From the IMG/VR virus record IMGVR_UViG_3300025732_000035, positions 1-64,000 of that record: a stretch of 64,000 nucleotides of DNA; one strand, 5' to 3'. Under the pieces are notes generated by a model. That model saw only the letters and a list, made by a program, of their open reading frames with translations, had not been told where the DNA came from and did not search any database. This document shows, one piece after another, positions 1 through 64,000 of the stretch (the first letter of the stretch is position 1; every line of letters begins with the position of its first letter). A program made the position numbers and the translations under genes. Source of the stretch: a virus.

Positions 1-44
1 GAGTCATTGCTGAACCTCGTAGTGTGTAGAACTGGGCAAGGTGG

Positions 45-218
45 CTAAATGGAAGTGATGAGACGATAACGCTTGAGGATTTCCTCTTGCTCCTTTTCTC
101 GCCAATACTGAAGCCTGCGTTCAAGCTTGGCAGTAGCAAGTTGCATCACGCTTCGCTTATCGTGGTCCCAATCCAACAATGGATCAGAAGCTTTGGCCAA
201 AGAGTTGTTCGTAGGCAT
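45..218 (-). CDS. Small hypothetical protein, 57 aa
   Basis: A short charged protein with a predicted helical second half rich in Arg, Glu and Lys (around residues 28-52), possibly a coiled coil. I chose the ATG at 218 because the longer reading frame upstream overlaps another plausible gene (184-363) almost completely; with this start the two overlap by only 35 bases. It is the last visible gene of a minus-strand run of small genes. I recognise no family. The run suggests an accessory or early role, but no function can be assigned. Confidence 0.55.
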   Translation of the reverse strand: MPTNNSLAKASDPLLDWDHDKRSVMQLATAKLERRLQYWREKEQEEILKRYRLITSI

Positions 219-363
219 GAGAGATAGCGCGAAATTTCCTAAGATGATGATCCCGATCTTGCGCCAACAATTCCGCGAGATCTTTAATGAGCTGGTCGCC
301 ATTGTCATTCTCAAAGTATTCAAAAATAGCGTCTGAAAGCCTATCTTTGGGAGTGGAAGTCAC
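184..363 (-). CDS. Small acidic hypothetical protein, 59 aa, GTG start
   Basis: A GTG start at 363 lies five bases after a strong AAAGGAGG ribosome-binding site and overlaps the TGA of the gene before it (360-731), which is typical of translational coupling. The product is helical and charged (Asp/Glu-rich around residues 7-38). I recognise no family. The clear ribosome-binding site and the stop/start overlap are the main reasons for calling it. Confidence 0.65.
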   Translation of the reverse strand: MTSTPKDRLSDAIFEYFENDNGDQLIKDLAELLAQDRDHHLRKFRAISHAYEQLFGQSF

Positions 364-731
364 AGTTTGCCTCCTTTAATTGCACTGTTGTAGTTCATCA
401 AATACTCTTCAAAATCAGAGCCAGTGGGAGCTTCTTTCTGCAGTTCTTCATGATTTTCCTTAAGCATTTCCAGGCTTACGATAAAAGCACAGCGGATACG
501 ATTCAATGCGAGCTGTTGCACAAGGTTAGGCTCTTCATCAATAGCCTTTTCAATGGTGCAAATAAATTCCTGTAGGTCTGCCATAGAGAAGCTGCGCGTT
601 ACCATTGGCTGGCCAAAGAACATTGCCAATTCTCCATCCTTGAAAGCACAGATGGGCTGATTGGGAAGAGTGTGGTTGAACGTAGTGGTCACAATGGTGA
701 AACAGAGGACTAGCAGCGTTCGCCGCTGCAT
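360..731 (-). CDS. Hypothetical protein, 123 aa
   Basis: A complete frame that ends by overlapping the GTG start of the next gene. Residues 1-20 from the ATG at 731 are hydrophobic and could be a signal or membrane segment, but an in-frame GTG at 692 would remove most of it, so the start is uncertain. From about residue 30 the protein looks soluble and mostly helical. It lies just after a hairpin terminator at 749-772, so it probably depends on read-through or an unseen promoter. Family unknown. Confidence 0.6.
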   Translation of the reverse strand: MQRRTLLVLCFTIVTTTFNHTLPNQPICAFKDGELAMFFGQPMVTRSFSMADLQEFICTIEKAIDEEPNLVQQLALNRIRCAFIVSLEMLKENHEELQKEAPTGSDFEEYLMNYNSAIKGGKL

Positions 732-748
732 GGGCGTATTGTGCCAGC

Positions 749-772
749 AAAAAGGCCCCCATCAAGGGGGCC
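749..772 (-). terminator. Rho-independent terminator, minus strand
   Basis: A perfect 7-bp stem (GGCCCCC / GGGGGCC) with a 5-base loop, followed on the minus strand by five T residues. It lies between the gene ending at 785 and the one starting at 731, so it should end or attenuate transcription of the upstream small-gene run. Confidence 0.75.
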
Positions 773-784
773 GTTCATAAATCG

Positions 785-1204
785 TTACAAAGCTCGTGGC
801 TTGCGCAAAGCCTGTGTGGCAATGCTTAGGTTTTTAGTGATAGGCAGTGGCTTGTCTCGCCATTTAATGGCAATGGCATGACAAGAGCCCACTGGCATCA
901 GCTCAGCGTGCCTAAAAGCCCTGTCTAGCAGAATTTGATAGGCCTGGCGCTTTGGCTTGCTCATTGGCCCTTCAGGCTCTTCAATGTTGGTGCGAGCAAA
1001 GTCAGCCAGTTCCGTAATGTCATCAAGCTCATTGGTGGCAATAACAAAATGCCTACCACGTTGTTGAGCCTTTCGCCATGCAGGGTGAATAGGAGGATTC
1101 TCCATAGCCAAAGCTTGTGCTTCCTCTTGCAATTGAGGCGGAATGCAAATGTGAATCATGCGAGGAAGGGGATGCTCTTCAACCAAGGAGAGCTGGATTT
1201 CCAT
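785..1204 (-). CDS. Hypothetical protein, 139 aa
   Basis: The ATG at 1204 is preferred over a TTG two codons upstream. The protein is a mix of predicted helix and strand with no membrane segment and a basic C-terminal end. It follows the 1207-1377 gene by only two bases, so it is part of the same minus-strand operon, and it is followed by a terminator hairpin. I do not recognise the family. Confidence 0.7.
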   Translation of the reverse strand: MEIQLSLVEEHPLPRMIHICIPPQLQEEAQALAMENPPIHPAWRKAQQRGRHFVIATNELDDITELADFARTNIEEPEGPMSKPKRQAYQILLDRAFRHAELMPVGSCHAIAIKWRDKPLPITKNLSIATQALRKPRAL

Positions 1205-1206
1205 GA

Positions 1207-1377
1207 TCAAACGAAACGAAATTGTCCAAAATGGAAAGAGCGATTTCCGATGGCTAATTGGCTTTCACCAAAACCATCGTACATTGTGCCAAGAAGAAAA
1301 CTATTTCTCCATTGAAAACAGAAATCTCCTAGACGAATGTGTCCAGTGGCGTCAGTGCAATGGAAAGAGAAAATCAT
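1207..1377 (-). CDS. Small hypothetical protein, 56 aa, aromatic-rich
   Basis: A short frame starting at an ATG whose ATGA overlaps the stop codon of the upstream gene (1374-1550), a strong sign of coupled translation. The product is rich in Phe and Gly and looks like an all-beta domain. No family is recognised. The overlap on one side and the 2-base gap on the other fit it neatly into the operon. Confidence 0.65.
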   Translation of the reverse strand: MIFSFHCTDATGHIRLGDFCFQWRNSFLLGTMYDGFGESQLAIGNRSFHFGQFRFV

Positions 1378-1550
1378 AGTTTGGGATCTTCTGGAAGAGG
1401 AGAAATTTCTTCAATTAATGCCACTTTTAAATCAGGACGCATTACAAGAAGAAAGTGTTCTGCTTGTTTAGCAGAAATTGCCCCAAGGGCAATTTTCTTT
1501 CCTTCTGAAGTGGTAATAAGATAGGTGCGGCAAATAGAGGCCATCACCAT
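1374..1550 (-). CDS. Small hypothetical protein, 58 aa
   Basis: The ATG at 1550 follows an AGGAGG ribosome-binding site. The frame ends with TGA inside the next gene's ATG. The first half looks like beta strands (a threonine- and lysine-containing hairpin), followed by a helix (roughly residues 26-37) and an acidic, proline-containing tail. No family is recognised. It is a coupled member of the 785-1969 gene run. Confidence 0.65.
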   Translation of the reverse strand: MVMASICRTYLITTSEGKKIALGAISAKQAEHFLLVMRPDLKVALIEEISPLPEDPKL

Positions 1551-1969
1551 TTTTCCTCCTCAAGCTCTTCAAGAATGTGCTGACTGAGTGTTTCTTCAAG
1601 CATGGTGCGCCATCCGCCATCGCCTCCAATGCTATTGATTTCTGAAAGGAGATGGAGAGCATCAGCAATGCGAGTGGCGTCCATCAGGCAACTACAGGCC
1701 ATACTGGGCTCCTCGCTAATCAGCTCTTCAAACATACCAATATGTAGCTCAAACCACTTACCTAGGCAGAACAGTGCCACTTGCCGGTAGGTTTCGTCGC
1801 CATGCTTCTGCAGCATGGCTTCTATAGTTTTAGCCAAGCTTGGCGGAACGCCTACAGTGCCATGGTCTTGGAGACCAGGAGATATTGAAGATGCAATGGC
1901 TTCACGCTTGCCATCTTTAGCTGCCACTGCTTGGCGTAGAAAGTCGTTGACTGTAGAAAAATTGTCCAA
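1544..1969 (-). CDS. Hypothetical helical protein, 141 aa, probable TTG start
   Basis: This frame has an in-frame stop shortly upstream of a TTG at 1969 and no ATG near its start, so TTG is the likely initiator; a later start is possible. The protein is almost entirely helical and acidic, with a glutamate-rich end. It overlaps the next gene by 7 bases. I cannot assign a family, but length, composition and operon position support a real gene. Confidence 0.6.
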   Translation of the reverse strand: MDNFSTVNDFLRQAVAAKDGKREAIASSISPGLQDHGTVGVPPSLAKTIEAMLQKHGDETYRQVALFCLGKWFELHIGMFEELISEEPSMACSCLMDATRIADALHLLSEINSIGGDGGWRTMLEETLSQHILEELEEEKW

Positions 1970-2015
1970 TGCAAAGGAAGCATTTCATTAATAATGACCC
2001 CTTGCGGAGCCATTG

Positions 2016-2768
2016 TCAATAATCATCTTCATTAATTGTTTGTAAAGGCATGGCGTCAGGAAGTGGCTCGTTTTCCGGCTCTGCATCGAAGCTGATAGTC
2101 TCAACAGACGCAGGAAGAGAATTGCTCCTGCGCTCTTCTGTTGCTTTAGCTTCCTTCTCCTTTTCAATGGTGGAAGACAAGTCCTTCAGGAATTTCCTGT
2201 AGGAGGTGTCTTGGTTTTCCACTTGCTTGATTTCATTGAGACCAAGCAGCTTTGCTTGTTCCACCAGGGAGTTCTTGGCCACGTTGAGGAACGACGCGTC
2301 GCCAGCGCTTTCTTCAATCTTCACCATCTCCTTCCCACCATCGTCGCCACCGTCCATAATGGTCACTACTTTCTTGCGCTTACTGTTTTCAAAGCTACGA
2401 AGAGCCAAGTCTTTCAGTTCCATTTGTTCTTTCAAGAGACGCGCCCTGTGCGTATCTTGATTCTTCAAGATTTCTTGCGTGTAAAGATCGCGGTTGAAAT
2501 GGCGATCACCATTCACTGTTTCTTTGCTTAGTTTTAGAACATTCGCAATCTGACGATTGCTCATTTTTGCAGCAAGAAGCTCTTGCACCATCCATCGCCT
2601 AAGGCCAAGCATTTCCTTGGAATAGGCAGCAGCACCATTACCACCATTCACTTTTGTTTCACGCACGGCTTCAAATTGCGTTTCTGAAATGCCCGCTTTC
2701 TTCAATGCCTTAGCAGCATATTCAAGCTCTTCTTCAGACGTTGGGAAATCAATTTCAGGCCGCGCCAT
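2016..2768 (-). CDS. Helix-turn-helix protein, possible terminase small subunit
   Basis: A 250-residue, highly charged protein. Residues about 60-92 form a helix-turn-helix of the type found in small terminase subunits and sigma-like regulators (key residues SNRQIANVLKLSKETVNGD). A long helical, probably coiled-coil centre and an acidic disordered tail follow. Small terminase subunits have this arrangement: DNA-binding head, oligomerisation core, acidic tail. The large terminase has no such gene immediately before it, so this remote gene is my best candidate for the packaging-site recognition subunit. A transcriptional regulator is the alternative. The start is the first ATG of the frame. Confidence 0.6.
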   Translation of the reverse strand: MARPEIDFPTSEEELEYAAKALKKAGISETQFEAVRETKVNGGNGAAAYSKEMLGLRRWMVQELLAAKMSNRQIANVLKLSKETVNGDRHFNRDLYTQEILKNQDTHRARLLKEQMELKDLALRSFENSKRKKVVTIMDGGDDGGKEMVKIEESAGDASFLNVAKNSLVEQAKLLGLNEIKQVENQDTSYRKFLKDLSSTIEKEKEAKATEERRSNSLPASVETISFDAEPENEPLPDAMPLQTINEDDY

Positions 2769-2784
2769 TTTGTAAAACTATTCT

Positions 2785-2961
2785 TCAGTGAATTGTATCT
2801 CCTTTTCCATGGAGAGAACGAACAAACAATGCAGTGAAGCGTTCCATTTGATCAGTGGCAATACTCGCTGGGTAGCCATCAATGGCTTGTTTTAAGCTGA
2901 ATAATTCTTGCCATTCCTCACGGGAAAGCTCTTCTTCAGGCGATGCAGGAAAAATAGTCAT
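2785..2961 (-). CDS. Small hypothetical protein, 58 aa
   Basis: I start this at the ATG at 2961 rather than one six codons upstream, because the upstream codons lie inside a terminator hairpin (2965-2987). The product is acidic in its first third (a run of Glu) and helical. It is 16 bases before the helix-turn-helix gene at 2768 and so is probably co-transcribed with it. Family unknown. Confidence 0.6.
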   Translation of the reverse strand: MTIFPASPEEELSREEWQELFSLKQAIDGYPASIATDQMERFTALFVRSLHGKGDTIH

Positions 2962-2964
2962 GGC

Positions 2965-2987
2965 AAAAGGGGCGCACAAAGCGCCCC
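2965..2987 (-). terminator. Rho-independent terminator, minus strand
   Basis: A perfect 7-bp GC-rich stem (GGGGCGC / GCGCCCC) with a 5-base loop and TTTT on the minus-strand side. It separates the genes at 2998-3451 from those below 2961. Confidence 0.7.
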
Positions 2988-2997
2988 GTTCCTTCGT

Positions 2998-3219
2998 TTA
3001 ATGATACTGCCAAAAAGCTTGATCCATCAAAGCATCTAGTTCTACCAGGCGCTTTGGCGCATACTTCCTGACAAAATCTTCCATCTCAGCATGGACAATG
3101 CTCAATAGTTCGCAATAAGCAGCGTCTAATCCTTCATTGTCTAGATCTTGTCCAGTGGCGCGAAAATAATGCCTAGCCATTGAAGCTTTCGGACTAACAG
3201 GATAATGCGTCTCAGCCAT
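2998..3219 (-). CDS. Small hypothetical protein, 73 aa
   Basis: The ATG at 3219 is chosen over an upstream start because it overlaps the end of the preceding gene (3212-3451) by only 8 bases. The protein is helical and acidic, with a basic stretch near residues 50-57. It is followed directly by a terminator. No family is recognised. Confidence 0.6.
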   Translation of the reverse strand: MAETHYPVSPKASMARHYFRATGQDLDNEGLDAAYCELLSIVHAEMEDFVRKYAPKRLVELDALMDQAFWQYH

Positions 3220-3451
3220 TATCTTGCTCCTGCTCAATGGCAAAGCCATTGTCAACGAGCTTTTCAATTTCGCTTAGGCTAGAGCGCCAATGGCGCTCTC
3301 CATTGCCATCACGTGCTCCATATAAAGTGCGTGAAGCTGGTTGTTGTCCTTTGATAGGAGAAGAAAAGCCGTAGTGAACGATAGGCAAAATTTCAACGCC
3401 GTTATGTTCAAGAAGTGGAAGATGGTCTACAGCTCGTGGAGCTTTAAGCAT
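3212..3451 (-). CDS. Small hypothetical protein, 79 aa
   Basis: A complete frame from the ATG at 3451, first gene after the repeat-bearing non-coding stretch 3452-3846. The N-terminal half looks like mixed strand; the C-terminal part is a charged helix ending in an acidic tail. It is translationally coupled to the following gene. I do not recognise it. Confidence 0.6.
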   Translation of the reverse strand: MLKAPRAVDHLPLLEHNGVEILPIVHYGFSSPIKGQQPASRTLYGARDGNGERHWRSSLSEIEKLVDNGFAIEQEQDNG

Positions 3452-3521
3452 TGTTCAGGAAAATTCCTTTGCAATGCTAGGGAGATTTTTGTTCATTGAA
3501 GGCTTCTTTTGCCTTTTGTCT

Positions 3522-3551
3522 GAACGTTTCGCCCTTTGGGGGCTCCACTCT
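3522..3551 (-). repeat. Palindromic repeat, copy 1
   Basis: Read on the minus strand this contains GGAGCCCCCAAAGGGCGAAACG. The core can fold into a short GCCC/GGGC hairpin. It matches elements at 3625, 60964 and, more loosely, 60895 and 61197. Confidence 0.6.
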
Positions 3552-3624
3552 GGCTGGAGCGGCATTGCGGAGGTTTAAGGTCTCGTCTGGCCTGTTCTTT
3601 TTAGGGAATCTTGGCCTTGCGACT

Positions 3625-3660
3625 GAGGCGCTTCGCCCTTGGGGGCTCCGCTTGCTCTGG
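3625..3660 (-). repeat. Palindromic repeat, copy 2
   Basis: Minus-strand reading contains GCGGAGCCCCCAAGGGCGAA followed by GCGCC. It has the same core and the same orientation as the copy at 3522, about 100 bases away. Confidence 0.6.
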
Positions 3661-3846
3661 CTGGCCAGGCAGCATAGGCTTGTAGCCCCTGGAATGCTCG
3701 TCTGAGATCTCTTGGATACTCGCGGGACTTTCCGGAACCAGTGTACAGCCCCCCACCAAATTTTTTACAAGAGGGCCAATCCTCGAACTGTCTAGTTCCA
3801 TGGAAAAACGGGTTAGTGGTAGGATTTGCGGGCTTCGCAAGCAATC

Positions 3847-4005
3847 ATGACCAACTCAGTTCCCGATAGTTTCAAAGTCATCAAGCTCCCTCGTAATGGT
3901 CCTAAGACAGGACAAAGCACTAGAGCTTGGCTCTATGGCAAAGAGCAAGAAGCTAAAGAATTTCAACGGAGGCTAGACGGACAGGATCAAAATAAGCGCA
4001 AATAA
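3847..4005 (+). CDS. Small basic hypothetical protein, 52 aa
   Basis: A 52-codon frame on the plus strand, alone among minus-strand genes. The product is basic, with Arg/Lys throughout and a helix in the second half (roughly residues 32-50). It is followed two bases later by a strong terminator. Having its own terminator and lying opposite to its neighbours suggests an independent transcription unit. No clear ribosome-binding site precedes the ATG. No family is recognised. Confidence 0.55.
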   Translation: MTNSVPDSFKVIKLPRNGPKTGQSTRAWLYGKEQEAKEFQRRLDGQDQNKRK

Positions 4006-4006
4006 G

Positions 4007-4031
4007 AAAGGGGCCTTATGGCCCCTTTTTT
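4007..4031. terminator. Bidirectional rho-independent terminator
   Basis: AAAGGGGCC, a TTAT loop and GGCCCC followed by six T residues on the plus strand; the minus strand also ends in a T-rich run. It lies between the converging genes 3847-4005 and 4030-4185 and can serve both. Confidence 0.85.
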
Positions 4032-4185
4032 ATTCTCCCTCGTCTTCGTAGTCTTCTTCAAGATCTTCAGCCTCAAGCTCTTCACGAAGTTTTCTGAAGA
4101 ATGCTGCTGTCACTTCCTTTGCTTCTTGCGTCTCGTCGATTTCTAGCGGAGCATTGCTTTCGCTATTGTCCCAAATAATTTTCAT
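4030..4185 (-). CDS. Small acidic hypothetical protein, 51 aa
   Basis: A 51-codon frame starting at the ATG at 4185. The product is very acidic (about a third Asp/Glu, concentrated in the last 15 residues) with a central amphipathic helix. It follows the primase-helicase gene on the same strand after about 100 bases, and its stop codon lies in the T-run of the terminator at 4007-4031. Small acidic proteins encoded next to replication genes can be DNA mimics or adaptors, but nothing here shows that. Confidence 0.6.
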   Translation of the reverse strand: MKIIWDNSESNAPLEIDETQEAKEVTAAFFRKLREELEAEDLEEDYEDEGE

Positions 4186-4284
4186 GATTAAGCAAGCGCT
4201 TTCTGTTTATACTATAAAAAGCTGCTCGCTACGGTAGGCAGCAGGGAGGCTGTGCAATAGAGCCTCCCTCCTATTGCGAGACAG

Positions 4285-6300
4285 TCAAAACCACTCATCA
4301 TCGTCTTCCCCTTCGGGAAGACTTTCATTGGAAACAATGGAAACAGACTCTTCTTTAGGAGCTTCTTCCTGAACGGGAACAGGTTCAAAATCAACATCTG
4401 GAGCTTCATAAGCCCAGCTTTGATACATCCTGGTGCGCTCGCCATTCGGACCAATAATGAAGCTGGTGTCAATCAAGCCTTGACGACGTGCCACTTCTAG
4501 TAATCGTCCAACGCTTACGGTGTCCCATGAGCCAGAAGCGTTAGCAGCGGCCTTCCTATCAAAACGTTCATGCTTTCGAGAATTAATCATATTGACAAGA
4601 TTGTCCATACTTTCATTGCCACCCACTGCAGGCCCCTTGTAATACCAGCCATAAGTGGCAGGATCACGCTGCATGAAATGCTTACCAGCCAAACCACTCC
4701 TGCTCTTGGTCCATTCAAACATGAACTGCGTTGAATCGGGATTATTGTCAGTGCGATAGAGTTTCACCACTTCACTAACGTTGGCTTCAAAGCTGGAGCT
4801 ATCACGAATGCCGCCACTTTTGTTTAAGTGGTGAAGGATGACAATGGAGCAACCATATTGATTGGCAATGTCACGTAGTTCGTAAATGCAATTGCCAGCA
4901 TCAGAACGAATGAGATCAACGTCCATGCCAGCCAAGCATGAAGTGAGGCTATCTATCATGATGAGCTGTGGCTGATGACGTTGTACGTAGGAAAGGAGTT
5001 GGGGAATGTTGCTAAAGCGCCAGCGATCAATGAAATCAATTTGACCATTGCCTAGCGCATCATCGTCGTAGCCAATAATTTGAAGCTTTTCTGCAGCATC
5101 AACAACTGGTTCGTCGCATTGAATGATCAGCACTTTACCTTTCTTGCAGCGTCTGTTACTCCAATCCTTACCTGTGGCAACGTGCAGAGCCCAGTTGTAA
5201 ACAATAGTGCTCTTGCCGCTACCAGGAGCTGCTGCTAGCAGCATTACACTGCTTTCAGGAAGAATGCCAGCAATGGTCCATTTTCTGGAATCTTCAGACT
5301 GTGCAATTGCTTTTGCATCGAGGATTTCCATTTCCTCTTTGCCATGCACACGACCACGCGCTTCAGAAAGCAGCTTGTCGATTTCTTGTGAATTTAGCTT
5401 GACGCCATGAGCGTCCATCCATTGGCGAGCTTCATAGGCAATGCGGGCGTCGTTGTTGTAGAGACCAACCATGCGCTCAAACGTGCCAATGATCTCCTCA
5501 TAAGAAGGCAGCCCGTCCTTTCCTTCGTGCCTGTCTTTTGAAACGATGCAGGAAAGAATGGCACCTTGATCTGCACCATCATCAAGCCAGTCGGCTAAGT
5601 CGTAGCCTCCTTTTTGAGGCAGATTGTCCCATTCAAAGCTACTGGGATCCGCGTAGCACCATTGTGCATTGGGATTGTCTGCAGCCACTTCCTTCATGAG
5701 AGCCACGCCAGGCTCGTCACGATCAGGACAAAGAACTACTTTCTGTCCGCGAAATAGTTGCGAATAGTCACCATTTGCGCGATATTGTCCGCTGCCACCA
5801 AGAAACGTACTAGAAGGCAAACCAATTTCCCAAAGCCTATCGGCAGTCAGTTCGCCTTCAACAATGAAGATGGGCAGGCCTGATGCTGCTGATGCTTCAA
5901 TGGCATCGTAATAACGATAGGGAAGAATATTCTTTCGCAGTTGTTTGACAATTTCAGAACGCTTGCCACTTGCGTTATTAGCAGTGGGATAGTCTTGCGA
6001 AATGCTTTTTTTGCCAGAAGTGTCGTCTCGCGTGACGACTATCACGTCTTCGCGGTTACGGTTTTGATAGGGAAACAAATAGCGCTTTGCTTCACGCATG
6101 GGACGCTCCCAGCGTTCTAACGGCGCAAGAATATTACGAATTTCTGCACGATGCTTGGGACTGTCGTCATTGAAACAGTTATATGCTCCGTTCCCTTCGT
6201 TTACGGACAGATCATTGCCACCGCATGCAGGGCAGATGTATTTGCCTGCATGGTCGCTCGGCTCCAGTTTGGCGAGGTGTTCGAGGATGGAAAAAGCCAT
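4285..6300 (-). CDS. DNA primase-helicase (zinc finger, TOPRIM and RecA-like ATPase)
   Basis: A 671-residue replication protein. Residues about 20-45 hold a zinc-ribbon-like CPACGG with a further Cys in YNCF. A TOPRIM domain follows (VEGELTADRLW near residue 150 and CPDRDEPG near 195) for primer synthesis. The C-terminal half is a RecA-fold ATPase with Walker A (APGSGKST, about residue 362) and Walker B (LIMIDSLTS, about 450). This order matches phage primase-helicases of the RepA/DnaB-like group, which unwind DNA and prime lagging-strand synthesis. The extreme C-terminus is acidic and disordered. It is the first gene of the leftward operon, about 90 bases from the divergent early promoter at 6390. 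No DNA polymerase is visible in the window, so it probably works with a host polymerase or one encoded outside. Confidence 0.9.
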   Translation of the reverse strand: MAFSILEHLAKLEPSDHAGKYICPACGGNDLSVNEGNGAYNCFNDDSPKHRAEIRNILAPLERWERPMREAKRYLFPYQNRNREDVIVVTRDDTSGKKSISQDYPTANNASGKRSEIVKQLRKNILPYRYYDAIEASAASGLPIFIVEGELTADRLWEIGLPSSTFLGGSGQYRANGDYSQLFRGQKVVLCPDRDEPGVALMKEVAADNPNAQWCYADPSSFEWDNLPQKGGYDLADWLDDGADQGAILSCIVSKDRHEGKDGLPSYEEIIGTFERMVGLYNNDARIAYEARQWMDAHGVKLNSQEIDKLLSEARGRVHGKEEMEILDAKAIAQSEDSRKWTIAGILPESSVMLLAAAPGSGKSTIVYNWALHVATGKDWSNRRCKKGKVLIIQCDEPVVDAAEKLQIIGYDDDALGNGQIDFIDRWRFSNIPQLLSYVQRHQPQLIMIDSLTSCLAGMDVDLIRSDAGNCIYELRDIANQYGCSIVILHHLNKSGGIRDSSSFEANVSEVVKLYRTDNNPDSTQFMFEWTKSRSGLAGKHFMQRDPATYGWYYKGPAVGGNESMDNLVNMINSRKHERFDRKAAANASGSWDTVSVGRLLEVARRQGLIDTSFIIGPNGERTRMYQSWAYEAPDVDFEPVPVQEEAPKEESVSIVSNESLPEGEDDDEWF

Positions 6301-6389
6301 GGGCGATGGTGAGATGGGGGTGTTCTAGCACCAGAATCCTGCTGCTGCAAGGCATTAACAATTCTTTATACAAGATTCAGCTTCAAACC

Positions 6390-6417
6390 TTGACGAGCTG
6401 GCCATGCCGGCTATATT
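6390..6417 (+). promoter_or_regulatory. Sigma70-like promoter for the rightward early operon
   Basis: TTGACG and TATATT separated by 16 bases, ending 26 bases before the first small gene (6444). It sits in the short gap between the diverging primase gene and the rightward operon, so it is the natural start of that operon. Confidence 0.65.
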
Positions 6418-6443
6418 GGCCATGTCCCTCGCGAGGCAAAACC

Positions 6444-6518
6444 ATGGAGCTATTGCTGGCCGCCATCATCGGTTTCAGCATCGGTTACCTTCTTGGCCCT
6501 CTGTTCTATGACCATTGA
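6444..6518 (+). CDS. Very small membrane peptide, 24 aa
   Basis: A 24-residue frame that is almost entirely one transmembrane segment (ELLLAAIIGFSIGYLLGPLF) with a short polar end. Its stop overlaps the ATG of the next gene by 11 bases. It is the first frame after the promoter. Such tiny membrane peptides are common in phage early operons; it might equally be a leader peptide. No further function can be read. Confidence 0.45.
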   Translation: MELLLAAIIGFSIGYLLGPLFYDH

Positions 6519-6756
6519 TCACGGCGAGCCCAAGAAAAGCCGCCACTTCACCTTGACTGACACTGCCTACACCCATCTGAAAAACATTGCCCATGATGCA
6601 AGGCAAAGCTTGAGCGAAACAGTGGAGCGCCTCGTTCGTTCTACTCCCGTCTGGGAAGGTAGTGCCACTCTTTCTGATGGCGCTTTCTCCATGATTGAGG
6701 ATTATTCCACTTCTGACATTACCATTGAGGATTATGAAGGCTTCAAAGCTGATTAA
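6508..6756 (+). CDS. Ribbon-helix-helix-like small protein, 82 aa
   Basis: I use the ATG at 6508; a TTG at 6493 is less likely. Residues about 12-47 have the pattern of a ribbon-helix-helix DNA-binding fold: a short strand (RHFTLTD), then two helices (residues about 18-30 and 34-45) with the SLSETVERLVR signature of the second helix. The C-terminal part is acidic. As the second gene of the early operon, next to a divergent promoter, it could be an autoregulator. The fold call is by pattern only. Confidence 0.6.
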   Translation: MTIDHGEPKKSRHFTLTDTAYTHLKNIAHDARQSLSETVERLVRSTPVWEGSATLSDGAFSMIEDYSTSDITIEDYEGFKAD

Positions 6757-6988
6757 GCAATTGCAAAAAGCAATTGATAACTATGGCGACATTGAGATTG
6801 GCTCCTACAGCAAAAACTATGCCTTTGACGTAAAGAAAGAAGACGATGTGAATCCCATCAAATTTCGCGTCTTGAATGGAGTAGAAAATTCTCTGCCAGG
6901 TTTTTCTATGGATGAAGAAGATCAAGAGCAAGATGAAAAATCTTGCCGAAGCTTCTTTGGTGTTATTTTTTGCGGCTCTTGTTCATGA
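6734..6988 (+). CDS. Hypothetical protein, 84 aa
   Basis: The ATG at 6734 lies inside the end of the previous gene (overlap 23 bases) and the stop overlaps the next ATG (ATGA at 6985). The protein begins with a basic helix, passes through a predicted beta region, and has an acidic Glu/Asp/Gln stretch around residues 58-67 before a short hydrophobic, Cys-containing tail. Family unknown. Confidence 0.6.
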   Translation: MKASKLIKQLQKAIDNYGDIEIGSYSKNYAFDVKKEDDVNPIKFRVLNGVENSLPGFSMDEEDQEQDEKSCRSFFGVIFCGSCS

Positions 6989-7287
6989 AAGTTTCTCAGC
7001 TCAAGCTTGCTTGCGAAGAATTTCTTCTTGAGCACCCCGACAATGAAGTGAAGATCCTATGGGAAGAAGGCGTAATTTCTGAAAATTACGATCCCGAATT
7101 CCTTGAAGAACCCACTGACGTGAGGGTGATAAACGACTGGCCGTTGCCAGGCGACAGTCTTATTAACAAGGCAGAATCTCCTGAGAAAATGTTTGTCATC
7201 ATGTATGGCGAATATCAACCATCGGGCTTTGGCTATAAAGCAGTTGCTTCTCTTCATGATGAATTTTCCCAATCTCACCACGTCTGA
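6985..7287 (+). CDS. Hypothetical protein, 100 aa
   Basis: Starts at an ATGA overlap with the previous gene. The sequence (LACEEFLLEHPDNEVKIL near the start) looks like a small alpha/beta domain common in phage early regions, but I cannot name it. Its end overlaps the next gene by 32 bases. Operon position between a putative regulator and the annealing protein suggests an early function. Confidence 0.6.
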   Translation: MKVSQLKLACEEFLLEHPDNEVKILWEEGVISENYDPEFLEEPTDVRVINDWPLPGDSLINKAESPEKMFVIMYGEYQPSGFGYKAVASLHDEFSQSHHV

Positions 7288-7447
7288 GCTTTATGCTCGC
7301 ATGAAGCAACTGGACCATGATGTGGTTCATTTGTTCGACTGCTTTGCTTCTGATACCGGAGTAGATGTGCTTGGCCTGTATCTCTCTTTTGATGAAGAAA
7401 GCGAACGGTATGTTCTCGACTGGCACTTTGCTTTTCTTGAAGAATGA
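7256..7447 (+). CDS. Hypothetical protein, 63 aa
   Basis: Begins at one of two adjacent ATGs (7256 or 7259) inside the previous gene and ends with ATGA overlapping the annealing protein gene. The product is acidic with an aromatic-rich C-terminal half. No family is recognised. Coupling on both sides supports translation. Confidence 0.55.
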   Translation: MMNFPNLTTSELYARMKQLDHDVVHLFDCFASDTGVDVLGLYLSFDEESERYVLDWHFAFLEE

Positions 7448-8385
7448 ACCACGCCATCTTTACTTACTCTCCGTCCGACTTTTCCTGCATGGAAGACTCT
7501 GCAAAAGCTGCAATGCTCGACCGTTACAACGGCATTTTTACACCGCTGGAAATCAGCGCTGAAGCTTTTAAAGCTGCTTACGACACGCCTGGCATTGGTT
7601 CTCACATTGAAAAGGACTATAAAGGCTTATCCTATTTGTCGTGGCCTTTTGCTTTCCGCTACTTAAAGGAGCATTTCCCGACGCTTTTTGTGGCCTTTGA
7701 AGAGAAAACCATTGGCTGGCCCGTATTTGGCGAGCCTGGCGCCTTCATTCTTCGCCCCTATCTAACGGACGGCATTCGCCGCACTCCAGCACTGGTATTT
7801 CCAGTGATGGACAGGAAGCACAATTCCATTCAGCAGCTTGATGGTCGTGCCATTAGCGACAACATCCAACGTGCAAGCGTCAAGGCCATCGCTACGTTTA
7901 CGGGCCTTGGTCTTCGGCTCTATGCCGGAGAGGACATCCCTAAGGAAGAAGCACCGAAGCCTGCTCTGCAGCAAGATGTCCCAAAGCCTGCTCGTGCGGC
8001 CAAGAAGGCTGCGACGGGAACTACTGGTGGCACTTCTGACTCTGCCCCTGACTCTGCCCCTGACTCTGCCCCCGAGTCCTTCGATGCAAAAGCAGCTCTC
8101 ACAGCAGTTTGCAAAGCCAATCCTCTGAATTATGCCGACGAGAAAGCTTCTATGGCTGCAGGCAAAGCTGCTCTTGAAAGCATTGGACTTGCTCGCGCCA
8201 CGGAAGTCAAAACCTGGCAAGCCTTCGGAAACGTCGTCGCAGCAATGATGACGCTATGGGCAAAGCAAGAGCAAATTGCCATTAGCAAAGCTGAAATGAC
8301 TGAAGAAATCAATGCCGTGCGCGGCCTTGAAGATACTGCTGCCATTATTGATGGTATGAAAGCTTTTGTTGCAAAAAAGCAGTAG
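7444..8385 (+). CDS. Single-strand annealing protein (DUF1071 family)
   Basis: A 313-residue recombinase. The first 170 residues match the DUF1071 single-strand annealing family: YKGLSYLSWPFAFRYLKEHFP, the WPVF strand and VKAIATFTGLGLRLYAGEDIP are its recognisable blocks. A linker of about 60 residues, rich in Ala/Pro/Ser and containing three copies of a 12-base repeat (8038-8073), joins it to a helical C-terminal domain (about residues 215-313). The protein should anneal complementary single strands during recombination-dependent replication or repair. It lies in one operon with a RecB-like nuclease (9081-9881) and a protein with an SSB-like tail (9953-10222), the usual three partners of a phage recombination module. 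Start overlaps the previous stop by ATGA. Confidence 0.85.
   Translation: MNHAIFTYSPSDFSCMEDSAKAAMLDRYNGIFTPLEISAEAFKAAYDTPGIGSHIEKDYKGLSYLSWPFAFRYLKEHFPTLFVAFEEKTIGWPVFGEPGAFILRPYLTDGIRRTPALVFPVMDRKHNSIQQLDGRAISDNIQRASVKAIATFTGLGLRLYAGEDIPKEEAPKPALQQDVPKPARAAKKAATGTTGGTSDSAPDSAPDSAPESFDAKAALTAVCKANPLNYADEKASMAAGKAALESIGLARATEVKTWQAFGNVVAAMMTLWAKQEQIAISKAEMTEEINAVRGLEDTAAIIDGMKAFVAKKQ
8038..8073 (+). repeat. 12-bp tandem repeat, three copies, in a protein linker
   Basis: GACTCTGCCCCT repeated three times (last copy ends in C), coding for the linker SDSAPDSAPDSAPES of the annealing protein. It keeps frame, so copy-number change would only lengthen or shorten the linker. Confidence 0.85.
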
Positions 8386-8395
8386 ATCTAGCAGC

Positions 8396-8417
8396 GGCCC
8401 GCTTAGCGCGGGCCTTT
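8396..8417 (+). terminator. Hairpin, possible weak terminator
   Basis: A 7-bp stem GGCCCGC / GCGGGCC with a 5-base loop followed by TTTG. It lies 11 bases after the annealing protein stop. The short T-run suggests partial termination within the operon. Confidence 0.55.
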
Positions 8418-8436
8418 GCTGGAACAGTTTGCATTG

Positions 8437-8577
8437 ATGATGATGCCCTACCAGTTATTGAGCTTCCTCCCGCCTTTTTTGGCGAATGATCCTCTTGGCT
8501 TGTTTCTTCTTGTTACTTTCACATGCTTGATCCTTGCTCTGTCGATCCTGGCTATCCTTTCACTGATTCTCCCATGA
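8437..8577 (+). CDS. Small membrane protein, 46 aa
   Basis: A short frame from three consecutive ATG codons. Residues about 22-45 form one strong transmembrane segment (LFLLVTFTCLILALSILAIL). Its stop overlaps an ATG (8574) internal to the next frame. It has no good ribosome-binding site and shares much of its length with the 8523 gene in another frame, so it may not be expressed. Confidence 0.35.
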   Translation: MMMPYQLLSFLPPFLANDPLGLFLLVTFTCLILALSILAILSLILP

Positions 8578-8786
8578 GTCGCTTCACTTTTCTTTACGAA
8601 GAAGGAGAAACCAAAGTTTCTTATTCTTTCCATAACATTTACATGCCTGAAATCATTGAACATTTCAAGCAGTTTATTTTGGCTTGTGGCTTCTTTGAAA
8701 GCTGCATAATAGCCTCCATGGAAACCATGGTTGAAGAGCATGAAATGATGGAAGAAAAGCGTGCAGAATCATCGCTCTCTGATTGA
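8523..8786 (+). CDS. Hypothetical protein, 87 aa
   Basis: An all-beta start (FTFLYEEGETKVSYSF), then a helical segment (YMPEIIEHFKQFILACGFF) and an acidic tail. The block HNIYMPEIIEHFKQFILACGFF is reminiscent of a small conserved phage protein, but I cannot name the family. Start is 8523; 8574 (ATGA overlap with the small membrane frame) is the alternative. It overlaps the next gene by 26 bases. Confidence 0.65.
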   Translation: MLDPCSVDPGYPFTDSPMSRFTFLYEEGETKVSYSFHNIYMPEIIEHFKQFILACGFFESCIIASMETMVEEHEMMEEKRAESSLSD

Positions 8787-9081
8787 TGCTTGTCATGAAG
8801 CGTTCTGGAGCTTTCCTGAAGACACGCTTAGCAGTGATCGTCGCATTGCTGCTGTTCTTGAAGCCATTGCTAATCATCCTTTGGCTGATAAGCAATTTCT
8901 TCATCAAACTGCTCGAACTATTCTCATGCCTGACATTGCAATGTGCTCGGGGGGTGAATGCCCTGTTAAAGAAAACTGCTGGCGCTACATGGCGCCTGCA
9001 GATCGCTGGCAGAGCTATTTCGCTGCGCCTCCATGTGATGAGGAAGGCTGCGACTATTTCTGGGACATGAACGAGAAATAG
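8761..9081 (+). CDS. Cysteine-rich small protein, 106 aa, GTG start
   Basis: A GTG start inside the previous gene. The first half is helical. The second half carries CSGGECPVKENCWRY and, 30 residues later, CDEEGC, giving a probable zinc-binding or disulphide-bonded knuckle. The CPxxxxCxRY pattern is seen in small phage and bacterial proteins of unknown role. Its stop overlaps the next gene's GTG by one base. A nucleic-acid-binding adaptor for the neighbouring recombination proteins is a reasonable guess only. Confidence 0.65.
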   Translation: MQNHRSLIDACHEAFWSFPEDTLSSDRRIAAVLEAIANHPLADKQFLHQTARTILMPDIAMCSGGECPVKENCWRYMAPADRWQSYFAAPPCDEEGCDYFWDMNEK

Positions 9082-9881
9082 TGGCTTGTTACGATCTATG
9101 CCTTGCCTCTCTTCAAATGCCAGCGTTCTCCCGTCACGAACCAAATCGGCTTCAACTGAACAAGAAACGCTATTACGTCTGCGACGATTTTCCCAATGTC
9201 CCCGTAGGGTATGTTTTGCCCTCTGTGACGACTATTGCGAGCGCGTGTTCGTCGCCTGGCAAGATTGCAGCTCTCATGAACTGGCGCAGGAAGGTGGGCG
9301 ATGAAGAAGCTAATCGTCGCACTCGTAATGCTGTGGATCGAGGCAATTGGCTTCACGGTGTTCTAGAAGACCTCTGGAATGGTGAAGACATTCAAGCCCA
9401 CCTCGACTCGCATAAAAACTACGTGCCTTATTTTGAAAGCATCATGGGCTTTCTTGAACGCGTAGATAGTCCACTGCTTGTTGAAAGCGCCATCGCTTGG
9501 TACGATCCAGCACAAGAAATTGGCTATTCAGGTACTTTTGATATGCTCGCCAAAATGAACAACGGTGCTTATGCGCTGCTTGATTGGAAGACGAGCTACA
9601 AGGAAAAGCCTGACACTCAGTTAGCCGACTATCGCATGCAGCTTGGCGCCTACGTGCAAGCTATTGAACAGATGTATGACATTGAAATCAATGAGGCACA
9701 TTGCGCCATTGCTATTTATGATCCTGACACTGGCAATGGCCAGGAGGCGCAAATTATCAGCCTCTCCGAAGCTGAGCTTGCTATGCAAGCAGGCATCATG
9801 GTGCAGAAAGTGCAGCAGTTCTTCTTTGAGCACTACCCAGGCGGGCGCCCCTTAACAATTTCTATGGACCGTGGAGCTTGA
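9081..9881 (+). CDS. PD-(D/E)XK exonuclease (RecB/Cas4-like)
   Basis: A 266-residue nuclease. Motifs in order: RGNWLHGVLEDLW (helix with the conserved His, near residue 90), GYSGTFDML (Asp, near 155), LLDWKTSYKEK (D-x-K, near 167) and QLADYRMQLGAYVQA (motif IV-like Q..Y). This is the PD-(D/E)XK arrangement of phage exonucleases that resect DNA ends to produce single strands for an annealing protein, and such a protein is encoded at 7444-8385. GTG at 9081 is used because it overlaps the previous stop; an ATG at 9117 is possible. Confidence 0.85.
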   Translation: MACYDLCLASLQMPAFSRHEPNRLQLNKKRYYVCDDFPNVPVGYVLPSVTTIASACSSPGKIAALMNWRRKVGDEEANRRTRNAVDRGNWLHGVLEDLWNGEDIQAHLDSHKNYVPYFESIMGFLERVDSPLLVESAIAWYDPAQEIGYSGTFDMLAKMNNGAYALLDWKTSYKEKPDTQLADYRMQLGAYVQAIEQMYDIEINEAHCAIAIYDPDTGNGQEAQIISLSEAELAMQAGIMVQKVQQFFFEHYPGGRPLTISMDRGA

Positions 9882-9952
9882 CTCCTCTGTTCATAGCGCT
9901 ATGCTTCTTATGCCCCTTCCAGGGCCTACTACACTCCGTTGAGGAACACTCA

Positions 9953-10222
9953 ATGCCCGCTGGCGACGCTCCTACTTTTTCTGGCACTCTCGATCTCACT
10001 CCTGACATCTTGAACGCGATGAAGAAGGCAGGCACCAACCCCCAAGGAAACTACTCCCTACGTTTTGCGCTTTGGGACAATGACAAGCGCGACAAGGATA
10101 CTGCCCCTCATTTCAAAGGGCAAGTGACCGTCAATAAGCTTGACAACTCTCCCAAGGCCTACGCTTCGATGTGGGACAACGGCAACAAGGCAAAGCAAAG
10201 CTTCTCTGACGATCCGTTTTGA
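9953..10222 (+). CDS. Small protein with SSB-like acidic tail, 89 aa
   Basis: I place the start at the ATG at 9953, which follows GAGGA by 7 bases; an upstream start would add a hydrophobic leader with no ribosome-binding site. The body is predicted all-beta (TFSGTLDLT, NYSLRFALWDN, HFKGQVTVNKLD, YASMWDN), with several aromatic residues, and the last residues are SFSDDPF. The DDPF end imitates the DDxPF tip through which bacterial SSB recruits partners. Together with position directly after the annealing protein and exonuclease, this suggests a minimal single-strand DNA-binding protein. It is shorter than usual SSB (about 150-180 aa), so the call is tentative. Confidence 0.6.
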   Translation: MPAGDAPTFSGTLDLTPDILNAMKKAGTNPQGNYSLRFALWDNDKRDKDTAPHFKGQVTVNKLDNSPKAYASMWDNGNKAKQSFSDDPF

Positions 10223-10255
10223 TCGTTTCTTAAAGCTTTTCTTTTCTTGACAACG

Positions 10256-10282
10256 GGGCTCTTAAGAGCCCTTTTCTTTTTC
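10256..10282 (+). terminator. Rho-independent terminator
   Basis: A 16-base perfect palindrome (GGGCTCTTAAGAGCCC) followed by TTTTCTTTTTC. It divides the recombination genes from the nucleotide-metabolism genes. Confidence 0.75.
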
Positions 10283-10289
10283 CAGAACC

Positions 10290-10874
10290 ATGCTTCTTAA
10301 TGACAAGGAAATCAGCATTCTTGCTGAAAATGATCTTATTTTTCCTTTCGTCGCAGAGAAAACCAGGGAGCTTCCCAACGGCACCAAAGCCCTCTCATAC
10401 GGCTTGAGCCATGCTGGATATGATTTGAGCCTTTCCCCAAAGGGCTTTATGGTCATCAATAACAATGCTCCCATTGAAGCGTTGGATGTGAAGGCCTTCA
10501 ACAAAGAGCTGATGTATGAGGCAACGCCTGTTGAGCAGAATGGCTCCATGTTCTTCGTCCTTCCGCCGTTTTCTTATGCTCTTGGCGTGAGTGTGGAACT
10601 CTTGACAATGCCGCCTAACATAATGGGGATCACAGACGGCAAGAGCACATATGCTCGACAAGGAACCATTCTTAACGTGTGCCCGATTGAGCCTGGCTGG
10701 AGTGGTCACCTTACTATCTCTATTGTCAATCCTTTGGCTTTCCCCGTGCGCGTGTACGCAAACGAGGGCATCGTCCAAGTTATGTTCTTGCGTCTTAATT
10801 CCGACTCAGCTCAAGACTATGGCGATGGAAAATATCAAAATCAAGGCGCTAACGTAGCGTTTGCTGCTGTCTAA
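10290..10874 (+). CDS. dCTP deaminase / dUTPase superfamily protein
   Basis: A 194-residue protein of the trimeric dUTPase and dCTP deaminase superfamily. Recognisable parts are the N-terminal helix-strand, LSHAGYDLSLSP near residue 40, and the central DGKSTYARQG...IEPGWSGHLT (about residues 116-143), equivalent to the GKSSLAR and DPGWxG blocks of bacterial dCTP deaminase. The glutamate that follows in the deaminase (the E of TLEF or VLEF) is replaced here: the sequence runs HLTISIVN. Deamination of dCTP needs that glutamate, so the protein may be a dUTPase or have a changed activity. It is encoded near ThyX, consistent with supply of dUMP for dTMP synthesis or removal of dUTP. Confidence 0.75.
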   Translation: MLLNDKEISILAENDLIFPFVAEKTRELPNGTKALSYGLSHAGYDLSLSPKGFMVINNNAPIEALDVKAFNKELMYEATPVEQNGSMFFVLPPFSYALGVSVELLTMPPNIMGITDGKSTYARQGTILNVCPIEPGWSGHLTISIVNPLAFPVRVYANEGIVQVMFLRLNSDSAQDYGDGKYQNQGANVAFAAV

Positions 10875-10877
10875 TTA

Positions 10878-11240
10878 GTGAGCGCTCTTGAAGATCAGTT
10901 CTTAGAACTATGGCAAGCGCATTTCCCTGACCTTCCATTGACCAGGGAATTCAGCGACGTATCAACCTGGGAATCTGATTTTCAAGAGCGCTATGCAAAA
11001 AGCAAGCGTTCAAAACGTTACAGGGCAGACTTCGCTCATTTGTCTTCACATTCTCTTATTGAGATACAAGGTGGCACATTTAATCGTGGCCGTCACGTAA
11101 CTGGCTCAGGTTATGAGCGTGATGCTCGTAAATTCAATTTGGCAATGATGGGTGGATGGAAAGTGTTTCTTCTTACCAGCCAAACGGCCAAAGATTTTTT
11201 TTGGCTTGAGCGGATTGCTGCTTTTCTGCAAGCGTCTTAA
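10878..11240 (+). CDS. Small PD-(D/E)XK-like nuclease, 120 aa
   Basis: Starts at a GTG four bases after the previous stop. The centre reads YRADFAH...LIEIQGGTFNRGRHVTGSGYERDARKFN, that is Asp, then E-I-Q, then a Gly/Arg-rich loop and a conserved RD-Kx-N helix, followed by the strand GWKVFLLT. This order (D-ExQ/K) is found in small phage endonucleases of the VSR/VRR-NUC type. The third catalytic residue is Gln rather than Lys, as in some of these. A role in recombination intermediates or restriction of host DNA is plausible. Confidence 0.6.
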   Translation: MSALEDQFLELWQAHFPDLPLTREFSDVSTWESDFQERYAKSKRSKRYRADFAHLSSHSLIEIQGGTFNRGRHVTGSGYERDARKFNLAMMGGWKVFLLTSQTAKDFFWLERIAAFLQAS

Positions 11241-11547
11241 TAGCCTCTCCGGCTTCGCCTAGCAACGCATCAGCGGCTTCAAGATCACACTGCTGCATTT
11301 GCATGGCTTGACGCAGTTCAAGATTCTCTTTTACTAGGGCAGTGACGGCTTCCTGCATGTTGCTCCAGCCTTCCATCATTGTGCAAGCCACTTCCCGTAG
11401 CTTCTCAATATCGCCGCATTCGCTTAGGGCTTTTTTATTGGCAACGAGAGCAAAGTCCCGTTCCATGCTGCGTTCAAAAGGCCCCATAACGCCAATACAA
11501 TCTTGACCATTGTATTTTAAGCCAATGGGAATAGAGAAGGTGTTCAT
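11173..11547 (-). CDS. Hypothetical coiled-coil protein, 124 aa
   Basis: A minus-strand gene whose 3' end overlaps the nuclease gene tail-to-tail by 68 bases. The N-terminal 35 residues look like a beta domain (IGLKYNGQDCIGVMGPF); from about residue 50 to 115 the protein is an uninterrupted helix with heptad character. Its start is only 30 bases from the diverging gene at 11578. No family is recognised. It is the only minus-strand gene between 6444 and 13148, so it may be expressed at a different time from the rest. Confidence 0.6.
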   Translation of the reverse strand: MNTFSIPIGLKYNGQDCIGVMGPFERSMERDFALVANKKALSECGDIEKLREVACTMMEGWSNMQEAVTALVKENLELRQAMQMQQCDLEAADALLGEAGEAIKTLAEKQQSAQAKKNLWPFGW

Positions 11548-11577
11548 TGCTCTTGCATTGTTTCGTTTAGCCTAGCC

Positions 11578-11904
11578 ATGCAGCGATTTGGCAAACGGTT
11601 TGTTTATCGGGTGGATGATGGGAAGGATGCCGTAAAATGCGGGACGGGCTACCGTCCGTACAAGCTCCCTCGCACTCCTCGCAACCATGAATGGCTTCCA
11701 GGACAAGACGTGGTGTACGTACAACGTACAGCAGCAGGGTGGATGCCCTCTTCCATTGTTGGCACCATTGAAGGTTTTGATGCGAGCGGACGTGCCAAGA
11801 AGGCACGAGTACGGTGGCATTCAGCTACGAACATTGCTCCTACAATCAGTTTGCAACGACTTCGACCCCTCTCGCTGATCAACCATGCTTACCAAAGCAA
11901 CTGA
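11578..11904 (+). CDS. Hypothetical basic protein, 108 aa
   Basis: A basic, mainly beta protein. The stretch WLPGQDVVYVQRTAAGWMPSSIVGTIEGFDASGRAKKARVRWHS (about residues 41-84; described here in parts: PGQDVV, TIEGF, ARVRW) resembles an SH3-like barrel, often used for nucleic-acid or protein binding. It overlaps the following membrane protein gene by 20 bases. No family assigned. Confidence 0.65.
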   Translation: MQRFGKRFVYRVDDGKDAVKCGTGYRPYKLPRTPRNHEWLPGQDVVYVQRTAAGWMPSSIVGTIEGFDASGRAKKARVRWHSATNIAPTISLQRLRPLSLINHAYQSN

Positions 11905-12094
11905 CGACTTGCTTAAGGACTTGTCCAAAACTATTGCAGTGTTGCTCGTAGGGTTTGGCGCGCTGTGTTTGCAAGCATGGCTTGTAAGCATTTGTGCAGG
12001 CTTGTTGATTCCTAGTTTTTCTTTGACTTTCTGGAACTGGGTGCTGATTGTCGCCACTTTTCGTTTCCTTATCACGACTGACAAAGCTGAATGA
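11885..12094 (+). CDS. Small membrane protein, 69 aa
   Basis: Two predicted transmembrane segments (about residues 16-42 and 47-62) with a short basic-acidic N-terminus. The start lies inside the previous gene and the TGA overlaps the ThyX start (ATGATG). Its position in a nucleotide-metabolism operon gives no clear clue; an early membrane-acting protein such as a superinfection-exclusion factor is possible but unsupported. Confidence 0.6.
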   Translation: MLTKATDDLLKDLSKTIAVLLVGFGALCLQAWLVSICAGLLIPSFSLTFWNWVLIVATFRFLITTDKAE

Positions 12095-12798
12095 TGACCA
12101 AAATTGATCCGCTAATGGATGGCATTAGCTTTGTGCGTCTCATTGATTGGATGGGAAGCTCTTTGGATATTGTTTGTGACGCCCGTCAAAGTTTTGATCA
12201 AACGAGTAGTGAATGGTCTGAAAAAGACCAAAAGCTGCTTAATTATTTAGTGCAACACAAGCACACCAGTCCATTTCGTGGTGTCATTACAAAATGGCAA
12301 GTGAAAGCTCCACTTTATGTTTGTCGGCAATGGTGGAAGCATGTAATTGGTGGAACATTTGCTAACGATACACTTGGCTGGAATGAAAAAAGCTTTCGCT
12401 ATTGCGAAGCCGATGATGAAGTGTCTTATATGCCGCGAGGTTTTCGTTATCAAAGCTCAAACAATAAACAAGCCTCCAGTGGCCCCCTGGAGCCTGCTAT
12501 GAATCAAGTGGCAATGATTGAATATGCCAAGGCATTAGAACAGGCTAAACAGGCTTACAGGGCTCTCCTGACGCTAGGAGTGAGCAAGGAGCAAGCGCGA
12601 GGAATCCTGCCTATGTCCACTTACACTTCTTTCACATGGACCTGCAGCTTGCAAGCTTTATTGCATTTTATTTCATTGCGAGATGAAGCTAGTAGTCAAT
12701 GGGAAATTCAGGCTTATGCTCAAGCCTTATCTTCCTTGGCCCGCCCATTGTTTAAAGAAGCTTTTGAAGCTTTTGATCTTCACCAAGCATCATTTTGA
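12091..12798 (+). CDS. thyX: Flavin-dependent thymidylate synthase
   Basis: A 235-residue ThyX, which makes dTMP from dUMP using methylene-tetrahydrofolate and FAD/NADPH. Recognisable parts: LLNYLVQHKHTSPFRG (the E/QHxSxxRH-type N-terminal block), VCRQWWKH followed further on by WNEKSFRY, and near the end TSFTWTCSLQALLHFISLR, the substrate-binding C-terminal block (usually TxWxxxxNLRAL). The signature motif RHRxxSxNExSxRY is unusual: the RHR becomes KHV, and about nine extra residues (IGGTFANDTLGW) separate it from NExSxRY. Host cyanobacteria often use ThyX, so a phage copy fits. It is coupled to the genes on both sides. Confidence 0.85.
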   Translation: MMTKIDPLMDGISFVRLIDWMGSSLDIVCDARQSFDQTSSEWSEKDQKLLNYLVQHKHTSPFRGVITKWQVKAPLYVCRQWWKHVIGGTFANDTLGWNEKSFRYCEADDEVSYMPRGFRYQSSNNKQASSGPLEPAMNQVAMIEYAKALEQAKQAYRALLTLGVSKEQARGILPMSTYTSFTWTCSLQALLHFISLRDEASSQWEIQAYAQALSSLARPLFKEAFEAFDLHQASF

Positions 12799-12800
12799 CC

Positions 12801-13148
12801 ATGCACGATCCTGTTAAAAATCCTCGCCACTATGCCAAAAACGGTGGCATTGAATGTATTGAGGCTATCGAAGCCTCAATGGACAAAGACGGCTTTAAGG
12901 GTTTCCTAAAGGGAAATATCATCAAATATGTTTGGCGCTATGAAGACAAGAATGGCTTGGAGGATTTGAAAAAAGCGAGCTGGTATCTTGACCTTCTCAT
13001 CTTTAATATGGAAAATGAGCCACAGCAAGAAGCAATTGAAGCTCTTGAAAACGCCTCTCAGCAATGCGAAGGAGGATTTTGTCCGATGCCAGGTGTCCGT
13101 TACGATCTTCCAGGAAAACAAGTGATGTTTGCTCCCGTCGAAAGCTAA
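12801..13148 (+). CDS. DUF3310 protein (SaV-like)
   Basis: A 115-residue protein; ATG at 12801 follows the ThyX stop by two bases. The N-terminal 70 residues are a classic DUF3310 domain: NPRHYAKNGGIECIEAIEA, then FLKGNIIKYVWRYEDKNGLEDLKKASWYLDLLI. Phage members are often annotated as nucleotide kinases, but the fold is closer to the all-alpha MazG/dUTPase-type nucleotide-binding proteins. The C-terminal 45 residues are less typical and contain a Cys pair (CEGGFC). It closes the rightward early operon and is followed by a shared terminator. Confidence 0.85.
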   Translation: MHDPVKNPRHYAKNGGIECIEAIEASMDKDGFKGFLKGNIIKYVWRYEDKNGLEDLKKASWYLDLLIFNMENEPQQEAIEALENASQQCEGGFCPMPGVRYDLPGKQVMFAPVES

Positions 13149-13627
13149 GCAGCACTACAACAAAGCCCCCATAAGGGGGCTTTTTCATGTTCAATTGATT
13201 GATGCATCGGCAGGACAATCCCTTTCTTCTCGCACCATGCTTCAAGCTCTTTTTGGTCGGTGTGAGCACTAACAAAACTATTGCAATATACCCACGCCAT
13301 TAAAATTTCTTCTTGCTTTTCAGTCCAAAATTGCTGAGGACGCCACCATTCAAAAAGGTTTTCATTGCCTTTGGAAAGGTTGCAAGCTCGACAAGAAGGT
13401 ACAAGATTAAATTTACTAAAATGAGGCCCTCCCTTGCTCTTTGGAATAATGTGGTCGATTGTAAGCTTTTCTTTCCATTCTCCGCAATATGCACAGGCGC
13501 ATTGGCCAAATGGTCCCCTTAAAAAATAGTCTTCAAAGATGCTTTTGCGAAATCTGCGTTTTGCATCACCAGGGCGAAGTTCAATGAGAGAGTAAAGCAG
13601 CTCATCAGGACCATTCGCTCTTAGCAT
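13145..13627 (-). CDS. HNH endonuclease
   Basis: An HNH homing-type or packaging-type nuclease. The signature is clear: CAYCGEWKEKLTIDHIIPKSKGG, then LVPSCRACNLSKGNENLFEW, giving two CxxC zinc knuckles and the D-H-I/N-N-K catalytic core. I start it at the ATG at 13627 (160 aa). Codons upstream to about 13690 also look coding and may belong to it through a non-standard start, but the frame beyond that runs into the membrane gene at 13707 on the other strand. It faces the early operon, and its last codons lie in the bidirectional terminator at 13162. It may be a mobile endonuclease gene. Confidence 0.8.
   Translation of the reverse strand: MLRANGPDELLYSLIELRPGDAKRRFRKSIFEDYFLRGPFGQCACAYCGEWKEKLTIDHIIPKSKGGPHFSKFNLVPSCRACNLSKGNENLFEWWRPQQFWTEKQEEILMAWVYCNSFVSAHTDQKELEAWCEKKGIVLPMHQSIEHEKAPLWGLCCSAA
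13162..13183. terminator. Bidirectional terminator inside the HNH gene's end
   Basis: AAAGCCCCC, loop ATAA, GGGGGCTTT, then TT on the plus strand: a perfect 9-bp stem with A/T ends, usable in both directions. It stops the early operon (ending 13148) and encodes the last residues of the converging HNH gene (APLWGL). Confidence 0.85.
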
Positions 13628-13706
13628 GGCACTATTAAATTGTCTTGCCCATAGTTTAACGCTAAATAATGCCTCGTGAATTTTTATAGAATAAGCGTAT
13701 TGATTG

Positions 13707-13922
13707 ATGGCTATGGACAGTTTCAAGGAGGGCCTTGCAAATTTTGTAGCCACCATCACGGCTGGCATGTTGCTGTCAACAGGCGCCATGCTTATTGCAG
13801 TGGGCACTCAGCAAGCAAGAGTGGCAGTGCAAATTGAAAGCATCACCGAAAAGCTAAGCGTGCTCACAGACAAGATGAGTGACATTGAAACAAGAGTGCG
13901 CAGTTTAGAAATTAAGCGCTAG
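13707..13922 (+). CDS. Holin-like or lysis-accessory membrane protein, 71 aa
   Basis: One transmembrane segment (about residues 15-36, FVATITAGMLLSTGAMLIAVG) followed by a charged heptad-repeat helix (about 40-70) ending in basic residues. ATG at 13707 is used; 13713 is possible. It is the first plus-strand gene of a cassette that ends with the lysin at 14101-15045, the usual place for holins. One-segment proteins with a coiled coil can also be tail-anchored lysis regulators. Confidence 0.6.
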   Translation: MAMDSFKEGLANFVATITAGMLLSTGAMLIAVGTQQARVAVQIESITEKLSVLTDKMSDIETRVRSLEIKR

Positions 13923-13952
13923 CGTATTTATATCTTCCTTGCATTGTTCATC

Positions 13953-14096
13953 ATGAGCGGCGCAGAATGGTTTGTTATTGGTGGTATCATTATTGCCGCC
14001 GCTGACCAAATTCTGGATCATTCCCCCTGGAAAAGCAACAACGTTCTTCAGCTTCTTATTGAAGGCCTGAAAACTATTTTCCGCGTGAAGGGCTGA
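13953..14096 (+). CDS. Small membrane protein, 47 aa, possible holin partner
   Basis: A short frame with a hydrophobic segment near the start (WFVIGGIIIAAADQIL, residues 6-21) and an amphipathic, basic C-terminal helix. It ends five bases before the lysin start, so all three genes form one lysis cassette. Size and topology suit a pinholin or holin antagonist, but nothing specific is recognisable. Confidence 0.55.
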   Translation: MSGAEWFVIGGIIIAAADQILDHSPWKSNNVLQLLIEGLKTIFRVKG

Positions 14097-14100
14097 GGCC

Positions 14101-15045
14101 ATGTGGCCGTCAAATCGAGCATTCTGGGATGAATGCTTCCAAATTGCTCGTAAATATGGCGCTCGATATCCAGAACTGGTAGCTGCACAGTGCTGCTTAG
14201 AAAGTGGCTTTGGAAAGCACACTTCTGGAAAGCATAATTATTTAGGCTTAAAAGGAAGTGGCACTACTACAACCACGCAAGAATGGTATGACGGTCAATG
14301 GGTGACCATTAAAGCAGGATTCATTGATTTTCCCAGTCTTGCTGCTTGCATTGAATATCTAATCACGCGATGGTACAAAGATTATCGTCAATTTAAAGGC
14401 ATTAATAATGCCCCTAATCGTTATGCAGCAGCGCGAATGCTCAAGGAGCAGTCGTATGCCACTGATCCCGATTACCCTATAAAACTATCTAAACTCATGA
14501 AGGAATATGCTCCTGAGAGCACTACTTTTACTATGATTGGTCCAAAGAAACGCCCACAAGATTTTGGTTTTAAGAAAGGCGATTCACATTTAATCGTGAA
14601 CGATGCAATAGAAACCATGAAAGCTTTCTCGTTTGAAGGAAAGCTGTTATGGGAAATCCCTTGTCTTGCTCGTGGGCAATATAGTGATTTTGAATGGAAG
14701 ATTACTAATTCAGACACTCCCCCTGGCCTTTATAAAATTGGTGCCATTTACAAAGACTACGAGAAGGTGGGCGACAAGCCTGCTTATGACCGTACTCTCA
14801 TGGCTTACGGCTGGTACAGCTTCGATATGGTCGAACTAGAAAATCAAGAAACCGGCAATAGTAGAGCCGGAATTATGACGCACGGAGGTGGCTCTGCTAA
14901 TGGCTGGCCCGGCGCATGGGTTCCCAAGCAGCCCCTGGTCCCCACTCATGGTTGCGTGCGTTGTCATAATATTGACCTGCGCGACAAGATTCTTCCTCTC
15001 ACTAAAGCCGGCACAGTATTTATTTCAGTGTTTCAGGAGGGATGA
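14101..15045 (+). CDS. Two-domain lysin: glucosaminidase plus L,D-transpeptidase-like domain
   Basis: A 314-residue cell-wall enzyme. Residues 1-140 are a FlgJ/LytG-like glucosaminidase: YPELVAAQCCLESGFGKH (catalytic Glu), then NYLGLKG and the aromatic FIDFPSLAACIEYLITRWY. This domain cuts the glycan strand of peptidoglycan. Residues about 165-314 resemble the YkuD/ErfK L,D-transpeptidase fold, with MTHGGGSANGW followed by PTHGCVRCHN; the HG...(S/T)HGCxR motif carries the catalytic Cys. L,D-transpeptidases form or exchange peptide cross-links, and related folds can act as peptidases. No signal peptide is seen, so export should depend on the holin-like partners upstream. The combination in one phage protein is unusual. 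Confidence 0.75.
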   Translation: MWPSNRAFWDECFQIARKYGARYPELVAAQCCLESGFGKHTSGKHNYLGLKGSGTTTTTQEWYDGQWVTIKAGFIDFPSLAACIEYLITRWYKDYRQFKGINNAPNRYAAARMLKEQSYATDPDYPIKLSKLMKEYAPESTTFTMIGPKKRPQDFGFKKGDSHLIVNDAIETMKAFSFEGKLLWEIPCLARGQYSDFEWKITNSDTPPGLYKIGAIYKDYEKVGDKPAYDRTLMAYGWYSFDMVELENQETGNSRAGIMTHGGGSANGWPGAWVPKQPLVPTHGCVRCHNIDLRDKILPLTKAGTVFISVFQEG

Positions 15046-15446
15046 GTAGGCAATCCTGGTTTAATGCCTTGTGCTACGAACTAGGCTTATGGGCCGTCGA
15101 AAAGCGGCCCTCTCTTGCTTTGCAGCCATGGTTCAAAATGCTCATGGCTTATTGCAGGCCTGATTGGGCAGAGTGGAAAACAAAAATTGTTATGGAGAAA
15201 ATCGACCAACAAACAACTGCGTTGGTCAAGCAATGGGGAAAAGAAGAGCGTGAAACAAAAGCAAATGCTCTCGCTGAAAAGGCCCATGAGCTTTTCCCTG
15301 ATGCAAAAGTCACTCCTCTTCCTGATGCCATCGTTCCATCTGTGCTTATTGAAAAAGCCCCGCCAGCGGACGCTAGCGAGGCCGTCAAAGCTCTTGGCGG
15401 AGAACTAAGGATTACGTACCAGCTCCCAGGCCCAGAAGCACCCTGA
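15042..15446 (+). CDS. Hypothetical protein, 134 aa
   Basis: Starts with an ATGA overlap of the lysin stop, so it is coupled to the lysis cassette. The first 60 residues are rich in Trp and hydrophobic residues (WFNALCYELGLWAVE, LQPWFKMLMAYCRPDWAEW). The middle is a charged helix and the end is Pro/Ala-rich. No signal peptide or lipobox is clear, so I do not call it a spanin. It ends in the stretch 15412-15446, where it overlaps the converging gene tail-to-tail. Confidence 0.6.
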   Translation: MSRQSWFNALCYELGLWAVEKRPSLALQPWFKMLMAYCRPDWAEWKTKIVMEKIDQQTTALVKQWGKEERETKANALAEKAHELFPDAKVTPLPDAIVPSVLIEKAPPADASEAVKALGGELRITYQLPGPEAP

Positions 15447-15624
15447 GGCGCTTCCATTTGGCAAGCTCCTTCTCGTGATAGTCTTCCCATGTAGCAATGG
15501 TTTCACTCAGGGCCTTACAAGCCATTGCCGGATCATCATCTGTTAGCAGCTCAGCCAGAATGTCTGAAAGATGTTCGGTTTGCTGCTTGTACCACTCGCC
15601 TTCTGCAACAAATGGGAAAGCCAT
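15412..15624 (-). CDS. Small hypothetical protein, 70 aa
   Basis: A helical acidic protein with aromatic residues near both ends, the last gene of the long leftward morphogenesis run. A terminator hairpin (15627-15650) lies just upstream, so its transcription needs read-through or a local promoter. Tail-to-tail overlap of 35 bases with 15042-15446. Not recognised. Confidence 0.55.
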   Translation of the reverse strand: MAFPFVAEGEWYKQQTEHLSDILAELLTDDDPAMACKALSETIATWEDYHEKELAKWKRLRVLLGLGAGT

Positions 15625-15626
15625 GA

Positions 15627-15650
15627 GAAAAGGGCAGTATGATGCTGCCC
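15627..15650 (-). terminator. Terminator, minus strand
   Basis: Stem GGGCAG / CTGCCC with a 7-base loop and TTTTC on the minus strand. It follows the fibre-type gene 15661-16473. Confidence 0.65.
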
Positions 15651-15660
15651 AAGCATAGCT

Positions 15661-16473
15661 TCAATATGATCCGCCGTCGATGGTGGAATTGACGATGGTC
15701 ACGCCACTAAGCGTAACGTTTGAAATGGTGCCGCCAGTAATAGTCACACCGCTAGCTGCTTGAACAGCGATTGTGCCAAGCTCTAAAGCACTTCGTGCGC
15801 CTGATGCAGATGATGCTCCCGTGCCACCATAAGCCAGTCCAATAGCAGTACCCTGCCAAATGCCGGTGCCAATAGTGCCAACGCTTGTCAGGCTTGAAGA
15901 GACAACGCCAGCACCAAGAGTTGTACCCGTTAATACAGACGAACCATTGATATAGAAGGCTTTGCCACTTGCAAGATTAATATGCTCACTACTTGTCCAA
16001 GCATCCGTAGCATCCACCCAGGAAAACGTCTTGTCCGTTGTTCCTTTTAAAGTGATGCCACCACCATCAGCGCTAGCGTCAGAAGGCGATGCAGTAGAGC
16101 CAAGTTCTAAATTCTTATCATCAACGCTAATTGTCGTACTATTAACAGTGGTGGTAGTGCCATTAACGGTTAAATCCCCGCCAATTGTTACAGCGCCAGT
16201 TGTAGTAATTGTCGCAATAGTAGCGCCACTTAAATCAACTGTTCCAGTGAATGTTTTGTTGCCACTAATTGTTTGATTGCCAGTGAGATTTACAAAGGCT
16301 CCTTTGCCAGCGATTGCCTCAATGGTAGTAGCAGTGCTGTTTTGGCCGCCAGTTCCTTTTCCGTAATAAAGCGTATCATCAACTTCATTAAAGGCTAATT
16401 CTGCATTGGCTAAACTTGTCGGAGCACCAGCAGCGCCACTTGCACGACGCTTAATCCGTAAAGTATTAGACAT
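15661..16473 (-). CDS. Tail fibre or virion surface protein, 270 aa
   Basis: The start MSNTLRIKRRASGAAGAPTS, with GxxNAELAFNEVDDTLYYGKG soon after, is a common opening of cyanophage and other phage structural proteins (a small particle-attachment module). Next come short Gly/Thr-rich beta repeats (TGNQTISGNKTFTGTVDLSG, TTGAVTIGGDLTVNG) and VDDKNLELGS. The C-terminal third has more Ser/Gly-rich strands. These features mark a trimeric beta-helical fibre. The start overlaps the stop of 16473-16775 by one base. Confidence 0.7.
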   Translation of the reverse strand: MSNTLRIKRRASGAAGAPTSLANAELAFNEVDDTLYYGKGTGGQNSTATTIEAIAGKGAFVNLTGNQTISGNKTFTGTVDLSGATIATITTTGAVTIGGDLTVNGTTTTVNSTTISVDDKNLELGSTASPSDASADGGGITLKGTTDKTFSWVDATDAWTSSEHINLASGKAFYINGSSVLTGTTLGAGVVSSSLTSVGTIGTGIWQGTAIGLAYGGTGASSASGARSALELGTIAVQAASGVTITGGTISNVTLSGVTIVNSTIDGGSY

Positions 16474-16775
16474 CAGAAATTGCCTCCATCAGTGAGAAGA
16501 GTTTTAGTGATTGTTGCATCTGCTTTGAACTTAGCAGCGGCAGCATCGTAGTAAACTACACTTCCATCAATCTTAGCGGTTTCGTCTAAATTAATTCCTT
16601 TTTCCCCTTGAGGACCAATGGCCCCTTGAGGGCCTTCACCAAAAAATTCAAGCCTTGGCGATGGTGGAGGAGCTTGTATTTGTATTGTATTTGCTTCTTG
16701 ACTAACGACAACAGAAGCGTCTGCCGTTTCTGCAATTGAAACGATGGAAGAAGACTGTTGTACGACGACTGTCAT
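16473..16775 (-). CDS. Small structural protein with a collagen-like stretch, 100 aa
   Basis: Begins with a Val/Ser/Gln-rich hydrophilic strand region, followed around residues 46-60 by a short collagen-like segment (GEGPQGAIGPQGEKG), which is a common trimerisation element of phage fibres. The rest may pack onto the next protein. Coupled on both sides. It probably acts as a linker in the tail fibre assembly. Confidence 0.65.
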   Translation of the reverse strand: MTVVVQQSSSIVSIAETADASVVVSQEANTIQIQAPPPSPRLEFFGEGPQGAIGPQGEKGINLDETAKIDGSVVYYDAAAAKFKADATITKTLLTDGGNF

Positions 16776-17110
16776 TTGAAGCTCAAGCCAAGATTAACAA
16801 AGGCATTTCCTTCAACTAAATAATATGCGCTATTGTTAGGCTCAGTTACTAGTACGTCATACTGTCCTTGCTGTGTAATGCCACTAGTCCCTGAGGCTTC
16901 TAAACGAATTTTGAATATACCACTAGCTTGATTGATATACGTTACTGCAAAATCAGCAAGCTTCGTATTGCCGAGACGGTCGTACAATTTAGACGCAACG
17001 GTGTAGCCGCTCATGTTGACCGGCACACCAGAGGCGTCTTTATATTGCAATTGAAGCTCAAAAGTTGCGCCTTGATAAATCGTAATATCGTGCTTACCTG
17101 GCGTAATCAT
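16772..17110 (-). CDS. Tail fibre-associated beta protein, 112 aa
   Basis: An all-beta protein, DITIYQGATFELQLQYKD then DASGVPVNMSGYTVASKLYD and a Pro/Asn-rich end. The opening (IYQGATF...L...D..G.P.dLtGyt) is typical of the N-terminal domain of baseplate-upper or fibre-adaptor proteins. It overlaps the collagen-like gene by four bases. Likely a structural adaptor. Confidence 0.65.
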   Translation of the reverse strand: MITPGKHDITIYQGATFELQLQYKDASGVPVNMSGYTVASKLYDRLGNTKLADFAVTYINQASGIFKIRLEASGTSGITQQGQYDVLVTEPNNSAYYLVEGNAFVNLGLSFK

Positions 17111-17145
17111 GATGAGCTTTTTCTTTCATTGTAATGCGCTTCTGG

Positions 17146-18372
17146 TTAAAGCGTTTCAATCCAGCCCAGCAAGCCAGTTGCTTTGGCATTGCCAGAGCTT
17201 GTCACCGTAAGAAACAGCTCATCGCTGACTCCGCTTCCATTGACACCCAAGGAAAGGCTAAGCCCATCTTGCACGTTAATCTCCACTGAACCAGCGCTGT
17301 AATAAAGGCCAGCATTAACAGTGGTGCCGCCAGAAACAATGCTACCGGCAGAAGTGGTTTCCACATTCCCCCTGCCATTGGCACTAGCGGCCCAAGTAAC
17401 ACCAGAAGTGGTTGGATTACGGCGAAGTTTCCATTCAATTGTAGTATTATCCTCCGTTACCAAATCAACTTTTACGGGAATAATCACATTGTCGGTGCGG
17501 CCACTTGCCATGCGAATACCAGCAACAATGCGCTCGCCAGTTGTATTAGGAATTACGCCTAGAGCAGGGGCAATTGTATACACTTCGCCGTAAAGTTCGT
17601 ATCCGCCTTCGCTTGCAACCGTAGAGCAGATTTGTTTCATTGTTGCACCACTGGCGCTTGTTGTATGCTTAGCGATGCGATAGGTTTGTGGCAATACTGC
17701 CGCTGTCATATAGACACTACTAATATTATTTGCATGAAGAAATTCATGGCAATAATAATATTCGCCATCAAGAATAAAGCCACAACGTGCTCGTCCTGCC
17801 CCTAGCCATTCAAGATCAGTAGTGAAGATATTGGCCTTAGAAAAATCAAGCCACGAAGCAGTGTCAATATTCCATTGATCCTGATTAACGACGTTTTCAG
17901 TGACAATGCCAGAATATTTTCCTCTGACAACAAACTGAAGAGTGGTGCCACTGGCACGAAGAATGATTCCATTATTGTCATCAAATAATCCCACTTCCTG
18001 AATAACACCACTTGCTGGTACTGACCCAGCAAAACTTTGAATGGAAAGCAAAGATTTCCCTGGCTGATAAGGAAATCTTCGGCGAGTGCGCCTCATTACG
18101 CTGTCACCAGATGCAGTGGTGACGGTCATATTGATAGAGCTTTGATTTGCATCATGAACAGACGATGCAGAGCCAGTAATTGTTTCATTCCACACATCAC
18201 TGCGCTTGTCGTAACGAAGCACGGAATCAAACAATGTATAGGGTTGGCTCACGCGCTTGCGTGCAAACGCATCCACTTCCCCGCTATCAATGCCACGGCG
18301 CATAATTTGTCCGCGATAATCAGCGGCAATCGCTGTTTCAAACTGCTCTCCACCCCTATTAACTTGTCCCAT
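17146..18372 (-). CDS. Virion structural protein, probable tail fibre, 408 aa
   Basis: ATG at 18372 is preferred to a TTG at 18405; the ATG follows a GGGAAG-type site. The protein begins with a conserved-looking GQVNRGGEQFETAIAADYRG segment and has a mainly beta body. A middle domain (about residues 85-230: FPYQPGKSLL..., VGLFDDNNGIILRASG, WLGAGRARCGFILDGEYYYCHEF) resembles a lectin-like or concanavalin fold found in phage receptor-binding proteins. The C-terminal part is Ser/Gly/Thr-rich. Likely virion surface, host contact or adaptor. Confidence 0.7.
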   Translation of the reverse strand: MGQVNRGGEQFETAIAADYRGQIMRRGIDSGEVDAFARKRVSQPYTLFDSVLRYDKRSDVWNETITGSASSVHDANQSSINMTVTTASGDSVMRRTRRRFPYQPGKSLLSIQSFAGSVPASGVIQEVGLFDDNNGIILRASGTTLQFVVRGKYSGIVTENVVNQDQWNIDTASWLDFSKANIFTTDLEWLGAGRARCGFILDGEYYYCHEFLHANNISSVYMTAAVLPQTYRIAKHTTSASGATMKQICSTVASEGGYELYGEVYTIAPALGVIPNTTGERIVAGIRMASGRTDNVIIPVKVDLVTEDNTTIEWKLRRNPTTSGVTWAASANGRGNVETTSAGSIVSGGTTVNAGLYYSAGSVEINVQDGLSLSLGVNGSGVSDELFLTVTSSGNAKATGLLGWIETL

Positions 18373-18403
18373 GATGTCTATGCTTTCTTCCCATTGTAAC
18401 GAC

Positions 18404-18431
18404 AAAAGAAAAGGGGCCTTTTGGCCCCTTT
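18404..18431 (-). terminator. Terminator, minus strand
   Basis: AAGGGGCC / GGCCCCTT with a 4-base loop and a T-rich run on the minus strand (TTTTCTTTTG). It lies just after the small basic gene 18433-18570. Confidence 0.8.
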
Positions 18432-18432
18432 A

Positions 18433-18570
18433 TTATTTGCCTTGTCCTCGCGTAAGTTTACGTCCGTGACTAGCTTTACTATGTTTTCCTTGGCCTTGCC
18501 TTGTAAGTTTTGGCTTGCCAGTTTGATGCAGCTTTTGCCCGCTAATACCAATCTTTGATTTTGCGGCCAT
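18433..18570 (-). CDS. Small highly basic protein, 45 aa
   Basis: A 45-codon frame with Lys/Arg/His at about a third of positions, two GQGK motifs and almost no hydrophobic residues; the sequence begins MAAKSKIGISGQKLHQTGK. It lies four bases from the 18574 gene and is closed by a terminator. A nucleic-acid- or capsid-binding role is likely from charge alone. Confidence 0.65.
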   Translation of the reverse strand: MAAKSKIGISGQKLHQTGKPKLTRQGQGKHSKASHGRKLTRGQGK

Positions 18571-18573
18571 TTA

Positions 18574-18885
18574 TCAAGCCCAGGGAAGGCCAGTGCCAGT
18601 TTTCGGCTCACGCTGCTGTTCAATTTGCTGAGCAAGAGCGTCTTCAATTTCGGCAACTTTTTCGTCGCCAAATTTGTCCTTCACCCAGCCGATGACAATT
18701 TCGGGGGTGAGCTGAGCATACGGAATGGCTTCGTCTTCTTCGGGAGCTTCAAGACCAAGACTGCCATAGGCCGAGCTTGCATAAGTGCCATCATCGGCGG
18801 AGATCGTATAGTGAACAGTGCCCACGTAACCATTTGAAAGCGTGCGGTCCATATTGGCCACCGCCCATTGATAAGTAATTGCCAT
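18574..18885 (-). CDS. Conserved phage protein (DUF7936-like), 103 aa
   Basis: Begins MAITYQWAVANMDRTLSNGYVGTVH, a pattern I recall from small proteins of cyanophages and related podoviruses (W.v..m.r....GyV..vhy...a.dg). The strand-rich N-terminus is followed by an acidic helix (around residues 58-86) and a basic tail ending in LPWA. Presumably a virion or tail-associated protein; function unknown. Confidence 0.65.
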   Translation of the reverse strand: MAITYQWAVANMDRTLSNGYVGTVHYTISADDGTYASSAYGSLGLEAPEEDEAIPYAQLTPEIVIGWVKDKFGDEKVAEIEDALAQQIEQQREPKTGTGLPWA

Positions 18886-18971
18886 GATTAAAAAGAATGG
18901 TCTTTGTTAGTTTAGCAATGAAAAGAAAGGCGGTTTCTTCGGAAAACAGCCAGAGCTAGTAGTGACGTGGA

Positions 18972-19493
18972 CTAACGGGGTTTCCAGCGGACAAGGTTCC
19001 GCAAGGTCACAAGTGTGTACCTAGTCCACTCATCACCAATTGAGCCATCAATGGGGTACAACTTGCTGTACCACCAGGCGTACTGCTCGGGATTGATCTC
19101 CTGCAACCGTTCAAGCATTTCTGCGATGTCAACACAAAGATCGGGGTCAGGCCAAGCTTTGTCGGCTACCTCCATCAGGTGATCAACAAAGCGTTGAAGC
19201 TCCTCACGGCTACCGAAGATTTGCTCGTACTCACCATCGGAGTCGTTGCACAGCAGGACTTTGCCGTTCTTGGCCCAAGCGTAGTGCTGGTAGATGCCTT
19301 CGCTTGGGTCGTAATAAAAATCTGGAAAATGATGTGAACTCATCTGCCCAAAACTAAGGAAATTGGCGCGGTAGTCTGTAAGCCATTCTTCGCCCATCAA
19401 CTCTACCAGCTCTTCGCGGGTCAAGTTGTGGATCCATTCAAGACAAACTTTGAAACGCCACTCGTTTTCCTCCGGTGTAATGTCGTCAAGCAT
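18972..19493 (-). CDS. Hypothetical protein, 173 aa, part of a foreign-looking segment
   Basis: A Trp/Tyr-rich acidic protein with long predicted helices. It lies in a stretch (about 18950-19900) with visibly higher G+C and different codon use from its neighbours, immediately beside a self-contained promoter-gene-terminator unit on the opposite strand. It has no resemblance to fibre proteins around it. I read it as part of an inserted accessory segment; function unknown. Confidence 0.65.
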   Translation of the reverse strand: MLDDITPEENEWRFKVCLEWIHNLTREELVELMGEEWLTDYRANFLSFGQMSSHHFPDFYYDPSEGIYQHYAWAKNGKVLLCNDSDGEYEQIFGSREELQRFVDHLMEVADKAWPDPDLCVDIAEMLERLQEINPEQYAWWYSKLYPIDGSIGDEWTRYTLVTLRNLVRWKPR

Positions 19494-19525
19494 ACGAGTG
19501 AAGGGGACTACCGAGTCTCATGTAC

Positions 19526-19554
19526 TTGACAGGTTAGACCCAATGTGCTATAGT
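19526..19554 (+). promoter_or_regulatory. Near-consensus sigma70 promoter of a moron gene
   Basis: TTGACA (19526-19531), exactly 17 bases, then TATAGT (19549-19554). It is the best promoter match I see in the window. The expected transcript starts near 19561, where a short GGGGA/TCCCC hairpin precedes the gene at 19592. Confidence 0.85.
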
Positions 19555-19591
19555 GGTGTTAAGGGGAGAGATCCCCACTGCACCTAGAAAA

Positions 19592-19777
19592 ATGAATTAC
19601 CGCACAGTTAAGGCTGTTCGAGACGAGCTGCATCGCCGTGGTGGTTGGCTCGAAACCATCAAAGACACCGAACGACCTGAGTACGCCCCGCATCTTTCTT
19701 TTGAGGAGTCGGGATGGATTCATGGGATTTGGATCAAAGATGAGTTGCTTGCTTGGGCAGTTGAAAACTTGAACTAA
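19592..19777 (+). CDS. Small moron protein, 61 aa
   Basis: ATG at 19592, inside the transcript from the promoter at 19526 and followed by a terminator at 19784. The protein is helical, basic at the start (MNYRTVKAVRDELHRRGGW) and acidic later, with several Trp residues. A winged-helix-like pattern is possible but not certain. It lies on the opposite strand to the surrounding tail genes and has its own signals, so it is probably expressed independently of the lytic programme, as morons are. No family recognised. Confidence 0.7.
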   Translation: MNYRTVKAVRDELHRRGGWLETIKDTERPEYAPHLSFEESGWIHGIWIKDELLAWAVENLN

Positions 19778-19783
19778 CCACTG

Positions 19784-19807
19784 GCCCGCCTTAGAGCGGG
19801 CTTTTTT
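19784..19807 (+). terminator. Rho-independent terminator of the moron gene
   Basis: GCCCGC / GCGGGC stem followed by six T residues, seven bases after the stop codon at 19777. Confidence 0.85.
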
Positions 19808-19904
19808 GTGCCGGGGATCCTGCAATACAAGACCCGCTGGTCGGGGAATACAGGGGGCCTCGCAGTGGCTATCGACCCCCCGGCAACCCTTTTAGTGAGT
19901 AGGA

Positions 19905-22034
19905 CTACGAGAGCTGGGCTTTAACAGCAGCCATCTCGGATTCCAGGGTTTCGATACGGAGCTGCGCCTCTTGCAGTGCCTTGATGGCCATCCACATCAT
20001 CTGCTGTTCTTTGACACCGATGCGCTCTTCCTGAGCAGGCTGGTCCTCAGTTGCTTCCTTGGCTTCTTGGAAGACGGTAATCACTTCCGGGCAGCTTTCC
20101 GCCACCTGCTGGGCAATTACACCCATGCTCAAGTCGGCTTCGTCTGACTGGTCCTTGTAGCGGAAGTTGACGATTTCCCATTCTTTTAAGCAGTCCCATG
20201 TGCCAGCGGCAGGCGCGATGTCCTTTTTGACGTTGCGGTCAGAAAGGTTGACGTTATTGGCGCTGTAATTAGCTATGCCACCATTAGACCGAATTGTTGC
20301 TCTTTCCGTCGTTGCGCCAACACACTGCAGAAAAAAGCGCGTACCATCATTTTGATCATTTGCTGTTTCAATGTATAAACCGTATTGCTGACCACTGGCG
20401 GCTGTGGACCTTATATATACAGATACGATATCATCTGCGTTATTAACAAATTCGTGAAAAGCGGCAGTAGAGTTGATATAACTACCAGTATTTGTAGCCT
20501 TAAAGGCACCTCTTTGAGTGATTCTTGCCCGCTCCGTAGGGCTGCTCGCTCCGTCGGCAGTAGTGGAGAACACTAAGCACGTTGGATGGCTAGTACCAGC
20601 GGTCCATGTACCGTCACCGTTCGCAGAGATAAATGCGCCAGCGTCGTTAGCAGAATTGGCGAAGCTGATATAGCCAATCGTGCTACCAGCGGATGCAGTA
20701 GTTGCGTTCCGCTGGATATTTATTGCTCCACCGGCAGCAGTAGTTCCACCTTGGACGATAAATTTAGCCTCGGCAGAACTAGAAGACGTGCCCACTAAAA
20801 ATCGACCACTTGAATCCCAGCGGCCACGCTCAGTCCCGTTTGTACCAAACAAGACAGGATGCGCTCCTCGCGCCCATCCCCCATAGACATTGTTAGAGGA
20901 ATCTTGACCGTATAAAGCACTGCTGGTTTGCGGGGTATTTCCGTTCCCTGCCATCTCCAGTAGGCAGTTTTGGCCTGAACCATTTGCAACCCAAACATCA
21001 CCACCAGCGCCATTGCTGACGATGTGTAGCTTAGTGCTAACTGAAGTAGTGCCAATCCCTACGCGCTGTGACGAGTCAATAGTTACTGCACGTGTGTTTC
21101 CATTCGTGGCAAGAATTAGATTTGCTTCTGCGCGAACAAGCCCATCGGTAGCTGCGGATCCACTAAGCCAACTTGAACCAGCGGTTCCGGTATAAAGAGC
21201 TTGAGTGCCTGATTGAAGAAATACCGTGCCACCGCCGCCGGCGGTGGTGGTATTGACATAGAGCGGTTGATAAGAGCTACCAACAATATGCAGTTGGCTA
21301 TTCGCATCTGGGCTAGAAGTCCCCAGACCTAGAGCACCTGTCGAAGTGAGGCGCATGCGCTCGGCGCCACCTGCGCCAAACTGCATACTTTCAGAGCCAA
21401 CTGCAGTGAGCACAAGCCTTCCGGCCGCCGATCCATGTGACTGGCCAAATGCGAGAATGTTCGCACCTGCACCAGCACCATCTCCACCATCAATCCGGAT
21501 ATAACTAGTTGCAGAAGTTTGAGAAATTTCACCAATAGATACTTTAATGTTTCCACTGCTATCAACAAACAACCGCCCAGTGCCATTAGTCGAGATGGCT
21601 AATTGGTCTGCGCCGGGTGAATAGAGGCCCGTATTCGTGTCGCCCGAGAAGTAGAGCCCTGGCGATCCAGCCGAGCCGGCGATGATGCCGAGCGCGCCGG
21701 TCATTACGTCGCCGTTGACGTCCACGAACGTGCCGGATTCGCTGCGCCATGCGCCACCGTCCCACACCTTGAACACATAGGTGTCGCCGGTAGTATCAAG
21801 CCATTGCTCACCCTTGGAATTGCCAGCAGTGCCGCCGCTTGCAGGACTAACATTAGGCGCAGTCGTGCCTACGTGTACAGGCCCCACTTTTACTAAATTG
21901 CCATTGCTGTCCTTAAAGAACATGCCAGGGCTTCCACTTGCATAGTTAATGGCAACTTGCCCATCAACCATGGAAGCAGGATTGGGACGCTTATCCAGCG
22001 TCGAGGAACGTAAATGCTGAAGAACGCCAGCCAT
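19905..22034 (-). CDS. Tail fibre with C-terminal S74 intramolecular chaperone
   Basis: A 709-residue fibre. The N-terminal 90 residues (LRSSTLDKRPNPASMVDGQVAINY, GMFFKDSNGNLVKVGPVHVG) are a common virion-attachment module. The body repeats beta units ending in GLGTSSP, RVGIGTTS, RFLVGTSSS, each about 60-100 residues long and rich in Gly/Ser, as in trimeric beta-helices. The last 110 residues are a peptidase S74 domain: LSDRNVKKDIAP with the catalytic Ser and Lys, then FRYKDQSDEADLSMGVIAQQV and a long coiled coil. The S74 domain helps trimerise the fibre and then cuts itself off. This is the host-binding or depolymerase-type fibre of the particle. Confidence 0.85.
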   Translation of the reverse strand: MAGVLQHLRSSTLDKRPNPASMVDGQVAINYASGSPGMFFKDSNGNLVKVGPVHVGTTAPNVSPASGGTAGNSKGEQWLDTTGDTYVFKVWDGGAWRSESGTFVDVNGDVMTGALGIIAGSAGSPGLYFSGDTNTGLYSPGADQLAISTNGTGRLFVDSSGNIKVSIGEISQTSATSYIRIDGGDGAGAGANILAFGQSHGSAAGRLVLTAVGSESMQFGAGGAERMRLTSTGALGLGTSSPDANSQLHIVGSSYQPLYVNTTTAGGGGTVFLQSGTQALYTGTAGSSWLSGSAATDGLVRAEANLILATNGNTRAVTIDSSQRVGIGTTSVSTKLHIVSNGAGGDVWVANGSGQNCLLEMAGNGNTPQTSSALYGQDSSNNVYGGWARGAHPVLFGTNGTERGRWDSSGRFLVGTSSSSAEAKFIVQGGTTAAGGAINIQRNATTASAGSTIGYISFANSANDAGAFISANGDGTWTAGTSHPTCLVFSTTADGASSPTERARITQRGAFKATNTGSYINSTAAFHEFVNNADDIVSVYIRSTAASGQQYGLYIETANDQNDGTRFFLQCVGATTERATIRSNGGIANYSANNVNLSDRNVKKDIAPAAGTWDCLKEWEIVNFRYKDQSDEADLSMGVIAQQVAESCPEVITVFQEAKEATEDQPAQEERIGVKEQQMMWMAIKALQEAQLRIETLESEMAAVKAQLS

Positions 22035-22038
22035 AATT

Positions 22039-22095
22039 AAAAGCCTTTCAAAATCAAGAGGACTAATTAGTCTTTCGCAATTCTAAAAGGCTTTT
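22039..22095 (-). terminator. Inverted repeat, possible terminator, minus strand
   Basis: AAAAGCCTTT at 22039-22048 pairs with AAAGGCTTTT at 22086-22095; the loop contains a 12-base palindrome (22051-22062). It lies between two fibre genes. On the minus strand the stem ends in TTTT. The loop is long, so efficiency is doubtful. Confidence 0.45.
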
Positions 22096-22107
22096 GTTTT
22101 TTAATGA

Positions 22108-25100
22108 TTAGAACGTGCCTTCATCAACGGTGGCGTTAATGGTGCCAGCAGAGAAGTTGCCACTACCATCACGAGCAACAATTGCACTAGCAGTGTTAGC
22201 GCTGGTAGCAGTAGTGGCGCTGTTGCTAACTTTTCCAGCAGTGGAAATTGTAGAAAGCTTAGTATCAGCAATGCTGCCAGCAAGCATTAAATTAGTAACC
22301 GTACCAGTGTCGCCAGTTGTGACAATGGTTCCTGTGACATTGGGAAGCGTGATTGTTCTATCTGCAGTGGCATCTGCCGCAGCAAGTTGAATTTCAAAAG
22401 CGTCATCACTGGCCCCTTCAAAAAGAAGCGTACCTGCACTGCCAATGACTACTTCGCCAGCAATGGTACCACCCGCTCTGGGTAATGCAGCATTAGCTAA
22501 GTCATAGGCGCTCTTCACTGCAGTGGCAGTAGCAGCAAGTGAAGAGCTAGTAGTGCTTGTTGAATCAGTAAGAATAACAGTGCCACGTACACTAGTCGTG
22601 GCATCAGGAATAGAAATGACGGGCGTTGTTGTGCCGCTAACAACAGTGAGCGGAGAATTAACACTCACCGACAGAACAGTGCCGCTCGCTGGCGTAACCC
22701 AGTGAACACCAGCGCCAAATGCAGAATTAACAGTGAGCACTTGTCCGTTAGTTCCAATTGCTTGCTTAACTAATGTGGTGCCACTACCAACAAGAATATC
22801 ACCTTTGGTGTAAGAATTAATTCCAGTGCCACCATAACCAGTGGCCAAAATGCCACTAGCCACATTGTTAACATTGCGGCATTCAGTGTTTACTTCCTCA
22901 ATAGCAGACTGGACGTTTGTACTTCCAATGGTTCCTGCTGGCGCAAAAGCTACGTTAGAAGCAGTTTGCGATAGATAGGTAGAACTAACATCAAGCTCTA
23001 CCCACGCTGTGCCATTGCAAAGAAGAATATCGGGCGGCTGCAGAATAGTTTCAGGAGCTGGTGAAGTGCCAGTACCACCACTAGCAACTACAACGTAATA
23101 ACGATTAAAAGTGGTCGATGCAGCCGGTAGTGGTTGTCCCACAGAAAGACCAATTCCAGCACCATCAGCACTAACACTTGCAATCGTGTTTCCAGAAGCA
23201 TTATAAGTGCCACCAAAAATAATCTCACCAACGCTAATACCAACTGGATTCCAAACGTTACCATCCCATAGATAGAGGTCTTTCTCCAATGGATTGAAGA
23301 AGAATTGCCCAATAAAATCTGCTACAGGCGGCGCTTCGCCAAACTGACTAACAGAATAGTTGGCAAGCTTAGAAGCAAGAATTGATTCGTCTGCAATAAA
23401 CCCACTTCCAAAGGTGCCAGTGGTAATTTTGCTTGCAGAAAGAGCAGGGATGTCATCTGCTACAAGACTGGCTGCGCCAGCGCTTACATGTCCCTGCGCG
23501 TCTACTGTCACCTTGTAATACGTGCCAGATGCCACGCTGTTGGCGTGATTAAAAACGCCACTGACAGTAACGAGTCCAGTGCCAGCTTGAGCAACGCCTA
23601 AATCGCTGGTGGTGGCCTTTGGAAGATCGCTAGCCGTGATAGCCCGGAAAGTAGGAGCTGCATCTGCACTTCCACTGGCTGGACCAGCAAAGAAGCGTGT
23701 AGCAACTTGCGTATTTAAAGAAGGAACAATGGAGGCGCTAAAAGCATCAGGATAGGAAGTGGCAAAACTGTAAACAGTATCTCCTGAAACGACAGTTGTC
23801 GAAAGGCCACTTTGACGCTGCCAAACACTACCAGTCCAAGTATATTCAACGCCAGTATTTGTATTAAGCCATTGCTGACCAATAAAATCACCGTCACCTG
23901 TAGGAGTGGAACCAGCGACAATTGCAGCAGAGTTGTCAGAAAGTTTTGCTGCAGTAACTCCGCTATCAACAATCTTTGCAGTTGTAATAGCGCTATCAAA
24001 AATTTTGACTGTTGTTACAGCATTATTAGAAATAGTGGTGCTAAATCCGGCTGTTCCTGTGCCAGTAACATCTCCCGAAAGAGTAATGGTTTGATCACCC
24101 GTATTAGTGCCAGTGGATGTGCCGGAGAATGTGCCATTTTGCGTAGCTAGCGTTCCAAGGCCGAGCGTTGTGCGCTGAGCGCTCGCATCAGCATCATCCA
24201 ACAATGCTCTGCCAGCAGCAGTAAGCGTAATCTCTTCAATATTTCCACTTCCCGCAGAAGCCCTGCCAAGCAGTACTCCACTAGCCACTTGTTGAATTTT
24301 TGCAAAAGTGACTGCGTTATCCGCGATGGCAGCAGTGGGAATAGAACCACTTGCATAGCTTCCAGAAGGTATAGAGCTTGCAGTAATAAGAGTGCCAGAA
24401 AGTTCGCCAGAGGAGAGAGAAAGCTTGGCAAGCGTAACGGAGCCAGACGCAAGTTTCGCTGCAGTAACATTCCCGTCTGTAATATTTACAGTGGCTACTG
24501 CATTAGCGGCAAGTTTTACTTGCGTAACACCGCTATCGGCGATGTAAGCAGTAGCAATGCTTCCACTTGCTAGCTTGCTTTGCGTAATGCTTCCATCGAC
24601 GATGTGAACGCCGCTGACCGCAGCGACTCCAATTTTTGTGCCCGTAATTGCATTGTCAGCAATATTGACGGTGACTACAGCGTCAGCAGCCAGTTTTCCT
24701 GCAGTTACGCCACTAACAACTAGTTGTATGCTGCCGACTGAATTCGCGGCAAGCTTTGCGTTTGTTACGCCACTATCCGCAATCTTGACAGTGGTTACAC
24801 TGCCGCTTGCTAATTTTGCACTGGTAACGCTCTCGTCTTCAATTAAAGCAGTGTTAACTGTATTGCCAGTCGCAACAACCCCCAAGCCAATAGTGGTACG
24901 AACCGTTGCGGCATCGGCGTCGTCAAGAATGGTGCGAGCAAATGAAGTGCAAGTAATCTCTTCAACGTTGCCGCTGCCAGCAGAAGATCTCCCTAAAAGC
25001 TTGTCTGCAGCACTAACGTTTTGAATTTTTGCATAGGTAATGGCGCCATCCGCGATGGCAGTAGCACCAATCTTTGTAGTGCTACTTTGGTTGATTTTTG

Positions 25101-25269
25101 CAATATCTAATGTCGAGGAATCCGCTAAATTAAATCCAGCCTGAATTAGGTTTTTTACCTGCACCTTCTTGGTTTGACTGGCGCTAATGTCTACAATCGG
25201 CAATACGTCGCCAGAAGCAACTGCCCCTTGGGAGAGTTCAACAAGTTCCGTGATTCTTTGATCGGCCAT
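22108..25269 (-). CDS. Long repetitive tail fibre, 1053 aa
   Basis: Opening MADQRITELVELSQGAVASGDVLPIVDIS is typical of a virion-attachment module. Two regions of short repeats follow. Residues about 60-330 are tandem units of 14-19 residues with the pattern ADSGVTxAKLAxxSVxTVKI, about fifteen copies. Residues about 330-430 repeat the block LLGRxSAGSGNIEEITLTxxGRxLLDDADASxxRTTLGLG, also seen near residue 90. The last third has IPDATTSVRGTVILTDS and other fibre blocks and ends in VDEGTF. The protein should form a thin, long trimeric fibre. Repeats like this expand and contract by recombination. Confidence 0.8.
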   Translation of the reverse strand: MADQRITELVELSQGAVASGDVLPIVDISASQTKKVQVKNLIQAGFNLADSSTLDIAKINQSSTTKIGATAIADGAITYAKIQNVSAADKLLGRSSAGSGNVEEITCTSFARTILDDADAATVRTTIGLGVVATGNTVNTALIEDESVTSAKLASGSVTTVKIADSGVTNAKLAANSVGSIQLVVSGVTAGKLAADAVVTVNIADNAITGTKIGVAAVSGVHIVDGSITQSKLASGSIATAYIADSGVTQVKLAANAVATVNITDGNVTAAKLASGSVTLAKLSLSSGELSGTLITASSIPSGSYASGSIPTAAIADNAVTFAKIQQVASGVLLGRASAGSGNIEEITLTAAGRALLDDADASAQRTTLGLGTLATQNGTFSGTSTGTNTGDQTITLSGDVTGTGTAGFSTTISNNAVTTVKIFDSAITTAKIVDSGVTAAKLSDNSAAIVAGSTPTGDGDFIGQQWLNTNTGVEYTWTGSVWQRQSGLSTTVVSGDTVYSFATSYPDAFSASIVPSLNTQVATRFFAGPASGSADAAPTFRAITASDLPKATTSDLGVAQAGTGLVTVSGVFNHANSVASGTYYKVTVDAQGHVSAGAASLVADDIPALSASKITTGTFGSGFIADESILASKLANYSVSQFGEAPPVADFIGQFFFNPLEKDLYLWDGNVWNPVGISVGEIIFGGTYNASGNTIASVSADGAGIGLSVGQPLPAASTTFNRYYVVVASGGTGTSPAPETILQPPDILLCNGTAWVELDVSSTYLSQTASNVAFAPAGTIGSTNVQSAIEEVNTECRNVNNVASGILATGYGGTGINSYTKGDILVGSGTTLVKQAIGTNGQVLTVNSAFGAGVHWVTPASGTVLSVSVNSPLTVVSGTTTPVISIPDATTSVRGTVILTDSTSTTSSSLAATATAVKSAYDLANAALPRAGGTIAGEVVIGSAGTLLFEGASDDAFEIQLAAADATADRTITLPNVTGTIVTTGDTGTVTNLMLAGSIADTKLSTISTAGKVSNSATTATSANTASAIVARDGSGNFSAGTINATVDEGTF

Positions 25270-25323
25270 CTCTCAGAAGGGCAAAGCTAAATACAGTCTA
25301 GTCTTAAACGATAATAGCTATTA

Positions 25324-26199
25324 TCAGTCCGTTACTTCCTGGAGGAGATAATCAAGACTCTGTTCAAGGTAAATAGCGTCATCGTCCTCTTTCAGAATAT
25401 ATTCTGACGGCACGCCAATGCGAAGTTTAAATTCGCCGGTAGTCACAAAGTCAACGGAGCAGGAAACAAGCGAATCTGCTGTCACTGTTACACCAGCTCT
25501 TGTTATCACTGCCTCCACTTCGTAATACACCTCTTCAGTAAAAGAAGAAGTTTTTTCGACGGATGACAAGGAAAGAAGCGCCTTGAAATTGCTTCCTATA
25601 TCTAGACGATCAATAATTTGAAGTAATAATAACGGAGTCTCGGAAACGCCCGTTGTTTCATAACTAAATAAACATTCAATGCTGCCATTGCCACTTAATA
25701 GCCCTGCAGAATACTGTTGTCTAAATACATCGGATAAACTTGTTGTCTCCATCGCCCCTCTGTCTGTATTAATCTCAAAAGAGGTGACGCTTCCAAGCGT
25801 ATTGTACCTTGTATCTCTTACAGCAATAGAAACCTCCAGATCAGCACCGTTAAAAGCAGATAGTGTTATTTCTTCAGCTCTAACATTATTGATGGCATCA
25901 GCAAAGTTGCGATAAAGACGAATGCCGCCAACATTATTAACATTGACGACCGCCCTTGCGTTGTTGGCCTTTTGCCCTTCGGGTAATCCCCAAAAGGACG
26001 ATGGAAGAAAGTCTATCCCTCTTGCATCTGTTGTTGATATTTCGATCAGATCTCCAGTAATTAAATTATCTTCGCTTTTTTCAAAACTAAACCTATTGAG
26101 AGTGGTATTAATATCTGCTGGCGAAATTACAGCAGGAAAACTGCTGCTGGCGTTGCGCTGAAGCCTAACAATTCCAGTGTGGCCAACAAAAAATGTCAT
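25324..26199 (-). CDS. Tail tube-like protein with a large insertion, 291 aa
   Basis: The start MTFFVGHTGIVRLQR matches the start of the next gene's product (MPFYTGRTGKLKLGG). After about 110 extra residues the chain continues with VTSFEINTDRGAMETTSLSD and GLLSGNGSIECLFSY, matching VRNWTLDTSVNMLDTTALGD and GLFSATGSATLSYY of that product. The C-terminal 80 residues are a further beta domain. So this is a tail tube-fold protein with an insertion after the first strand and a C-terminal extension. It probably sits at the tail tip as an adaptor for fibres. Confidence 0.65.
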   Translation of the reverse strand: MTFFVGHTGIVRLQRNASSSFPAVISPADINTTLNRFSFEKSEDNLITGDLIEISTTDARGIDFLPSSFWGLPEGQKANNARAVVNVNNVGGIRLYRNFADAINNVRAEEITLSAFNGADLEVSIAVRDTRYNTLGSVTSFEINTDRGAMETTSLSDVFRQQYSAGLLSGNGSIECLFSYETTGVSETPLLLLQIIDRLDIGSNFKALLSLSSVEKTSSFTEEVYYEVEAVITRAGVTVTADSLVSCSVDFVTTGEFKLRIGVPSEYILKEDDDAIYLEQSLDYLLQEVTD

Positions 26200-26259
26200 C
26201 TCGCTTCAGCGACTATGCTTTCATTGTACGGACAATGCAAATGATCAATTGGCAATGGT

Positions 26260-26679
26260 TCAAGTAGTGCCAGAGAGTGTAACAGTAGTTAACGGGCCAT
26301 TAATAGTAAAGTTAAATGAAACAGTAGTCAGTTCATCGGTGGACGATGTGATGCTGGCACTATTAATAAAAGCATCTGCCGTAAAGAGCTGACTTGTTCC
26401 CACTTCAAACGTAAGCGTCACTTCATCACTATCAGTAATGGCGCCAGTCTTGGCAATCTTTTCAAGAAGATTTGTCACGTCAGTAGTGTCACCGTTGTAA
26501 TAGGACAACGTAGCGCTACCTGTGGCACTAAACAGGCCAGGAGTGAAGGTGTTAGCAGTGTCTCCAAGAGCTGTGGTGTCCAGCATGTTTACAGACGTAT
26601 CTAACGTCCAATTGCGCACCTTGGACACCTCGCTTCCGCCAAGCTTTAATTTGCCAGTGCGGCCAGTATAAAAGGGCAT
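26260..26679 (-). CDS. Tail tube-fold protein, 139 aa
   Basis: A short all-beta protein: MPFYTGRTGKLKLGG, VRNWTLDTSVNMLDTTALGDT, TNLLEKIAKTG, and a Thr/Ser-rich end. The central TALGDTANTFTPGLFSATGSATLSYY block is typical of tail tube and tube-like proteins. A second tube candidate lies at 39640-40218 in the usual tube position, so this copy, coded between the tip protein and fibres, may form the distal ring or a tail-tip adaptor. Confidence 0.7.
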   Translation of the reverse strand: MPFYTGRTGKLKLGGSEVSKVRNWTLDTSVNMLDTTALGDTANTFTPGLFSATGSATLSYYNGDTTDVTNLLEKIAKTGAITDSDEVTLTFEVGTSQLFTADAFINSASITSSTDELTTVSFNFTINGPLTTVTLSGTT

Positions 26680-26722
26680 CGTCTTAAAGCTTTTGTTTTA
26701 ATCTTAGCACTTTCAAGAATGA

Positions 26723-29700
26723 TTAATCAATGCGGTACAAAGACTGATCAAAGCGCACAATCCAAGAAAGCGTTTGTCCTCCAATTTCTTCGCATGGATG
26801 CTCAATAGCTCTTACGGTAATTTCGCCTTCTTCTTCCATTGTCACTTCTGTCACGCGGAAAACACGCTTTGTTGTCACTGCATTGCCCAAGACAAATAGC
26901 CATCCTTCATAAGGAGCGAATGATGCTGATTGACTGTCTGTCACTGACACTGAAAGTTTGACAATTCCTTCTTTGGGACTGCCACTATACAAAAGCGCCG
27001 TATAAGAGCCGTTAATTGGATCTTCTGCCAATGGAGTATTGAGCTTACCGTCTGCCTCGACAATGCCACTACGGAAATCATCCCATTGATTCTGATCGGT
27101 TTGAACATAAATGTAGCTGCCAGGCTCAATAGGGCTTTCAGTGGGGAATGTTTTAAACTCCACTGCTCGCCTTGAAAGCCTTCGCTGCTGACATAAAAGC
27201 ATCCCATAATGCAAGGCTTGCGTTCTATTCGTAACAAAATCAGAGAGATTAAATGTTTGGCGAATACTTAAAGCTTCATTGGCATCAACAAGTGCAATTG
27301 TTACACTTGTATTACTAGGGAACACGTCATCATTTTGAGTGTCCCGGTAGAGAATGGTGGCAATTAAATCTTGCGTGTTATCGCCATAATCAAGAAATTC
27401 TTCTTTGTAACTATCTTCAAGGATATTACCTTGATTAAACAATGCGGAAATAGAAACATTCCTTGTCACTTTCCCAAAAACATCGTATGGCACCGCAGGA
27501 ACAAGTGTTTCCTTCCCTCCAATGCGAGCAAATTCAAGAAGAGAATACGGCGCAACTGTACTCCAAAATTCTCGCCATGACTGCGGCTCTGCAATTACAC
27601 CGTCCATGTAATAATTGTTTTCTCGGCAAAATTTTTGCGCAATGCCAAGTCGTACTTTATCAATGCCATTAATATTTGCATAAGAACCAATGCCATTTGT
27701 TGCATCAAGAATAGTATCAAGAAAAATTTCTGGAGCAAAGCTGGTTGAAGATACAATGTCTTCTGAAATGTCACCATTATCAGCAAGTTTTTTAACCTTC
27801 TTTCCTTTTGACACCCAAGCACTAAGGGAGCGCAAATCTTGCACGCCCTGTCCGCTATAAATATTCAAGCCAAGCATTGCCAAGTCTTGATAAATGGTGG
27901 GAGGAAGTGCTTCACGTCGCTGCTCTGTTACGGCCGTTAATGTGTGCTCAGGTCCGCTATCAAAAGAAAAAGCAATTTGAGTGTCAGAACGCAATGAAAA
28001 TAGTCCCCATTCGTCAACAAATTGTGGCGTGCGATTTAGTTTTGGACGCAAGCGAACAGTTTTGCGAATGATTCCACGAAAAACCAATTGATGACCGCTT
28101 CCAATGTTTATAGTTTTTTGTCTATCATTTAAGCCGTAGCCAAATGTACGAAGATAAAGAATGTCAATTTGTTGCCCATCATTATGAGTGCGTAGCTCAG
28201 CAGGAAGATCGACAATGGGCTCAAATTTAAATTGCCATTTCTCTTTTGATGCAGCCCAAAAACGGAGATGAGTGTAAATATCCACTTCTTTTCCATTGCG
28301 AATGGCTAGTACATATGGAATCCTTGTAAAGCGCTCATCTTCAGGCTTTTTATAGTGCATCCAGAATAGAGACGTGCGATTGCGTACACCATTATCACTG
28401 TCTTTGTGACCCTGCATGTCCTCTTCTGCATATTTACTTTGTCTTCCCTGTATACGTTGAAATACCTTGCTCTTAAAACAAAAATTTACAATGTCGCAAT
28501 TGGTGACAGCTTCATATTCAATTTCATTGATTTTGGCAATACATTTAGTATTAAAATAATCATTCCAGTTGTCTTTATTTTTTAATTCTATTTTTGTCTC
28601 GTTCAACTCTCGTTCTGCTTCGTCATAATCCCTTTGCCATTGCCTTTGCGCTTCTGTTTCTGCCGGGATGTCTCGCTGATCCCTGATAAGCTCATCAATC
28701 TGTCGCCGAATCGTGCGACGCTCATCGCGCATAGCACGTAGCTCAGTTTTTAAATCAGTTCTTGGTGATTCATCAAATAAGCCTTCTTCAATGGCTCGTG
28801 GCATAAGCCTACGAACAAGATCATTAATTTGTTTGCGACTTTCTTTTTTAGCCGTGGTTTGATTGCGAATAGATTCTCTTTTATCTCCGCGTCTTTCCCT
28901 GAGGCGTTTAATCCTGTCTCGTTGATTATCGGTAAAAGGCCTTTCTGCTAGTAAATCTTGAATAGCAGAGTTAATGTCTTCTAGCTCTTCACGGCGGGCG
29001 TCAATAATCCTGTTGCGCTCTCTAATGTCATCTTCCAAGCTGTTAATTTGTCTATTTACATCTTGGAAGGCGCCTGTCTCATCTAAAAGATCTCTAAAAT
29101 CTTTAGACGATAAATCTCCTTTTCTAATTGCCGATGCTTTTAAAATATTTTCGTCTAACTCTGCCAGTCTCTGGGCATACTGGTTAATTTGATCAGCAGT
29201 TGCACCTTTAATTTTATTACCAAAAGCTTCGCCTTTAATTGAAAGCAAGTAAATGATGCGATTTTCTAATTCTTTTTTCTTTGCTTTTAATTCCTCGCCA
29301 TTTTCTTGATAATTTAAAGTTTTGTAATCTTCTTCACATAACACCCCCGGCTCTATACATTTAAAAGTAAATTGACCTTCAATGTCAACATCGTCCTTAA
29401 TATTACTAGAAATCATCTTTAACTTAGCGGCGCCAAGTTTATATAAACTAGCTGAATCAAAAACAGTAATATAAGAACTACGCAAATCAACGGCAGCCCT
29501 TTCTACGTCTTCGTCAACGCGTTTGCCATCTTCTTCGTTGAAAACAATTGTCAACCTTTCTCCTTTTGGCAATGCAGGGCGTACTTCCACGACGGGCCAG
29601 CTTTGTGGCCAGTATTGTCCTCTGTCTGTCATTGTAATTCCAAGCTTATCGCGATCTTCCCTGCCTTCGTCATCCCTGTCTTCTACTTGCACATTAATAG

Positions 29701-30439
29701 GCACCACGTCATATACACCTAATGAAGCGGCAGTGGTTGGAGAAAAAGCTTGGCTAAATCCTTCTGGCCTTTTAATCCCAGCAGTGTTTGTCTTATAAAC
29801 ACCGTCGGAAGGCGTAATACCTTCTCGTGACGGGTCATCTTCATTTAGTGGTTTTGGGTATTGGTTGTCAAGAAAACGAAGAGGCCCGCCTTCTGGTTTA
29901 GCATAAAGCCATAGGCGTTGATCTGGAATATCTCTTAATGGTATCTGTCCAAAGGCAGTGCGTCTATAATCAAGCTCTTCAATGGGGCCAGCGCCAATTA
30001 CTGAAAGCATTTGCATGAACTGGCTAGACCCAAGACTATGCACAGCCGACCATACCAGCGAAGTGTTAACTCTTACGCCGCCAGCAGGATTTTGCGAATC
30101 ATTGGTATAAACAAGATTAACTGGATCGCCGTAACGCGCCACTTCCTGGAAAGAATTGAAGCCATAGCGAGGCGCAAAGAAAAGATTTCGGGACTGGCGT
30201 CCCATTCTTTGTTGCGCGTCCGGCCTGGGAGCGAGAAGTGCCGCTGCCACTTGGGCGATTGTTCCGACAATAGAAAGCACCAGCGCAATGGTGCTGATCG
30301 GTTCATTTCTAATGTCAAGGATAGTGCCCTGTTTAGGATCCCGATAATTTAATCGCGCCAAATAAAACTGCCAATATTCTTCCTCTGAAATTTGCAGAGC
30401 ATCGATCAGGGCTTTTTCGTAAGGAAGAAGCTTGCGCAT
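26723..30439 (-). CDS. Tail tip protein, lambda J-like, with internal coiled coil
   Basis: A 1238-residue protein (ATG at 30439 follows the neighbouring stop at 30442). The first 60 residues contain a hydrophobic helix (TIALVLSIVGTIAQVAAALL). The first third and the last half show the tip-attachment/host-specificity architecture: LDATNGIGSYANINGIDKVRLG, QTFNLSDFVTNRTQALHYGMLLCQQRRL and TFPTESPIEPGSYIYV are blocks of the lambda J or gp44-like domains. Between about residues 385 and 650 lies a highly charged stretch of Glu/Arg/Lys/Asp helices, predicted as a long coiled coil. The protein closes the end of the tail tube and contacts the receptor or organises fibres. Confidence 0.85.
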   Translation of the reverse strand: MRKLLPYEKALIDALQISEEEYWQFYLARLNYRDPKQGTILDIRNEPISTIALVLSIVGTIAQVAAALLAPRPDAQQRMGRQSRNLFFAPRYGFNSFQEVARYGDPVNLVYTNDSQNPAGGVRVNTSLVWSAVHSLGSSQFMQMLSVIGAGPIEELDYRRTAFGQIPLRDIPDQRLWLYAKPEGGPLRFLDNQYPKPLNEDDPSREGITPSDGVYKTNTAGIKRPEGFSQAFSPTTAASLGVYDVVPINVQVEDRDDEGREDRDKLGITMTDRGQYWPQSWPVVEVRPALPKGERLTIVFNEEDGKRVDEDVERAAVDLRSSYITVFDSASLYKLGAAKLKMISSNIKDDVDIEGQFTFKCIEPGVLCEEDYKTLNYQENGEELKAKKKELENRIIYLLSIKGEAFGNKIKGATADQINQYAQRLAELDENILKASAIRKGDLSSKDFRDLLDETGAFQDVNRQINSLEDDIRERNRIIDARREELEDINSAIQDLLAERPFTDNQRDRIKRLRERRGDKRESIRNQTTAKKESRKQINDLVRRLMPRAIEEGLFDESPRTDLKTELRAMRDERRTIRRQIDELIRDQRDIPAETEAQRQWQRDYDEAERELNETKIELKNKDNWNDYFNTKCIAKINEIEYEAVTNCDIVNFCFKSKVFQRIQGRQSKYAEEDMQGHKDSDNGVRNRTSLFWMHYKKPEDERFTRIPYVLAIRNGKEVDIYTHLRFWAASKEKWQFKFEPIVDLPAELRTHNDGQQIDILYLRTFGYGLNDRQKTINIGSGHQLVFRGIIRKTVRLRPKLNRTPQFVDEWGLFSLRSDTQIAFSFDSGPEHTLTAVTEQRREALPPTIYQDLAMLGLNIYSGQGVQDLRSLSAWVSKGKKVKKLADNGDISEDIVSSTSFAPEIFLDTILDATNGIGSYANINGIDKVRLGIAQKFCRENNYYMDGVIAEPQSWREFWSTVAPYSLLEFARIGGKETLVPAVPYDVFGKVTRNVSISALFNQGNILEDSYKEEFLDYGDNTQDLIATILYRDTQNDDVFPSNTSVTIALVDANEALSIRQTFNLSDFVTNRTQALHYGMLLCQQRRLSRRAVEFKTFPTESPIEPGSYIYVQTDQNQWDDFRSGIVEADGKLNTPLAEDPINGSYTALLYSGSPKEGIVKLSVSVTDSQSASFAPYEGWLFVLGNAVTTKRVFRVTEVTMEEEGEITVRAIEHPCEEIGGQTLSWIVRFDQSLYRID

Positions 30440-30441
30440 TG

Positions 30442-30819
30442 CTATCTCGGTCTGAACCAATATGCGTACGATAATACGCTTTCATCGCATTCAATGCTAA
30501 CGCTTCTTCCTTTGGGAGCTATGCAAAAAGCTCGCCCATCCACAACCGTAATTAATGCTGCTTTCTCAATACACATGCCAACGTCACCATTTTGCAGTGA
30601 GTCAATGGGCAAGCAATTATCCTTCAGCCATCGAAGTAATAGTCGAGCAGAAAAACTGTCTTCGTTATATTTTTTATACGCCCATGCAAAAGCTGGAGCG
30701 TAATCTTTCAATCCAAGCCTGCGCCTAATAGTGCAGCAAAGTTGAAAACAATCAGACTTGCCATTGCCATCATCTGGACTTGCGCCCCATTCATATTGCA
30801 AGCCAATTAAATCATTCAT
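30442..30819 (-). CDS. NlpC/P60-like tail-tip protein, probably inactive, 125 aa
   Basis: The segment YEWGASPDDGNGKSDCFQLCC fits the first motif of NlpC/P60-type tail-tip peptidases (W.....DC..l). LQNGDVGMCIEKAALITVV corresponds to the later GDxxxx block where the catalytic His normally sits, but no His is present anywhere in the protein. It should therefore lack the Cys-His pair. Gene order (tail tip J on one side, minor tail proteins on the other) is as expected for the lambda K-like position, so it probably keeps a structural role. Confidence 0.65.
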   Translation of the reverse strand: MNDLIGLQYEWGASPDDGNGKSDCFQLCCTIRRRLGLKDYAPAFAWAYKKYNEDSFSARLLLRWLKDNCLPIDSLQNGDVGMCIEKAALITVVDGRAFCIAPKGRSVSIECDESVLSYAYWFRPR

Positions 30820-31325
30820 CGCAGGCTAATTTCCGCGTTCAATGGTAAGAACCCAACATTCTTGGACGAGAACGTTTGCCTTGGAAAAGATGCACCCACA
30901 CTATCCATTGCACTCCTAAAGCGCAGTTCTACAGTCGTATCATCAAAGGAAGCGCCAACACCCACATAGAATTCTTCGTATTCAGCAGTTTTTGTATAGC
31001 TACTGTAATCAGTGATAGAACCAGTGGTTGCCATCCATACTGTCTTTAGGGAAAGCTTGCTAAGGCGATTGCCTTCTCCATTTTCAACAAGTGCAATGGT
31101 AAAAGCACTATGGGGAAATAAAACGCGCAATAAACTGTTTTCTCCATTTAATGAAGACAACGCTCCCTCCACGCGAAACGGAGCATGACGATAAACGGGA
31201 GATGCCGACCCTGGTACTGATACTGCAGTAAAATCCTTGCCAAAGAAATAATTCTGATAATAGTGCGATTGCTTGTTAGCCGTTTCAATAAAAAGAAAAT
31301 GAGCGATGTGAACAGAGGTTTCCAT
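30816..31325 (-). CDS. Minor tail protein (lambda L-like position), 169 aa
   Basis: A mixed strand protein; the ATG at 31325 is used since the frame upstream overlaps the previous stop. HAPFRVEGALSSLNGENSLLRVLFPHSAFTIALV is a beta-rich block typical of distal tail or minor tail L-type proteins. It lies between 31328-31723 and the NlpC-like gene, the usual order M-L-K-J of siphovirus tail tips. Its exact family cannot be named with confidence. Confidence 0.6.
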   Translation of the reverse strand: METSVHIAHFLFIETANKQSHYYQNYFFGKDFTAVSVPGSASPVYRHAPFRVEGALSSLNGENSLLRVLFPHSAFTIALVENGEGNRLSKLSLKTVWMATTGSITDYSSYTKTAEYEEFYVGVGASFDDTTVELRFRSAMDSVGASFPRQTFSSKNVGFLPLNAEISLR

Positions 31326-31327
31326 GA

Positions 31328-31723
31328 TCAAACGCCAGAATAATCAAGCTCGCCAATCAAGCGCACTGTAACAGTACTGCGTCCATTGAACACGCTTTCT
31401 ACTTGCGGAGGCTCAGCATATTCCCAGAGGCCATTTGTTGGCGCTTGCACAACACTTTTTAGCGTTGTGCTCATGCCAGAAAACACATCATCGGGAAGCG
31501 TGAAGCGAGCATAGCTGCCAAACTGGCCATAGTAATGATCAAGAATGGCTTTCGTATTAGCGTCAGAAATATTTTCAAACTGAAGATCAATGGCATGACC
31601 AAATGACCGATTGCCAAACACTCGCTTGACGGTTGCTCCTGAAAGTCCACGATAAACCTTCGTGGGAAATTGTCCTGGAGAATAAGAACGTCCAGTTGGC
31701 CTAATAGAAGGAAATATTGCCAT
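31328..31723 (-). CDS. Minor tail protein (lambda M-like position), 131 aa
   Basis: An all-beta protein with motifs SIRPTGRSYSPGQFPTKVYRGLSG, FGHAIDLQFENISDANTKAILDHYYGQFGSYARFTLP and VESVFNGRSTVTVRLIGEL. These correspond to a family of minor tail proteins that follow the tape measure gene. Start coincides with the tape-measure stop. It should form part of the tip ring. Confidence 0.7.
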   Translation of the reverse strand: MAIFPSIRPTGRSYSPGQFPTKVYRGLSGATVKRVFGNRSFGHAIDLQFENISDANTKAILDHYYGQFGSYARFTLPDDVFSGMSTTLKSVVQAPTNGLWEYAEPPQVESVFNGRSTVTVRLIGELDYSGV

Positions 31724-34700
31724 TAGCGGATACCAATGCTAGAGCGAGTGGAGGGGCTTTGCTTAATCTTATCAAGCGTCATTGACATGCCTCGTTGAGC
31801 ACCACCTGCAATGGAAGCACGGCGAGTTTCTGCCATTGCTTGCTCTAACTGTTCCCGGCTAACGTATTCTACGCCATTAATCTTAGTCGTTTCAAACTTC
31901 ATGCTCAGAGAAGGTGCTTGAGGCATGCCTGGGGCGCCATTGCCCATGAGGTCACGGGCAGAACGTCCGCCAAGCTGCACGGGAATGGAACGACCGTCTG
32001 GGAGTGGGACAACGGCTTCGTTGTACTTGCCTTCGCCCATTAGGCCAAGAGTTGGACCGCCCACAACTCCTCCATTGGCGAATGCCCTAAAACCTCCCCT
32101 GGCAATGCCACCATTGGCAAAGACTGCACCTAGTTTTGGCGCAAAAGGTGCAGCCCCAAGCGCATCTGCAGTGCCGTTGAAAGAAGAGCTGGTTCCGAAT
32201 TGACCAACAGATCCGCCTCCAAACATGCCGCTAAATCCACCAAGAAGACTCCCAGCCATAGAGGCAATCATGCCAATGCCGCCAAGCACGTTAGATGTGC
32301 CTCCTTCTTTGATTTGATTAATACCAGCCATGATGCCCATGATGCTGCCAGCAGCCATGCCAATGCCGCCAACAACACCAGCAAGACTTTGTTGCCAAGT
32401 TTTACCAGCAGCACCATTTGGTCCCATTTCTTCACCGGCGGCGCCTACTGTCATTGCGCTATTCCAAACTGAAGCGTCCACTTGCCCTAATTGTTCTGCG
32501 TAAGCATTGGCGCTTTCAGTGAGGGAGCCAAGCTCTGGCATCTGAAGCGCATTTCCGCTAGCGTAATCCAAGGAGAACATGCCACCAGACTGAGACGCAT
32601 ATGGTCCGGCACCTGTTGCGGCACCTCCGGCCCCAGTCATCGCAGCAGTATTGGCCTTAATCGCTTCTGTGTTGAGCTTGGTTTCTGCAGTGTTCTTATC
32701 TTGAGCCTCAATAGGAGTAGTTGAAGGCTTCGTTCCTTCAGGCATATTTTCAATCGCGCCTTTCGGGAAGAATTTTTCAATGGCAAACTTAGAAAGTCCC
32801 TCTTTGAAGAATTTTTCCACTGGAGCCATGGCAAAATCAAGGAAAATGGTCAGCGTGCGATCCTTGAGGGCTTCTTGGAATTTCTTAAGAGATTCCACTG
32901 CGTCTTCGCCACTAATGACTTCTTTGAGGAAGCCTTTGTAGTCGGAAGAAGTGTCAGTCACAAAGCTATCAATGGTCTCGCGGACAGCTTTAATGTTGTC
33001 GCGAACTTTCTCAAGATCGTAAATGAGATTTAACTGCTCCGCCGTAGCGTCTTTGTTTTCTTGGGCAATCCTAAGTCTTTTCTGTTCTTCTTCGCTAATC
33101 GCTCTCAATAAGGATAGTTGATCTCGGAGACCTTTAATTGTCTGTTCTATCTGCAATGCACGCGCCGCTTTAATTCGCTCCAGTGTTACTTCTTTTAGGT
33201 TCTCAATTTCGGTTTCAATAAGCTTTTGCTGTTTAGTCTTCAACTCTCTAATTTTATCTTCAATAATAAAATTAGCTTCTTGCTCGACAGTAAGACCATC
33301 GTAACCATTTCTTAAATTACCTAAAAGTACCATTTGTTTTTTAATTTCAATATTCTCATCCCTGATGCCTTCCTTGAACGGACGAGCCAACTTAAGTTTG
33401 GCACCTTTTATAGATGTCTGATATTCTTCTTCGACCAGTTGTCTTTCGTTTTCTGCCAATTGTTCAAATACTGCTAACTGCTTTGCGCGAATGGAGGCTT
33501 CATAGTCGCCAATTCCTGCTTTTTTGTCGGCTAATGCTTGATCAATGACCAATAGTTCAAATTTTCGTTTATTTGATGCAGAAGCAATTTCATATTCTGT
33601 TTCGTCAATAATTTCTAATTGTCGCTGTTGTTCTAATTTTGCTTGTGCAATTCTTTCATTTACTTTTAACTGCTCAATTGCTTCACTTTGAAAATCACGC
33701 AATTGCCGTTCTCTTTTGCTCTTATCCGTATCTTGACCAGCAGATAAATCAATAGGGCCTGGCTTAAGTTGCGCGTCAAGGCGGTTTTGTTCTTGTTGTG
33801 CTTTTGATCTTTGACCAGCAAGAATAGCCTGCATTTTTCTTCTCTCATCTCTATTCTTGTTAATTGCATCCATCACTTTCGATATGTCTTCCGGGATTAC
33901 ATAATTACCGGCTGGTCCAGTTTGCACATATCCTCCGAGGCCGGCCCGTTTCATTGCCTCAGTTGTCGCCTTGTCAATGCGAGCACTTTCATATGGACGA
34001 GATTCTGGATTTATGTCTGCTTTGCTCATTGCCTTAGCAATTTTTTCGTAAGTATTTGCTTGTTCTAATAGGCTTTTATTTAAACGATCAATTCCCGCAA
34101 CATTTCCACTTTCCCCCATTAGACGAGCTTGGTCTCCAATATTTTTGTATCTTCCAGCGATATCATCCATCACTCCCCGAAGACGAACAAATTCTGATAC
34201 AGCAAAAGTAACAGCAGTTGCAATTGCTCCAACGACAGTTGTAAGCATTGCAGTTCTAACGACAGAGGCAAATGCTGTAACAGCGCCACCAGTAGCGGCT
34301 AGTCCGCTTGATAAAAGCCTTAATTGCAATTGAGTGCCAGCCAATGTGCTGTTGGTTGCAATTGTGGCCATATTTAATGCGGTCATTCGGCCAATAGTTT
34401 GAACTAATGATACAATTAAGCCCGCTAATATCCTGCCCCCAAGCAACGTAAACGCTCCATTGAGAAGCAAAATGGTCGTGTAAACTTGGGCAAACACTCC
34501 AACTATAGGTAAAGACAATATTTGTAAAAAGCCCTTTAAGACAGGCGCTAAAGCGTTTGCGACGCCTTTTATAGCCTGACCCGCCATTTGCATATTTTGC
34601 CAAATGCCTTGCAGCGATGGAATGATAGATTGCATGCTTGCAGCAAGCTGAGATCCACCTTCAGTGACGGCTTCTTGTTTAGATATTAATGAATTAAAAG

Positions 34701-37488
34701 CATCAGTAACAATGCGCACACCATTAGTAATTGGCAAAATAAACTTATTGGCAAACAAAATTGCTGCAGGTTCAAATGTTTCATAAAAAAGTTGAACTGT
34801 TGTTTGAAGCCTGTTCATTACGCCTTGGAATGTACTTGCAGCACCAACAGCGCCTTTGCCAAACTCATCTTTCATCGTGGCGCCAACATTAACAAGCAAT
34901 TGCTTCATTGCATCACCTTTAAACGCGCCATCTTCCATCGCTTGACTAAAGTCCTGCACGCTCATTTTTGCGGCTTTTGCAAATAATGCGAGCGCGCCAG
35001 GGAGAACATCTCCAAGTTGACTTTTAAGCTCTTCACTCATAACTTGCCCCTTGCTTGCCATTTGAGCAAAAGCATACATAACACGATCAACCTTGTCTGC
35101 GCTCATTCCAAATGTAGCCGCGCCCATTGAAATGCCTTCAAAAATGCCACGAATTTCTTGTCCCGAAAAACCCGCTGGCTTCATTGACGCATACAATTTT
35201 GTAAATCCATCTCTTGCCGATTGAAGAGGAATATTATATTGATCGACTAAAGATAGTATGTATTTATTTGAAGTTGAAAACTCTTGCGCGGATGGCGTAA
35301 TAGCGTCAAGAGTGTTGCGAAAATTTTGGAGTTGACTTACTGCGTTTGCCACCTGCGATGGGAAGTCTTGAATAAACGCTAAAAGCTTATATGCTTGACC
35401 AAACAGAAGCACTTGTTTTGTTGCAAATGCAAATTCACTGCCAAGTTCTTTGATGGTGCCAGCACCAGGAAGATTTCCAAAACCTCCCATCGCACGCCCG
35501 AAGCCTCCCATTCCTCCAGTGCCGCCAAATCGGCCTCCTCCGCCACTAGGGGGAATTGCTCCTCCTCCTGTCATTGATGGTTGCGGAACAATAGCGCCAC
35601 CCGCCGCATAAGGAACAATGGCACTTAATGAGCGAGCACTTCTATATGTTTGCGAATAAGGAGCAGGGGCGCGTCCAGCGCCACCTCCCATTACATCTAT
35701 GCCACGCAAGTCAGAACGCATGCGAGCTTCACGCTCACGACGAGCCATCATTTCAACTCTCGTTTCACCTCCAATGGCGCCAGTTGCGTATGGGCTCGGA
35801 GCGCGACCGACACCAGCGGGAAGCAAGCCAGCAATATGCTGTCCTTGTAACATTCTTTGCGAAGTCCCAAGATCAGCCACTTGTGCCGGAATAATTCGAG
35901 CACGCGATTGCGCCAGTTTGATAGCGCCCTCGATTTCGCGCATCAACGAAGAAACAGCATCGTCAATTCTTGCGTCCTTCGTTCTCGCCTCCGCGTCTTT
36001 TAACGCTTGAACAAGATACGCAAACGCCCCCATTGCGTCTTTGATGCCAGAAGACGTCTCGCGCACTTCAGTATCAATGACTGTAAATTGACGCTGTAGA
36101 ATCTCGTCTAAATTCTTGCGAAGCGCCGCATAAATGCGTTTTGTATCAACAAGTTGTCCGCCGCCGGAAGGCAATGCTCGTGGACCTTGTTGTGCGATTA
36201 AAGCGTCAACAGCGGCCTTAATTTGAGACTGTACTGACATTGCAGGCAGTAGTCCTGCAGGCGGCCTCGCGCCTCCTATTAGGCCAGCAGCAGACGCGCC
36301 AGCAGGCAAAGCCCTGCCAGTTCCCGATGGTCCAATGGGGATGTTTCTTTGTGGAATGGTTGCGGGGAAATTGACGCCAGGCAAAGCGCGTTGTTGCGCC
36401 ATTTCACGACGAATAGTCGCCGGATCCATTCCAAGCATCTGGAATAGTCCCCTAGCAAAAGTATCAAGAACTTTATTTAATCCGCTCCTATCTGGATTCC
36501 TCATCATTGCTTGAGGATCAAGATATTTAGTGATAGCCTCAATGCTTGCTTCTTGAACAAGTTTGTCAATCAATGCAGCCGCTGTATCGCTTTTGTACTT
36601 ATAAGCGCCCTTCACTCCAACTTGGCTAGCAATATTTTTTAAGCTTCCAATGCCTTCTCCTGTGATTGCAGTGCGGAATTGCTCGCGTCGCGCAGTCTCC
36701 GTAACCCCGCCACCGGCCATTCGCTCAGCGCCAATGCGAGCGATGTCTTCCATTTTCCTTGCCACTTCGGCTTGGATTTGAGAAGGAGTTTTTGCAATGT
36801 CAACTTCAGCTTTTATCTTAATTGCAATGTTGCCCAGTTTCTCATTGACTACTTTTTTGAATTCAGAAACATCAGCATTATTGATTGACGCTTTTATGCT
36901 CGTGGGAATACGAAGCTTTCCGCCTCCCTGTTTGATTTTCTGATCGGATTGAATACGTGCTTGAATGGCATCTAGTACACTTCTCGCCTCTTTACCAGTG
37001 GCGCCATTCTTGATTCCAATGGTAACTTGCGCCTGTCTAGAAAGTTCCTTAATAAATGCAGCCGTTTTGGGAGTGGCAAGTTTTGTTGGGAGTTGAATTT
37101 CGCCCGCCCCGCCGGACACAATATCCCTATAAATTTGCGCTCGTATCTTGCGAACTTTTTCTTTGCTGAATTTTTCAACATTAGCTGATGCATTAATACT
37201 CAGCTTAATTTTTTCATCTTTAAGCGCTTTTAAAGTTTTCTGAAAATTAGCGACTTTATCGGTTAGCACATTTAAAGTATTGCTTTCAATTTTTACGTCA
37301 AAAGACTTCTTGCCGCCAAGGTAACGACTTAGCAGTCTGTATTGATCTGCAACGCTTTTTTTATTAAAACGAACGTTAATATCAATCGGCTGTCCCGCAA
37401 GAGAGGAAGTGGCCTTTAGCAATTCTTGCTTGAAGAAATTAAGGTCAAGACCCACCTTGAGGGTCATATCAGCATTTTGACCTGCCAT
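31723..37488 (-). CDS. Tape measure protein, 1921 aa
   Basis: The longest gene of the window. N-terminal 700 residues: helical, Lys/Ala-rich with several Gly/Pro-rich linkers (about 620-660, GGGGRFGGTGGMGG). Residues about 715-905 are the tape measure domain: QLQNFRNTLDAITPSAQEF, YNIPLQSARDGFTKLYASM, GIFEGISMGAATFGMSADK and AAKMSVQDFSQAMEDGAFKGDA. Two to three hydrophobic segments (about 1020-1120) may form the pore in the host membrane. A long coiled coil (about 1250-1500) and a Gly/Ala-rich C-terminal part follow. Using about 0.15 nm per residue the tail would be near 280-290 nm long (inference). It sets tail length and is ejected with the DNA. Confidence 0.9.
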   Translation of the reverse strand: MAGQNADMTLKVGLDLNFFKQELLKATSSLAGQPIDINVRFNKKSVADQYRLLSRYLGGKKSFDVKIESNTLNVLTDKVANFQKTLKALKDEKIKLSINASANVEKFSKEKVRKIRAQIYRDIVSGGAGEIQLPTKLATPKTAAFIKELSRQAQVTIGIKNGATGKEARSVLDAIQARIQSDQKIKQGGGKLRIPTSIKASINNADVSEFKKVVNEKLGNIAIKIKAEVDIAKTPSQIQAEVARKMEDIARIGAERMAGGGVTETARREQFRTAITGEGIGSLKNIASQVGVKGAYKYKSDTAAALIDKLVQEASIEAITKYLDPQAMMRNPDRSGLNKVLDTFARGLFQMLGMDPATIRREMAQQRALPGVNFPATIPQRNIPIGPSGTGRALPAGASAAGLIGGARPPAGLLPAMSVQSQIKAAVDALIAQQGPRALPSGGGQLVDTKRIYAALRKNLDEILQRQFTVIDTEVRETSSGIKDAMGAFAYLVQALKDAEARTKDARIDDAVSSLMREIEGAIKLAQSRARIIPAQVADLGTSQRMLQGQHIAGLLPAGVGRAPSPYATGAIGGETRVEMMARREREARMRSDLRGIDVMGGGAGRAPAPYSQTYRSARSLSAIVPYAAGGAIVPQPSMTGGGAIPPSGGGGRFGGTGGMGGFGRAMGGFGNLPGAGTIKELGSEFAFATKQVLLFGQAYKLLAFIQDFPSQVANAVSQLQNFRNTLDAITPSAQEFSTSNKYILSLVDQYNIPLQSARDGFTKLYASMKPAGFSGQEIRGIFEGISMGAATFGMSADKVDRVMYAFAQMASKGQVMSEELKSQLGDVLPGALALFAKAAKMSVQDFSQAMEDGAFKGDAMKQLLVNVGATMKDEFGKGAVGAASTFQGVMNRLQTTVQLFYETFEPAAILFANKFILPITNGVRIVTDAFNSLISKQEAVTEGGSQLAASMQSIIPSLQGIWQNMQMAGQAIKGVANALAPVLKGFLQILSLPIVGVFAQVYTTILLLNGAFTLLGGRILAGLIVSLVQTIGRMTALNMATIATNSTLAGTQLQLRLLSSGLAATGGAVTAFASVVRTAMLTTVVGAIATAVTFAVSEFVRLRGVMDDIAGRYKNIGDQARLMGESGNVAGIDRLNKSLLEQANTYEKIAKAMSKADINPESRPYESARIDKATTEAMKRAGLGGYVQTGPAGNYVIPEDISKVMDAINKNRDERRKMQAILAGQRSKAQQEQNRLDAQLKPGPIDLSAGQDTDKSKRERQLRDFQSEAIEQLKVNERIAQAKLEQQRQLEIIDETEYEIASASNKRKFELLVIDQALADKKAGIGDYEASIRAKQLAVFEQLAENERQLVEEEYQTSIKGAKLKLARPFKEGIRDENIEIKKQMVLLGNLRNGYDGLTVEQEANFIIEDKIRELKTKQQKLIETEIENLKEVTLERIKAARALQIEQTIKGLRDQLSLLRAISEEEQKRLRIAQENKDATAEQLNLIYDLEKVRDNIKAVRETIDSFVTDTSSDYKGFLKEVISGEDAVESLKKFQEALKDRTLTIFLDFAMAPVEKFFKEGLSKFAIEKFFPKGAIENMPEGTKPSTTPIEAQDKNTAETKLNTEAIKANTAAMTGAGGAATGAGPYASQSGGMFSLDYASGNALQMPELGSLTESANAYAEQLGQVDASVWNSAMTVGAAGEEMGPNGAAGKTWQQSLAGVVGGIGMAAGSIMGIMAGINQIKEGGTSNVLGGIGMIASMAGSLLGGFSGMFGGGSVGQFGTSSSFNGTADALGAAPFAPKLGAVFANGGIARGGFRAFANGGVVGGPTLGLMGEGKYNEAVVPLPDGRSIPVQLGGRSARDLMGNGAPGMPQAPSLSMKFETTKINGVEYVSREQLEQAMAETRRASIAGGAQRGMSMTLDKIKQSPSTRSSIGIR

Positions 37489-37521
37489 CTTCAGCTACTC
37501 ATTATTGTCTCCATTCTATAA

Positions 37522-38495
37522 TCATTGCTCTTGATTACGTCCAGCAAAAGCCTTCATCTCATCAGCAAGTAACGCAATAACGCGCCCATCCATCTTTCTT
37601 GTCTTCATTAAACGCTGCAGAACAATCAAGCTTGCATCCGTCACGCCATCTTCTTTCTTGATCTGCTTCGTATCAAACGGCAGGAAATCTTCCGGCTTCA
37701 CCTTACTCTTTCTTCCCGCCATCATTCCTGCTGCCATTGTGCCAAGCTTGGCTACGGCAACGCTGCTGACATTGTATTTTGCGATGTCATGACGATCAAG
37801 ATATTTCAGCGCACTCTTAACGTCATCAAGCCTCTGGAGGCCAAAATTCTTGGCACTCCATCGCTCGTCCTTAAAGTCGGAAGCTGAGAGCCTGAAATAG
37901 ATTTCGTTCCAATCTGTCAGGCTCTTAAGCTGCTTTCTGGCTTGTGCTTCAAGCCTTTCTGCTACTGAGGACCATTCCTCTTCGCTGCTTTTTTTGCTTC
38001 TACAGCCTCCTGCGTCTCAGCATTTTGCTCTTCAGCAATAAATTCAACCACTTTTGCAATGGCTTTGCGGGGAAGATTTTTGGTGTCTTCAATCTCCCAA
38101 TCGCCAAGATCTTGCCATTCGCCATCAATAAGGCCTTGGCCACGAGAGCGAATAAAGGCAGTGACCATACGGGCATTAGTGGCTTCCACCGATGATCCGC
38201 TGGTAATCATACTCAGCGTTTCTTCCGTGAACTCAGAGAGCAGCTCAGCTTCTGAAATGGAACCACCGCCCTGCAACAGTGCAAAGGCCTCGTCCAAGGG
38301 AATCTCACGGGAGGCGGCAATGCGCTTCGCAAGCTGAACAGCACGAATAGTAGCTTGGCTTTGCAGTTTGCTGATTTCCTCCTGCTCAATGGATTCAGCA
38401 ACAAGCCAACTGCCATATTTCTTCAGACGGATTTCGGGCAGCAGCTCAAAATAGCCTTCAGTCTTGGTTTGAACTAGGAAGCTGTATTTGCTCAT
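37522..38495 (-). CDS. Tail assembly chaperone fusion (gpGT-like) by -1 frameshift
   Basis: Translation of the 37962-38495 gene passes the heptamer A AAA AAA (37995 down to 37989) near its end. A -1 shift there opens a frame with no stop until 37522: it begins SSEEEWSSVAERLEAQARKQ and continues through WNEIYFRLSASDFKDERWS to MAAGMMAGRKSKVKPEDFLPFD and a final helical part. The fusion would be about 324 residues. A short ATG-started frame at 37522-37737 is only the end of this extension. This is the arrangement of the lambda G/GT pair and of most siphoviruses; G and GT coat the tape measure before tube polymerisation. The extension has no ribosome-binding start of its own. Confidence 0.75.
37962..38495 (-). 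CDS. Tail assembly chaperone (gpG-like), 177 aa
   Basis: A soluble acidic-to-basic helical protein encoded just before the tape measure gene, where siphoviruses encode their tail chaperone. It opens MSKYSFLVQTKTEGYFELLPEIRLKKYG, is helical through the centre (QSQATIRAVQLAKRIAAS) and ends in EEQNAETQEAVEAKKAAKRNGPQ. The slippery stretch of seven A lies inside the codons for AKKA eight codons from the stop. Its start lies inside the previous gene by 38 bases. Confidence 0.75.
   Translation of the reverse strand: MSKYSFLVQTKTEGYFELLPEIRLKKYGSWLVAESIEQEEISKLQSQATIRAVQLAKRIAASREIPLDEAFALLQGGGSISEAELLSEFTEETLSMITSGSSVEATNARMVTAFIRSRGQGLIDGEWQDLGDWEIEDTKNLPRKAIAKVVEFIAEEQNAETQEAVEAKKAAKRNGPQ
37989..37995 (-). 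promoter_or_regulatory. Slippery heptamer A AAA AAA for -1 frameshift
   Basis: On the minus strand the codons GCA AAA AAA GCA contain A AAA AAA in the phase that allows tandem slippage to -1. The frame beyond stays open for about 155 codons. Confidence 0.7.
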
Positions 38496-38721
38496 GATCG
38501 AGAATGTTTAACAATGCGTTGAACACCTTCACTCGCTCATGAGAAGAGCGAAATTCTGGCGGCACTTCAATCAGCATTGAATGATTGTCGTTGCTAATTC
38601 TAATGGTCATTTCCCTGCAAGAAACAAGACAAAGGATGCCCACTTCCAAAGCAGCGCCATCAATCAAGCAATTAATGGCATGTACTGTATTATCAGCACT
38701 CCATAAATAGTCGATTTTCAT
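38458..38721 (-). CDS. Hypothetical protein, 87 aa, neck region
   Basis: A small mixed alpha/beta protein with a Cys in the centre, overlapping the chaperone gene by 38 bases and the next gene by 4. Located between neck proteins and the chaperone. Not recognised. It may be a tail completion or chaperone-associated protein. Confidence 0.6.
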   Translation of the reverse strand: MKIDYLWSADNTVHAINCLIDGAALEVGILCLVSCREMTIRISNDNHSMLIEVPPEFRSSHERVKVFNALLNILDHEQIQLPSSNQD

Positions 38722-39179
38722 CGTCCCATCGCAGAACGAATGCGCTGTAGAAGCCGTTGTTTAATAGCGCTTTGCTCAAACCGGCTTGGAATGGCAACAT
38801 CTTGAGTCCATGGTCTAGCAAATGGCACGTTTGTTCCTCTCAATGCGTCGTGTACGTATCGAGCATAAGGCTGGCCGCTGCTATTGGTGGCGTCCCAATT
38901 CCAAGTGGCTTCAGCGCCAGATGAAGACAAAGACACGTCAAAGCTATCTCTTCCACTCTTGTAAAGATCGCCAAGATCATAAATATCACGAACACCTGCA
39001 TTAACAAAGTCTCCATTTTTCCTCTTCGTATCCCTTCCATAATCCCATTTCTCCTCAAAGAATTGATCACGAAAGTGATCATTCACATCAAAGCGTGTCC
39101 AAGTTTTAAAAGCTTTTGCAAGCTTATTGACGAGGTCTTCAGGATTAACAAAACTACCACCAGTGATAATTGCCGACAT
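38718..39179 (-). CDS. Neck protein (HK97 gp10-like position), 153 aa
   Basis: A charged protein: WTRFDVNDHFRDQFFEEKWDYGRDTKRKNGDFVNAGVRDIYDLGDLYKSGRDSFDV in its first half (shown for motif only, in segments WTRFDVNDHF, VRDIYDLGDLYKS) and SGQPYARYVHDALRGTNVPFARPWTQD later. The AxxxxxG...R.W pattern with PFARPWTQD is a mark of small HK97-gp10/minor capsid family proteins, which connect head and tail. Start overlaps the previous stop by one base. Confidence 0.65.
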   Translation of the reverse strand: MSAIITGGSFVNPEDLVNKLAKAFKTWTRFDVNDHFRDQFFEEKWDYGRDTKRKNGDFVNAGVRDIYDLGDLYKSGRDSFDVSLSSSGAEATWNWDATNSSGQPYARYVHDALRGTNVPFARPWTQDVAIPSRFEQSAIKQRLLQRIRSAMGR

Positions 39180-39589
39180 TAGCTTGCTGGATACAATTGT
39201 TTAACAATGCGATCAGGAATGATAAATTTACATTGCTCGTAGGCAATATCGTCGCCAGGAAAGTATGACGGAGTGCAATCAGGAAACCTCCTAACCATTC
39301 TTTCCATCGCTTCATTTAATGTGGCACTGCTTGGCGTAAACTGGGCCAGTCTCACTTCCCACAACTGATTAACTTGCACCATTCCTACCATGGCGCGAGG
39401 TAGCCGATTAGGGAATTCTTGCATGGTCACTTCTAGCCCTTTCGCTTTCCATTCCTTTGGTACGCTTTGCCTGCCCACTACATACACAGCAGGAAGCGTT
39501 GAATTATTTGGCAGTGTATAAGTGCCAATAAGATTAGGCGATGCAGAAAGCAGCTCAGTAACAGTTTCTCGCAGTTGTGAAATGTTCAT
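39179..39589 (-). CDS. Tail terminator-like neck protein, 136 aa
   Basis: An alpha/beta protein: LRETVTELLSASPNLIGTYTLPNNSTLPAVYVVGRQS, then a strand WEVRLAQFTPSS and a helix TLNEAMERMVRRFPD. This strand-helix order matches tail terminator proteins (gpU-like), which cap the finished tail tube. It is bounded upstream by a terminator hairpin. The call rests mainly on position and predicted fold. Confidence 0.6.
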   Translation of the reverse strand: MNISQLRETVTELLSASPNLIGTYTLPNNSTLPAVYVVGRQSVPKEWKAKGLEVTMQEFPNRLPRAMVGMVQVNQLWEVRLAQFTPSSATLNEAMERMVRRFPDCTPSYFPGDDIAYEQCKFIIPDRIVKQLYPAS

Positions 39590-39590
39590 T

Positions 39591-39618
39591 AAAAAGCCTG
39601 TCCCCGTAGGGACAGGCT
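39591..39618 (-). terminator. Strong terminator-like hairpin between tail tube and neck genes
   Basis: A perfect 10-bp stem (AGCCTGTCCC / GGGACAGGCT) with a 4-base loop and TTTTT on the minus strand. It follows the abundant tail tube gene and should lower downstream expression, as is common after tube genes. Confidence 0.8.
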
Positions 39619-39639
39619 AGCGAAGATTCAATGGAAGAA

Positions 39640-40218
39640 TCAGGAATTAGGAGCTGTCGGGATGATGCTGCCAGTTTCAGAGGCATTCTGATGAATGCCA
39701 ATGCGACCACGACTGGTAAGATCAAACGTCACTTCCACGAGATTATCAGCGGGATAGCTCTCGTTGTAGTTCATCACGCAAGCAACAAATGCCACGCGAT
39801 CATAGTAGTAAGTGTTGCCAGAAGCGCCAAGCTGTTTATTAATCTCCACGTACACTTCGTGGTTCTTGTCGTAACGGCTAGCACTCACTGCCTGGAAAGC
39901 TTCATCAAAGCTGTTCGGCAGGAACACAGTGCCATCAACATCCTTCTGGAAGTAGGAAGTAATGGAAGCAGTGGCTTGACTGGTAGTGATCACGCTATCA
40001 GCAAAACCACCGCCGCCCAGCAGGTAAAATTCTTGGTTGCCATCGTTAAAGGCAACAGAGGCAGTAGTAGCTGCCTGCAGAGTATAGAGAGTAGGAGCGC
40101 CGCTAACGGTGAAAGTGGCACCACTTTGAGTGATGATGGGACGAGAAGTGCCGCCAATGGAGCCCACGCGGACAATCACGTCCTGGCTCTTCACTAGCTC
40201 AGTGGGATGGTAGAGCAT
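39640..40218 (-). CDS. Major tail tube protein (candidate), 192 aa
   Basis: An all-beta protein: opening HPTELVKSQDVIVRVGSIGG, middle TLYTLQAATTASVAFNDGNQEFYLLGGGG, late LVEVTFDLTSRGRIGIHQNAS. The terminal strand EVTFDLTSRGRIG resembles that of tube proteins, and the gene lies between head completion and tape measure genes, where siphoviruses place the tube gene. A strong terminator follows it. It would polymerise as rings around the tape measure. Confidence 0.7.
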   Translation of the reverse strand: MLYHPTELVKSQDVIVRVGSIGGTSRPIITQSGATFTVSGAPTLYTLQAATTASVAFNDGNQEFYLLGGGGFADSVITTSQATASITSYFQKDVDGTVFLPNSFDEAFQAVSASRYDKNHEVYVEINKQLGASGNTYYYDRVAFVACVMNYNESYPADNLVEVTFDLTSRGRIGIHQNASETGSIIPTAPNS

Positions 40219-40245
40219 GAGAAATTCCTCAATGAAAGAAGAGAG

Positions 40246-40635
40246 TTAAGCGTTGTCCACGCTTCCTTTGCCAATTAGTCTAAAAATTCCCCTAATTGGC
40301 GTGCCTAAGAATTGCCAATAGTGAATAGCAATTTGTTCATTCGGCAATAGTTCAAACCTTCCTTCTCTTCCATTGATAATTGCCTGAGCACTATCACCAA
40401 CAGTCACGCCAGACAACGTGAGGGGACTGGTCATCCTGCCTTCCATGTAGACAGCAGTCAGATCAGCCCCCAATAGTTGGTCGTAACGGGGATTTTGCTT
40501 TTGCTTAAGCGTGGCGTAAAACGTCACACCAGAAGAAACCGGAACATAATTACCAGTTTCGCTATCAAGAGCATAGCCCGAAGCCACATGAAACACCAAG
40601 GTGGCATTAGCAAGTGGCTCCAGGAAATTACTCAC
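40246..40635 (-). CDS. Head-tail stopper-like protein, 129 aa
   Basis: A small beta protein (NATLVFHVASGYALDSETGNYVP, AVYMEGRMTSPLTLSGV, REGRFELLPNEQIAIHYWQFLG). The pattern and place (after the DUF4054 adaptor, before the tube) suit a head-tail joining or stopper protein. Overlaps the previous stop by four bases. Family call tentative. Confidence 0.6.
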   Translation of the reverse strand: MSNFLEPLANATLVFHVASGYALDSETGNYVPVSSGVTFYATLKQKQNPRYDQLLGADLTAVYMEGRMTSPLTLSGVTVGDSAQAIINGREGRFELLPNEQIAIHYWQFLGTPIRGIFRLIGKGSVDNA

Positions 40636-40943
40636 ACGACAAACCCAACGGAAGAAAGAGGAAGATTATTGGTCATTCGTTTAAACTCCTGACCGTATTG
40701 AGTGGCATCAAGCCCCTCGCCATATACCTTGCCATCAGTGGCACCAATTTGAATGCCCATTTGAGCAAGTTGAATGGCAATAATATGAGCAGCAAGAAAT
40801 TTGACTGCCCTATCAGTTTGATCCCCAAATACATCACTAGAAGCATCGTAAGAAGCTTCCGTAATGGCACCATTAACAATGCCAGAAGGATGTGGACTGA
40901 ATTCAGGAAAGCGCTCAAGAAAGCTTGCGTAGGTAACTGCCAT
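40632..40943 (-). CDS. Head-tail adaptor (DUF4054-like), 103 aa
   Basis: MAVTYASFLERFPEFSPHPSGIVNGAITEASYDASSDVFGDQTDRAVKFLAAHIIAIQ (cited as motifs FLERFPEF and RAVKFLAAHIIAIQ) is the standard DUF4054 form of head-tail adaptor: fxxxfPEF, helix, helix with AxxLxxAHxxA. It sits under the portal and starts the neck. Coupled to 40246-40635. Confidence 0.75.
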   Translation of the reverse strand: MAVTYASFLERFPEFSPHPSGIVNGAITEASYDASSDVFGDQTDRAVKFLAAHIIAIQLAQMGIQIGATDGKVYGEGLDATQYGQEFKRMTNNLPLSSVGFVV

Positions 40944-40945
40944 AA

Positions 40946-41332
40946 TCAGGCTTTCCCAATACGAATGGCTTCAATGCGCTTTGCAATGGCATTCCTCACG
41001 CGAATGCGCCCTTCAATCTTCTTCCAATCTGCCAGACGATCTGGATCATGGATGAGTTCAATGGCGCGAATAGCTTGCGTAAGGGGAAGTTCGCTAAGGC
41101 TTTGAACATTTTCAGGCAGGTCTTCTACCATCACTTGTTCTTTCATTTCTTCAATGGCACCAATAGCAAGAAGCTTTTTAACAGTGCCGTTTTCCTTCGC
41201 TTCCTTCCATTTTTCATCAGGAATTTCCTGATTAAGACCAGGCGTCAGTTGAATGAGCCCGCTCTTGGTAATAATGCCAAACCCTGCATCACGAGGGGGA
41301 TTTTCAAGTTCGGGACGATAAGCAATCAGCAT
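40946..41332 (-). CDS. Hypothetical head-region protein, 128 aa
   Basis: Predicted to start with a strand region (FGIITKSGLIQLTPGLNQEIPDEKWKEA) and continue as basic helix. It lies between the capsid and the head-tail adaptor; many phages have a small unassigned gene here. No family recognised. Confidence 0.6.
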   Translation of the reverse strand: MLIAYRPELENPPRDAGFGIITKSGLIQLTPGLNQEIPDEKWKEAKENGTVKKLLAIGAIEEMKEQVMVEDLPENVQSLSELPLTQAIRAIELIHDPDRLADWKKIEGRIRVRNAIAKRIEAIRIGKA

Positions 41333-41388
41333 TGTTCAAGAAAAACAATTGCTAATAGCTTAACGTCCATCTTCTTGATTAACTATCC

Positions 41389-42297
41389 TCAGCTAGACGC
41401 TTGAACGTAGATCATGCTCTTGGGATAGTACAGAGCAACACCACCCACACGGGCATGAGCAGGAACGATGAATTCCAGACCACGTTGCTGGGGCGGGAAC
41501 AGCTCAAGGGGCTGAGGAATGTGCAGTTGCACCTTCTCAGGATCACGCTTGTACACCACCATGCGGTCTGTGTTCAGCGGGCTGTTGTCAGCTTCCAACT
41601 GGTTAATGGGCTCAACGTTGCGGATATAAGGGTTGGTACGCAGGAAGTACTCAAGCACGGTCACGTCCGAAGAGTCGGAATTGCGAGTGGTGCTAATCTT
41701 GTTGTAATCCGCGTAGGACAGCAAGATGGTATCGGGCTGTTCCTTCATCTTGGAGCCGTTGATAATGGCAGTCACGCCATAGTTCAGCAGTTCCAGCATT
41801 TCCTGAGCGGTGGTGCCGGCAGTGGTGAACCACTTATCAGCAGCAACAACGTCCACAGTTGAGTTGTTGAAGAAGCCAGCGAGACCCACAGAGCTTTCGC
41901 CGAAGAAAGCCAGGCTCTCCACTTTCTCTTCATAGGCACGACGCACAGCAGCAGCACGACGCTGCTCCAGGGCGATGTTCGCCATTTGAGCAGCACGCAG
42001 TTCTTGCACGGTGTAGCCAAAGCTGCCACCGAAAGAACGGATGTTGATGCTCTTCTCCACTTGGCTGATGTCAGCACGGGGCAGATCATCGGCAGCGTCC
42101 GCAATCAGACGGAACTCACCAGTGGAGTCCATGATGCGATAGGTGAAGGTCTGGGCGCCAGGACCAGCTTCAGCAGTGACGGGAAGAACAGTGGGATATT
42201 TAATATCCGCATACTGCACTTCAAAAACTTGGGGGCGAATGTACTCAAGCTGACGCTCAAGGAACAGGCCCGCATCATCCATACGGAATTCAGACAT
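41389..42297 (-). CDS. Major capsid protein
   Basis: A 302-residue HK97-fold capsid protein; I use the ATG at 42297, which follows a GGAGG ribosome-binding site, not the upstream in-frame start. Characteristic blocks: ALFLERQLEYIRPQVFEVQYADIKYPTVLPV-type opening, then FTYRIMDSTGEF, INIRSFGGSFGYTVQELRAAQM, FGESSVGLAGFFNN, ILLSYADYNKI, and near the end RGLEFIVPAHARVGGVALYYPKSM. They resemble the DUF2184 group of capsids. No N-terminal scaffolding extension is present; the scaffold is supplied by the gene 42877-44070. Confidence 0.85.
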   Translation of the reverse strand: MSEFRMDDAGLFLERQLEYIRPQVFEVQYADIKYPTVLPVTAEAGPGAQTFTYRIMDSTGEFRLIADAADDLPRADISQVEKSINIRSFGGSFGYTVQELRAAQMANIALEQRRAAAVRRAYEEKVESLAFFGESSVGLAGFFNNSTVDVVAADKWFTTAGTTAQEMLELLNYGVTAIINGSKMKEQPDTILLSYADYNKISTTRNSDSSDVTVLEYFLRTNPYIRNVEPINQLEADNSPLNTDRMVVYKRDPEKVQLHIPQPLELFPPQQRGLEFIVPAHARVGGVALYYPKSMIYVQASS

Positions 42298-42313
42298 TTT
42301 TAAGAGCCTCCTA

Positions 42314-42874
42314 TCAAGAATCAGCAGAGAGGGTGAAGCTCGGACCATTCAGCTCCAGAACAGCAAGGCCGCTGCCAGTAGTGGAGGTGAGGAAACGAGC
42401 GTTAGCGAGGCGAACAGTTTTGCCCGATGCAAAAGCATGAGAGAACTGACCGGCCTTGCCAGTGCCGCTAGCGGAATACAGCACACGCACGGGAGATGCG
42501 GGAGTAACAGCGCCAGTCACATAAACGGCAACTGCACCTTCATTGGCCACGTTCATGGCTTGCTGGTTCTTCACGCCAGGACGGTTATTTGCGTCCAGAG
42601 CGGTTTCATCAACATAGGTGAGGACGTTAACGCCCAGCACGGTATCAGAAGTGCCAGAAATGGTGGTAGCAGAATTGGCAACAGTGCCAGCAGTGTTGTA
42701 CACAGCCAGATTGCCAAAAGGAATAACAGCGCCGGTCTCGTTGAGCCGGGTGGTGATAGTGTTGTCGCGGATGTCAGACAGTTGACCTTCCAGCAGTGCA
42801 TTGTGCTGCAGGCTATAAGCCTGCTGCACGCCACCAGCGGAGGCGGTGCCCGAAGCAGAGAAAGTTACGGCCAT
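42314..42874 (-). CDS. Head decoration protein, 186 aa
   Basis: An all-beta protein rich in Ala, Gly, Thr and Ser, with MAVTFSASGTASAGGVQQAYSLQ opening, then AVYNTAGTVANSATTISGTSDTV and TVRLANARFLTS. Position between protease-scaffold and capsid matches small head decoration or stabilisation proteins (lambda D-like). It probably trimerises on the capsid surface. Ribosome-binding site GGAGGC precedes the capsid gene. Confidence 0.7.
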   Translation of the reverse strand: MAVTFSASGTASAGGVQQAYSLQHNALLEGQLSDIRDNTITTRLNETGAVIPFGNLAVYNTAGTVANSATTISGTSDTVLGVNVLTYVDETALDANNRPGVKNQQAMNVANEGAVAVYVTGAVTPASPVRVLYSASGTGKAGQFSHAFASGKTVRLANARFLTSTTGSGLAVLELNGPSFTLSADS

Positions 42875-42876
42875 AA

Positions 42877-44070
42877 TTACTTAGCCTCCTTGGAGATGGA
42901 AAGGGGCTTCTTCCAAGCATTCTGCAGCATGTCCATATAGGACGAAGGTGCAGACACGGGAGAAGCAATGGAAGCTACGACTTTGCGCAGCTCATCAGTG
43001 GTGGCAGAATCTTTGCGACCCTCAGAGAGAGTATCAAACATTGCTTGCACGTAGTCATCGCTCTTCTCGGAAAGATCAAGCTCGTCACCACGTACTGCCT
43101 TAATGGAATCAACCATCACTTCACGGGCAGTTTTGCCAGCGAAAGCGTAAGCAGCATCGAGAACAGGCTTAGCCTTCTCGATGAGAGCAACGCGCTCTTC
43201 CACCATGGAATCAAGATTGATTTCCTTGGAAGCTACCAGTTCAGCGTTCAGCTCTTCAATTTGCTCAGCTAGGGCATCGGCGCGACCTTCGGCAGCGTCC
43301 ATTTTGCCCTTCATTTCTTTTTCCATGGCATCCATTTCTTCCTTCATTTTGGAAGCTTCAGTCACCATGCCATCGTACTTTTTCTTCATGTCTTCGTAAG
43401 ACATACGGCCATCTTCCCGTTCTTTGGTGATCGCAAGAGCAACGCTCTCACTCACCTCAAACTCGGCGCCGTCAAATACGACTTTTGCAGTCATAAGACG
43501 TTCCTCGGTGTTTTGAATTAAAGAGGGGTCAGCAGCATCTTGTCGATCAAGATGGAGCTTCACCTGTGGGCCAGCACGGCCCCGTCGAACAACGGCGATG
43601 TGATTTCCAACGATTTCCTTTTGGATGCCGTCGTAATGCTCACCGCTATCGGTAACGCCAGGTGTAGGGTCATAACTGACTCGATAACCAGCGCTAACTT
43701 CACGAGCATCGCCGCGCATAATACGATCAATGGCGTCTTGATCTGTGATTGTCATCACAGCCTTGACGAAACCATTGTCATACACCACTTCAGTGCTGCT
43801 AAATCCTACTTGGTAGTCTTTAGTATTGTTAGCATCTAAAAGAACGGGCGGATGTTCGGCGGTTACGGCCTTGCCAGCAAAAGAGGCTAGGCTCGCGGGA
43901 GAGGCCACTTCTTCTTCAGGTCTATATTCGCGACGCACTGAACCATCAGCATCTGTATAGAGCTGAATACCAGTGCGAGCAATAGAGGCCCATGCCCGAA
44001 GATAACCTTCAGGCGTCACCTCATATTTCTCAATGGGAGAGAAATCGTAGCGACAAGATGTGGTGCTCAT
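42877..44070 (-). CDS. Prohead protease (DUF2213-like) fused to scaffold
   Basis: A 397-residue protein. Residues 1-190 form a DUF2213-like protease: YEVTPEGYLRAWASIARTG, AVTAEHPPVLLDANN (His), AREVSAGYRVSYD (Ser) and GNHIAVVRRGRAGPQ. Residues about 215-310 are a long coiled coil (MKKKYDGMVTEASKMKEEMD...), typical of scaffolding. The C-terminal 50 residues bear the region likely bound to the capsid protein. Protease domains at one end of a scaffold are common in HK97-fold phages: the scaffold shapes the prohead and the protease then removes it. It is the first gene of the leftward morphogenesis operon and follows a -10-like TATAAT at 44099-44105. Confidence 0.8.
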   Translation of the reverse strand: MSTTSCRYDFSPIEKYEVTPEGYLRAWASIARTGIQLYTDADGSVRREYRPEEEVASPASLASFAGKAVTAEHPPVLLDANNTKDYQVGFSSTEVVYDNGFVKAVMTITDQDAIDRIMRGDAREVSAGYRVSYDPTPGVTDSGEHYDGIQKEIVGNHIAVVRRGRAGPQVKLHLDRQDAADPSLIQNTEERLMTAKVVFDGAEFEVSESVALAITKEREDGRMSYEDMKKKYDGMVTEASKMKEEMDAMEKEMKGKMDAAEGRADALAEQIEELNAELVASKEINLDSMVEERVALIEKAKPVLDAAYAFAGKTAREVMVDSIKAVRGDELDLSEKSDDYVQAMFDTLSEGRKDSATTDELRKVVASIASPVSAPSSYMDMLQNAWKKPLSISKEAK

Positions 44071-44084
44071 ATACTCACTTTATC

Positions 44085-44105
44085 AATAAACTTAGTTTAT
44101 TATAA
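44085..44105. promoter_or_regulatory. Palindromic operator and -10 element between regulator and capsid operon
   Basis: AATAAAC-TTA-GTTTATT (44085-44101) is a 17-bp inverted repeat. A minus-strand TATAAT (44099-44104) overlaps its end. The site lies between the diverging XRE regulator and the protease-scaffold gene, so a repressor bound here would block both. Confidence 0.6.
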
Positions 44106-44132
44106 AAACAACTATTCAGAACTGACTAGGAA

Positions 44133-44417
44133 ATGATGTTTCTCAAGAAGAGCGGCGCCGATGTGCTTAAAATGCCCCATCAGCAAGCTCGCCTACTCAT
44201 TGCTTCTCGCATTAAAGAAGCCCGCCTTAACAGCGGGCTTTCACAGAAGAATGTAGCAGAAGCTTTACATACAAGTCAGAGTTCTTATTCTCGAATGGAA
44301 CGCGCTGAACTGGCTCCTGACTGCGTGCAAATTCGCACTCTCAGCGGTCTCTATGGAATAAGCGTACTGTGGCTGATGGGCTACCCATCGTTCATTCTCA
44401 ATACGAAGCGCGATTAA
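44133..44417 (+). CDS. XRE-family helix-turn-helix regulator, 94 aa
   Basis: A Cro/CI-type regulator: RLLIASRIKEARLNSGLSQKNVAEALHTSQSSYSRMERAELAPD (motifs: KEARLNSGLSQKNVAEAL and SYSRMER; about residues 25-66), then LSGLYGISVLWLMGYPS. It is the only plus-strand gene among late minus-strand genes of this section. The 17-bp palindrome at 44085-44101 lies between it and the morphogenesis operon. Overlaps the converging gene (44414) by four bases. Probably controls late or its own expression; lysogeny is not supported by an integrase in this window. Confidence 0.8.
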   Translation: MMFLKKSGADVLKMPHQQARLLIASRIKEARLNSGLSQKNVAEALHTSQSSYSRMERAELAPDCVQIRTLSGLYGISVLWLMGYPSFILNTKRD

Positions 44418-44728
44418 TCTTCGTCCTCATCGTCGTCGTCGCGAATATCACGAAGCTGGTCTTCAATGCCTTCCATGATGTACGATTTTGCCATTGCCTC
44501 AATTTCAAACGTTAAAAACTTAGTTGGCTCAAAATGAGGATCAGGCTTTTCGTAAACGCTCATTACATAGATGTGAGTTTCGTCTAGCCGACCATTTTTA
44601 AAGCATTGCTTCTCAACTAGCTCCCAGCGTGAAGTATTGCGATGCTCGTTAGAAGAAAGAATAGACAACGCCTGCAAAAGACCAATACCTTCATCCTCTT
44701 GTTCGATGACGCGCACGTATTCGCTCAT
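44414..44728 (-). CDS. Hypothetical acidic protein, 104 aa
   Basis: A mixed alpha/beta protein with a poly-acidic end (DIRDDDDEDED). HIYVMSVYEKPDPHFEPTKFLTFEIEA suggests a beta sheet. It follows the gene above by overlap (ATGA). Function unknown; strongly acidic tails occur in DNA mimics. Confidence 0.55.
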   Translation of the reverse strand: MSEYVRVIEQEDEGIGLLQALSILSSNEHRNTSRWELVEKQCFKNGRLDETHIYVMSVYEKPDPHFEPTKFLTFEIEAMAKSYIMEGIEDQLRDIRDDDDEDED

Positions 44729-45090
44729 TGATCTTTGTTTCGACTTTCCAGCATTTTAATGATGCGTCGAGCCCAAGACTCTCCCGCATCGCCGCCCCAT
44801 AAATCCCAGCTAATTTTTCCTGCATCATCTTCTCCACCGCTTTTATTCTTTCGATGGCGAGAGAAGAAAGCTGCCATACGCTTGATAGTGGCATAACTAA
44901 CTTTTTCTCCGTTGGCCAAGCTTGTAGCCCTAGCCACTCCACTGCCAATACCCTGCTTCCCCGCCTCCTGCGTCGTTAAACCGCCTTTGCCGTGTTTCCT
45001 GCGCAGCTCCAAGCCACGACGGGCAGCGCTCCTTACGGCAGGAGGAGGGGAGAAGCTTTCAGCGTCTCCCCTCAGCGCTTTTTTCCGCAA
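44725..45090 (-). CDS. DUF6321-like protein or frameshift extension, 121 aa
   Basis: The recognisable part (about residues 25-85: RRGLELRRKHGKGG, TTQEAGKQGIGSGVARATSLANG, TIKRMAAFFSRHRKNK) is a pattern shared by a small group of phage proteins with Gly/Lys-rich loops and a FSRH helix. No ATG or GTG is available, only a TTG at 45090 lying 5 bases from the slippery heptamer A AAA AAG (45084-45078) of the upstream gene. I think this frame is more probably the extension of the upstream protein, produced by -1 frameshift, than a separate gene. Confidence 0.55.
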   Translation of the reverse strand: MRKKALRGDAESFSPPPAVRSAARRGLELRRKHGKGGLTTQEAGKQGIGSGVARATSLANGEKVSYATIKRMAAFFSRHRKNKSGGEDDAGKISWDLWGGDAGESWARRIIKMLESRNKDQ

Positions 45091-45335
45091 CTCCCATCCA
45101 TTTCCCCTTCTTCTTCCTGTTCCTCTTCTTCTCCGGCTAGCTCCTTAAAGAAGCCCATGTAATACTCATCGCTCATATCTTTTTTCGGTTTGCGTGACAT
45201 ACCAGCTTCGGACAGGGCAATTGCCAGCGCCTGCTTCGGGCTCTTAACTGGTTCACCACTGCTGCTCTTAAGCTTGCCACCCTTAAATTCGCGCATTACC
45301 TTGGCAATTTTTGCCTGCTTTTCTTTCTTGGTCAT
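45072..45335 (-). CDS. Small DUF6496-like protein, 87 aa, with slippery end
   Basis: A basic start (TKKEKQAKIAKVMREFKGG) and SPKQALAIALSEAGMSRKPKK, which resemble the DUF6496 small phage proteins, then a helix and an acidic, Glu-rich stretch. Its last codons GGA AAA AAG CGC TGA include A AAA AAG, the standard -1 frameshift heptamer. If the ribosome slips, the protein would continue into the 44725-45090 frame, giving about 203 residues. Confidence 0.7.
   Translation of the reverse strand: MTKKEKQAKIAKVMREFKGGKLKSSSGEPVKSPKQALAIALSEAGMSRKPKKDMSDEYYMGFFKELAGEEEEQEEEGEMDGSCGKKR
45078..45084 (-). promoter_or_regulatory. Slippery heptamer A AAA AAG, candidate -1 frameshift
   Basis: Codons GGA AAA AAG CGC TGA on the minus strand contain A AAA AAG in the correct phase. 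The -1 frame is the 44725-45090 reading frame and stays open for more than 115 codons. Confidence 0.6.
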
Positions 45336-45361
45336 GGTCTAAATGCTTTTCTTAAGCATAA

Positions 45362-46078
45362 TCAATGGATGAATCCTATAGGAGCAGTGGCGATGTTCAT
45401 GTCAGGAAAAAGTTTGTCACGATACAAAACCATGCCAGTAATGAGACGTTCAGCAATAAAAGCTAACGCTCGCTTGTCATAGCCTCCAATGCGAAGAAAC
45501 TGCTTTTCATGTTTGTGCCAAATAGGAGCTAGAGCTACAAACAATGTGCTCATAAATTGCTTGTACTGAACATTACTTCCTCTGGCCATATTGCAGCCAA
45601 TAAAGCTGTTCTGTTTCCAAATGGCATCAATTTCTTCCCTTGAAAAAATCCAGCTTCCCGAATCTGCAATTTCCCTGGTGATAGCAGGAGCATCAAAAGC
45701 AGAATGTCCACCATAGAACTGCTGCTCTAGCGTGCAACTAAACAATGCAGGCTCCGGGAAATACAACGTATTTTTGTCGTACCATTGATCATTTGGCTCT
45801 AACCAATTGCGTCTGTATTGTGCATTGCCGATGTTCTTTTCATTCGCATTGAGAATCATCCAAGAAATGCAAGACAGCTCTCCCCATCGACTATTGCGAG
45901 TGGAAAGAGAAGCATTCTCATCATCAAATACATAACCTTCCCCACGGAGCGTTTCACGCTCCTCACTAGACAAAGCATATGCTCCTCCCATGATGGGAAC
46001 AATACGAGAGCGAGCTTCATACCTCACCTTCTCACCAGGAATACACACGGCATAAATGGTGCAATCAGACGGTTGCAT
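45362..46078 (-). CDS. DUF4422-like glycosyltransferase
   Basis: A 238-residue protein. ELSCISWMILNANEKNIGNAQYRRNW corresponds to the GxCHYRR-type block of the DUF4422 glycosyltransferase family, and later GNAQYRRNWLEPND and a C-terminal helix fit it. GT-A fold members add sugars to lipid or protein acceptors. The usual histidine of the signature is Gln here. It opens the minus-strand side of the glycan module and is coupled to the gene at 46065 by overlap. Confidence 0.65.
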   Translation of the reverse strand: MQPSDCTIYAVCIPGEKVRYEARSRIVPIMGGAYALSSEERETLRGEGYVFDDENASLSTRNSRWGELSCISWMILNANEKNIGNAQYRRNWLEPNDQWYDKNTLYFPEPALFSCTLEQQFYGGHSAFDAPAITREIADSGSWIFSREEIDAIWKQNSFIGCNMARGSNVQYKQFMSTLFVALAPIWHKHEKQFLRIGGYDKRALAFIAERLITGMVLYRDKLFPDMNIATAPIGFIH

Positions 46079-46781
46079 AGACTTTCCTCGTAGCCCAAAG
46101 CTCGTTGTAATTGTTCACGCCCCTAGCACCAAGCCCGGTAAGATCGCCGCCTCCTGCAGGCTTGCTCCAGGCCATAATCGTACCATCGGGAAGCACAAAC
46201 GCTCTGTTCTTCTGGCCATGCGTAGGCGTCAATTCAAGGTAGTCACCGTAGACAAAATTGGCTTGACTGCCATTTACGGCAAGCGCTTTACCTAAAAGAG
46301 TGGGGCCGGTGGGACATAATGGCGTGATGCCATAGTATTGCTCAATGCAATTGGCCACAATCATTTCAATGGCAGTTTGTAGTGCTGCATTGTCTGGCTT
46401 GGAATAGAGCACGGTTGTAGCGCAGGCCCAGCTTGTGTAGCTAAAGCGTTGGATATCACGAAAAGCCAAGAATTCAATGCGATCACCAAGATCCACTGCA
46501 TTAAAAGCTCTCACGCCAATGTCAAAATACCAGCCGCCAAGCTTGTTCAGCAGGCAGAATCGGCCAAGATCCGCCTTGTAAGAAAATGGCACCAAGCAAT
46601 CATATGCCCATACCACTTCCTCCCCATAGTTCTCAGCGATGAAAGCGCGAAGCGCGTCGTTGTTGTAAATAACATGCTCAGCATTAGGGAAGCATGCATC
46701 AATAGTTCCCGTGGCATGCTTAAGAAATGGACTCAGTTCTTCCGCCGGATCGGTAGAAAGAAAGATTTGTGAAATTTGCAT
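46065..46781 (-). CDS. Glycosyltransferase, GT32-like
   Basis: ATG at 46781. The block PFSYKADLGRFCLLNKLGGWYFDIGV matches the GT32/Gly_transf_sug family (KSDLLRY..LYEYGGIYLDTDV). The DxD that binds the metal and nucleotide sugar is changed to FDIG, so the second Asp is lost and activity should be confirmed. Later features SWACATTVLYSKPDNAALQTAIE and CPTGPTLLGKAL also match. It likely adds a sugar to an outer structure. Confidence 0.75.
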   Translation of the reverse strand: MQISQIFLSTDPAEELSPFLKHATGTIDACFPNAEHVIYNNDALRAFIAENYGEEVVWAYDCLVPFSYKADLGRFCLLNKLGGWYFDIGVRAFNAVDLGDRIEFLAFRDIQRFSYTSWACATTVLYSKPDNAALQTAIEMIVANCIEQYYGITPLCPTGPTLLGKALAVNGSQANFVYGDYLELTPTHGQKNRAFVLPDGTIMAWSKPAGGGDLTGLGARGVNNYNELWATRKVYATV

Positions 46782-46786
46782 GGCGA

Positions 46787-48010
46787 TCAAACAATCTTGG
46801 CAGGAGTACCAAAGCCCTTAAATTCGGGCTCTGCAGGCTTAGCAGCAAGAGTTTCATTCACTGCATCTTTAAGCTGCTGCTGAATATATGGCCATGTAAA
46901 GGGCTCTTCATGGAGACGTTTGTAGCACCATTGTCCATGCTGCTTCAGAATGTCGCGGTTCTCGTAATAGTAAGTGAGAATATTTGCAGCGCACTCAGGA
47001 TCTGGAAGCAAACGCTCCAAGCCGTAGTTCCTATCAGTTTCACTGGCATTGCATTCAATGCGAGGTATCTCATCGAAGATTTCAGCCAGGCTTGTATGGT
47101 CAGGAACTACTTGCGCCACGCCAGTGGCGCCATGTTCCGAGTTGACTAAGCCCCATCCTTCGCCAATGCAAGTGTTAATGCCAATATCGGCAGCGTTATA
47201 CACTTGATTCAACTGTTCAATGGGAAGACAGTTGTCTACTGAATAATGTGGGCTTGTCAAGATGAGCTTGCTTGTTGGATCAAAGCCTTCATCACGCGCC
47301 ACACGCTTAAACAGCGGAACCAATTCCCACCCCAAATCTTTGCTGCCCATATTCAGCCATAGACGAGCGTCGTCCTTGTCTTTGGCAAACTTAATGAACG
47401 CTTTAATTGTCAAATCAATGCGCTTACGCGGTTGGTTCCTGTTGCCATTGAATACAACAAATACATCATCTGGCACACCAAGTTTCTTACGGCATTCTTC
47501 CTTGTCCATAGGGAAGAATTTTGTAAAGTCTGTGCCATGGCCAATAATACGCACGGGCTTTGTGTAGCCCATCAGTTCAAGCTCTTTCTTGGCAAATTCC
47601 GTATAAGTGGCAAGCCCATCCCATTCCATCATGGGCTTGGCTAAGTCTGGGAACAAGCCATAAGAATCAATGGGAGTGTAGACAAACCATTTGAAGCCAA
47701 ACTGCTCCTTTAATGGCTTTGCCTTTTCCCATAGTTGCAAAGCAATCCAAATGTCATTGGTCACCCATACAAGGTCTGGCTTAAATGCTTGAATGACGCT
47801 TGTAATGCGATGGGAGCCAAATGGATCATTGCCATGCAACATGGCAGGATACACCGTATAGTTCTTCGCTTCTGGATGGGGGTCGCCGTGGAAGTTTACG
47901 GCCAACACAGCCACTTCATGCTCTTCTGCTAATGCAGGAAGCAAATATTGCGCCACTCGTCCGAAGCCTGTCTCTACAAACGCATCGCCACAATAAAGAA
48001 TGCGGGCCAT
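46787..48010 (-). CDS. Glycosyltransferase, GT4/GT-B fold
   Basis: A 407-residue GT-B protein. It opens with ILYCGDAFVETGFGRVAQYLLPAL (Gly-rich N-terminal loop), contains the GNRNQPRKRIDLTIKAF strand-loop-helix typical of GT4 and a C-terminal EX7E signature (CIGEGWGLVNSEHGATGVAQVVPDH). Such enzymes transfer hexoses from nucleotide sugars with retention. It belongs to the leftward arm of the glycan module and precedes 46065-46781 by six bases. Confidence 0.85.
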   Translation of the reverse strand: MARILYCGDAFVETGFGRVAQYLLPALAEEHEVAVLAVNFHGDPHPEAKNYTVYPAMLHGNDPFGSHRITSVIQAFKPDLVWVTNDIWIALQLWEKAKPLKEQFGFKWFVYTPIDSYGLFPDLAKPMMEWDGLATYTEFAKKELELMGYTKPVRIIGHGTDFTKFFPMDKEECRKKLGVPDDVFVVFNGNRNQPRKRIDLTIKAFIKFAKDKDDARLWLNMGSKDLGWELVPLFKRVARDEGFDPTSKLILTSPHYSVDNCLPIEQLNQVYNAADIGINTCIGEGWGLVNSEHGATGVAQVVPDHTSLAEIFDEIPRIECNASETDRNYGLERLLPDPECAANILTYYYENRDILKQHGQWCYKRLHEEPFTWPYIQQQLKDAVNETLAAKPAEPEFKGFGTPAKIV

Positions 48011-48070
48011 AGTTTCCCCTGAATCTTCGTCATCTTAAGGGGCTTTTATACTGATGGCAAAAGGAGGCTA

Positions 48071-48766
48071 ATGACATTACCATCTGGTTCAATACGCTTT
48101 TGCATTAGCACTTGCAAGAAGTTTGCCCCGCATACGATTCCTGTCATCATCCCTAGCTTGTTTGCTGCTGGCATCAAGCAAGAAGAAATTTTGATTGTTA
48201 ATGGCGGCCAAACTGTTCGCGCCAATACAAGCTACAAGGGCGTGCCAATGCTGCTGACGCAGCAGAATTCTTTTGAATACACGCCACTCATTGAAATTGT
48301 GGAGCATTTAATGGAAAGCGAGTATTGGTTTCTCCTTCATGACACATGCATTGCAGGCCCTCTCTTCAAGGCGTTGGCTTATAAGCCTCCCGTGGAGGCC
48401 CCGGAGAAAGTGGCAATGAAGCAAACGCCTTCAATGAGCATCGGGCTTTATCGCCACGACTACCTCATGACCCACAAGGAGCGCTTGATGGCCATCAAAA
48501 ACTTGGACAGCTCTCCTGAAGCATTGCAGAAATGGAAGCAGTGGGGCGTACCAAACGAGGACTACATGCTTTGGAAGCTCCAAGACGTACCTTGCCACAT
48601 TTATCATCCAGATAAGCACGGCCCTGACGAATGGAATTGTCAGGGGCACGCAGACCCATATGGAACTGGCATGCAGCGCCGCATTGAATACTTTCCGCAA
48701 TTGCACCTTGCTAAAGCCAAAAGCAATTGGCAAGGCGTTCAACCCCACCTTTGCATTGACATCTGA
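48071..48766 (+). CDS. GT-A-like glycosyltransferase or glycan protein, 231 aa
   Basis: A strong AAAGGAGG ribosome-binding site precedes the ATG. The protein is alpha/beta: an N-terminal SIRFCISTCKKFAPHTIPVIIPSL, ILIVNGG, then EYTPLIEIVEHLMESEYWFLLHDTCIAG, a helix-strand LLHDTC in place of the DxD-containing loop, and a Trp/His-rich end. The Rossmann-like layout suggests a nucleotide-sugar transferase, but I cannot confirm a named family. It forms a two-gene plus-strand unit with 48766-49719. Confidence 0.55.
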   Translation: MTLPSGSIRFCISTCKKFAPHTIPVIIPSLFAAGIKQEEILIVNGGQTVRANTSYKGVPMLLTQQNSFEYTPLIEIVEHLMESEYWFLLHDTCIAGPLFKALAYKPPVEAPEKVAMKQTPSMSIGLYRHDYLMTHKERLMAIKNLDSSPEALQKWKQWGVPNEDYMLWKLQDVPCHIYHPDKHGPDEWNCQGHADPYGTGMQRRIEYFPQLHLAKAKSNWQGVQPHLCIDI

Positions 48767-49719
48767 TGAAGCGCTTGGCAATTATCGGCGGAGGCTGGGT
48801 GGGATGTCATTTAGCAATGGCGCTCCGTAATGAAATGGAAGTGACGCTGTACGAAAAGAATCATACGCTCATTTCAGAAACTTCTTTTATTAATCAAAAT
48901 CGCTTGCACTATGGCTATCACTATGCCAGAAATGCCGCAACTCGCCGCTTGTGCGCTACTACTTTCGTGCGCTTCATGGAGGATTATGGCGATCTCGTTC
49001 ATGATGTAGAAAATAATTACTACGCAGTGTCGGAAGATGAAAGCCTTCTTGATGCTGAAACCATTTCAATTATTTTTGGAAATGGTCCGCACGCTCAACT
49101 AGATCCACAGGTATTTAATCACACATCGCTTTTGTTAACTACGCCTGAAAAGCGTATTAATGCCATTGGAGCAAGCCTGTATTTTCAATGGTGCCTAGAT
49201 CCGTTGGTGAAAAAGGAAAAGATTCAACAATCTAATCTGCAAGCACTAAAGCAAGATTATGATTTTGTTTTTGATTGCACCAATAATACTCTCTTGGAGC
49301 CATTGCCCTCTCATTTTTTTGAAGCAGTGGCAATGTTTATCTATCGCCCCAAAAAAGATCTTCCGTTCGGCGCTCTCACTTATATTGATGGAGAACTATT
49401 TTCTGTCTATCCATATAACGATAAATGCTTCTCATTAAGTCATGTGAAGCATGGTATCATGAAAAACAACTCGCTCGACAATGCGGACAATGCAAGGCAG
49501 CTAATTGAACAGCATGTGGAGCGTTATTGGCCAGGTTTTACTGATAGCTTTGACTATTTATTTCCCACTCTTTCAATTAAAGCGAAGACGAAAGACTGCA
49601 GCGCTAATCGCACGCCATTGATGCGTCAAGATGAAAATCTATTTTCTTTCTTCACGGGCAAAATCCAAGGCATCTATGCCATTGAAGCCATGGCTAGGCA
49701 AATTATCGCTCAGCCATAA
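48766..49719 (+). CDS. FAD-dependent oxidoreductase of the sugar-modification type
   Basis: Starts with a classic dinucleotide-binding motif (LAIIGGGWVGCHLAMAL) followed by EVTLYEKN, so it binds FAD. NQNRLHYGYHYARNAATRRLC is the conserved substrate block of the family of oxidoreductases found in surface-polysaccharide and glycan loci. C-terminal YPTLSIKAKTK, then FTGKIQGIYAIEAMA follow. Related enzymes include UDP-galactopyranose mutase-like proteins. It could prepare or modify a sugar. Coupled to the gene before it and tail-to-tail overlapping the isomerase gene by 10 bases. Confidence 0.8.
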   Translation: MKRLAIIGGGWVGCHLAMALRNEMEVTLYEKNHTLISETSFINQNRLHYGYHYARNAATRRLCATTFVRFMEDYGDLVHDVENNYYAVSEDESLLDAETISIIFGNGPHAQLDPQVFNHTSLLLTTPEKRINAIGASLYFQWCLDPLVKKEKIQQSNLQALKQDYDFVFDCTNNTLLEPLPSHFFEAVAMFIYRPKKDLPFGALTYIDGELFSVYPYNDKCFSLSHVKHGIMKNNSLDNADNARQLIEQHVERYWPGFTDSFDYLFPTLSIKAKTKDCSANRTPLMRQDENLFSFFTGKIQGIYAIEAMARQIIAQP

Positions 49720-50450
49720 AGCTGCCTAAACAGCGGATATTCTCGATGGTGCTGAGAAACATTTACCAGCTCGCGAGTGATTCCACCTTGGTAGCTGCTT
49801 GCGACTAAGAGCCGTTTGATTTGCTTGTGTTCATACTGATTCAAAATGGGACCATTGTCAGTGTCACTGATATGAACGTGCGCAATGAAACGGAAGTAAT
49901 GTTTAATAATCTTTGTTGGACTATCGCCCTGCAACCAGGCATTATTTGTATCAAGCATTGTCTTTACATTGCGCAAATTGTAAAAATCAATGTGATTAAT
50001 AATCTCCTCGACTGTATAAAAATACTTTCCGCCAAATACTTTGGCGATGGGTTCAATGCAAAGGATGGCATCGTTAGCTTCCAAGATTGAATCCATACGC
50101 TTCAAAACTTCCATCAAGCTTGACGGACTCCCTCGGCGCAAAGCAGGGCTTCCGAGAACAAAGCGCTTAATACCCATCAATGAGCCAAGTTTCGCCACTC
50201 GCAGCAAATGCTCTTGCGTGGCAGCGGTGTCTTCAAAGCTTTGAACGACGCTGTCGTAGAACAGCGCCTGGGCTGAATATGCCCAAAGCCCATAATGCTC
50301 CCTGTAGCGCTTTGCAATATCGCTAAAGTCTTCGTTTCTGGCAAAGATGCGAGATGGCACCAGTTCAATGAAATTAAAAGCTCCAGCATTAGCGCTTAAG
50401 ATTTCATGCTCTTCTTCGTCTTTCCAGCCAATTGCACTAATTCCAAGCAT
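49710..50450 (-). CDS. Xylose isomerase-like TIM-barrel protein
   Basis: A 246-residue sugar isomerase/epimerase-like protein of the AP-endonuclease-2 superfamily. Metal-site residues can be seen in order: ILCIEPIAK (Glu), KTMLDTNNAW (Asp), and AHVHISDTDN (His and Asp). LVNVSQHHREYP follows near the end. Members isomerise or epimerise sugars and cyclitols. Converges with the FAD gene and overlaps the epimerase gene by 14 bases. Presumably generates the sugar used by the transferases. Confidence 0.8.
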   Translation of the reverse strand: MLGISAIGWKDEEEHEILSANAGAFNFIELVPSRIFARNEDFSDIAKRYREHYGLWAYSAQALFYDSVVQSFEDTAATQEHLLRVAKLGSLMGIKRFVLGSPALRRGSPSSLMEVLKRMDSILEANDAILCIEPIAKVFGGKYFYTVEEIINHIDFYNLRNVKTMLDTNNAWLQGDSPTKIIKHYFRFIAHVHISDTDNGPILNQYEHKQIKRLLVASSYQGGITRELVNVSQHHREYPLFRQLYG

Positions 50451-51168
50451 TGATAAACTCCTCCATCTTCTTCAGCGATATTTCTTTGCTAGAAAAATAC
50501 GGCGAATAACTATATTCAATGCGTCGCCCACAATCGACAATCTCTCTCGCCCAAGGAAACCATTTCTCAACAATCTCTAAAGTTTCTATGGGTTCTGGAA
50601 ATAACTGATGCTCTCGCTCCCATCCTTTCCTGCAAGCTTCAGTATCAGCCCATAAATCATTAAGATCGTACCACTGGTAACAAGAATTGGCGTTGATTTT
50701 TTCCACATTATTCTTGGTGAGAAGATCAAACAAGACATTTTTCTTAATGCGCCGATGGAATAACGCAGGCAAGCGAATAATGGTAATGGCTGAATCAGGG
50801 AAAGTGCTCCTGATTAGCATTTCAAAAATGTAACGAACAGAGCCATAGTCAATTCCGTGAATTTCAGGAAAGTTCGGTACATATTCGTGCGTTTGACTAT
50901 AAACATCGATGGTGGAATAAAGAATGACTTCCTTTGGTCTCAATAGTCTTATTTTTGTCAAAACATGATACATATTGTCGAAATCAGCCATCGGCGCCTG
51001 ATTTGCTTTCCACTTTTCCGCTGGCAAACAAGCCAAATAAAGCTTGTCAATGTCCTCCTTCAACAATGGAGCAAGATGAATGTTTTCAGAATTAAAGCGG
51101 CAATCAAAATCATGATGCTCGCGCAAAACACTGCCAATCAGGCCAGTGCTTCCAATTAATACATCCAT
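50437..51168 (-). CDS. NAD(P)-dependent epimerase/dehydratase-like protein
   Basis: ATG at 51168 (a 17-codon upstream extension is rejected because it lies inside the next gene). The first residues MDVLIGSTGLIGSVL form the TGxxGxxG nucleotide-binding loop of short-chain dehydrogenases. Where the family has YxxxK, this has DYGSVRYIFEML, that is Y followed at +4 by Arg; IRLPALFHRR follows. With the usual Lys replaced by Arg, activity is uncertain. The 243-residue length suits a NAD-sugar epimerase. Coupled with the isomerase and 2 bases from the minor head gene. Confidence 0.75.
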   Translation of the reverse strand: MDVLIGSTGLIGSVLREHHDFDCRFNSENIHLAPLLKEDIDKLYLACLPAEKWKANQAPMADFDNMYHVLTKIRLLRPKEVILYSTIDVYSQTHEYVPNFPEIHGIDYGSVRYIFEMLIRSTFPDSAITIIRLPALFHRRIKKNVLFDLLTKNNVEKINANSCYQWYDLNDLWADTEACRKGWEREHQLFPEPIETLEIVEKWFPWAREIVDCGRRIEYSYSPYFSSKEISLKKMEEFINAWN

Positions 51169-51170
51169 GC

Positions 51171-51854
51171 TCAAACCGCCACTACGGGCGCTTGTTGACG
51201 CATGTATTGTACGCGGCATTTGCAGTTACTCATGCAAGCACAACGTTGTCCTGGCATCGGCAAGCTACCAATAGGGACAACGCCTCTAGCTGCAAAGTCC
51301 ACACAATCGCTGCAATGCTTCGCTTGCGGGTCCAAAATGCGTCGCATCAAACTATAGCCTTGTCGTTCTTGGCGAATTGCGGAACCTTCCCAGTAAGAAC
51401 CTCGCACAGATTGAGAATACATGCTGATACGAGCAAGAGCCATGGGAGTAGAAACGCTCCCAGCCAGAAGATCGCGAGCAAAACCCTCCAAGTAACGGTA
51501 TTCCGCACGAAGGCGCTGACCGATGCGACCCCAGTCTGAAGCTTGCATCGTATCCCGTCCACCATTGCCAATGATCGCTGCTTGTACATGCGCAAGCTTA
51601 AGCGCTTCCCTTACGCTTTGCTGCCACTGATCCAGCGTAATATCGCCGCTGCTAAGCATGTTTGTAAAACGATGTAACAAAGTGCCAAGCTTGTTAATTC
51701 GACCATCAACCAAAGCCTCCACGGCAGACTGACTGAGGAACCTTCCATTGCTTCCGCGATAACGGCCAGCAACGGGATCGTAACGCCATGAGGATTGGTC
51801 AAGACGCTGTTCAAAAACGGCAGCGAACGTTGATAAATCATTCAGGCTTTGCAT
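51171..51854 (-). CDS. Minor head protein (Mu F / SPP1 gp7-like), 227 aa
   Basis: A head morphogenesis protein encoded directly after the portal. The N-terminus is a helical region with SGDITLDQWQQSVREALKLAHVQAAIIGNGGRD; the C-terminal part carries the family's cysteines in RILDPQAKHCSDCVDFAARGVVPIGSLPMPGQRCACMSNCKC, where the C..C and GxxC...C patterns probably bind zinc. Such proteins enter the capsid with the portal. The start overlaps the portal stop by 17 bases. Confidence 0.8.
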   Translation of the reverse strand: MQSLNDLSTFAAVFEQRLDQSSWRYDPVAGRYRGSNGRFLSQSAVEALVDGRINKLGTLLHRFTNMLSSGDITLDQWQQSVREALKLAHVQAAIIGNGGRDTMQASDWGRIGQRLRAEYRYLEGFARDLLAGSVSTPMALARISMYSQSVRGSYWEGSAIRQERQGYSLMRRILDPQAKHCSDCVDFAARGVVPIGSLPMPGQRCACMSNCKCRVQYMRQQAPVVAV

Positions 51855-53712
51855 CTTCAGCCTCCAGAATATCCTTAAAACGCTCAGGCGCTTCCTTCTT
51901 CCATTGATTCAATGCAGCGTCAATGTCTTCGGGACTGATCAATGCGGCCTCATCCAAGTCAGACAGAATGAGCCCTTCTACTTTCATAGGCTCCATTGCG
52001 TCTTTCTTAAAATATTCTGCTTGTTCTTTCTTGCCGCTAAAAGCGCCTTCCATGGAGCCATGCTTACGCTTGTATAAAGCTTTGTATTTTTGCGTGACGT
52101 AAGCTCCTGCAACTGCACTCGGCCACACTTTGAACTTTGTTTTTGCTGCTGCAATGGCTTGTTTATGCAGCTCCTTGTCTTTAAAAATGGCATCTTCTTT
52201 TTCTTCGCCACGCTTGTGCTCAAGGTCGCCAGGAAGATAAAGGCCAGCACTATCCTCCACTTCACGACTACCGTCCATGGGAAGCGTGCCATTCTCCTCG
52301 TTCATTGGATCACGGCCACCAGGAGGCACTGCCATTTTTCCGTCACCCCCTTTCTGAGTGGAACCACCCCCAGCTTGAGTGGGTAATTCTCGGATGACAC
52401 TGGGATCGAGCGTAAGCTCCATGCTCCATTCAGAGCCGCCATAACGGGCATCTGCCACTTCCTTCGGACTCAGTACACCCAGTTGGATGTAACGGCCGTC
52501 TACAGCCGCCACACGCGCCCGCACATCTGCCATTTCGCGCTCATTAAGTTCAAACAATGGATTGAACGAAATGCGCCATGATTCAGGCAGTTCCCCTTTT
52601 GTTGGTCCCTCCTTGCTAAGCATGATCAGCTCCATCAGTTTTTTGATGGGCCGTTTGAAATGGACGCTTTGATAATCGGAAAGTGTCTTAGCGAAATCAC
52701 GCTCTTCACTCCGACCAGTGGAGCCAAGACCGCTTGGACTTTCGCCAAACAACACAGTATGAGGAATCTTGCTAGCACCAATAATGTCTACGCGCAACTT
52801 CTCTAAGATTTCTCCAATGCCGCCAAAATTACGACTAATAAATTCAAGCTCCTCTTTCTCTGCATCAATTGCGTAGCCGCGATAGATGCTCTTGCTCATA
52901 TCGTTCACTTGCAAGCGATCACGAATGGAGCTTTCCTTGCCAGCAGCCAACATTGCTGCTAAGCCCCTCACTTTATGAACAAAAATGTCAAACTCAGTGA
53001 GGAGCGTTGCTGCTGAATTCAAGCCCGTCCAATAATGACGGAAGCTGTCATAAACAGTTTGCAAGCTGCTCATGCCCCATCCATAGTTCCTTTGCCTAAT
53101 GCGATAGGGCAGCCAATCGCCATCAAAACGCAAGATCCTATCTTTATGAATATAAGTAAGCTGCGGCTGGTTAATTAAATCTCCAGAGATGATCTGATAA
53201 TAAGTGGCTTTTGAATAGTCGTATAAGTTTTCCTCATTAATAACGGGCGCAATTTGCCATCGGTCCAAGCACTCAATGTCTTCAATCCGACGAATATTGC
53301 GTTTATCGACAGGCATATAAGCGGGACGCCCATCGTCAATAAAAAGAAGTAAACAAGCACCCCCGTAAAGGCGGGCGTTTTTCGCTGCGAGATTGAGATG
53401 TTCGAGGATGTATAGGTCTTCAATAATTTGCTCAATCCCTTGCACTTCCTCGGCTCTAACGCCATCTCCGCCAAACAATACTTTGAAGCCTTTCCGCGTG
53501 GCTTGATCAGCATAAATATCAACAATGCGACGAGGAAGCCATTCACCATAAAGATTTTCTAGTTCTTCTTGCGCTAGGAATACTGTGGCTGTAGTTTTGG
53601 TATATTGCGCCTTGTCACGACCAGTGCCCATGCCGATGAGCACGTTCTGAAGGCCATCTGCCCTCACGCCACCGCTACCGGCATGACCGAGATCAACTGC
53701 TTCGCTTTCCAT
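51838..53712 (-). CDS. Portal protein (DUF1073-type) with C-terminal extension
   Basis: A 624-residue portal. Blocks typical of DUF1073-type portals: TATVFLAQEELENLYGEWLPRRIVDIYADQATRKGF, AAKNARLYGGACLLLFIDDG, HKDRILRFDGDWLPYR, IIGASKIPHTVLFGESPSGLGSTGRSEERDF and ISFNPLFELNEREMADV. Residues 1 to about 440 are the portal; about 440-530 is a Gly-rich, low-complexity linker; the last 95 residues contain a compact helix-rich module (AAAKTKFKVWPSAVAGAYVTQKYKALY), a pattern found alone in other phages. The portal forms the 12-fold ring used for DNA packaging and ejection. Confidence 0.85.
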   Translation of the reverse strand: MESEAVDLGHAGSGGVRADGLQNVLIGMGTGRDKAQYTKTTATVFLAQEELENLYGEWLPRRIVDIYADQATRKGFKVLFGGDGVRAEEVQGIEQIIEDLYILEHLNLAAKNARLYGGACLLLFIDDGRPAYMPVDKRNIRRIEDIECLDRWQIAPVINEENLYDYSKATYYQIISGDLINQPQLTYIHKDRILRFDGDWLPYRIRQRNYGWGMSSLQTVYDSFRHYWTGLNSAATLLTEFDIFVHKVRGLAAMLAAGKESSIRDRLQVNDMSKSIYRGYAIDAEKEELEFISRNFGGIGEILEKLRVDIIGASKIPHTVLFGESPSGLGSTGRSEERDFAKTLSDYQSVHFKRPIKKLMELIMLSKEGPTKGELPESWRISFNPLFELNEREMADVRARVAAVDGRYIQLGVLSPKEVADARYGGSEWSMELTLDPSVIRELPTQAGGGSTQKGGDGKMAVPPGGRDPMNEENGTLPMDGSREVEDSAGLYLPGDLEHKRGEEKEDAIFKDKELHKQAIAAAKTKFKVWPSAVAGAYVTQKYKALYKRKHGSMEGAFSGKKEQAEYFKKDAMEPMKVEGLILSDLDEAALISPEDIDAALNQWKKEAPERFKDILEAEDAKPE

Positions 53713-53737
53713 AAGCTTTATTTATGGCCATGATGTG

Positions 53738-53766
53738 TTGCTTTTATTCTAGAACCCGGCTACATT
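53738..53766 (+). promoter_or_regulatory. Possible sigma70 promoter for the terminase genes
   Basis: TTGCTT, 17 bases, TACATT, ending 12 bases before the ATG at 53779. It lies in the gap between the diverging portal and nuclease genes. The match is moderate. Confidence 0.4.
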
Positions 53767-53778
53767 GTCACGTAGCTT

Positions 53779-54294
53779 ATGCACACTATGGCCAGCTTTG
53801 GTATTGTTTTCCATTTCAGCGAGGAAGACAAAAAGCTCGTGCGGACAGAAGCCATGCGCAGGCAGCGTTTCAATGAAAGAAAAGGCCTAAAGGGACGCAA
53901 TGGAGGCCCGAAAGAAGGAGAGAAAGCTCTTTTCGCTCACAAGCTTGGTGCCGCTGGCGAACTAGCAGTGGCAGATTATCTCCATCTACGGGAGTTTCTC
54001 TATCAAGAAACAGAAGCAATTCGCGGATCCTTTGATCTCCCTCCCAACATCGACGTGAAAACACGCTCTCGTCATAACTATGATCTCATCTGCCAACTAG
54101 ACGAGAAGCCCGGAAAAACTTTAGTGCTGGTTACAATTCAAAACAAAATCACTCTTCTCCATGGCTGGATAAGGAGTGAGGATGCCATGAAAGAACAATG
54201 GAAGAAAGATCCTGCTCATGGAAGACCTGCTTATTTCGTTCCACAATCTGCATTGCTTCCTCTTATAGACTTGCGCCATGCTGAAATGTTCTGA
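53779..54294 (+). CDS. Possible PD-(D/E)XK-like protein next to terminase, 171 aa
   Basis: A basic start (residues 1-50) then KLGAAGELAVADYLHLREFLY, SFDLPPNIDVKTRSRHNYD and TLVLVTIQNK. The order E...D-x-K within a mixed alpha/beta core (AGELAVADYL, DVKTRS) resembles restriction-endonuclease-like folds that act with terminases. Overlaps the terminase start by 17 bases. It may be a packaging-associated nuclease or recombination enzyme; the family is not certain. Confidence 0.6.
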   Translation: MHTMASFGIVFHFSEEDKKLVRTEAMRRQRFNERKGLKGRNGGPKEGEKALFAHKLGAAGELAVADYLHLREFLYQETEAIRGSFDLPPNIDVKTRSRHNYDLICQLDEKPGKTLVLVTIQNKITLLHGWIRSEDAMKEQWKKDPAHGRPAYFVPQSALLPLIDLRHAEMF

Positions 54295-55645
54295 CTTTTC
54301 AAGACACGCCCTTAAGCTCGATCTCTATCCGAGGCAAGCGCAAATTCTTGACAATTTCTTCCAGCCAGATAAAAGCCATGCAGTGTGGGCACTTGGACGG
54401 CGATCAGGCAAAACTGTCATGGCTGCAGTGGCTTGCGTCTATATGTGCTTCGTCCTGGAAGATGAATATCGCAGACGCGTGAGAAAAGGCGAAAAATGGT
54501 ACATCGTGACCGTAGCAAACAGTCAGGATCAGGCCCGCATTGCTCTTAATAACATTCGCCAGCTAATTCTCGATAGCCCCTTCGCTCAAGAAATTGTCAG
54601 AGAAACTGCCGACATTATTGAATTAAGCAATAATTGCGTCTTTAAGGCCATCCCCACTTCAGGTCGTGCCGCTCGTGGTCTTGCTTGCGCAGGCGCAGTA
54701 TTTGACGAGCTTGCCTTTGCCACTGAAGGCGATGCAAATAGTGGAGGCCGTGGTATTTACGACGCACTTTCTCCTGCCATTGCTCAGTTCGGAGGAAAAG
54801 GACGCATCCTTGAACTCTCCTCACCATGGCTAACAGACGGCATCTTCTATCAGCATTTCAAAGAAGCAAGCTCTGGCCGCTTCCCTTTTATGCAAGCAGT
54901 GAATCTCCCAACATGGGAGATGAACCCAAGTATTTCGCAAGAGTTTCTTGACACAGAGCGCCAGCGTGATCCAGAAAAATTTAAAGTTGAGTATGGGGCG
55001 CAATTCGCGAGCAATCTTTCGGCCCTTGTTGCAAGCGATGTTATTGATGCCTGTATTGATGACCGCCGAGCGGCTCTACCACCACGCCCTGAATTCCAAG
55101 GAGCTTATGTACTTGCCCTTGACCCCGCCCGTGGTGGCGTTGGCCGTGACGACTACACTGCTTGTATTGTTCACTATGAAAACGGCACGTTAGTCGTTGA
55201 TAAATTCCATTCGTTCGTTGCTGATTTTGAAATCAATGGAAGAATGGAAGTGAATATCAATGCAGTGGAAGATTGGATTAAGGAACAGCATCGTCTATAT
55301 GTGTTTGACACTATTGTGATGGACCAGTTCAATAGTGCTGGCACCATTCAAAGCTTGGCGAGTGATTTGCCCATCACTGAACTTACTTGGACAGTCAGCT
55401 CCAAGATGAAAGCATTTAGCAAGATGCGAGAGCTATTTAATTCAGGACAGATCAATATTTATCGTCATGAGAAGGCGATTATGCAACTTAAGAATCTTAC
55501 TGTCATCTATAAACCCAGCGGACAATGGAGCGTCACTGGTGGTAAAGCTTCTGGAATTGACGACTTAGCGTTTGCAATGGCAGGGGCAATTCTTGCTGCT
55601 AGTAAAGATGATGATATTGGTTGGATTGAAAGCCTGATTTCCTAA
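54278..55645 (+). CDS. Terminase large subunit
   Basis: A 455-residue packaging motor. ATPase domain: LGRRSGKTVMAA (Walker A, about residue 41), AVFDELAFA (Walker B with catalytic Glu, about 147), ILELSSPW (motif III). Nuclease domain: YVLALDPARGG (first Asp), TIVMDQFNSAG and SGIDDLAFAMAGA (last acidic pair), the RNase H-like fold that cuts concatemers. Length and domain order are typical. It sits with the portal gene but is transcribed in the other direction. The small subunit is not adjacent; the helix-turn-helix gene at 2016-2768 is a candidate. Confidence 0.9.
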   Translation: MLKCSDFSRHALKLDLYPRQAQILDNFFQPDKSHAVWALGRRSGKTVMAAVACVYMCFVLEDEYRRRVRKGEKWYIVTVANSQDQARIALNNIRQLILDSPFAQEIVRETADIIELSNNCVFKAIPTSGRAARGLACAGAVFDELAFATEGDANSGGRGIYDALSPAIAQFGGKGRILELSSPWLTDGIFYQHFKEASSGRFPFMQAVNLPTWEMNPSISQEFLDTERQRDPEKFKVEYGAQFASNLSALVASDVIDACIDDRRAALPPRPEFQGAYVLALDPARGGVGRDDYTACIVHYENGTLVVDKFHSFVADFEINGRMEVNINAVEDWIKEQHRLYVFDTIVMDQFNSAGTIQSLASDLPITELTWTVSSKMKAFSKMRELFNSGQINIYRHEKAIMQLKNLTVIYKPSGQWSVTGGKASGIDDLAFAMAGAILAASKDDDIGWIESLIS

Positions 55646-55690
55646 AAGCATTGGCTTAGTATGATTTTCAAACAATAGTTCTCCTATGGA

Positions 55691-55936
55691 ATGAAGAACA
55701 GCGATTTAACTATGCAGGAGGTAAAGTTTCTTATCTCCTTGCTTGAATGCGGAAGCTCCAATAGGCAAACTGCCTTACAGCTTCTTGCAGCCGAACATCT
55801 CTACATTCCCACTCTCCTTCCTAAGCTCCAAGCCCATGCCAAGCGCCTGAAGCAAATTGAAGCTCTTGAACAGGCTTACGACGCAGACGAAGGTTTCTTT
55901 CCTGAAAACGCTTCCTTAAAAGAATATGACGTTTGA
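55691..55936 (+). CDS. Hypothetical protein, 81 aa
   Basis: A short helical protein after the terminase: SDLTMQEVKFLISLLECGSSNRQTALQLLAAEHLY resembles a winged-helix or HTH-like start, with an acidic C-terminus. Possibly regulatory. It ends 190 bases before the tRNA, and the intervening sequence forms hairpins. No family is recognised. Confidence 0.55.
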   Translation: MKNSDLTMQEVKFLISLLECGSSNRQTALQLLAAEHLYIPTLLPKLQAHAKRLKQIEALEQAYDADEGFFPENASLKEYDV

Positions 55937-56121
55937 CGGCGAATAACCGTGCTATGCTTTTGGAGCTTTCGCGAAGCACGCTGGCCAGCGTTAGTTCAAC
56001 AAGGAACAATGGTTTCAGGAGCCATTGTTTCCTTCTAGGGGAAAGAGGGAAACGGGCCAACCCGTTTTGAAATGTCGTACAAGGCGGATTGAAGCCCCGC
56101 TCGGCGCCCTCAACTTCACTA
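55937..56121. other. Non-coding stretch with hairpins before the tRNA
   Basis: No gene is seen. Two stems are present: an almost perfect 10/11-bp stem at 56003-56032 (GGAACAATGG with CCATTGTTTCC, one bulge) and AAACGGG/CCCGTTT at 56050-56067 followed by TTG, which may be a terminator for the terminase unit. Confidence 0.5.
56050..56068 (+). terminator. Possible terminator for the terminase operon
   Basis: AAACGGG, loop CCAA, CCCGTTT and one more T. The T-run is short, so it is weaker than the others. Confidence 0.45.
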
Positions 56122-56195
56122 GCCCTCGTAGCCCAATCGGAAGAGGTATTCGGTTTAAGCCCGAAGGAGTGTCAGTTCAAATCTGACCGAGGGTA
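56122..56195 (+). tRNA. tRNA-Leu(UAA)-type, unusual short variable arm
   Basis: A cloverleaf can be drawn: acceptor GCCCTCG with CGAGGGT (one G-U), TA at positions 8-9, a 3-bp D stem, anticodon stem TTCGG/CCGAA with the seven-base loop TTTAAGC, a five-base variable region GGAGT, and a perfect T stem GTCAG/CTGAC with loop TTCAAAT. The anticodon TAA (56156-56158) reads the leucine codon UUA. Bacterial leucine tRNAs normally carry a long variable arm; this one does not. The discriminator base is A. CCA is not encoded. Followed by a terminator. Confidence 0.75.
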
Positions 56196-56200
56196 TGAAC

Positions 56201-56222
56201 GGGAGTTTAAGCTCCCTTTTTT
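56201..56222 (+). terminator. Terminator after the tRNA
   Basis: GGGAG and CTCCC with a short loop followed by six T residues; begins six bases after the tRNA. Confidence 0.75.
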
Positions 56223-56416
56223 ATTGTTTGAACGCAACCAGAAGGTTGCTTTTCCCAATGCCTCGCAGCATTTGCAATGATGGCAACGTTAGTAATTAAA
56301 TACGATGCAAAGATAAGGGTGCGAATGAATGCCACTTTATCTGCTTCATGATCATGCTTGCTCGCTTTTTCTCCTAACGCTTTCGCCCAAATTCTCCATG
56401 CGTTCTTCCTGCTCAT
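56207..56416 (-). CDS. Small membrane protein, 69 aa
   Basis: Basic helical start (SRKNAWRIWAKALGEKA), then a charged His/Asp region and one transmembrane segment (about residues 29-50, VAFIRTLIFASYLITNVAII). It overlaps the previous gene (56352-56594) by 65 bases in another frame and ends inside the tRNA terminator. Overlap this long makes it less certain. Confidence 0.45.
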   Translation of the reverse strand: MSRKNAWRIWAKALGEKASKHDHEADKVAFIRTLIFASYLITNVAIIANAARHWEKQPSGCVQTIKKGA

Positions 56417-56594
56417 AAATCCAGGCCTTTAGTTCCCTGACATACTGTCTAATGATGGCAGCTTTTTCTAAATGCCACTGGTCCATGGTGAGAAAATATT
56501 GGGCATTATGCCAATCAATGGCTCGCAAAGATTGGTAAATAATAGGATTGAGCGGCTCACGCAATGGCGTGTTGAACGTTCGGCGCTCGGTCAT
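56352..56594 (-). CDS. Hypothetical protein, 80 aa
   Basis: Mostly helix with a basic-acidic C-terminus (WIYEQEERMENLGESVRRKSEQA). It lies after the phosphoesterase gene with an overlap of 38 bases. Not recognised. Confidence 0.6.
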   Translation of the reverse strand: MTERRTFNTPLREPLNPIIYQSLRAIDWHNAQYFLTMDQWHLEKAAIIRQYVRELKAWIYEQEERMENLGESVRRKSEQA

Positions 56595-57114
56595 TGGAGG
56601 AGAAATAAAGCATCGCCTCGTCCCAATGAATGGGCGCGAAGTTGTGTTGTTCTACACAACAATTAAGATAGCGCCTATCTAGGCTCCCATCAGGGAGTCT
56701 CACGTTATGACAATGTAAGTGACCATGAATATTTCCTTTAAATCGCTGTTTAAACAGCTCAGGATGTAGCGGAATGTGGCTCATCATGAATTCATGATGA
56801 TAAAAACATCCACGAATGTCATCAAAATACTGCGCATAATCTTGCAGCTTGAAAATATCATGGTTACCACGCACTAATACTTTCCTCCCATTGAGCTGCT
56901 CCAAGATCTTCAAGCCGCGACGGGCAATTGCCACGTCACCAAGCACGTAAATGCGATCTTTAGGCTTAACGCGCTTGTTCCATTGCTCCACCATGAACGC
57001 ATCACCTTCTGCTGCGTCCTTAAATGGACGCAGTTTCTCGCCATCAGGCCTCAAAAACGTATAGGCCTTATCGTGGCAAAAGTGATTGTCTGACGTGAGC
57101 CAACAGTTGATCAT
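56557..57114 (-). CDS. Calcineurin-like metallophosphoesterase
   Basis: A 185-residue phosphoesterase. All metal motifs are present: LTSDNHFCH (D-x-H variant), YVLGDVAIA, VRGNHDIFK, MMSHIPLHP and GNIHGHLHCHN. Phage members of this YfcE/MJ0936-like group are often placed near nucleotide and repair genes; the substrate is not known. Overlaps the genes on both sides, so coupled with 57111-57308. Confidence 0.85.
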   Translation of the reverse strand: MINCWLTSDNHFCHDKAYTFLRPDGEKLRPFKDAAEGDAFMVEQWNKRVKPKDRIYVLGDVAIARRGLKILEQLNGRKVLVRGNHDIFKLQDYAQYFDDIRGCFYHHEFMMSHIPLHPELFKQRFKGNIHGHLHCHNVRLPDGSLDRRYLNCCVEQHNFAPIHWDEAMLYFSSNDRAPNVQHAIA

Positions 57115-57308
57115 TGGCTGTATTCCTTAACCACTTGCCGCTTGATCGGCTTTGTCATTTTTAGCTCAGCCACGCGAAGTTCCGCCTCAGCTAAAGACTC
57201 GCAGATCCCACGCGGCTCCCACCACCACCAACAACGCTCTTCCACGTCGAAAATTGGCACGCCTAAATTCAAAAAAGAGGCCCGTCGAACAATGCGATAG
57301 CGGATCAT
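57111..57308 (-). CDS. Hypothetical protein, 65 aa
   Basis: ATG at 57308 is used; the upstream extension would run into a tRNA-like sequence. The protein has a Trp run (RCWWWWEP) in the centre and a charged helix at the end (AEAELRVAELKMTKPIKRQ). It is coupled to the phosphoesterase by an overlap of four bases. Not recognised. Confidence 0.6.
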   Translation of the reverse strand: MIRYRIVRRASFLNLGVPIFDVEERCWWWWEPRGICESLAEAELRVAELKMTKPIKRQVVKEYSQ

Positions 57309-57312
57309 GAAA

Positions 57313-57380
57313 GGCGCTGCCGGGAATCGAACCACGGAATTCTAGGCTATCTGCCTAACGTGTACCAACACTTCAGGGCC
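57313..57380 (-). pseudogene. tRNA-like sequence, possible degenerate tRNA (GAU-like anticodon)
   Basis: On the minus strand, GGCCCTG pairs with CAGCGCC (one mismatch) as an acceptor; GTG TTGGTA CAC resembles a D arm; TTAGG CAGATAG CCTAG gives an anticodon arm; and GGTTCGATTCC is a T loop with its stem broken by a bulged T. Position 33 is A, not U, and the variable region is short. It looks like a decayed or unusual tRNA with a GAU-like anticodon. A real, but atypical, tRNA cannot be excluded. Confidence 0.35.
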
Positions 57381-57395
57381 AGATGGCTTAAGCGT

Positions 57396-57423
57396 GAAGC
57401 GATTAACAAGTGCTAATCGCTTC
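57396..57423. promoter_or_regulatory. Perfect 10-bp hairpin in the gap before the RNR small-subunit end
   Basis: GAAGCGATTA, loop ACAAGTGC, TAATCGCTTC. It lies between the tRNA-like sequence and the RNR beta gene end at 57484. No T-run, so it is more likely an RNA element or processing site than a terminator. Confidence 0.45.
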
Positions 57424-57483
57424 AGAGGCTTAAGCTCTATCAGCCCGATGCTAATGCATAGCGGGAACTTGGTCAATATAGCA

Positions 57484-58224
57484 TTACGCTCTGCCGTAGC
57501 TAGGAAGTGATACGTTTGAACTCTCAAAAAAAGCTATAGCCCGGCTTGCACGCAGAGAGGAAAGGTCTTCAGCTTTGCCAGTCCAAAACAAACTCTTGGA
57601 CTGACGCAGCCAGAAATCCTTATCAAGCCATTTATTGGAAGAACTGCCAAGCTTTTCAAACATCCATGCAGCAGTGGCAGCACGAAGCTTGTCAAGACTT
57701 TGACTTTCTTTCTCGCCAAGTTCTTTGCTGAGCATGCCATTCACCGCCACATGAACGCGCTCGTCTTTGGAAATGTCTTGCGACACAGTGCGCATACCAA
57801 CATCGCCAGTTTGGCGGAAGAATGGTAGCGCCACGAAGAAGATAGAACGCTCCATAATGCCCGCCTTAAGAATGGGGTGGGCAGGGTGGTCGTTCCAGGC
57901 TTGCAGAATACTCATGACTTCCTTCTCGGCCTTGGCATCAGTGCCATGGGCGACAGCGACGTAATTAAGGGCTTCCAAATGGCGGTCCTCATCGTCTTGG
58001 TTGGAACGCAGCGCTTCAATGATGCCAGGCGTAGAAGGAAGCTCACGCTCCATGCCCTGCTCCAGAAGCTCCTTTACGGGAATCTCCAGATGGCGCAGTG
58101 CAAGCATCTTGAGCAGCGTCTCTTCAGCCCCTTCAAGCACTTGCCCTTTGTCAACGGCAACGGCCTGCCACGGGCTCTTCTTGGCAATGGTGGACGAATA
58201 AGGGGAGGCAATGGCAGTGGTCAT
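57484..58224 (-). CDS. nrdB: Ribonucleotide reductase small (beta) subunit, short class I type
   Basis: A 246-residue ferritin-like protein. Metal ligands: NQDDEDRHLEAL (ExxH), AGIMERSIFFVALPFFRQTG (Glu) and ISKDERVHVAVN (ExxH). Together with the alpha gene just upstream this makes a class I reductase of the short type known from picocyanophages. The radical tyrosine four residues after the first His is not found: the position holds Leu in HLEAL. So the radical may be held by a different metal centre. The protein is shorter than common R2 (about 330-375 aa). Confidence 0.75.
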   Translation of the reverse strand: MTTAIASPYSSTIAKKSPWQAVAVDKGQVLEGAEETLLKMLALRHLEIPVKELLEQGMERELPSTPGIIEALRSNQDDEDRHLEALNYVAVAHGTDAKAEKEVMSILQAWNDHPAHPILKAGIMERSIFFVALPFFRQTGDVGMRTVSQDISKDERVHVAVNGMLSKELGEKESQSLDKLRAATAAWMFEKLGSSSNKWLDKDFWLRQSKSLFWTGKAEDLSSLRASRAIAFFESSNVSLPSYGRA

Positions 58225-58254
58225 TTTCTAACAATGCAAAAGTGATTTGGGCAA

Positions 58255-58278
58255 GAAAGGGGCCGTTAGGCCCCTTTC
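58255..58278 (-). terminator. Terminator between RNR genes, minus strand
   Basis: GAAAGGGGCC and GGCCCCTTTC, a perfect 10-bp stem with a 4-base loop. It lies directly after the alpha stop codon, so part of the transcripts should end before the beta gene. Confidence 0.7.
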
Positions 58279-59724
58279 TCATTCGGCGCAGCTAGAGCAA
58301 AATCCTGCATCTAGCGAACAGCTTTCAGAAGAATCGTCAACTTCATCATTGAAGCCAAACATGCTCTTAAAGTCTTCATCTAGCGCTGCATACGCATCAT
58401 CTTTCCGCTGCATGTCCGGGAGAACCTGCAAGCTGTAGTAGATGCTCGTCTGAGGTGATTCTAGCCAAGAGCGCAAGAATGCTTCGTCGTAAATAACCAA
58501 ATCCCCCCAAGTGTTCATTGAATATCCATGGAATAATCCTGTGCGCTGAAACAATGCGACAAAGCCATTGGCCACTTTAAAGAACTTATCCCAGCCAACT
58601 TCTGCGGCAATTTCTACGTCGCCATAATCAAATTGCTCCACGCCAAAAGTGCCACTATCCCGATCAACAATGCGGCCGATGGGAGGAGCAATTTCAGGGG
58701 CTGTAGTAAAACCTTTTGTGTCAAGATAGCGGTAGGAACATGATGCAGTGGGAGCAATGCAGAAAGCACGTTCCATGCCATGTTCGCGAGCAATTTCCGC
58801 TGCTTTTTGAATGCCTTGATCAAGATGCCATACAGCATCACCAGAGAGAGTGCCGTTCCAGAAATCATTCCAATTACGCGGGTCTTCGGCTAGATAAGCC
58901 TCAAGAGCATTACCAAAATCTTCGTAGCTAACGCCATGAATAGCCAAGAAATTAGCCAAACCAAGCACGCCTAGTCCTACCTGCTTATCGACAGCCGGGG
59001 AAAGATATTCGCCAGTATCGCCAACACCAGTACCAGGATGCAACTCGCAGAGCTGTTTCATGCCTTCAATAAATGCACCTTGAAGGTTTTCCATGGTGCA
59101 GGCGCCAAGATTTACATGCTGCAACAAGCAAGTACCACGATGCTTCAGCCAAATTTCTTCGCAAACATTTGGCCAAATGCGTTCGCCTTTGCTATCAACA
59201 CGCTTCTTGGTTAGCCATAAGTCTCCCGTTTCAAGGCCGCGCAAAACCGCTGCCATTAATGCAGGAGAAGCTTTCTCCATAAACTGTTCGTCAACGGTCA
59301 AAGAGCGCTTCACCCAAGGAAGTTCAGCTCGCGGAGCTTGGATGAAATCAATGGCATCAGGATGATCGTAATCAAGATGCAAAGTAACAGCGCCATTTTT
59401 AAATTTTCCACCACGACGCAACACTTCATTCAGCTTGCTGTAAATACCAGCAAAGCTTACGGGGCCACTGGCAACAAGCCCTTTCCCGTTTTCTTCGCCT
59501 TTGGGGCGCAACTTTGAAAGATTTACAGCAGCGCCAGCAGCATTGCGAAGAGCATGACTAACGAAACGCCAAGACGCCTCAATGCCATCAGGCCCTTCCA
59601 TTGAGTCCTCCACTGCAAACGTAGTGCAACTTACGGCTAACCGCCCTTCTGGATCATTAAGCCAATCCTGCACTCGACCAGTGCGAGCAATCATTTCGCA
59701 CTTCGCTTTTCCCTTCAAACTCAT
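58279..59724 (-). CDS. nrdA: Ribonucleotide reductase large (alpha) subunit, short form
   Basis: A 481-residue alpha subunit; the ATG at 59724 lies after a terminator hairpin. Active-site features: AVSCTTFA (first Cys), WPNVCEEIWL (the radical Cys with Glu), LGACTMENL (partner Cys), IAPTASCSYRY (phosphate loop), and a C-terminal redox tail FCSSCAE. The usual N-terminal ATP-cone is missing and the chain is well below the 750-850 of typical NrdA. This fits the small picocyanophage form once annotated as class II and later reassigned to class I by its neighbouring beta gene (from memory). It makes dNTPs from NDPs during infection. Confidence 0.85.
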   Translation of the reverse strand: MSLKGKAKCEMIARTGRVQDWLNDPEGRLAVSCTTFAVEDSMEGPDGIEASWRFVSHALRNAAGAAVNLSKLRPKGEENGKGLVASGPVSFAGIYSKLNEVLRRGGKFKNGAVTLHLDYDHPDAIDFIQAPRAELPWVKRSLTVDEQFMEKASPALMAAVLRGLETGDLWLTKKRVDSKGERIWPNVCEEIWLKHRGTCLLQHVNLGACTMENLQGAFIEGMKQLCELHPGTGVGDTGEYLSPAVDKQVGLGVLGLANFLAIHGVSYEDFGNALEAYLAEDPRNWNDFWNGTLSGDAVWHLDQGIQKAAEIAREHGMERAFCIAPTASCSYRYLDTKGFTTAPEIAPPIGRIVDRDSGTFGVEQFDYGDVEIAAEVGWDKFFKVANGFVALFQRTGLFHGYSMNTWGDLVIYDEAFLRSWLESPQTSIYYSLQVLPDMQRKDDAYAALDEDFKSMFGFNDEVDDSSESCSLDAGFCSSCAE

Positions 59725-59735
59725 GAGACAACAAA

Positions 59736-59752
59736 GCCCCGCGATGCGGGGC
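59736..59752 (-). terminator. Hairpin before the RNR alpha gene
   Basis: GCCCCGC / GCGGGGC with a 3-base loop and TTTG on the minus strand. It lies between the HNH-AP2 endonuclease and the RNR genes and could end transcripts of the endonuclease. Confidence 0.5.
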
Positions 59753-59780
59753 GCGACCAACGAAAGCAGGCTAGCGCAAA

Positions 59781-60359
59781 TCAGCTCGCCGGAACGATCA
59801 AATCGTTAAGAAAAGCATATGATCCATGCAGCTCAGAAGCTGCTTTGTTGTAGGCCATCGCGGCCTCTTCTTCGGTGGCAAAAGTACCCAGGTATTTACG
59901 CTTTTTCTGCCAATCAATATATGCCATCCATGGCTTATTTTCTGAACGCTTATTTCTGCAGACGCCCTTAAATTGACTCGACGTGAGTTGATTCCTCTTA
60001 GGGGCATTCGCCCTGTTTTGAGAATCGGAAACAAGACGCAAATTCAATGGATTGTGATTGAATTTATTCCCATCAATGTGATCAATTTGATATTCGCTTG
60101 GATCAACCTTGTAATGCAAAAAATAAACAATGCGGTGGCCAAGAAATAGAACGTCCTTTCCTTCCACTCGAATGCCCACTTGAAAGTAGCCCGTACTGCG
60201 ACTTCCGCTTGTATCTTGCCATCCAGCGTGGTCACCAGGCTTGAGCTTTCTGCTGCGAGGATTGCGCCAAGAAAGCCAGCTTGGACTTTCGGGGTCAAGA
60301 ATCAACAAATCCTCCAAGAGCTGCAATGAAGGAAGAGAACGATGTGCTAGCTTTGCCAT
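59781..60359 (-). CDS. HNH endonuclease with AP2 DNA-binding domain
   Basis: ATG at 60359 is preferred to a TTG at 60428. A homing-type endonuclease: residues about 75-115 have the HNH core (GHRIVYFLHYKVDPSEYQIDHIDGNKFNHNPLNLRLVSDSQNRAN, with DHxDGNxxNN). The C-terminal 75 residues are an AP2-like domain (SQFKGVCRNKRSENKPWMAYIDWQKKRKYLGTF-type, then EEAAMAYNKAASELHG). Such genes are often mobile and sit near nucleotide-metabolism genes, as here before nrdA. Confidence 0.85.
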   Translation of the reverse strand: MAKLAHRSLPSLQLLEDLLILDPESPSWLSWRNPRSRKLKPGDHAGWQDTSGSRSTGYFQVGIRVEGKDVLFLGHRIVYFLHYKVDPSEYQIDHIDGNKFNHNPLNLRLVSDSQNRANAPKRNQLTSSQFKGVCRNKRSENKPWMAYIDWQKKRKYLGTFATEEEAAMAYNKAASELHGSYAFLNDLIVPAS

Positions 60360-60434
60360 GTCATCTAGTAGTAGTAGGTGGCCAGAAGCGGAACGCGCCA
60401 ACGTTGCCGCTTCACAATATTTTAGCAAATGGCT

Positions 60435-60626
60435 TTAATCGCAAAGCCCCTCTGGATCGTCCACTGCCAATAAGTCCTTGACAAACAACTTGGCTTCATT
60501 TGTGGTCCTGAAATAAAATGGCTTGCCATCAATGGCAGCAAACCATTGAAATTCTGGCTTGCTAAAACATGGCCACAATTTATACGGGCCAATGTTAAAT
60601 GGCTGGCGATCAGGCAGTCCCCACAT
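60435..60626 (-). CDS. Small hypothetical protein, 63 aa
   Basis: ATG at 60626. An aromatic-rich start (WGLPDRQPFNIGPYKLWPCFSKPEFQWFAAIDGKPFYF) and a helix with a VDDPEGLCD end. A compact domain probably involved in DNA or protein contact. It lies beyond the HNH gene and next to a large non-coding stretch. Not recognised. Confidence 0.55.
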   Translation of the reverse strand: MWGLPDRQPFNIGPYKLWPCFSKPEFQWFAAIDGKPFYFRTTNEAKLFVKDLLAVDDPEGLCD

Positions 60627-60894
60627 AATGCTTTATCGAAGATCATCTCACGCTAATCGTTATCAAGAATTACGTAAGTAGGTTTTAATACTTTCTCCAC
60701 CTTTGTGTCTGTATTACCATTGAATCCTTAAGAAAAACGGAAAAAATTTGGGCTTTTGTATCACTACGATACCAAAAACATCACATTTGAGCCACGGTGC
60801 GAGATACGATAGCTAAAGCGGAGCTGCTGCCTAGTGCAAGCAAGAGCAGCACCGCTGGTCTAGACGACGTTCCTCAAGCCAAAGCACCCTGGCA

Positions 60895-60924
60895 AGTGGA
60901 GACGCCCCAAGCGTCGGAACGTCT
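60895..60924 (+). repeat. Palindromic repeat, copy 3
   Basis: Contains GTGGAGACGCCCCAAGCGTC followed by GGAACG. GACGC / GCGTC forms the stem. Related to copies at 3522, 3625, 60964 and 61197. Confidence 0.55.
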
Positions 60925-60963
60925 ACTAGCTAAAAGGCTAGACAAGCCGCTTAATTCTCATGA

Positions 60964-60995
60964 AGTGGAGCCCCCAAAAGGGCGGAACGCTCCAG
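60964..60995 (+). repeat. Palindromic repeat, copy 4
   Basis: Contains GTGGAGCCCCCAAAAGGGCG followed by GAACGCTCC. The core is nearly identical, in inverted orientation, to the copy at 3522. Confidence 0.6.
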
Positions 60996-61108
60996 ACAAG
61001 CGGCGAAACACCAAGGGCTGATCCAGATCCTAAGTAATGGGTCGCGCATACTATGCGTCGCTGCGGGAAAAGCAAAAAATCATTGATTTCCATCTTTATC
61101 TTCTGAGC

Positions 61109-61132
61109 AGCGGCCCCTTTAAGGGCCGCTTT
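61109..61132 (+). terminator. Terminator-like hairpin in the non-coding stretch
   Basis: AGCGGCCC / GGGCCGCT with a 6-base loop and TTCTGG. Weak T-run. Confidence 0.45.
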
Positions 61133-61196
61133 CTGGCATTAAGAGCAATGCAAAGAAGGAATGCGCGAATCGTTAGCGCTTGCTTTTGATTAGTGC

Positions 61197-61228
61197 GTCA
61201 TTCCGACGCCTTTAGGGCGTCTCCATTG
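61197..61228 (-). repeat. Palindromic repeat, copy 5
   Basis: Minus-strand reading: AATGGAGACGCCCTAAAGGC then GTCGGAATGACG. Same pattern as copy 3, in the opposite orientation. Confidence 0.5.
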
Positions 61229-61346
61229 GTCTAGAAAATTGCTTGAGATCTCTAGAGATGCCTCAGGCGGCGTCTTCGACTTGCCTTCGGCATAGTGCAA
61301 CTAGCTTTTTACTCGTTAAATTTTGACGAAAGCACGCTGCCTCTTA

Positions 61347-61775
61347 ATGAATCCTGGCTTGCTACAAGGCAATCTCTTCTCAATCCTCTTAAGTAATTCA
61401 CATGCAACTGAAGCAACTAAAACTTGTCAGCTCTGCAAAGAATCAAAACCACTAATCGCTTTTCCTAATCAACCTCGCAATAAAGATAATCTTGATTCTC
61501 GTTGTAGAACCTGCATTCGACAACACACTAAATTACGTGCTCGCTTAAAACGAAAATTTCCAGTGCCTCCTCCAGGTTTATGCCCTATATGCCATCGCTA
61601 TACAGAAGAATGGGTGCTTGATCATTGTCATAACACTGATGCCTTTCGTGGTTACATCTGTAGATCATGCAATCTTGGCCTTGGTCATTTTGATGACAAT
61701 CCAGATCTTGTCCAAGCTGCCCTTGATTACTTGCTAGGTATAAATACTAAAGGCGATTTTCTAGATGAAAAATGA
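61347..61775 (+). CDS. Recombination endonuclease VII-like
   Basis: ATG at 61347. Residues about 29-65 have CQLCKES and CRTC, a Cys pair set, then LCPICHRYTEEWVLDHCHNTDAFRGYICRSCNLGLGHFDDNP, the endonuclease VII core: CxxC zinc site, DHCHxT and the RGxxCxxCNxxLG end (given here in parts). Enzymes of this family resolve branched DNA such as Holliday junctions during packaging or recombination. It stands alone on the plus strand between two repeat-rich regions. No ribosome-binding site of note. Confidence 0.85.
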   Translation: MNPGLLQGNLFSILLSNSHATEATKTCQLCKESKPLIAFPNQPRNKDNLDSRCRTCIRQHTKLRARLKRKFPVPPPGLCPICHRYTEEWVLDHCHNTDAFRGYICRSCNLGLGHFDDNPDLVQAALDYLLGINTKGDFLDEK

Positions 61776-61855
61776 CGCCACATTATGGAGGATATACCGC
61801 AGCCCCGCAAACAAAAACAGCCGGGCTACCGCGCCACGGCTCAAATGTCAAGCAC

Positions 61856-61889
61856 TTGCAACAATACGTTACACGGCGGATTGTTGCAA
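61856..61889. repeat. Inverted repeat with 10-bp arms
   Basis: TTGCAACAAT at 61856-61865 and ATTGTTGCAA at 61880-61889, 14 bases apart. It shares five bases with the next repeat, so only one can form. Confidence 0.85.
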
Positions 61890-61927
61890 AACTAATCCCG
61901 AGTTGGCAGGTCGGGATTAGTTTTGCA
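61885..61927. repeat. Inverted repeat with perfect 17-bp arms
   Basis: Arms 61885-61901 (TGCAAAACTAATCCCGA) and 61911-61927, loop 9 bases. It is the longest perfect stem I see in the window. Confidence 0.9.
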
Positions 61928-62022
61928 CAGCCCTGCGGAAAAAGATATTCTCTCCACCGATAGGATCGCCAGTAGGAGACTGACCGCCAGAGCCCGCTAG
62001 GATCGGCATCCTGAGGCGATAA

Positions 62023-62050
62023 AGCCCGCTAGGTGAGAGGCTAGCGGGCT
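62023..62050. repeat. Inverted repeat with 10-bp arms and an extra copy
   Basis: AGCCCGCTAG (62023-62032) and CTAGCGGGCT (62041-62050), loop GTGAGAGG. A third copy of the left arm, 61991-62000, could compete for the right arm. Confidence 0.85.
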
Positions 62051-62071
62051 CAGCTTGTGACGTCTTGTGAG

Positions 62072-62097
62072 AGCTTCTAGAGGCTAGTCTAGAAGCT
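62072..62097. repeat. Inverted repeat with 10-bp arms at gene end
   Basis: AGCTTCTAGA and TCTAGAAGCT with loop GGCTAG. It overlaps the end of the gene 62084-62323 and may work as its terminator. Confidence 0.8.
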
Positions 62098-62323
62098 GAT
62101 CAGCCATAGAAGCTTCAAGACCAAACTCTAGAAGGTATCGTCTAGCGGCTTCTATATCACCGTAGTAGTCGGTGATATCTTCTAAGATTGCGTCTTGATC
62201 TAGGTCATAGTCTGCCACTAGGTGTTCAATAAGTAAACTTATTGCGTCACGTGGGTCCATGTTGTGAACCACGCGTGTTAGGTGGTCGCGGGAGAGGGTC
62301 CGGATTTGCGTGTTAGTGAGCAT
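62084..62323 (-). CDS. Small hypothetical protein, 79 aa
   Basis: Acidic, helical: LLIEHLVADYDLDQDAILEDITDYYGDIEAARRYLLEFGLEASMADQLLD (cited as LLIEHLVADYDLD and EAARRYLLEFGLE). Small acidic proteins of this kind sit beside ArdA-type genes. Start overlaps the previous frame by 11 bases. CTAG-rich codon use (CTA for Leu) differs from most of the phage. Confidence 0.6.
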   Translation of the reverse strand: MLTNTQIRTLSRDHLTRVVHNMDPRDAISLLIEHLVADYDLDQDAILEDITDYYGDIEAARRYLLEFGLEASMADQLLD

Positions 62324-62486
62324 GGCTGCGGGCTTCGGTAGCGGTACGAAAAGGGGCGGCTGGTGAGAGAGTTTGAAGCGCTTCTAGAAGCGCTTCTAGC
62401 GTGGGCAGTTCGTCGTGGTCGGCTTGTGGTAAGTAAGATTCCACAAGATATAGAAGCATGAACGCTTGTGAACGTGATAGCTTCAT
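62313..62486 (-). CDS. Small hypothetical protein, 57 aa
   Basis: A 57-codon frame overlapping the next gene's start by 11 bases and separated by only 2 bases from the ArdA-like gene upstream, so the three genes seem to form an operon. Residues 2-18 form a helix (KLSRSQAFMLLYLVESY), then a repeated LEALLEALQ. The repeat in protein comes from a 22-bp perfect palindrome in the DNA (62375-62396). Not recognised. Confidence 0.6.
   Translation of the reverse strand: MKLSRSQAFMLLYLVESYLPQADHDELPTLEALLEALQTLSPAAPFRTATEARSHAH
62375..62396. repeat. 22-bp perfect palindrome
   Basis: Each half reads GAAGCGCTTCT, followed by its complement, inside the gene 62313-62486. It codes LEALLEAL. Confidence 0.85.
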
Positions 62487-62488
62487 TA

Positions 62489-63178
62489 TTAGTAGTTATT
62501 GTGGAGAATAAAGACGGAATTATCGAACTCTATGGTTGAGAAATCATAGGTAAGCTGATGGTCCCAAGCACGCTGCCAGTCAATAAAGCAAGCTACAGGG
62601 CTATCAGCGATGCTGTAATCGAGCTCACAGTAGTATTCCTCAGCAAATTCTCGTTCCCAATGATAGTTTGGATGGTGGATGACGGTATAAAAGGCATCTT
62701 CTAGCTGCTGCGCAGTAGTGATGCCAAGATCATCCAACTCAGCCATAAAGTCTAGAGTTTGGCGATGAGTCCACTTCTCGCCGAACTTATCAGTGATGTC
62801 GTTGTACAGTTCTTGCAACGGTAGGCTAAGTGCGTCAAATTCTTTATCTTCATCAATAGCGTCTTGAAGCGTTACGTGATAGTTAGGGTCGGCCCCTAGT
62901 TTGGCTTCCAAGAGGGCTTCATAAAAGCTAATAAAGCTGACCTTGCCGTTCTCGCGAACGTGGCCGGATGCGGCCACAAGATCAGTTTTGCTGGGGAATC
63001 GTTCGGGGTATTGCTTAGCGTGCTCGATAAGATCGGCGCCTTTAAGTGGAACGCTGGGAACCACGTAGTAGTAAGCACTGATCGCGGCTGCACAAGCAGT
63101 GCCGGGATAGAAGCCAGTGATGCCGGAAGCGGCAATAGGAAGGGCAAGCATGATCGAAAGTAAGCAAGAGGGCCGCAT
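62489..63178 (-). CDS. ArdA-like antirestriction protein with hydrophobic N-terminus
   Basis: The last 130 residues resemble ArdA: YNDITDKFGEKWTHRQTLDFMAELDDLGITTAQQLEDAFYTVIH, WEREFAEEYYCELD and FIDWQRAWDHQLTYDFSTIEFDNSVF, with the usual acidic, DNA-mimic surface. The C-terminal FIDWxxxxxxxxxxYDF block is the clearest. ArdA proteins imitate B-DNA and block type I restriction enzymes. The start is uncertain: ATG at 63178 is used, but a GTG at 63247 would add a hydrophobic segment. Even from 63178 the protein begins with one or two hydrophobic stretches (residues about 3-40), which is unusual for ArdA. Confidence 0.6.
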   Translation of the reverse strand: MRPSCLLSIMLALPIAASGITGFYPGTACAAAISAYYYVVPSVPLKGADLIEHAKQYPERFPSKTDLVAASGHVRENGKVSFISFYEALLEAKLGADPNYHVTLQDAIDEDKEFDALSLPLQELYNDITDKFGEKWTHRQTLDFMAELDDLGITTAQQLEDAFYTVIHHPNYHWEREFAEEYYCELDYSIADSPVACFIDWQRAWDHQLTYDFSTIEFDNSVFILHNNY

Positions 63179-63235
63179 CGCTGCGGCTAAAGGAACAATA
63201 CCACCGATAAGGGGCAAAGCGAGGCTAGAAGCGCC

Positions 63236-63338
63236 TGCGATAAGCACAGGCGATCGTTTGGCGTTGAAAAGGCCGCTGATAAGCGGATAGGCTTATCAGT
63301 GCCCGATCCGCGACGCAATGACAAGCCAGGCTTATCAG
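63236..63338. promoter_or_regulatory. Cluster of GCTTATC motifs upstream of the ArdA-like gene
   Basis: CTGATAAGC at 63276-63284 and GCTTATCAG at 63291-63299 form a 9-bp inverted repeat with a 6-base loop; GCTTATCAG recurs at 63330-63338, and GCTTATC appears on the minus strand near 63240. This looks like an operator cluster controlling the leftward gene. Confidence 0.5.
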
Positions 63339-64000
63339 TGGGGAGAGACTGCGCGCAGTGCTCAGCAGAGAAACGATCGCGCGCACGCGCGTATCATCTC
63401 TCCTGCCAAAAGGTCAACCGCCGCAACAATCCGCAACATTCAGCGCTCATACCATTGGAAGCGCCAGAACCGCCATCGGCGTTACGTATTGAAATATCTA
63501 CACTTAGGGCTGAACAGTAGGGCTCAACTAGCGCTAAACAGTGAGAGAGAACTAGCGCTAAACAGTGAGAGAGAACTAGCGCTAAACAGTGAGGCTCAAC
63601 TAGCACTGCGCAGTAAAGCTCACCTAAGGCCTAGCGGTAGACAGCACAAATACGGCGGAACGGTAAACATAGGCGATCGCGGCAGAATCACGCTGGTGAG
63701 AGTAGACAGCCACTCGCGGCAGTTAGTCTCACTGAAGCTCGGCAGAATCGCGCCAGTAAGTAAGTGGAATCAGCACACTGCCAGTAGCCTACATTTAAGG
63801 CCGCCACCAATAGGAGACACCTAGTACGGCCACAAGTGAGCCTCACTTAGCACGGTCACAAGTGAGCCTCTCTTAAGGCCGTCACCAGTAGGGTATATCT
63901 ACGCTTGCTGGGTAGGGTATATCTACGGCCGCTAGGTAGAGTATATTCTCCCTATTCCCCACCGGAGAACCGGGGAATCGCCCTCGCTTCGGACTAGTAC
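63248..64000. other. Non-coding right end
   Basis: Apart from the GCTTATC cluster and a repeat array I see nothing definite. The plus-strand frame 63318-63824 stays open only because the repeat length (24 bases) is a multiple of three, and no ribosome-binding site or coding bias supports it. The final 50 bases are G+C-rich and unassigned. Confidence 0.5.
63510..63950. repeat. Array of degenerate 24-26 bp direct repeats (iteron-like)
   Basis: Five 24-bp units from 63510 to 63629 (the middle two are identical, with CTAAACAGTGAGAGAGAACT and AGCG). Degenerate units then continue; two 26-bp units at 63827-63852 and 63853-63878 share ACAAGTGAGCCTC; and GGGTATATCTAC occurs at 63891 and 63915 with a variant at 63939, again 24 bases apart. 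There are no spacers of constant length and unique sequence, so it is not a CRISPR array. Iterons of an origin, or a partition site, are the best explanations. Confidence 0.8.

What the first reader, a model, noticed from the sequence alone, without database searches (positions are those of the whole stretch)
45072..45090. Probable -1 frameshift joining two small genes outside the tail chaperone
The gene 45072-45335 ends in GGA AAA AAG CGC TGA, with the standard heptamer A AAA AAG in phase, and the -1 frame is the 44725-45090 frame, which has no ATG or GTG start. This would make a fusion of about 203 residues. Programmed frameshifts in phages are mostly known from tail chaperones and a few head proteins; a second one in the head region would be new here.
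Basis: partly seen in the sequence, partly recalled or inferred. Interest (0 to 1): 0.6.

Follow-up and report, generated by a model that had tools for sequence, protein, structure and literature searches.

The report
Conserved phage head-gene ribosomal frameshift
In a large family of mostly uncultured viruses related to a cyanobacterial phage, ribosomes are predicted to slip back one base at the end of a small head-region gene and make a longer fused protein, and the signal is so well conserved (with natural unslipped fusions as controls) that it is almost certainly real, although the records checked do not annotate it.

Summary
On the minus strand, a DUF6496 gene (45335-45072) ends GGA AAA AAG CGC TGA; A AAA AAG (45084-45078) is in phase, and the -1 frame runs to 44725, giving exactly 203 residues. 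Five bases downstream stands an AGGGG/CCCCT hairpin.

Relatives settle it. Of ~136 distinct loci, 107 keep the -1 arrangement with A AAA AAG, G GGA AAG or C CCA AAG in phase; these are the three heptamers a review lists as highly shift-prone in E. coli. The spacer is 5 nt in 102 of 103, the hairpin covaries, and most downstream frames have no start codon. A further 28 loci are natural in-frame fusions, and these have largely lost the hairpin's 5' arm. The only cultured relative found, Synechococcus phage S-CBS4, has the signal but is annotated as two genes.

The frameshifted domain recurs fused to portals, head proteases and a capsid polyprotein, so I read the product as a minor head-assembly form of the DUF6496 protein, or as a dose control on that domain. 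The frameshift is near-certain by comparison; the function is inferred. No protein or reporter data exist. New member of a known kind (-1 frameshifting), in a gene pair not reported before in what I could search.

The parts
45072..45335 (-). Gene A: 87-aa DUF6496 protein (zero-frame product), ATG start, basic N-terminal helices and an acidic C-terminal linker
   Evidence: Pfam PF20106 E=2e-8; exact 1-87 relatives in IMG/VR
45078..45084 (-). Slippery heptamer A AAA AAG in phase with gene A
   Evidence: conserved as A AAA AAG / G GGA AAG / C CCA AAG in 107 of 108 loci with the -1 arrangement
45072..45074 (-). Gene A stop codon TGA; heptamer starts 13 nt before the end of A (the same in 98 of 107 sites)
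45045..45073 (-). Stimulator hairpin GAGGGGAGA-C-GCU-GAA-AGC-U-UCUCCCCUC; AGGGG begins 5 nt after the heptamer (4 nt if the outer G-C pair is counted)
   Evidence: near-identical relative sequence folds at -23 kcal/mol, z -5.3 (window fold); covariation and loss in in-frame fusions
44725..45078 (-). Frame B after the shift (ALRGDAESFSPP...): ~117-aa all-helical domain, fused to A to give 203 aa
   Evidence: phrog_2859 1e-17; fusion computed; AlphaFold2 of a natural in-frame homologue gives pLDDT 84-98 over most of this domain
44414..44728 (-). Downstream gene of unknown function whose ATG overlaps the stop of B (ATGA); ATGA in 83 and GTGA in 17 of 105 relatives, so its translation may be coupled to frameshifted ribosomes

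Best explanation
This is a conserved -1 programmed ribosomal frameshift. Most ribosomes finish gene A and release an 87-aa DUF6496 protein. A fraction, paused by the hairpin 5 nt downstream, slip back one base with both tRNAs on A AAA AAG and go on in frame B, making a 203-aa A-B fusion. Shown by comparison: the signal, its phase, its three alternative slippery sequences, the hairpin, and the existence of A-B as one protein in relatives. Inferred: B is a docking or assembly domain for the immature head (portal/protease/scaffold side), so frameshifting makes a limited share of B-bearing A protein, much as lambda makes few gpGT among many gpG. The efficiency, the ratio and the role in assembly are not shown. 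The confidence given is for the frameshift; the head-docking role alone is about 0.35.
For: (1) The -1 arrangement with an in-phase heptamer is kept in 107 distinct loci: A AAA AAG 81, G GGA AAG 20, C CCA AAG 5, plus L365 by hand. These three are named together as highly shift-prone in E. coli (PMC5009743). (2) No initiation route: 61 of 83 loci lack ATG/GTG/TTG before the conserved core, 31 of 83 lack them even 23 codons further in, none has an ATG. (3) Hairpin: all five AGGGG/CCCCT core pairs in 50 of 57 distinct sequences, spacer 5 nt in 102 of 103; the next pair covaries A-U 46, C-G 32, U-G 14, and in supported independent pairs the two sides change together in 4.7 of 5, never in opposite directions. 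(4) Natural control: 28 loci where A and B are one frame; there only 6 of 21 keep the five core pairs and AGG for Arg falls from 55/57 to 7/21. Frame state changes about 8 times on the B tree. (5) Synechococcus phage S-CBS4, an isolate, has A AAA AAG and the hairpin. (6) B is fused to portals, XkdF, DUF2213 and S78 proteases and a capsid polyprotein elsewhere, and the window pair lies between portal and DUF2213 protease genes.
Against: No protein, ribosome-profiling or reporter evidence. One locus (L262) has the heptamer but not the hairpin. Natural in-frame fusions with no second DUF6496 copy show that separate short A is not always needed. Three records of two kinds (L373/L374, L392) keep the frameshift signal but only a ~25-codon remnant of A, so fusion to DUF6496 is not always needed either. 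Domain B has no solved relative, so the docking role is a guess from gene context.
Confidence: 0.93

Rival explanations
1. Gene B is translated on its own from the TTG at 45090, or by termination-reinitiation near the stop of A; the heptamer is incidental.
For: The window has a TTG at 45090 and B overlaps the end of A, which would allow coupling. S-CBS4 was annotated with a later start for gp019.
Against: 61 of 83 relatives have no ATG/GTG/TTG before the core. The heptamer, its phase and the 5-nt spacer would have no reason to be kept. In-frame relatives show that A and B can be one protein.
Confidence: 0.04
2. Transcriptional slippage on the A run adds or removes a base, making a mixed mRNA pool.
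For: A AAA AAG contains a run of six A.
Against: G GGA AAG and C CCA AAG relatives have no such run yet keep the arrangement. A hairpin at a fixed 5-nt spacer is a ribosomal feature.
Confidence: 0.02
3. Sequencing error or a decayed, split gene: the true gene is an in-frame fusion.
For: 28 in-frame relatives exist; a few loci (L157, L384, L365) carry apparent single-base errors.
Against: The same -1 offset at the same site recurs in 107 distinct loci and in the S-CBS4 isolate genome; hairpin and heptamer are strongly conserved only where the frame is broken.
Confidence: 0.01
4. The frameshift is real, but its purpose is to limit the dose of B (or of the translationally coupled downstream gene), not to make a DUF6496-B fusion with a role of its own. 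(This rivals the function part of the best explanation, not the frameshift.)
For: L373/L374 and L392 keep G GGA AAG and the hairpin after only a ~25-codon leader. B's stop overlaps the next gene's ATG/GTG in 100 of 105 loci.
Against: In-frame fusions would make B at full dose. DUF6496 is retained in nearly all loci.
Confidence: 0.35

Closest known systems
Lambda gpG/gpGT tail assembly chaperone frameshift (G GGA AAG) and its homologues
   Same: Small zero-frame protein, -1 slip near its end, C-terminal domain added to a minority of copies; one of the heptamers found here is the same type
   Different: Head region (between portal and head protease genes), DUF6496 and B domains instead of G and T, simple hairpin stimulator; the window has its own separate tail-chaperone-type site (A AAA AAA, 37995-37989)
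E. coli dnaX frameshift (A AAA AAG plus downstream hairpin)
   Same: Same heptamer and a close downstream hairpin
   Different: dnaX also uses an upstream Shine-Dalgarno-like stimulator (own knowledge); here such a motif is present in only 62 of 103 loci and may just reflect Glu codons; dnaX slips to a quick stop, here to a new domain
Phage major-capsid frameshifts (T7/T3 gene 10, Lactobacillus phage A2, Listeria PSA/A118/A500)
   Same: Frameshifting in a head gene giving a minor extended form
   Different: Those extend the major capsid protein; here a small DUF6496 protein is extended by a domain also found on portals and head proteases

Membership tests
-1 programmed ribosomal frameshift cassette | X XXY YYZ heptamer in phase with the upstream frame | tested here: met
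   A AAA AAG in the window; 3 heptamer types in phase across 107 loci
-1 programmed ribosomal frameshift cassette | Downstream structure at a short fixed spacer | tested here: met
   AGGGG/CCCCT hairpin, spacer 5 nt in 102 of 103, covariation; one exception, L262
-1 programmed ribosomal frameshift cassette | -1 frame is coding and depends on the shift | tested here: met
   B is 75-99% identical over ~117 aa in relatives, with starts absent in most
-1 programmed ribosomal frameshift cassette | Measured production of the transframe protein | not testable with these tools
   needs reporter, proteomics or ribosome profiling
Lambda G/GT tail assembly chaperone | Lies just upstream of the tape measure gene in the tail module | tested here: not met
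   Lies between portal (51838-53712) and protease/capsid genes (44070-41389); a separate gene pair with A AAA AAA at 37995-37989 lies just before the 1921-aa ORF 31723-37488
Frameshifted major capsid protein (T7 10A/10B type) | Zero-frame product is the major capsid protein | tested here: not met
   Zero-frame product is DUF6496; the capsid protein is 41389-42348, PF09950
DUF6496 (PF20106) | Profile match over the curated cut-off | tested here: met
   34.9 bits against a cut-off of 24
phrog_2859 | Profile match by domain B | tested here: met
   E=1e-17 over positions 164-265 of 740: domain-level match only

The most novel reading that the evidence does not exclude
Domain B is a general head-docking module reused across tailed-phage portals, head proteases, capsid polyproteins and several enzymes, and this virus group meters it by frameshifting, so that assembly needs a set minority of B-bearing DUF6496 protein: a head-side counterpart of the lambda G/GT principle.
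Probability: 0.3. Interest if true: 0.72.

Novelty: new member of a known kind. Interest (0 to 1): 0.58.

Why it matters
It adds a well-supported, previously unannotated frameshift to the short list outside tail chaperones and major capsid proteins, in a large group of mostly uncultured viruses related to a cyanophage. Natural in-frame versions show which RNA features exist for slipping, and the group offers matched material (three heptamers, hairpin variants, fused and unfused frames) for testing frameshift rules. It also flags a widespread, uncharacterised domain tied to phage head assembly. The S-CBS4 records currently split and truncate the protein.

Tried and rejected
Solved-structure relatives of B by sequence and by fold: none. 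NCBIfam: no match. A second DUF6496 copy in the in-frame genomes, which would mimic the T4-like solution of separate short and long genes: none. A universal upstream Shine-Dalgarno stimulator: not universal, 41 of 103 lack one. Frameshift heptamers upstream of B in its other architectures: only chance-looking hits. Literature on DUF6496 or on a frameshift in this gene pair: none in the library. The PDB fold hits to lambda repressor (E 2.7) are not significant and were not used. The stem-versus-frame test on independent pairs goes the expected way (2.3 of 3 supported pairs) but is too few to be significant by itself. In one search the column labelled 'codon of V' was offset by one codon and is not used.

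Full report
WHAT IS THERE. On the minus strand, gene A (45335-45072, 87 aa) is a DUF6496 protein (PF20106, 2e-8). It ends GGA AAA AAG CGC TGA. The heptamer A AAA AAG lies at 45084-45078 and is in phase for a -1 slip. Frame B runs on from there to 44725; the joined protein is exactly 203 aa. The only start-like codon in B before its core is a TTG at 45090, ahead of the heptamer. Five nt after the heptamer begins the stem AGGGG...CCCCT. A 39-nt stretch with this hairpin (a near-identical relative sequence) folds at -23 kcal/mol, z -5.3.

THE PHAGE. The record is a 73-kb viral contig. Its nearest cultured relative is Synechococcus phage S-CBS4 (capsid protein 86% identical; DNA match). Portal 51838-53712, DUF2213 head protease 42877-44070 and capsid 41389-42348 surround the pair, so it lies in the head module. 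A separate site of the lambda G/GT type, A AAA AAA at 37995-37989, lies between two small genes just before a 1921-aa ORF, the probable tape measure.

RELATIVES. Scans of IMG/VR with B, A and alignments and of GTDB genomes gave about 136 distinct loci that hold both parts and a recognisable core. Of these, 107 have the -1 arrangement with an in-phase heptamer: A AAA AAG 81, G GGA AAG 20, C CCA AAG 5, plus L365, whose A gene carries an apparent error. One more (L384) has lost a base next to its heptamer. Around the junction of 105 distinct loci, 103 of 112 heptamers found are in phase, and the spacer to the stem is 5 nt in 102 of 103. Atkins et al. 2016 (PMC5009743) name these same three as highly shift-prone -1 heptamers in E. 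coli. The G and C versions have no long A run, which argues against polymerase slippage.

NO INDEPENDENT START. In 83 distinct loci, 61 have no ATG, GTG or TTG in frame B before the conserved core, 31 have none even 23 codons into it, and none has an ATG.

THE HAIRPIN IS SELECTED FOR SLIPPING. In 57 distinct -1 sequences, 50 keep all five core pairs and 55 use AGG for the Arg codon. The next pair, between a Gly wobble base and the first base of a Ser/Ala codon, covaries: A-U 46, C-G 32, U-G 14, mismatches 13, G-U 2. On supported independent tree pairs the two sides move together in 4.7 of 5 and never oppositely (too few for p<0.05 alone). In 28 loci A and B are one continuous frame (alignment). 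There only 6 of 21 distinct sequences keep the five pairs and only 7 use AGG, although the protein sequence nearby is almost the same. Frame state changes about 8 times on the B tree. In L358 the fusion looks like one extra A in the slippery run, though a sequencing error is not excluded.

ISOLATE. S-CBS4 has A AAA AAG GGC TAA followed by AGGGGCGAC...TTCGCCCCT. GenBank and RefSeq annotate two separate genes, gp018 and gp019, the second starting inside the domain. I found no report of this frameshift.

WHAT B IS. AlphaFold2 on a natural in-frame homologue gives a confident all-helical B domain (pLDDT 84-98 over most of it), a helical A domain and a disordered acidic linker. No PDB relative by sequence or fold. 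In the viral fold library it matches many head proteins (prohead protease, XkdF, portal). By sequence it is fused to XkdF protease in Limnohabitans phage DC31, to S78 protease plus capsid in Roseobacter phage CRP-811, and to portals and a DUF2213 protease in uncultured phages. It also occurs with enzymes (zeta-toxin kinase/ParB, polyA polymerase). DUF6496 alone is a short gene next to the portal gene in Vibrio phages pA2SJ1 and VpP_1.

HOW IT MOST LIKELY WORKS. Shown by comparison: slip site, stimulator, and A-B as a real protein. Inferred: B docks on the immature head and the slip sets the share of A that carries it. Two natural variants limit this. In-frame phages make only A-B and carry no second DUF6496 in the records held. 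L373/L374 and L392 keep slip site and hairpin but have only a ~25-codon leader instead of A, which suggests that dose control of B, or of the overlapping downstream gene (ATGA/GTGA in 100 of 105), may be the main point.

VERDICT. The frameshift is near-certain by comparative standards and unmeasured by experiment. It is a new member of a known kind (-1 frameshifting), in a head gene pair where I found no earlier report. Interest is moderate to good because of the natural controls and the unknown but widespread B domain.

Noticed in passing
window 37995-37989 (minus strand): Tail-chaperone-type pair before a 1921-aa ORF (probable tape measure): zero frame ends EAVEAKKAAKRNGPQ*, heptamer A AAA AAA in phase, -1 frame open for about 150 more codons. 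A second frameshift site in the same genome.
   Followed up: partly
window 44133-44417 (+): A small helix-turn-helix-type regulator sits on the opposite strand inside the head module; S-CBS4 has a repressor-like gene (gp021) in the same place and orientation.
   Followed up: no
window 45362-51219: Glycosyltransferase and other sugar-metabolism-like genes lie between portal and head protease genes; S-CBS4 has glycosyltransferase genes in the same slot.
   Followed up: no
L373, L374, L392 (just upstream of the B frame): DUF6496 is gone except for a ~25-codon tail with its own ATG right after an upstream gene, yet G GGA AAG, its phase and the hairpin are kept.
   Followed up: partly
L358:3001-3648: In-frame fusion that differs from -1 relatives by one extra A in the slippery run; either a natural switch or a homopolymer error.
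   Followed up: no
L180, L172, L302, L304, L273, L162: Domain B is promiscuous: fused with zeta-toxin-type kinase/ParB, polyA polymerase/HAD, two portal families, DUF2213 protease, and S78 protease plus capsid.
   Followed up: partly
L165:1793-1918 (Klebsiella phage RCIP0045): A DUF6496 reading frame lies unannotated between two annotated genes.
   Followed up: no
L262, junction near 2980: C CCA AAG without the usual hairpin; whether it still shifts, or uses another stimulator, is unknown.
   Followed up: partly
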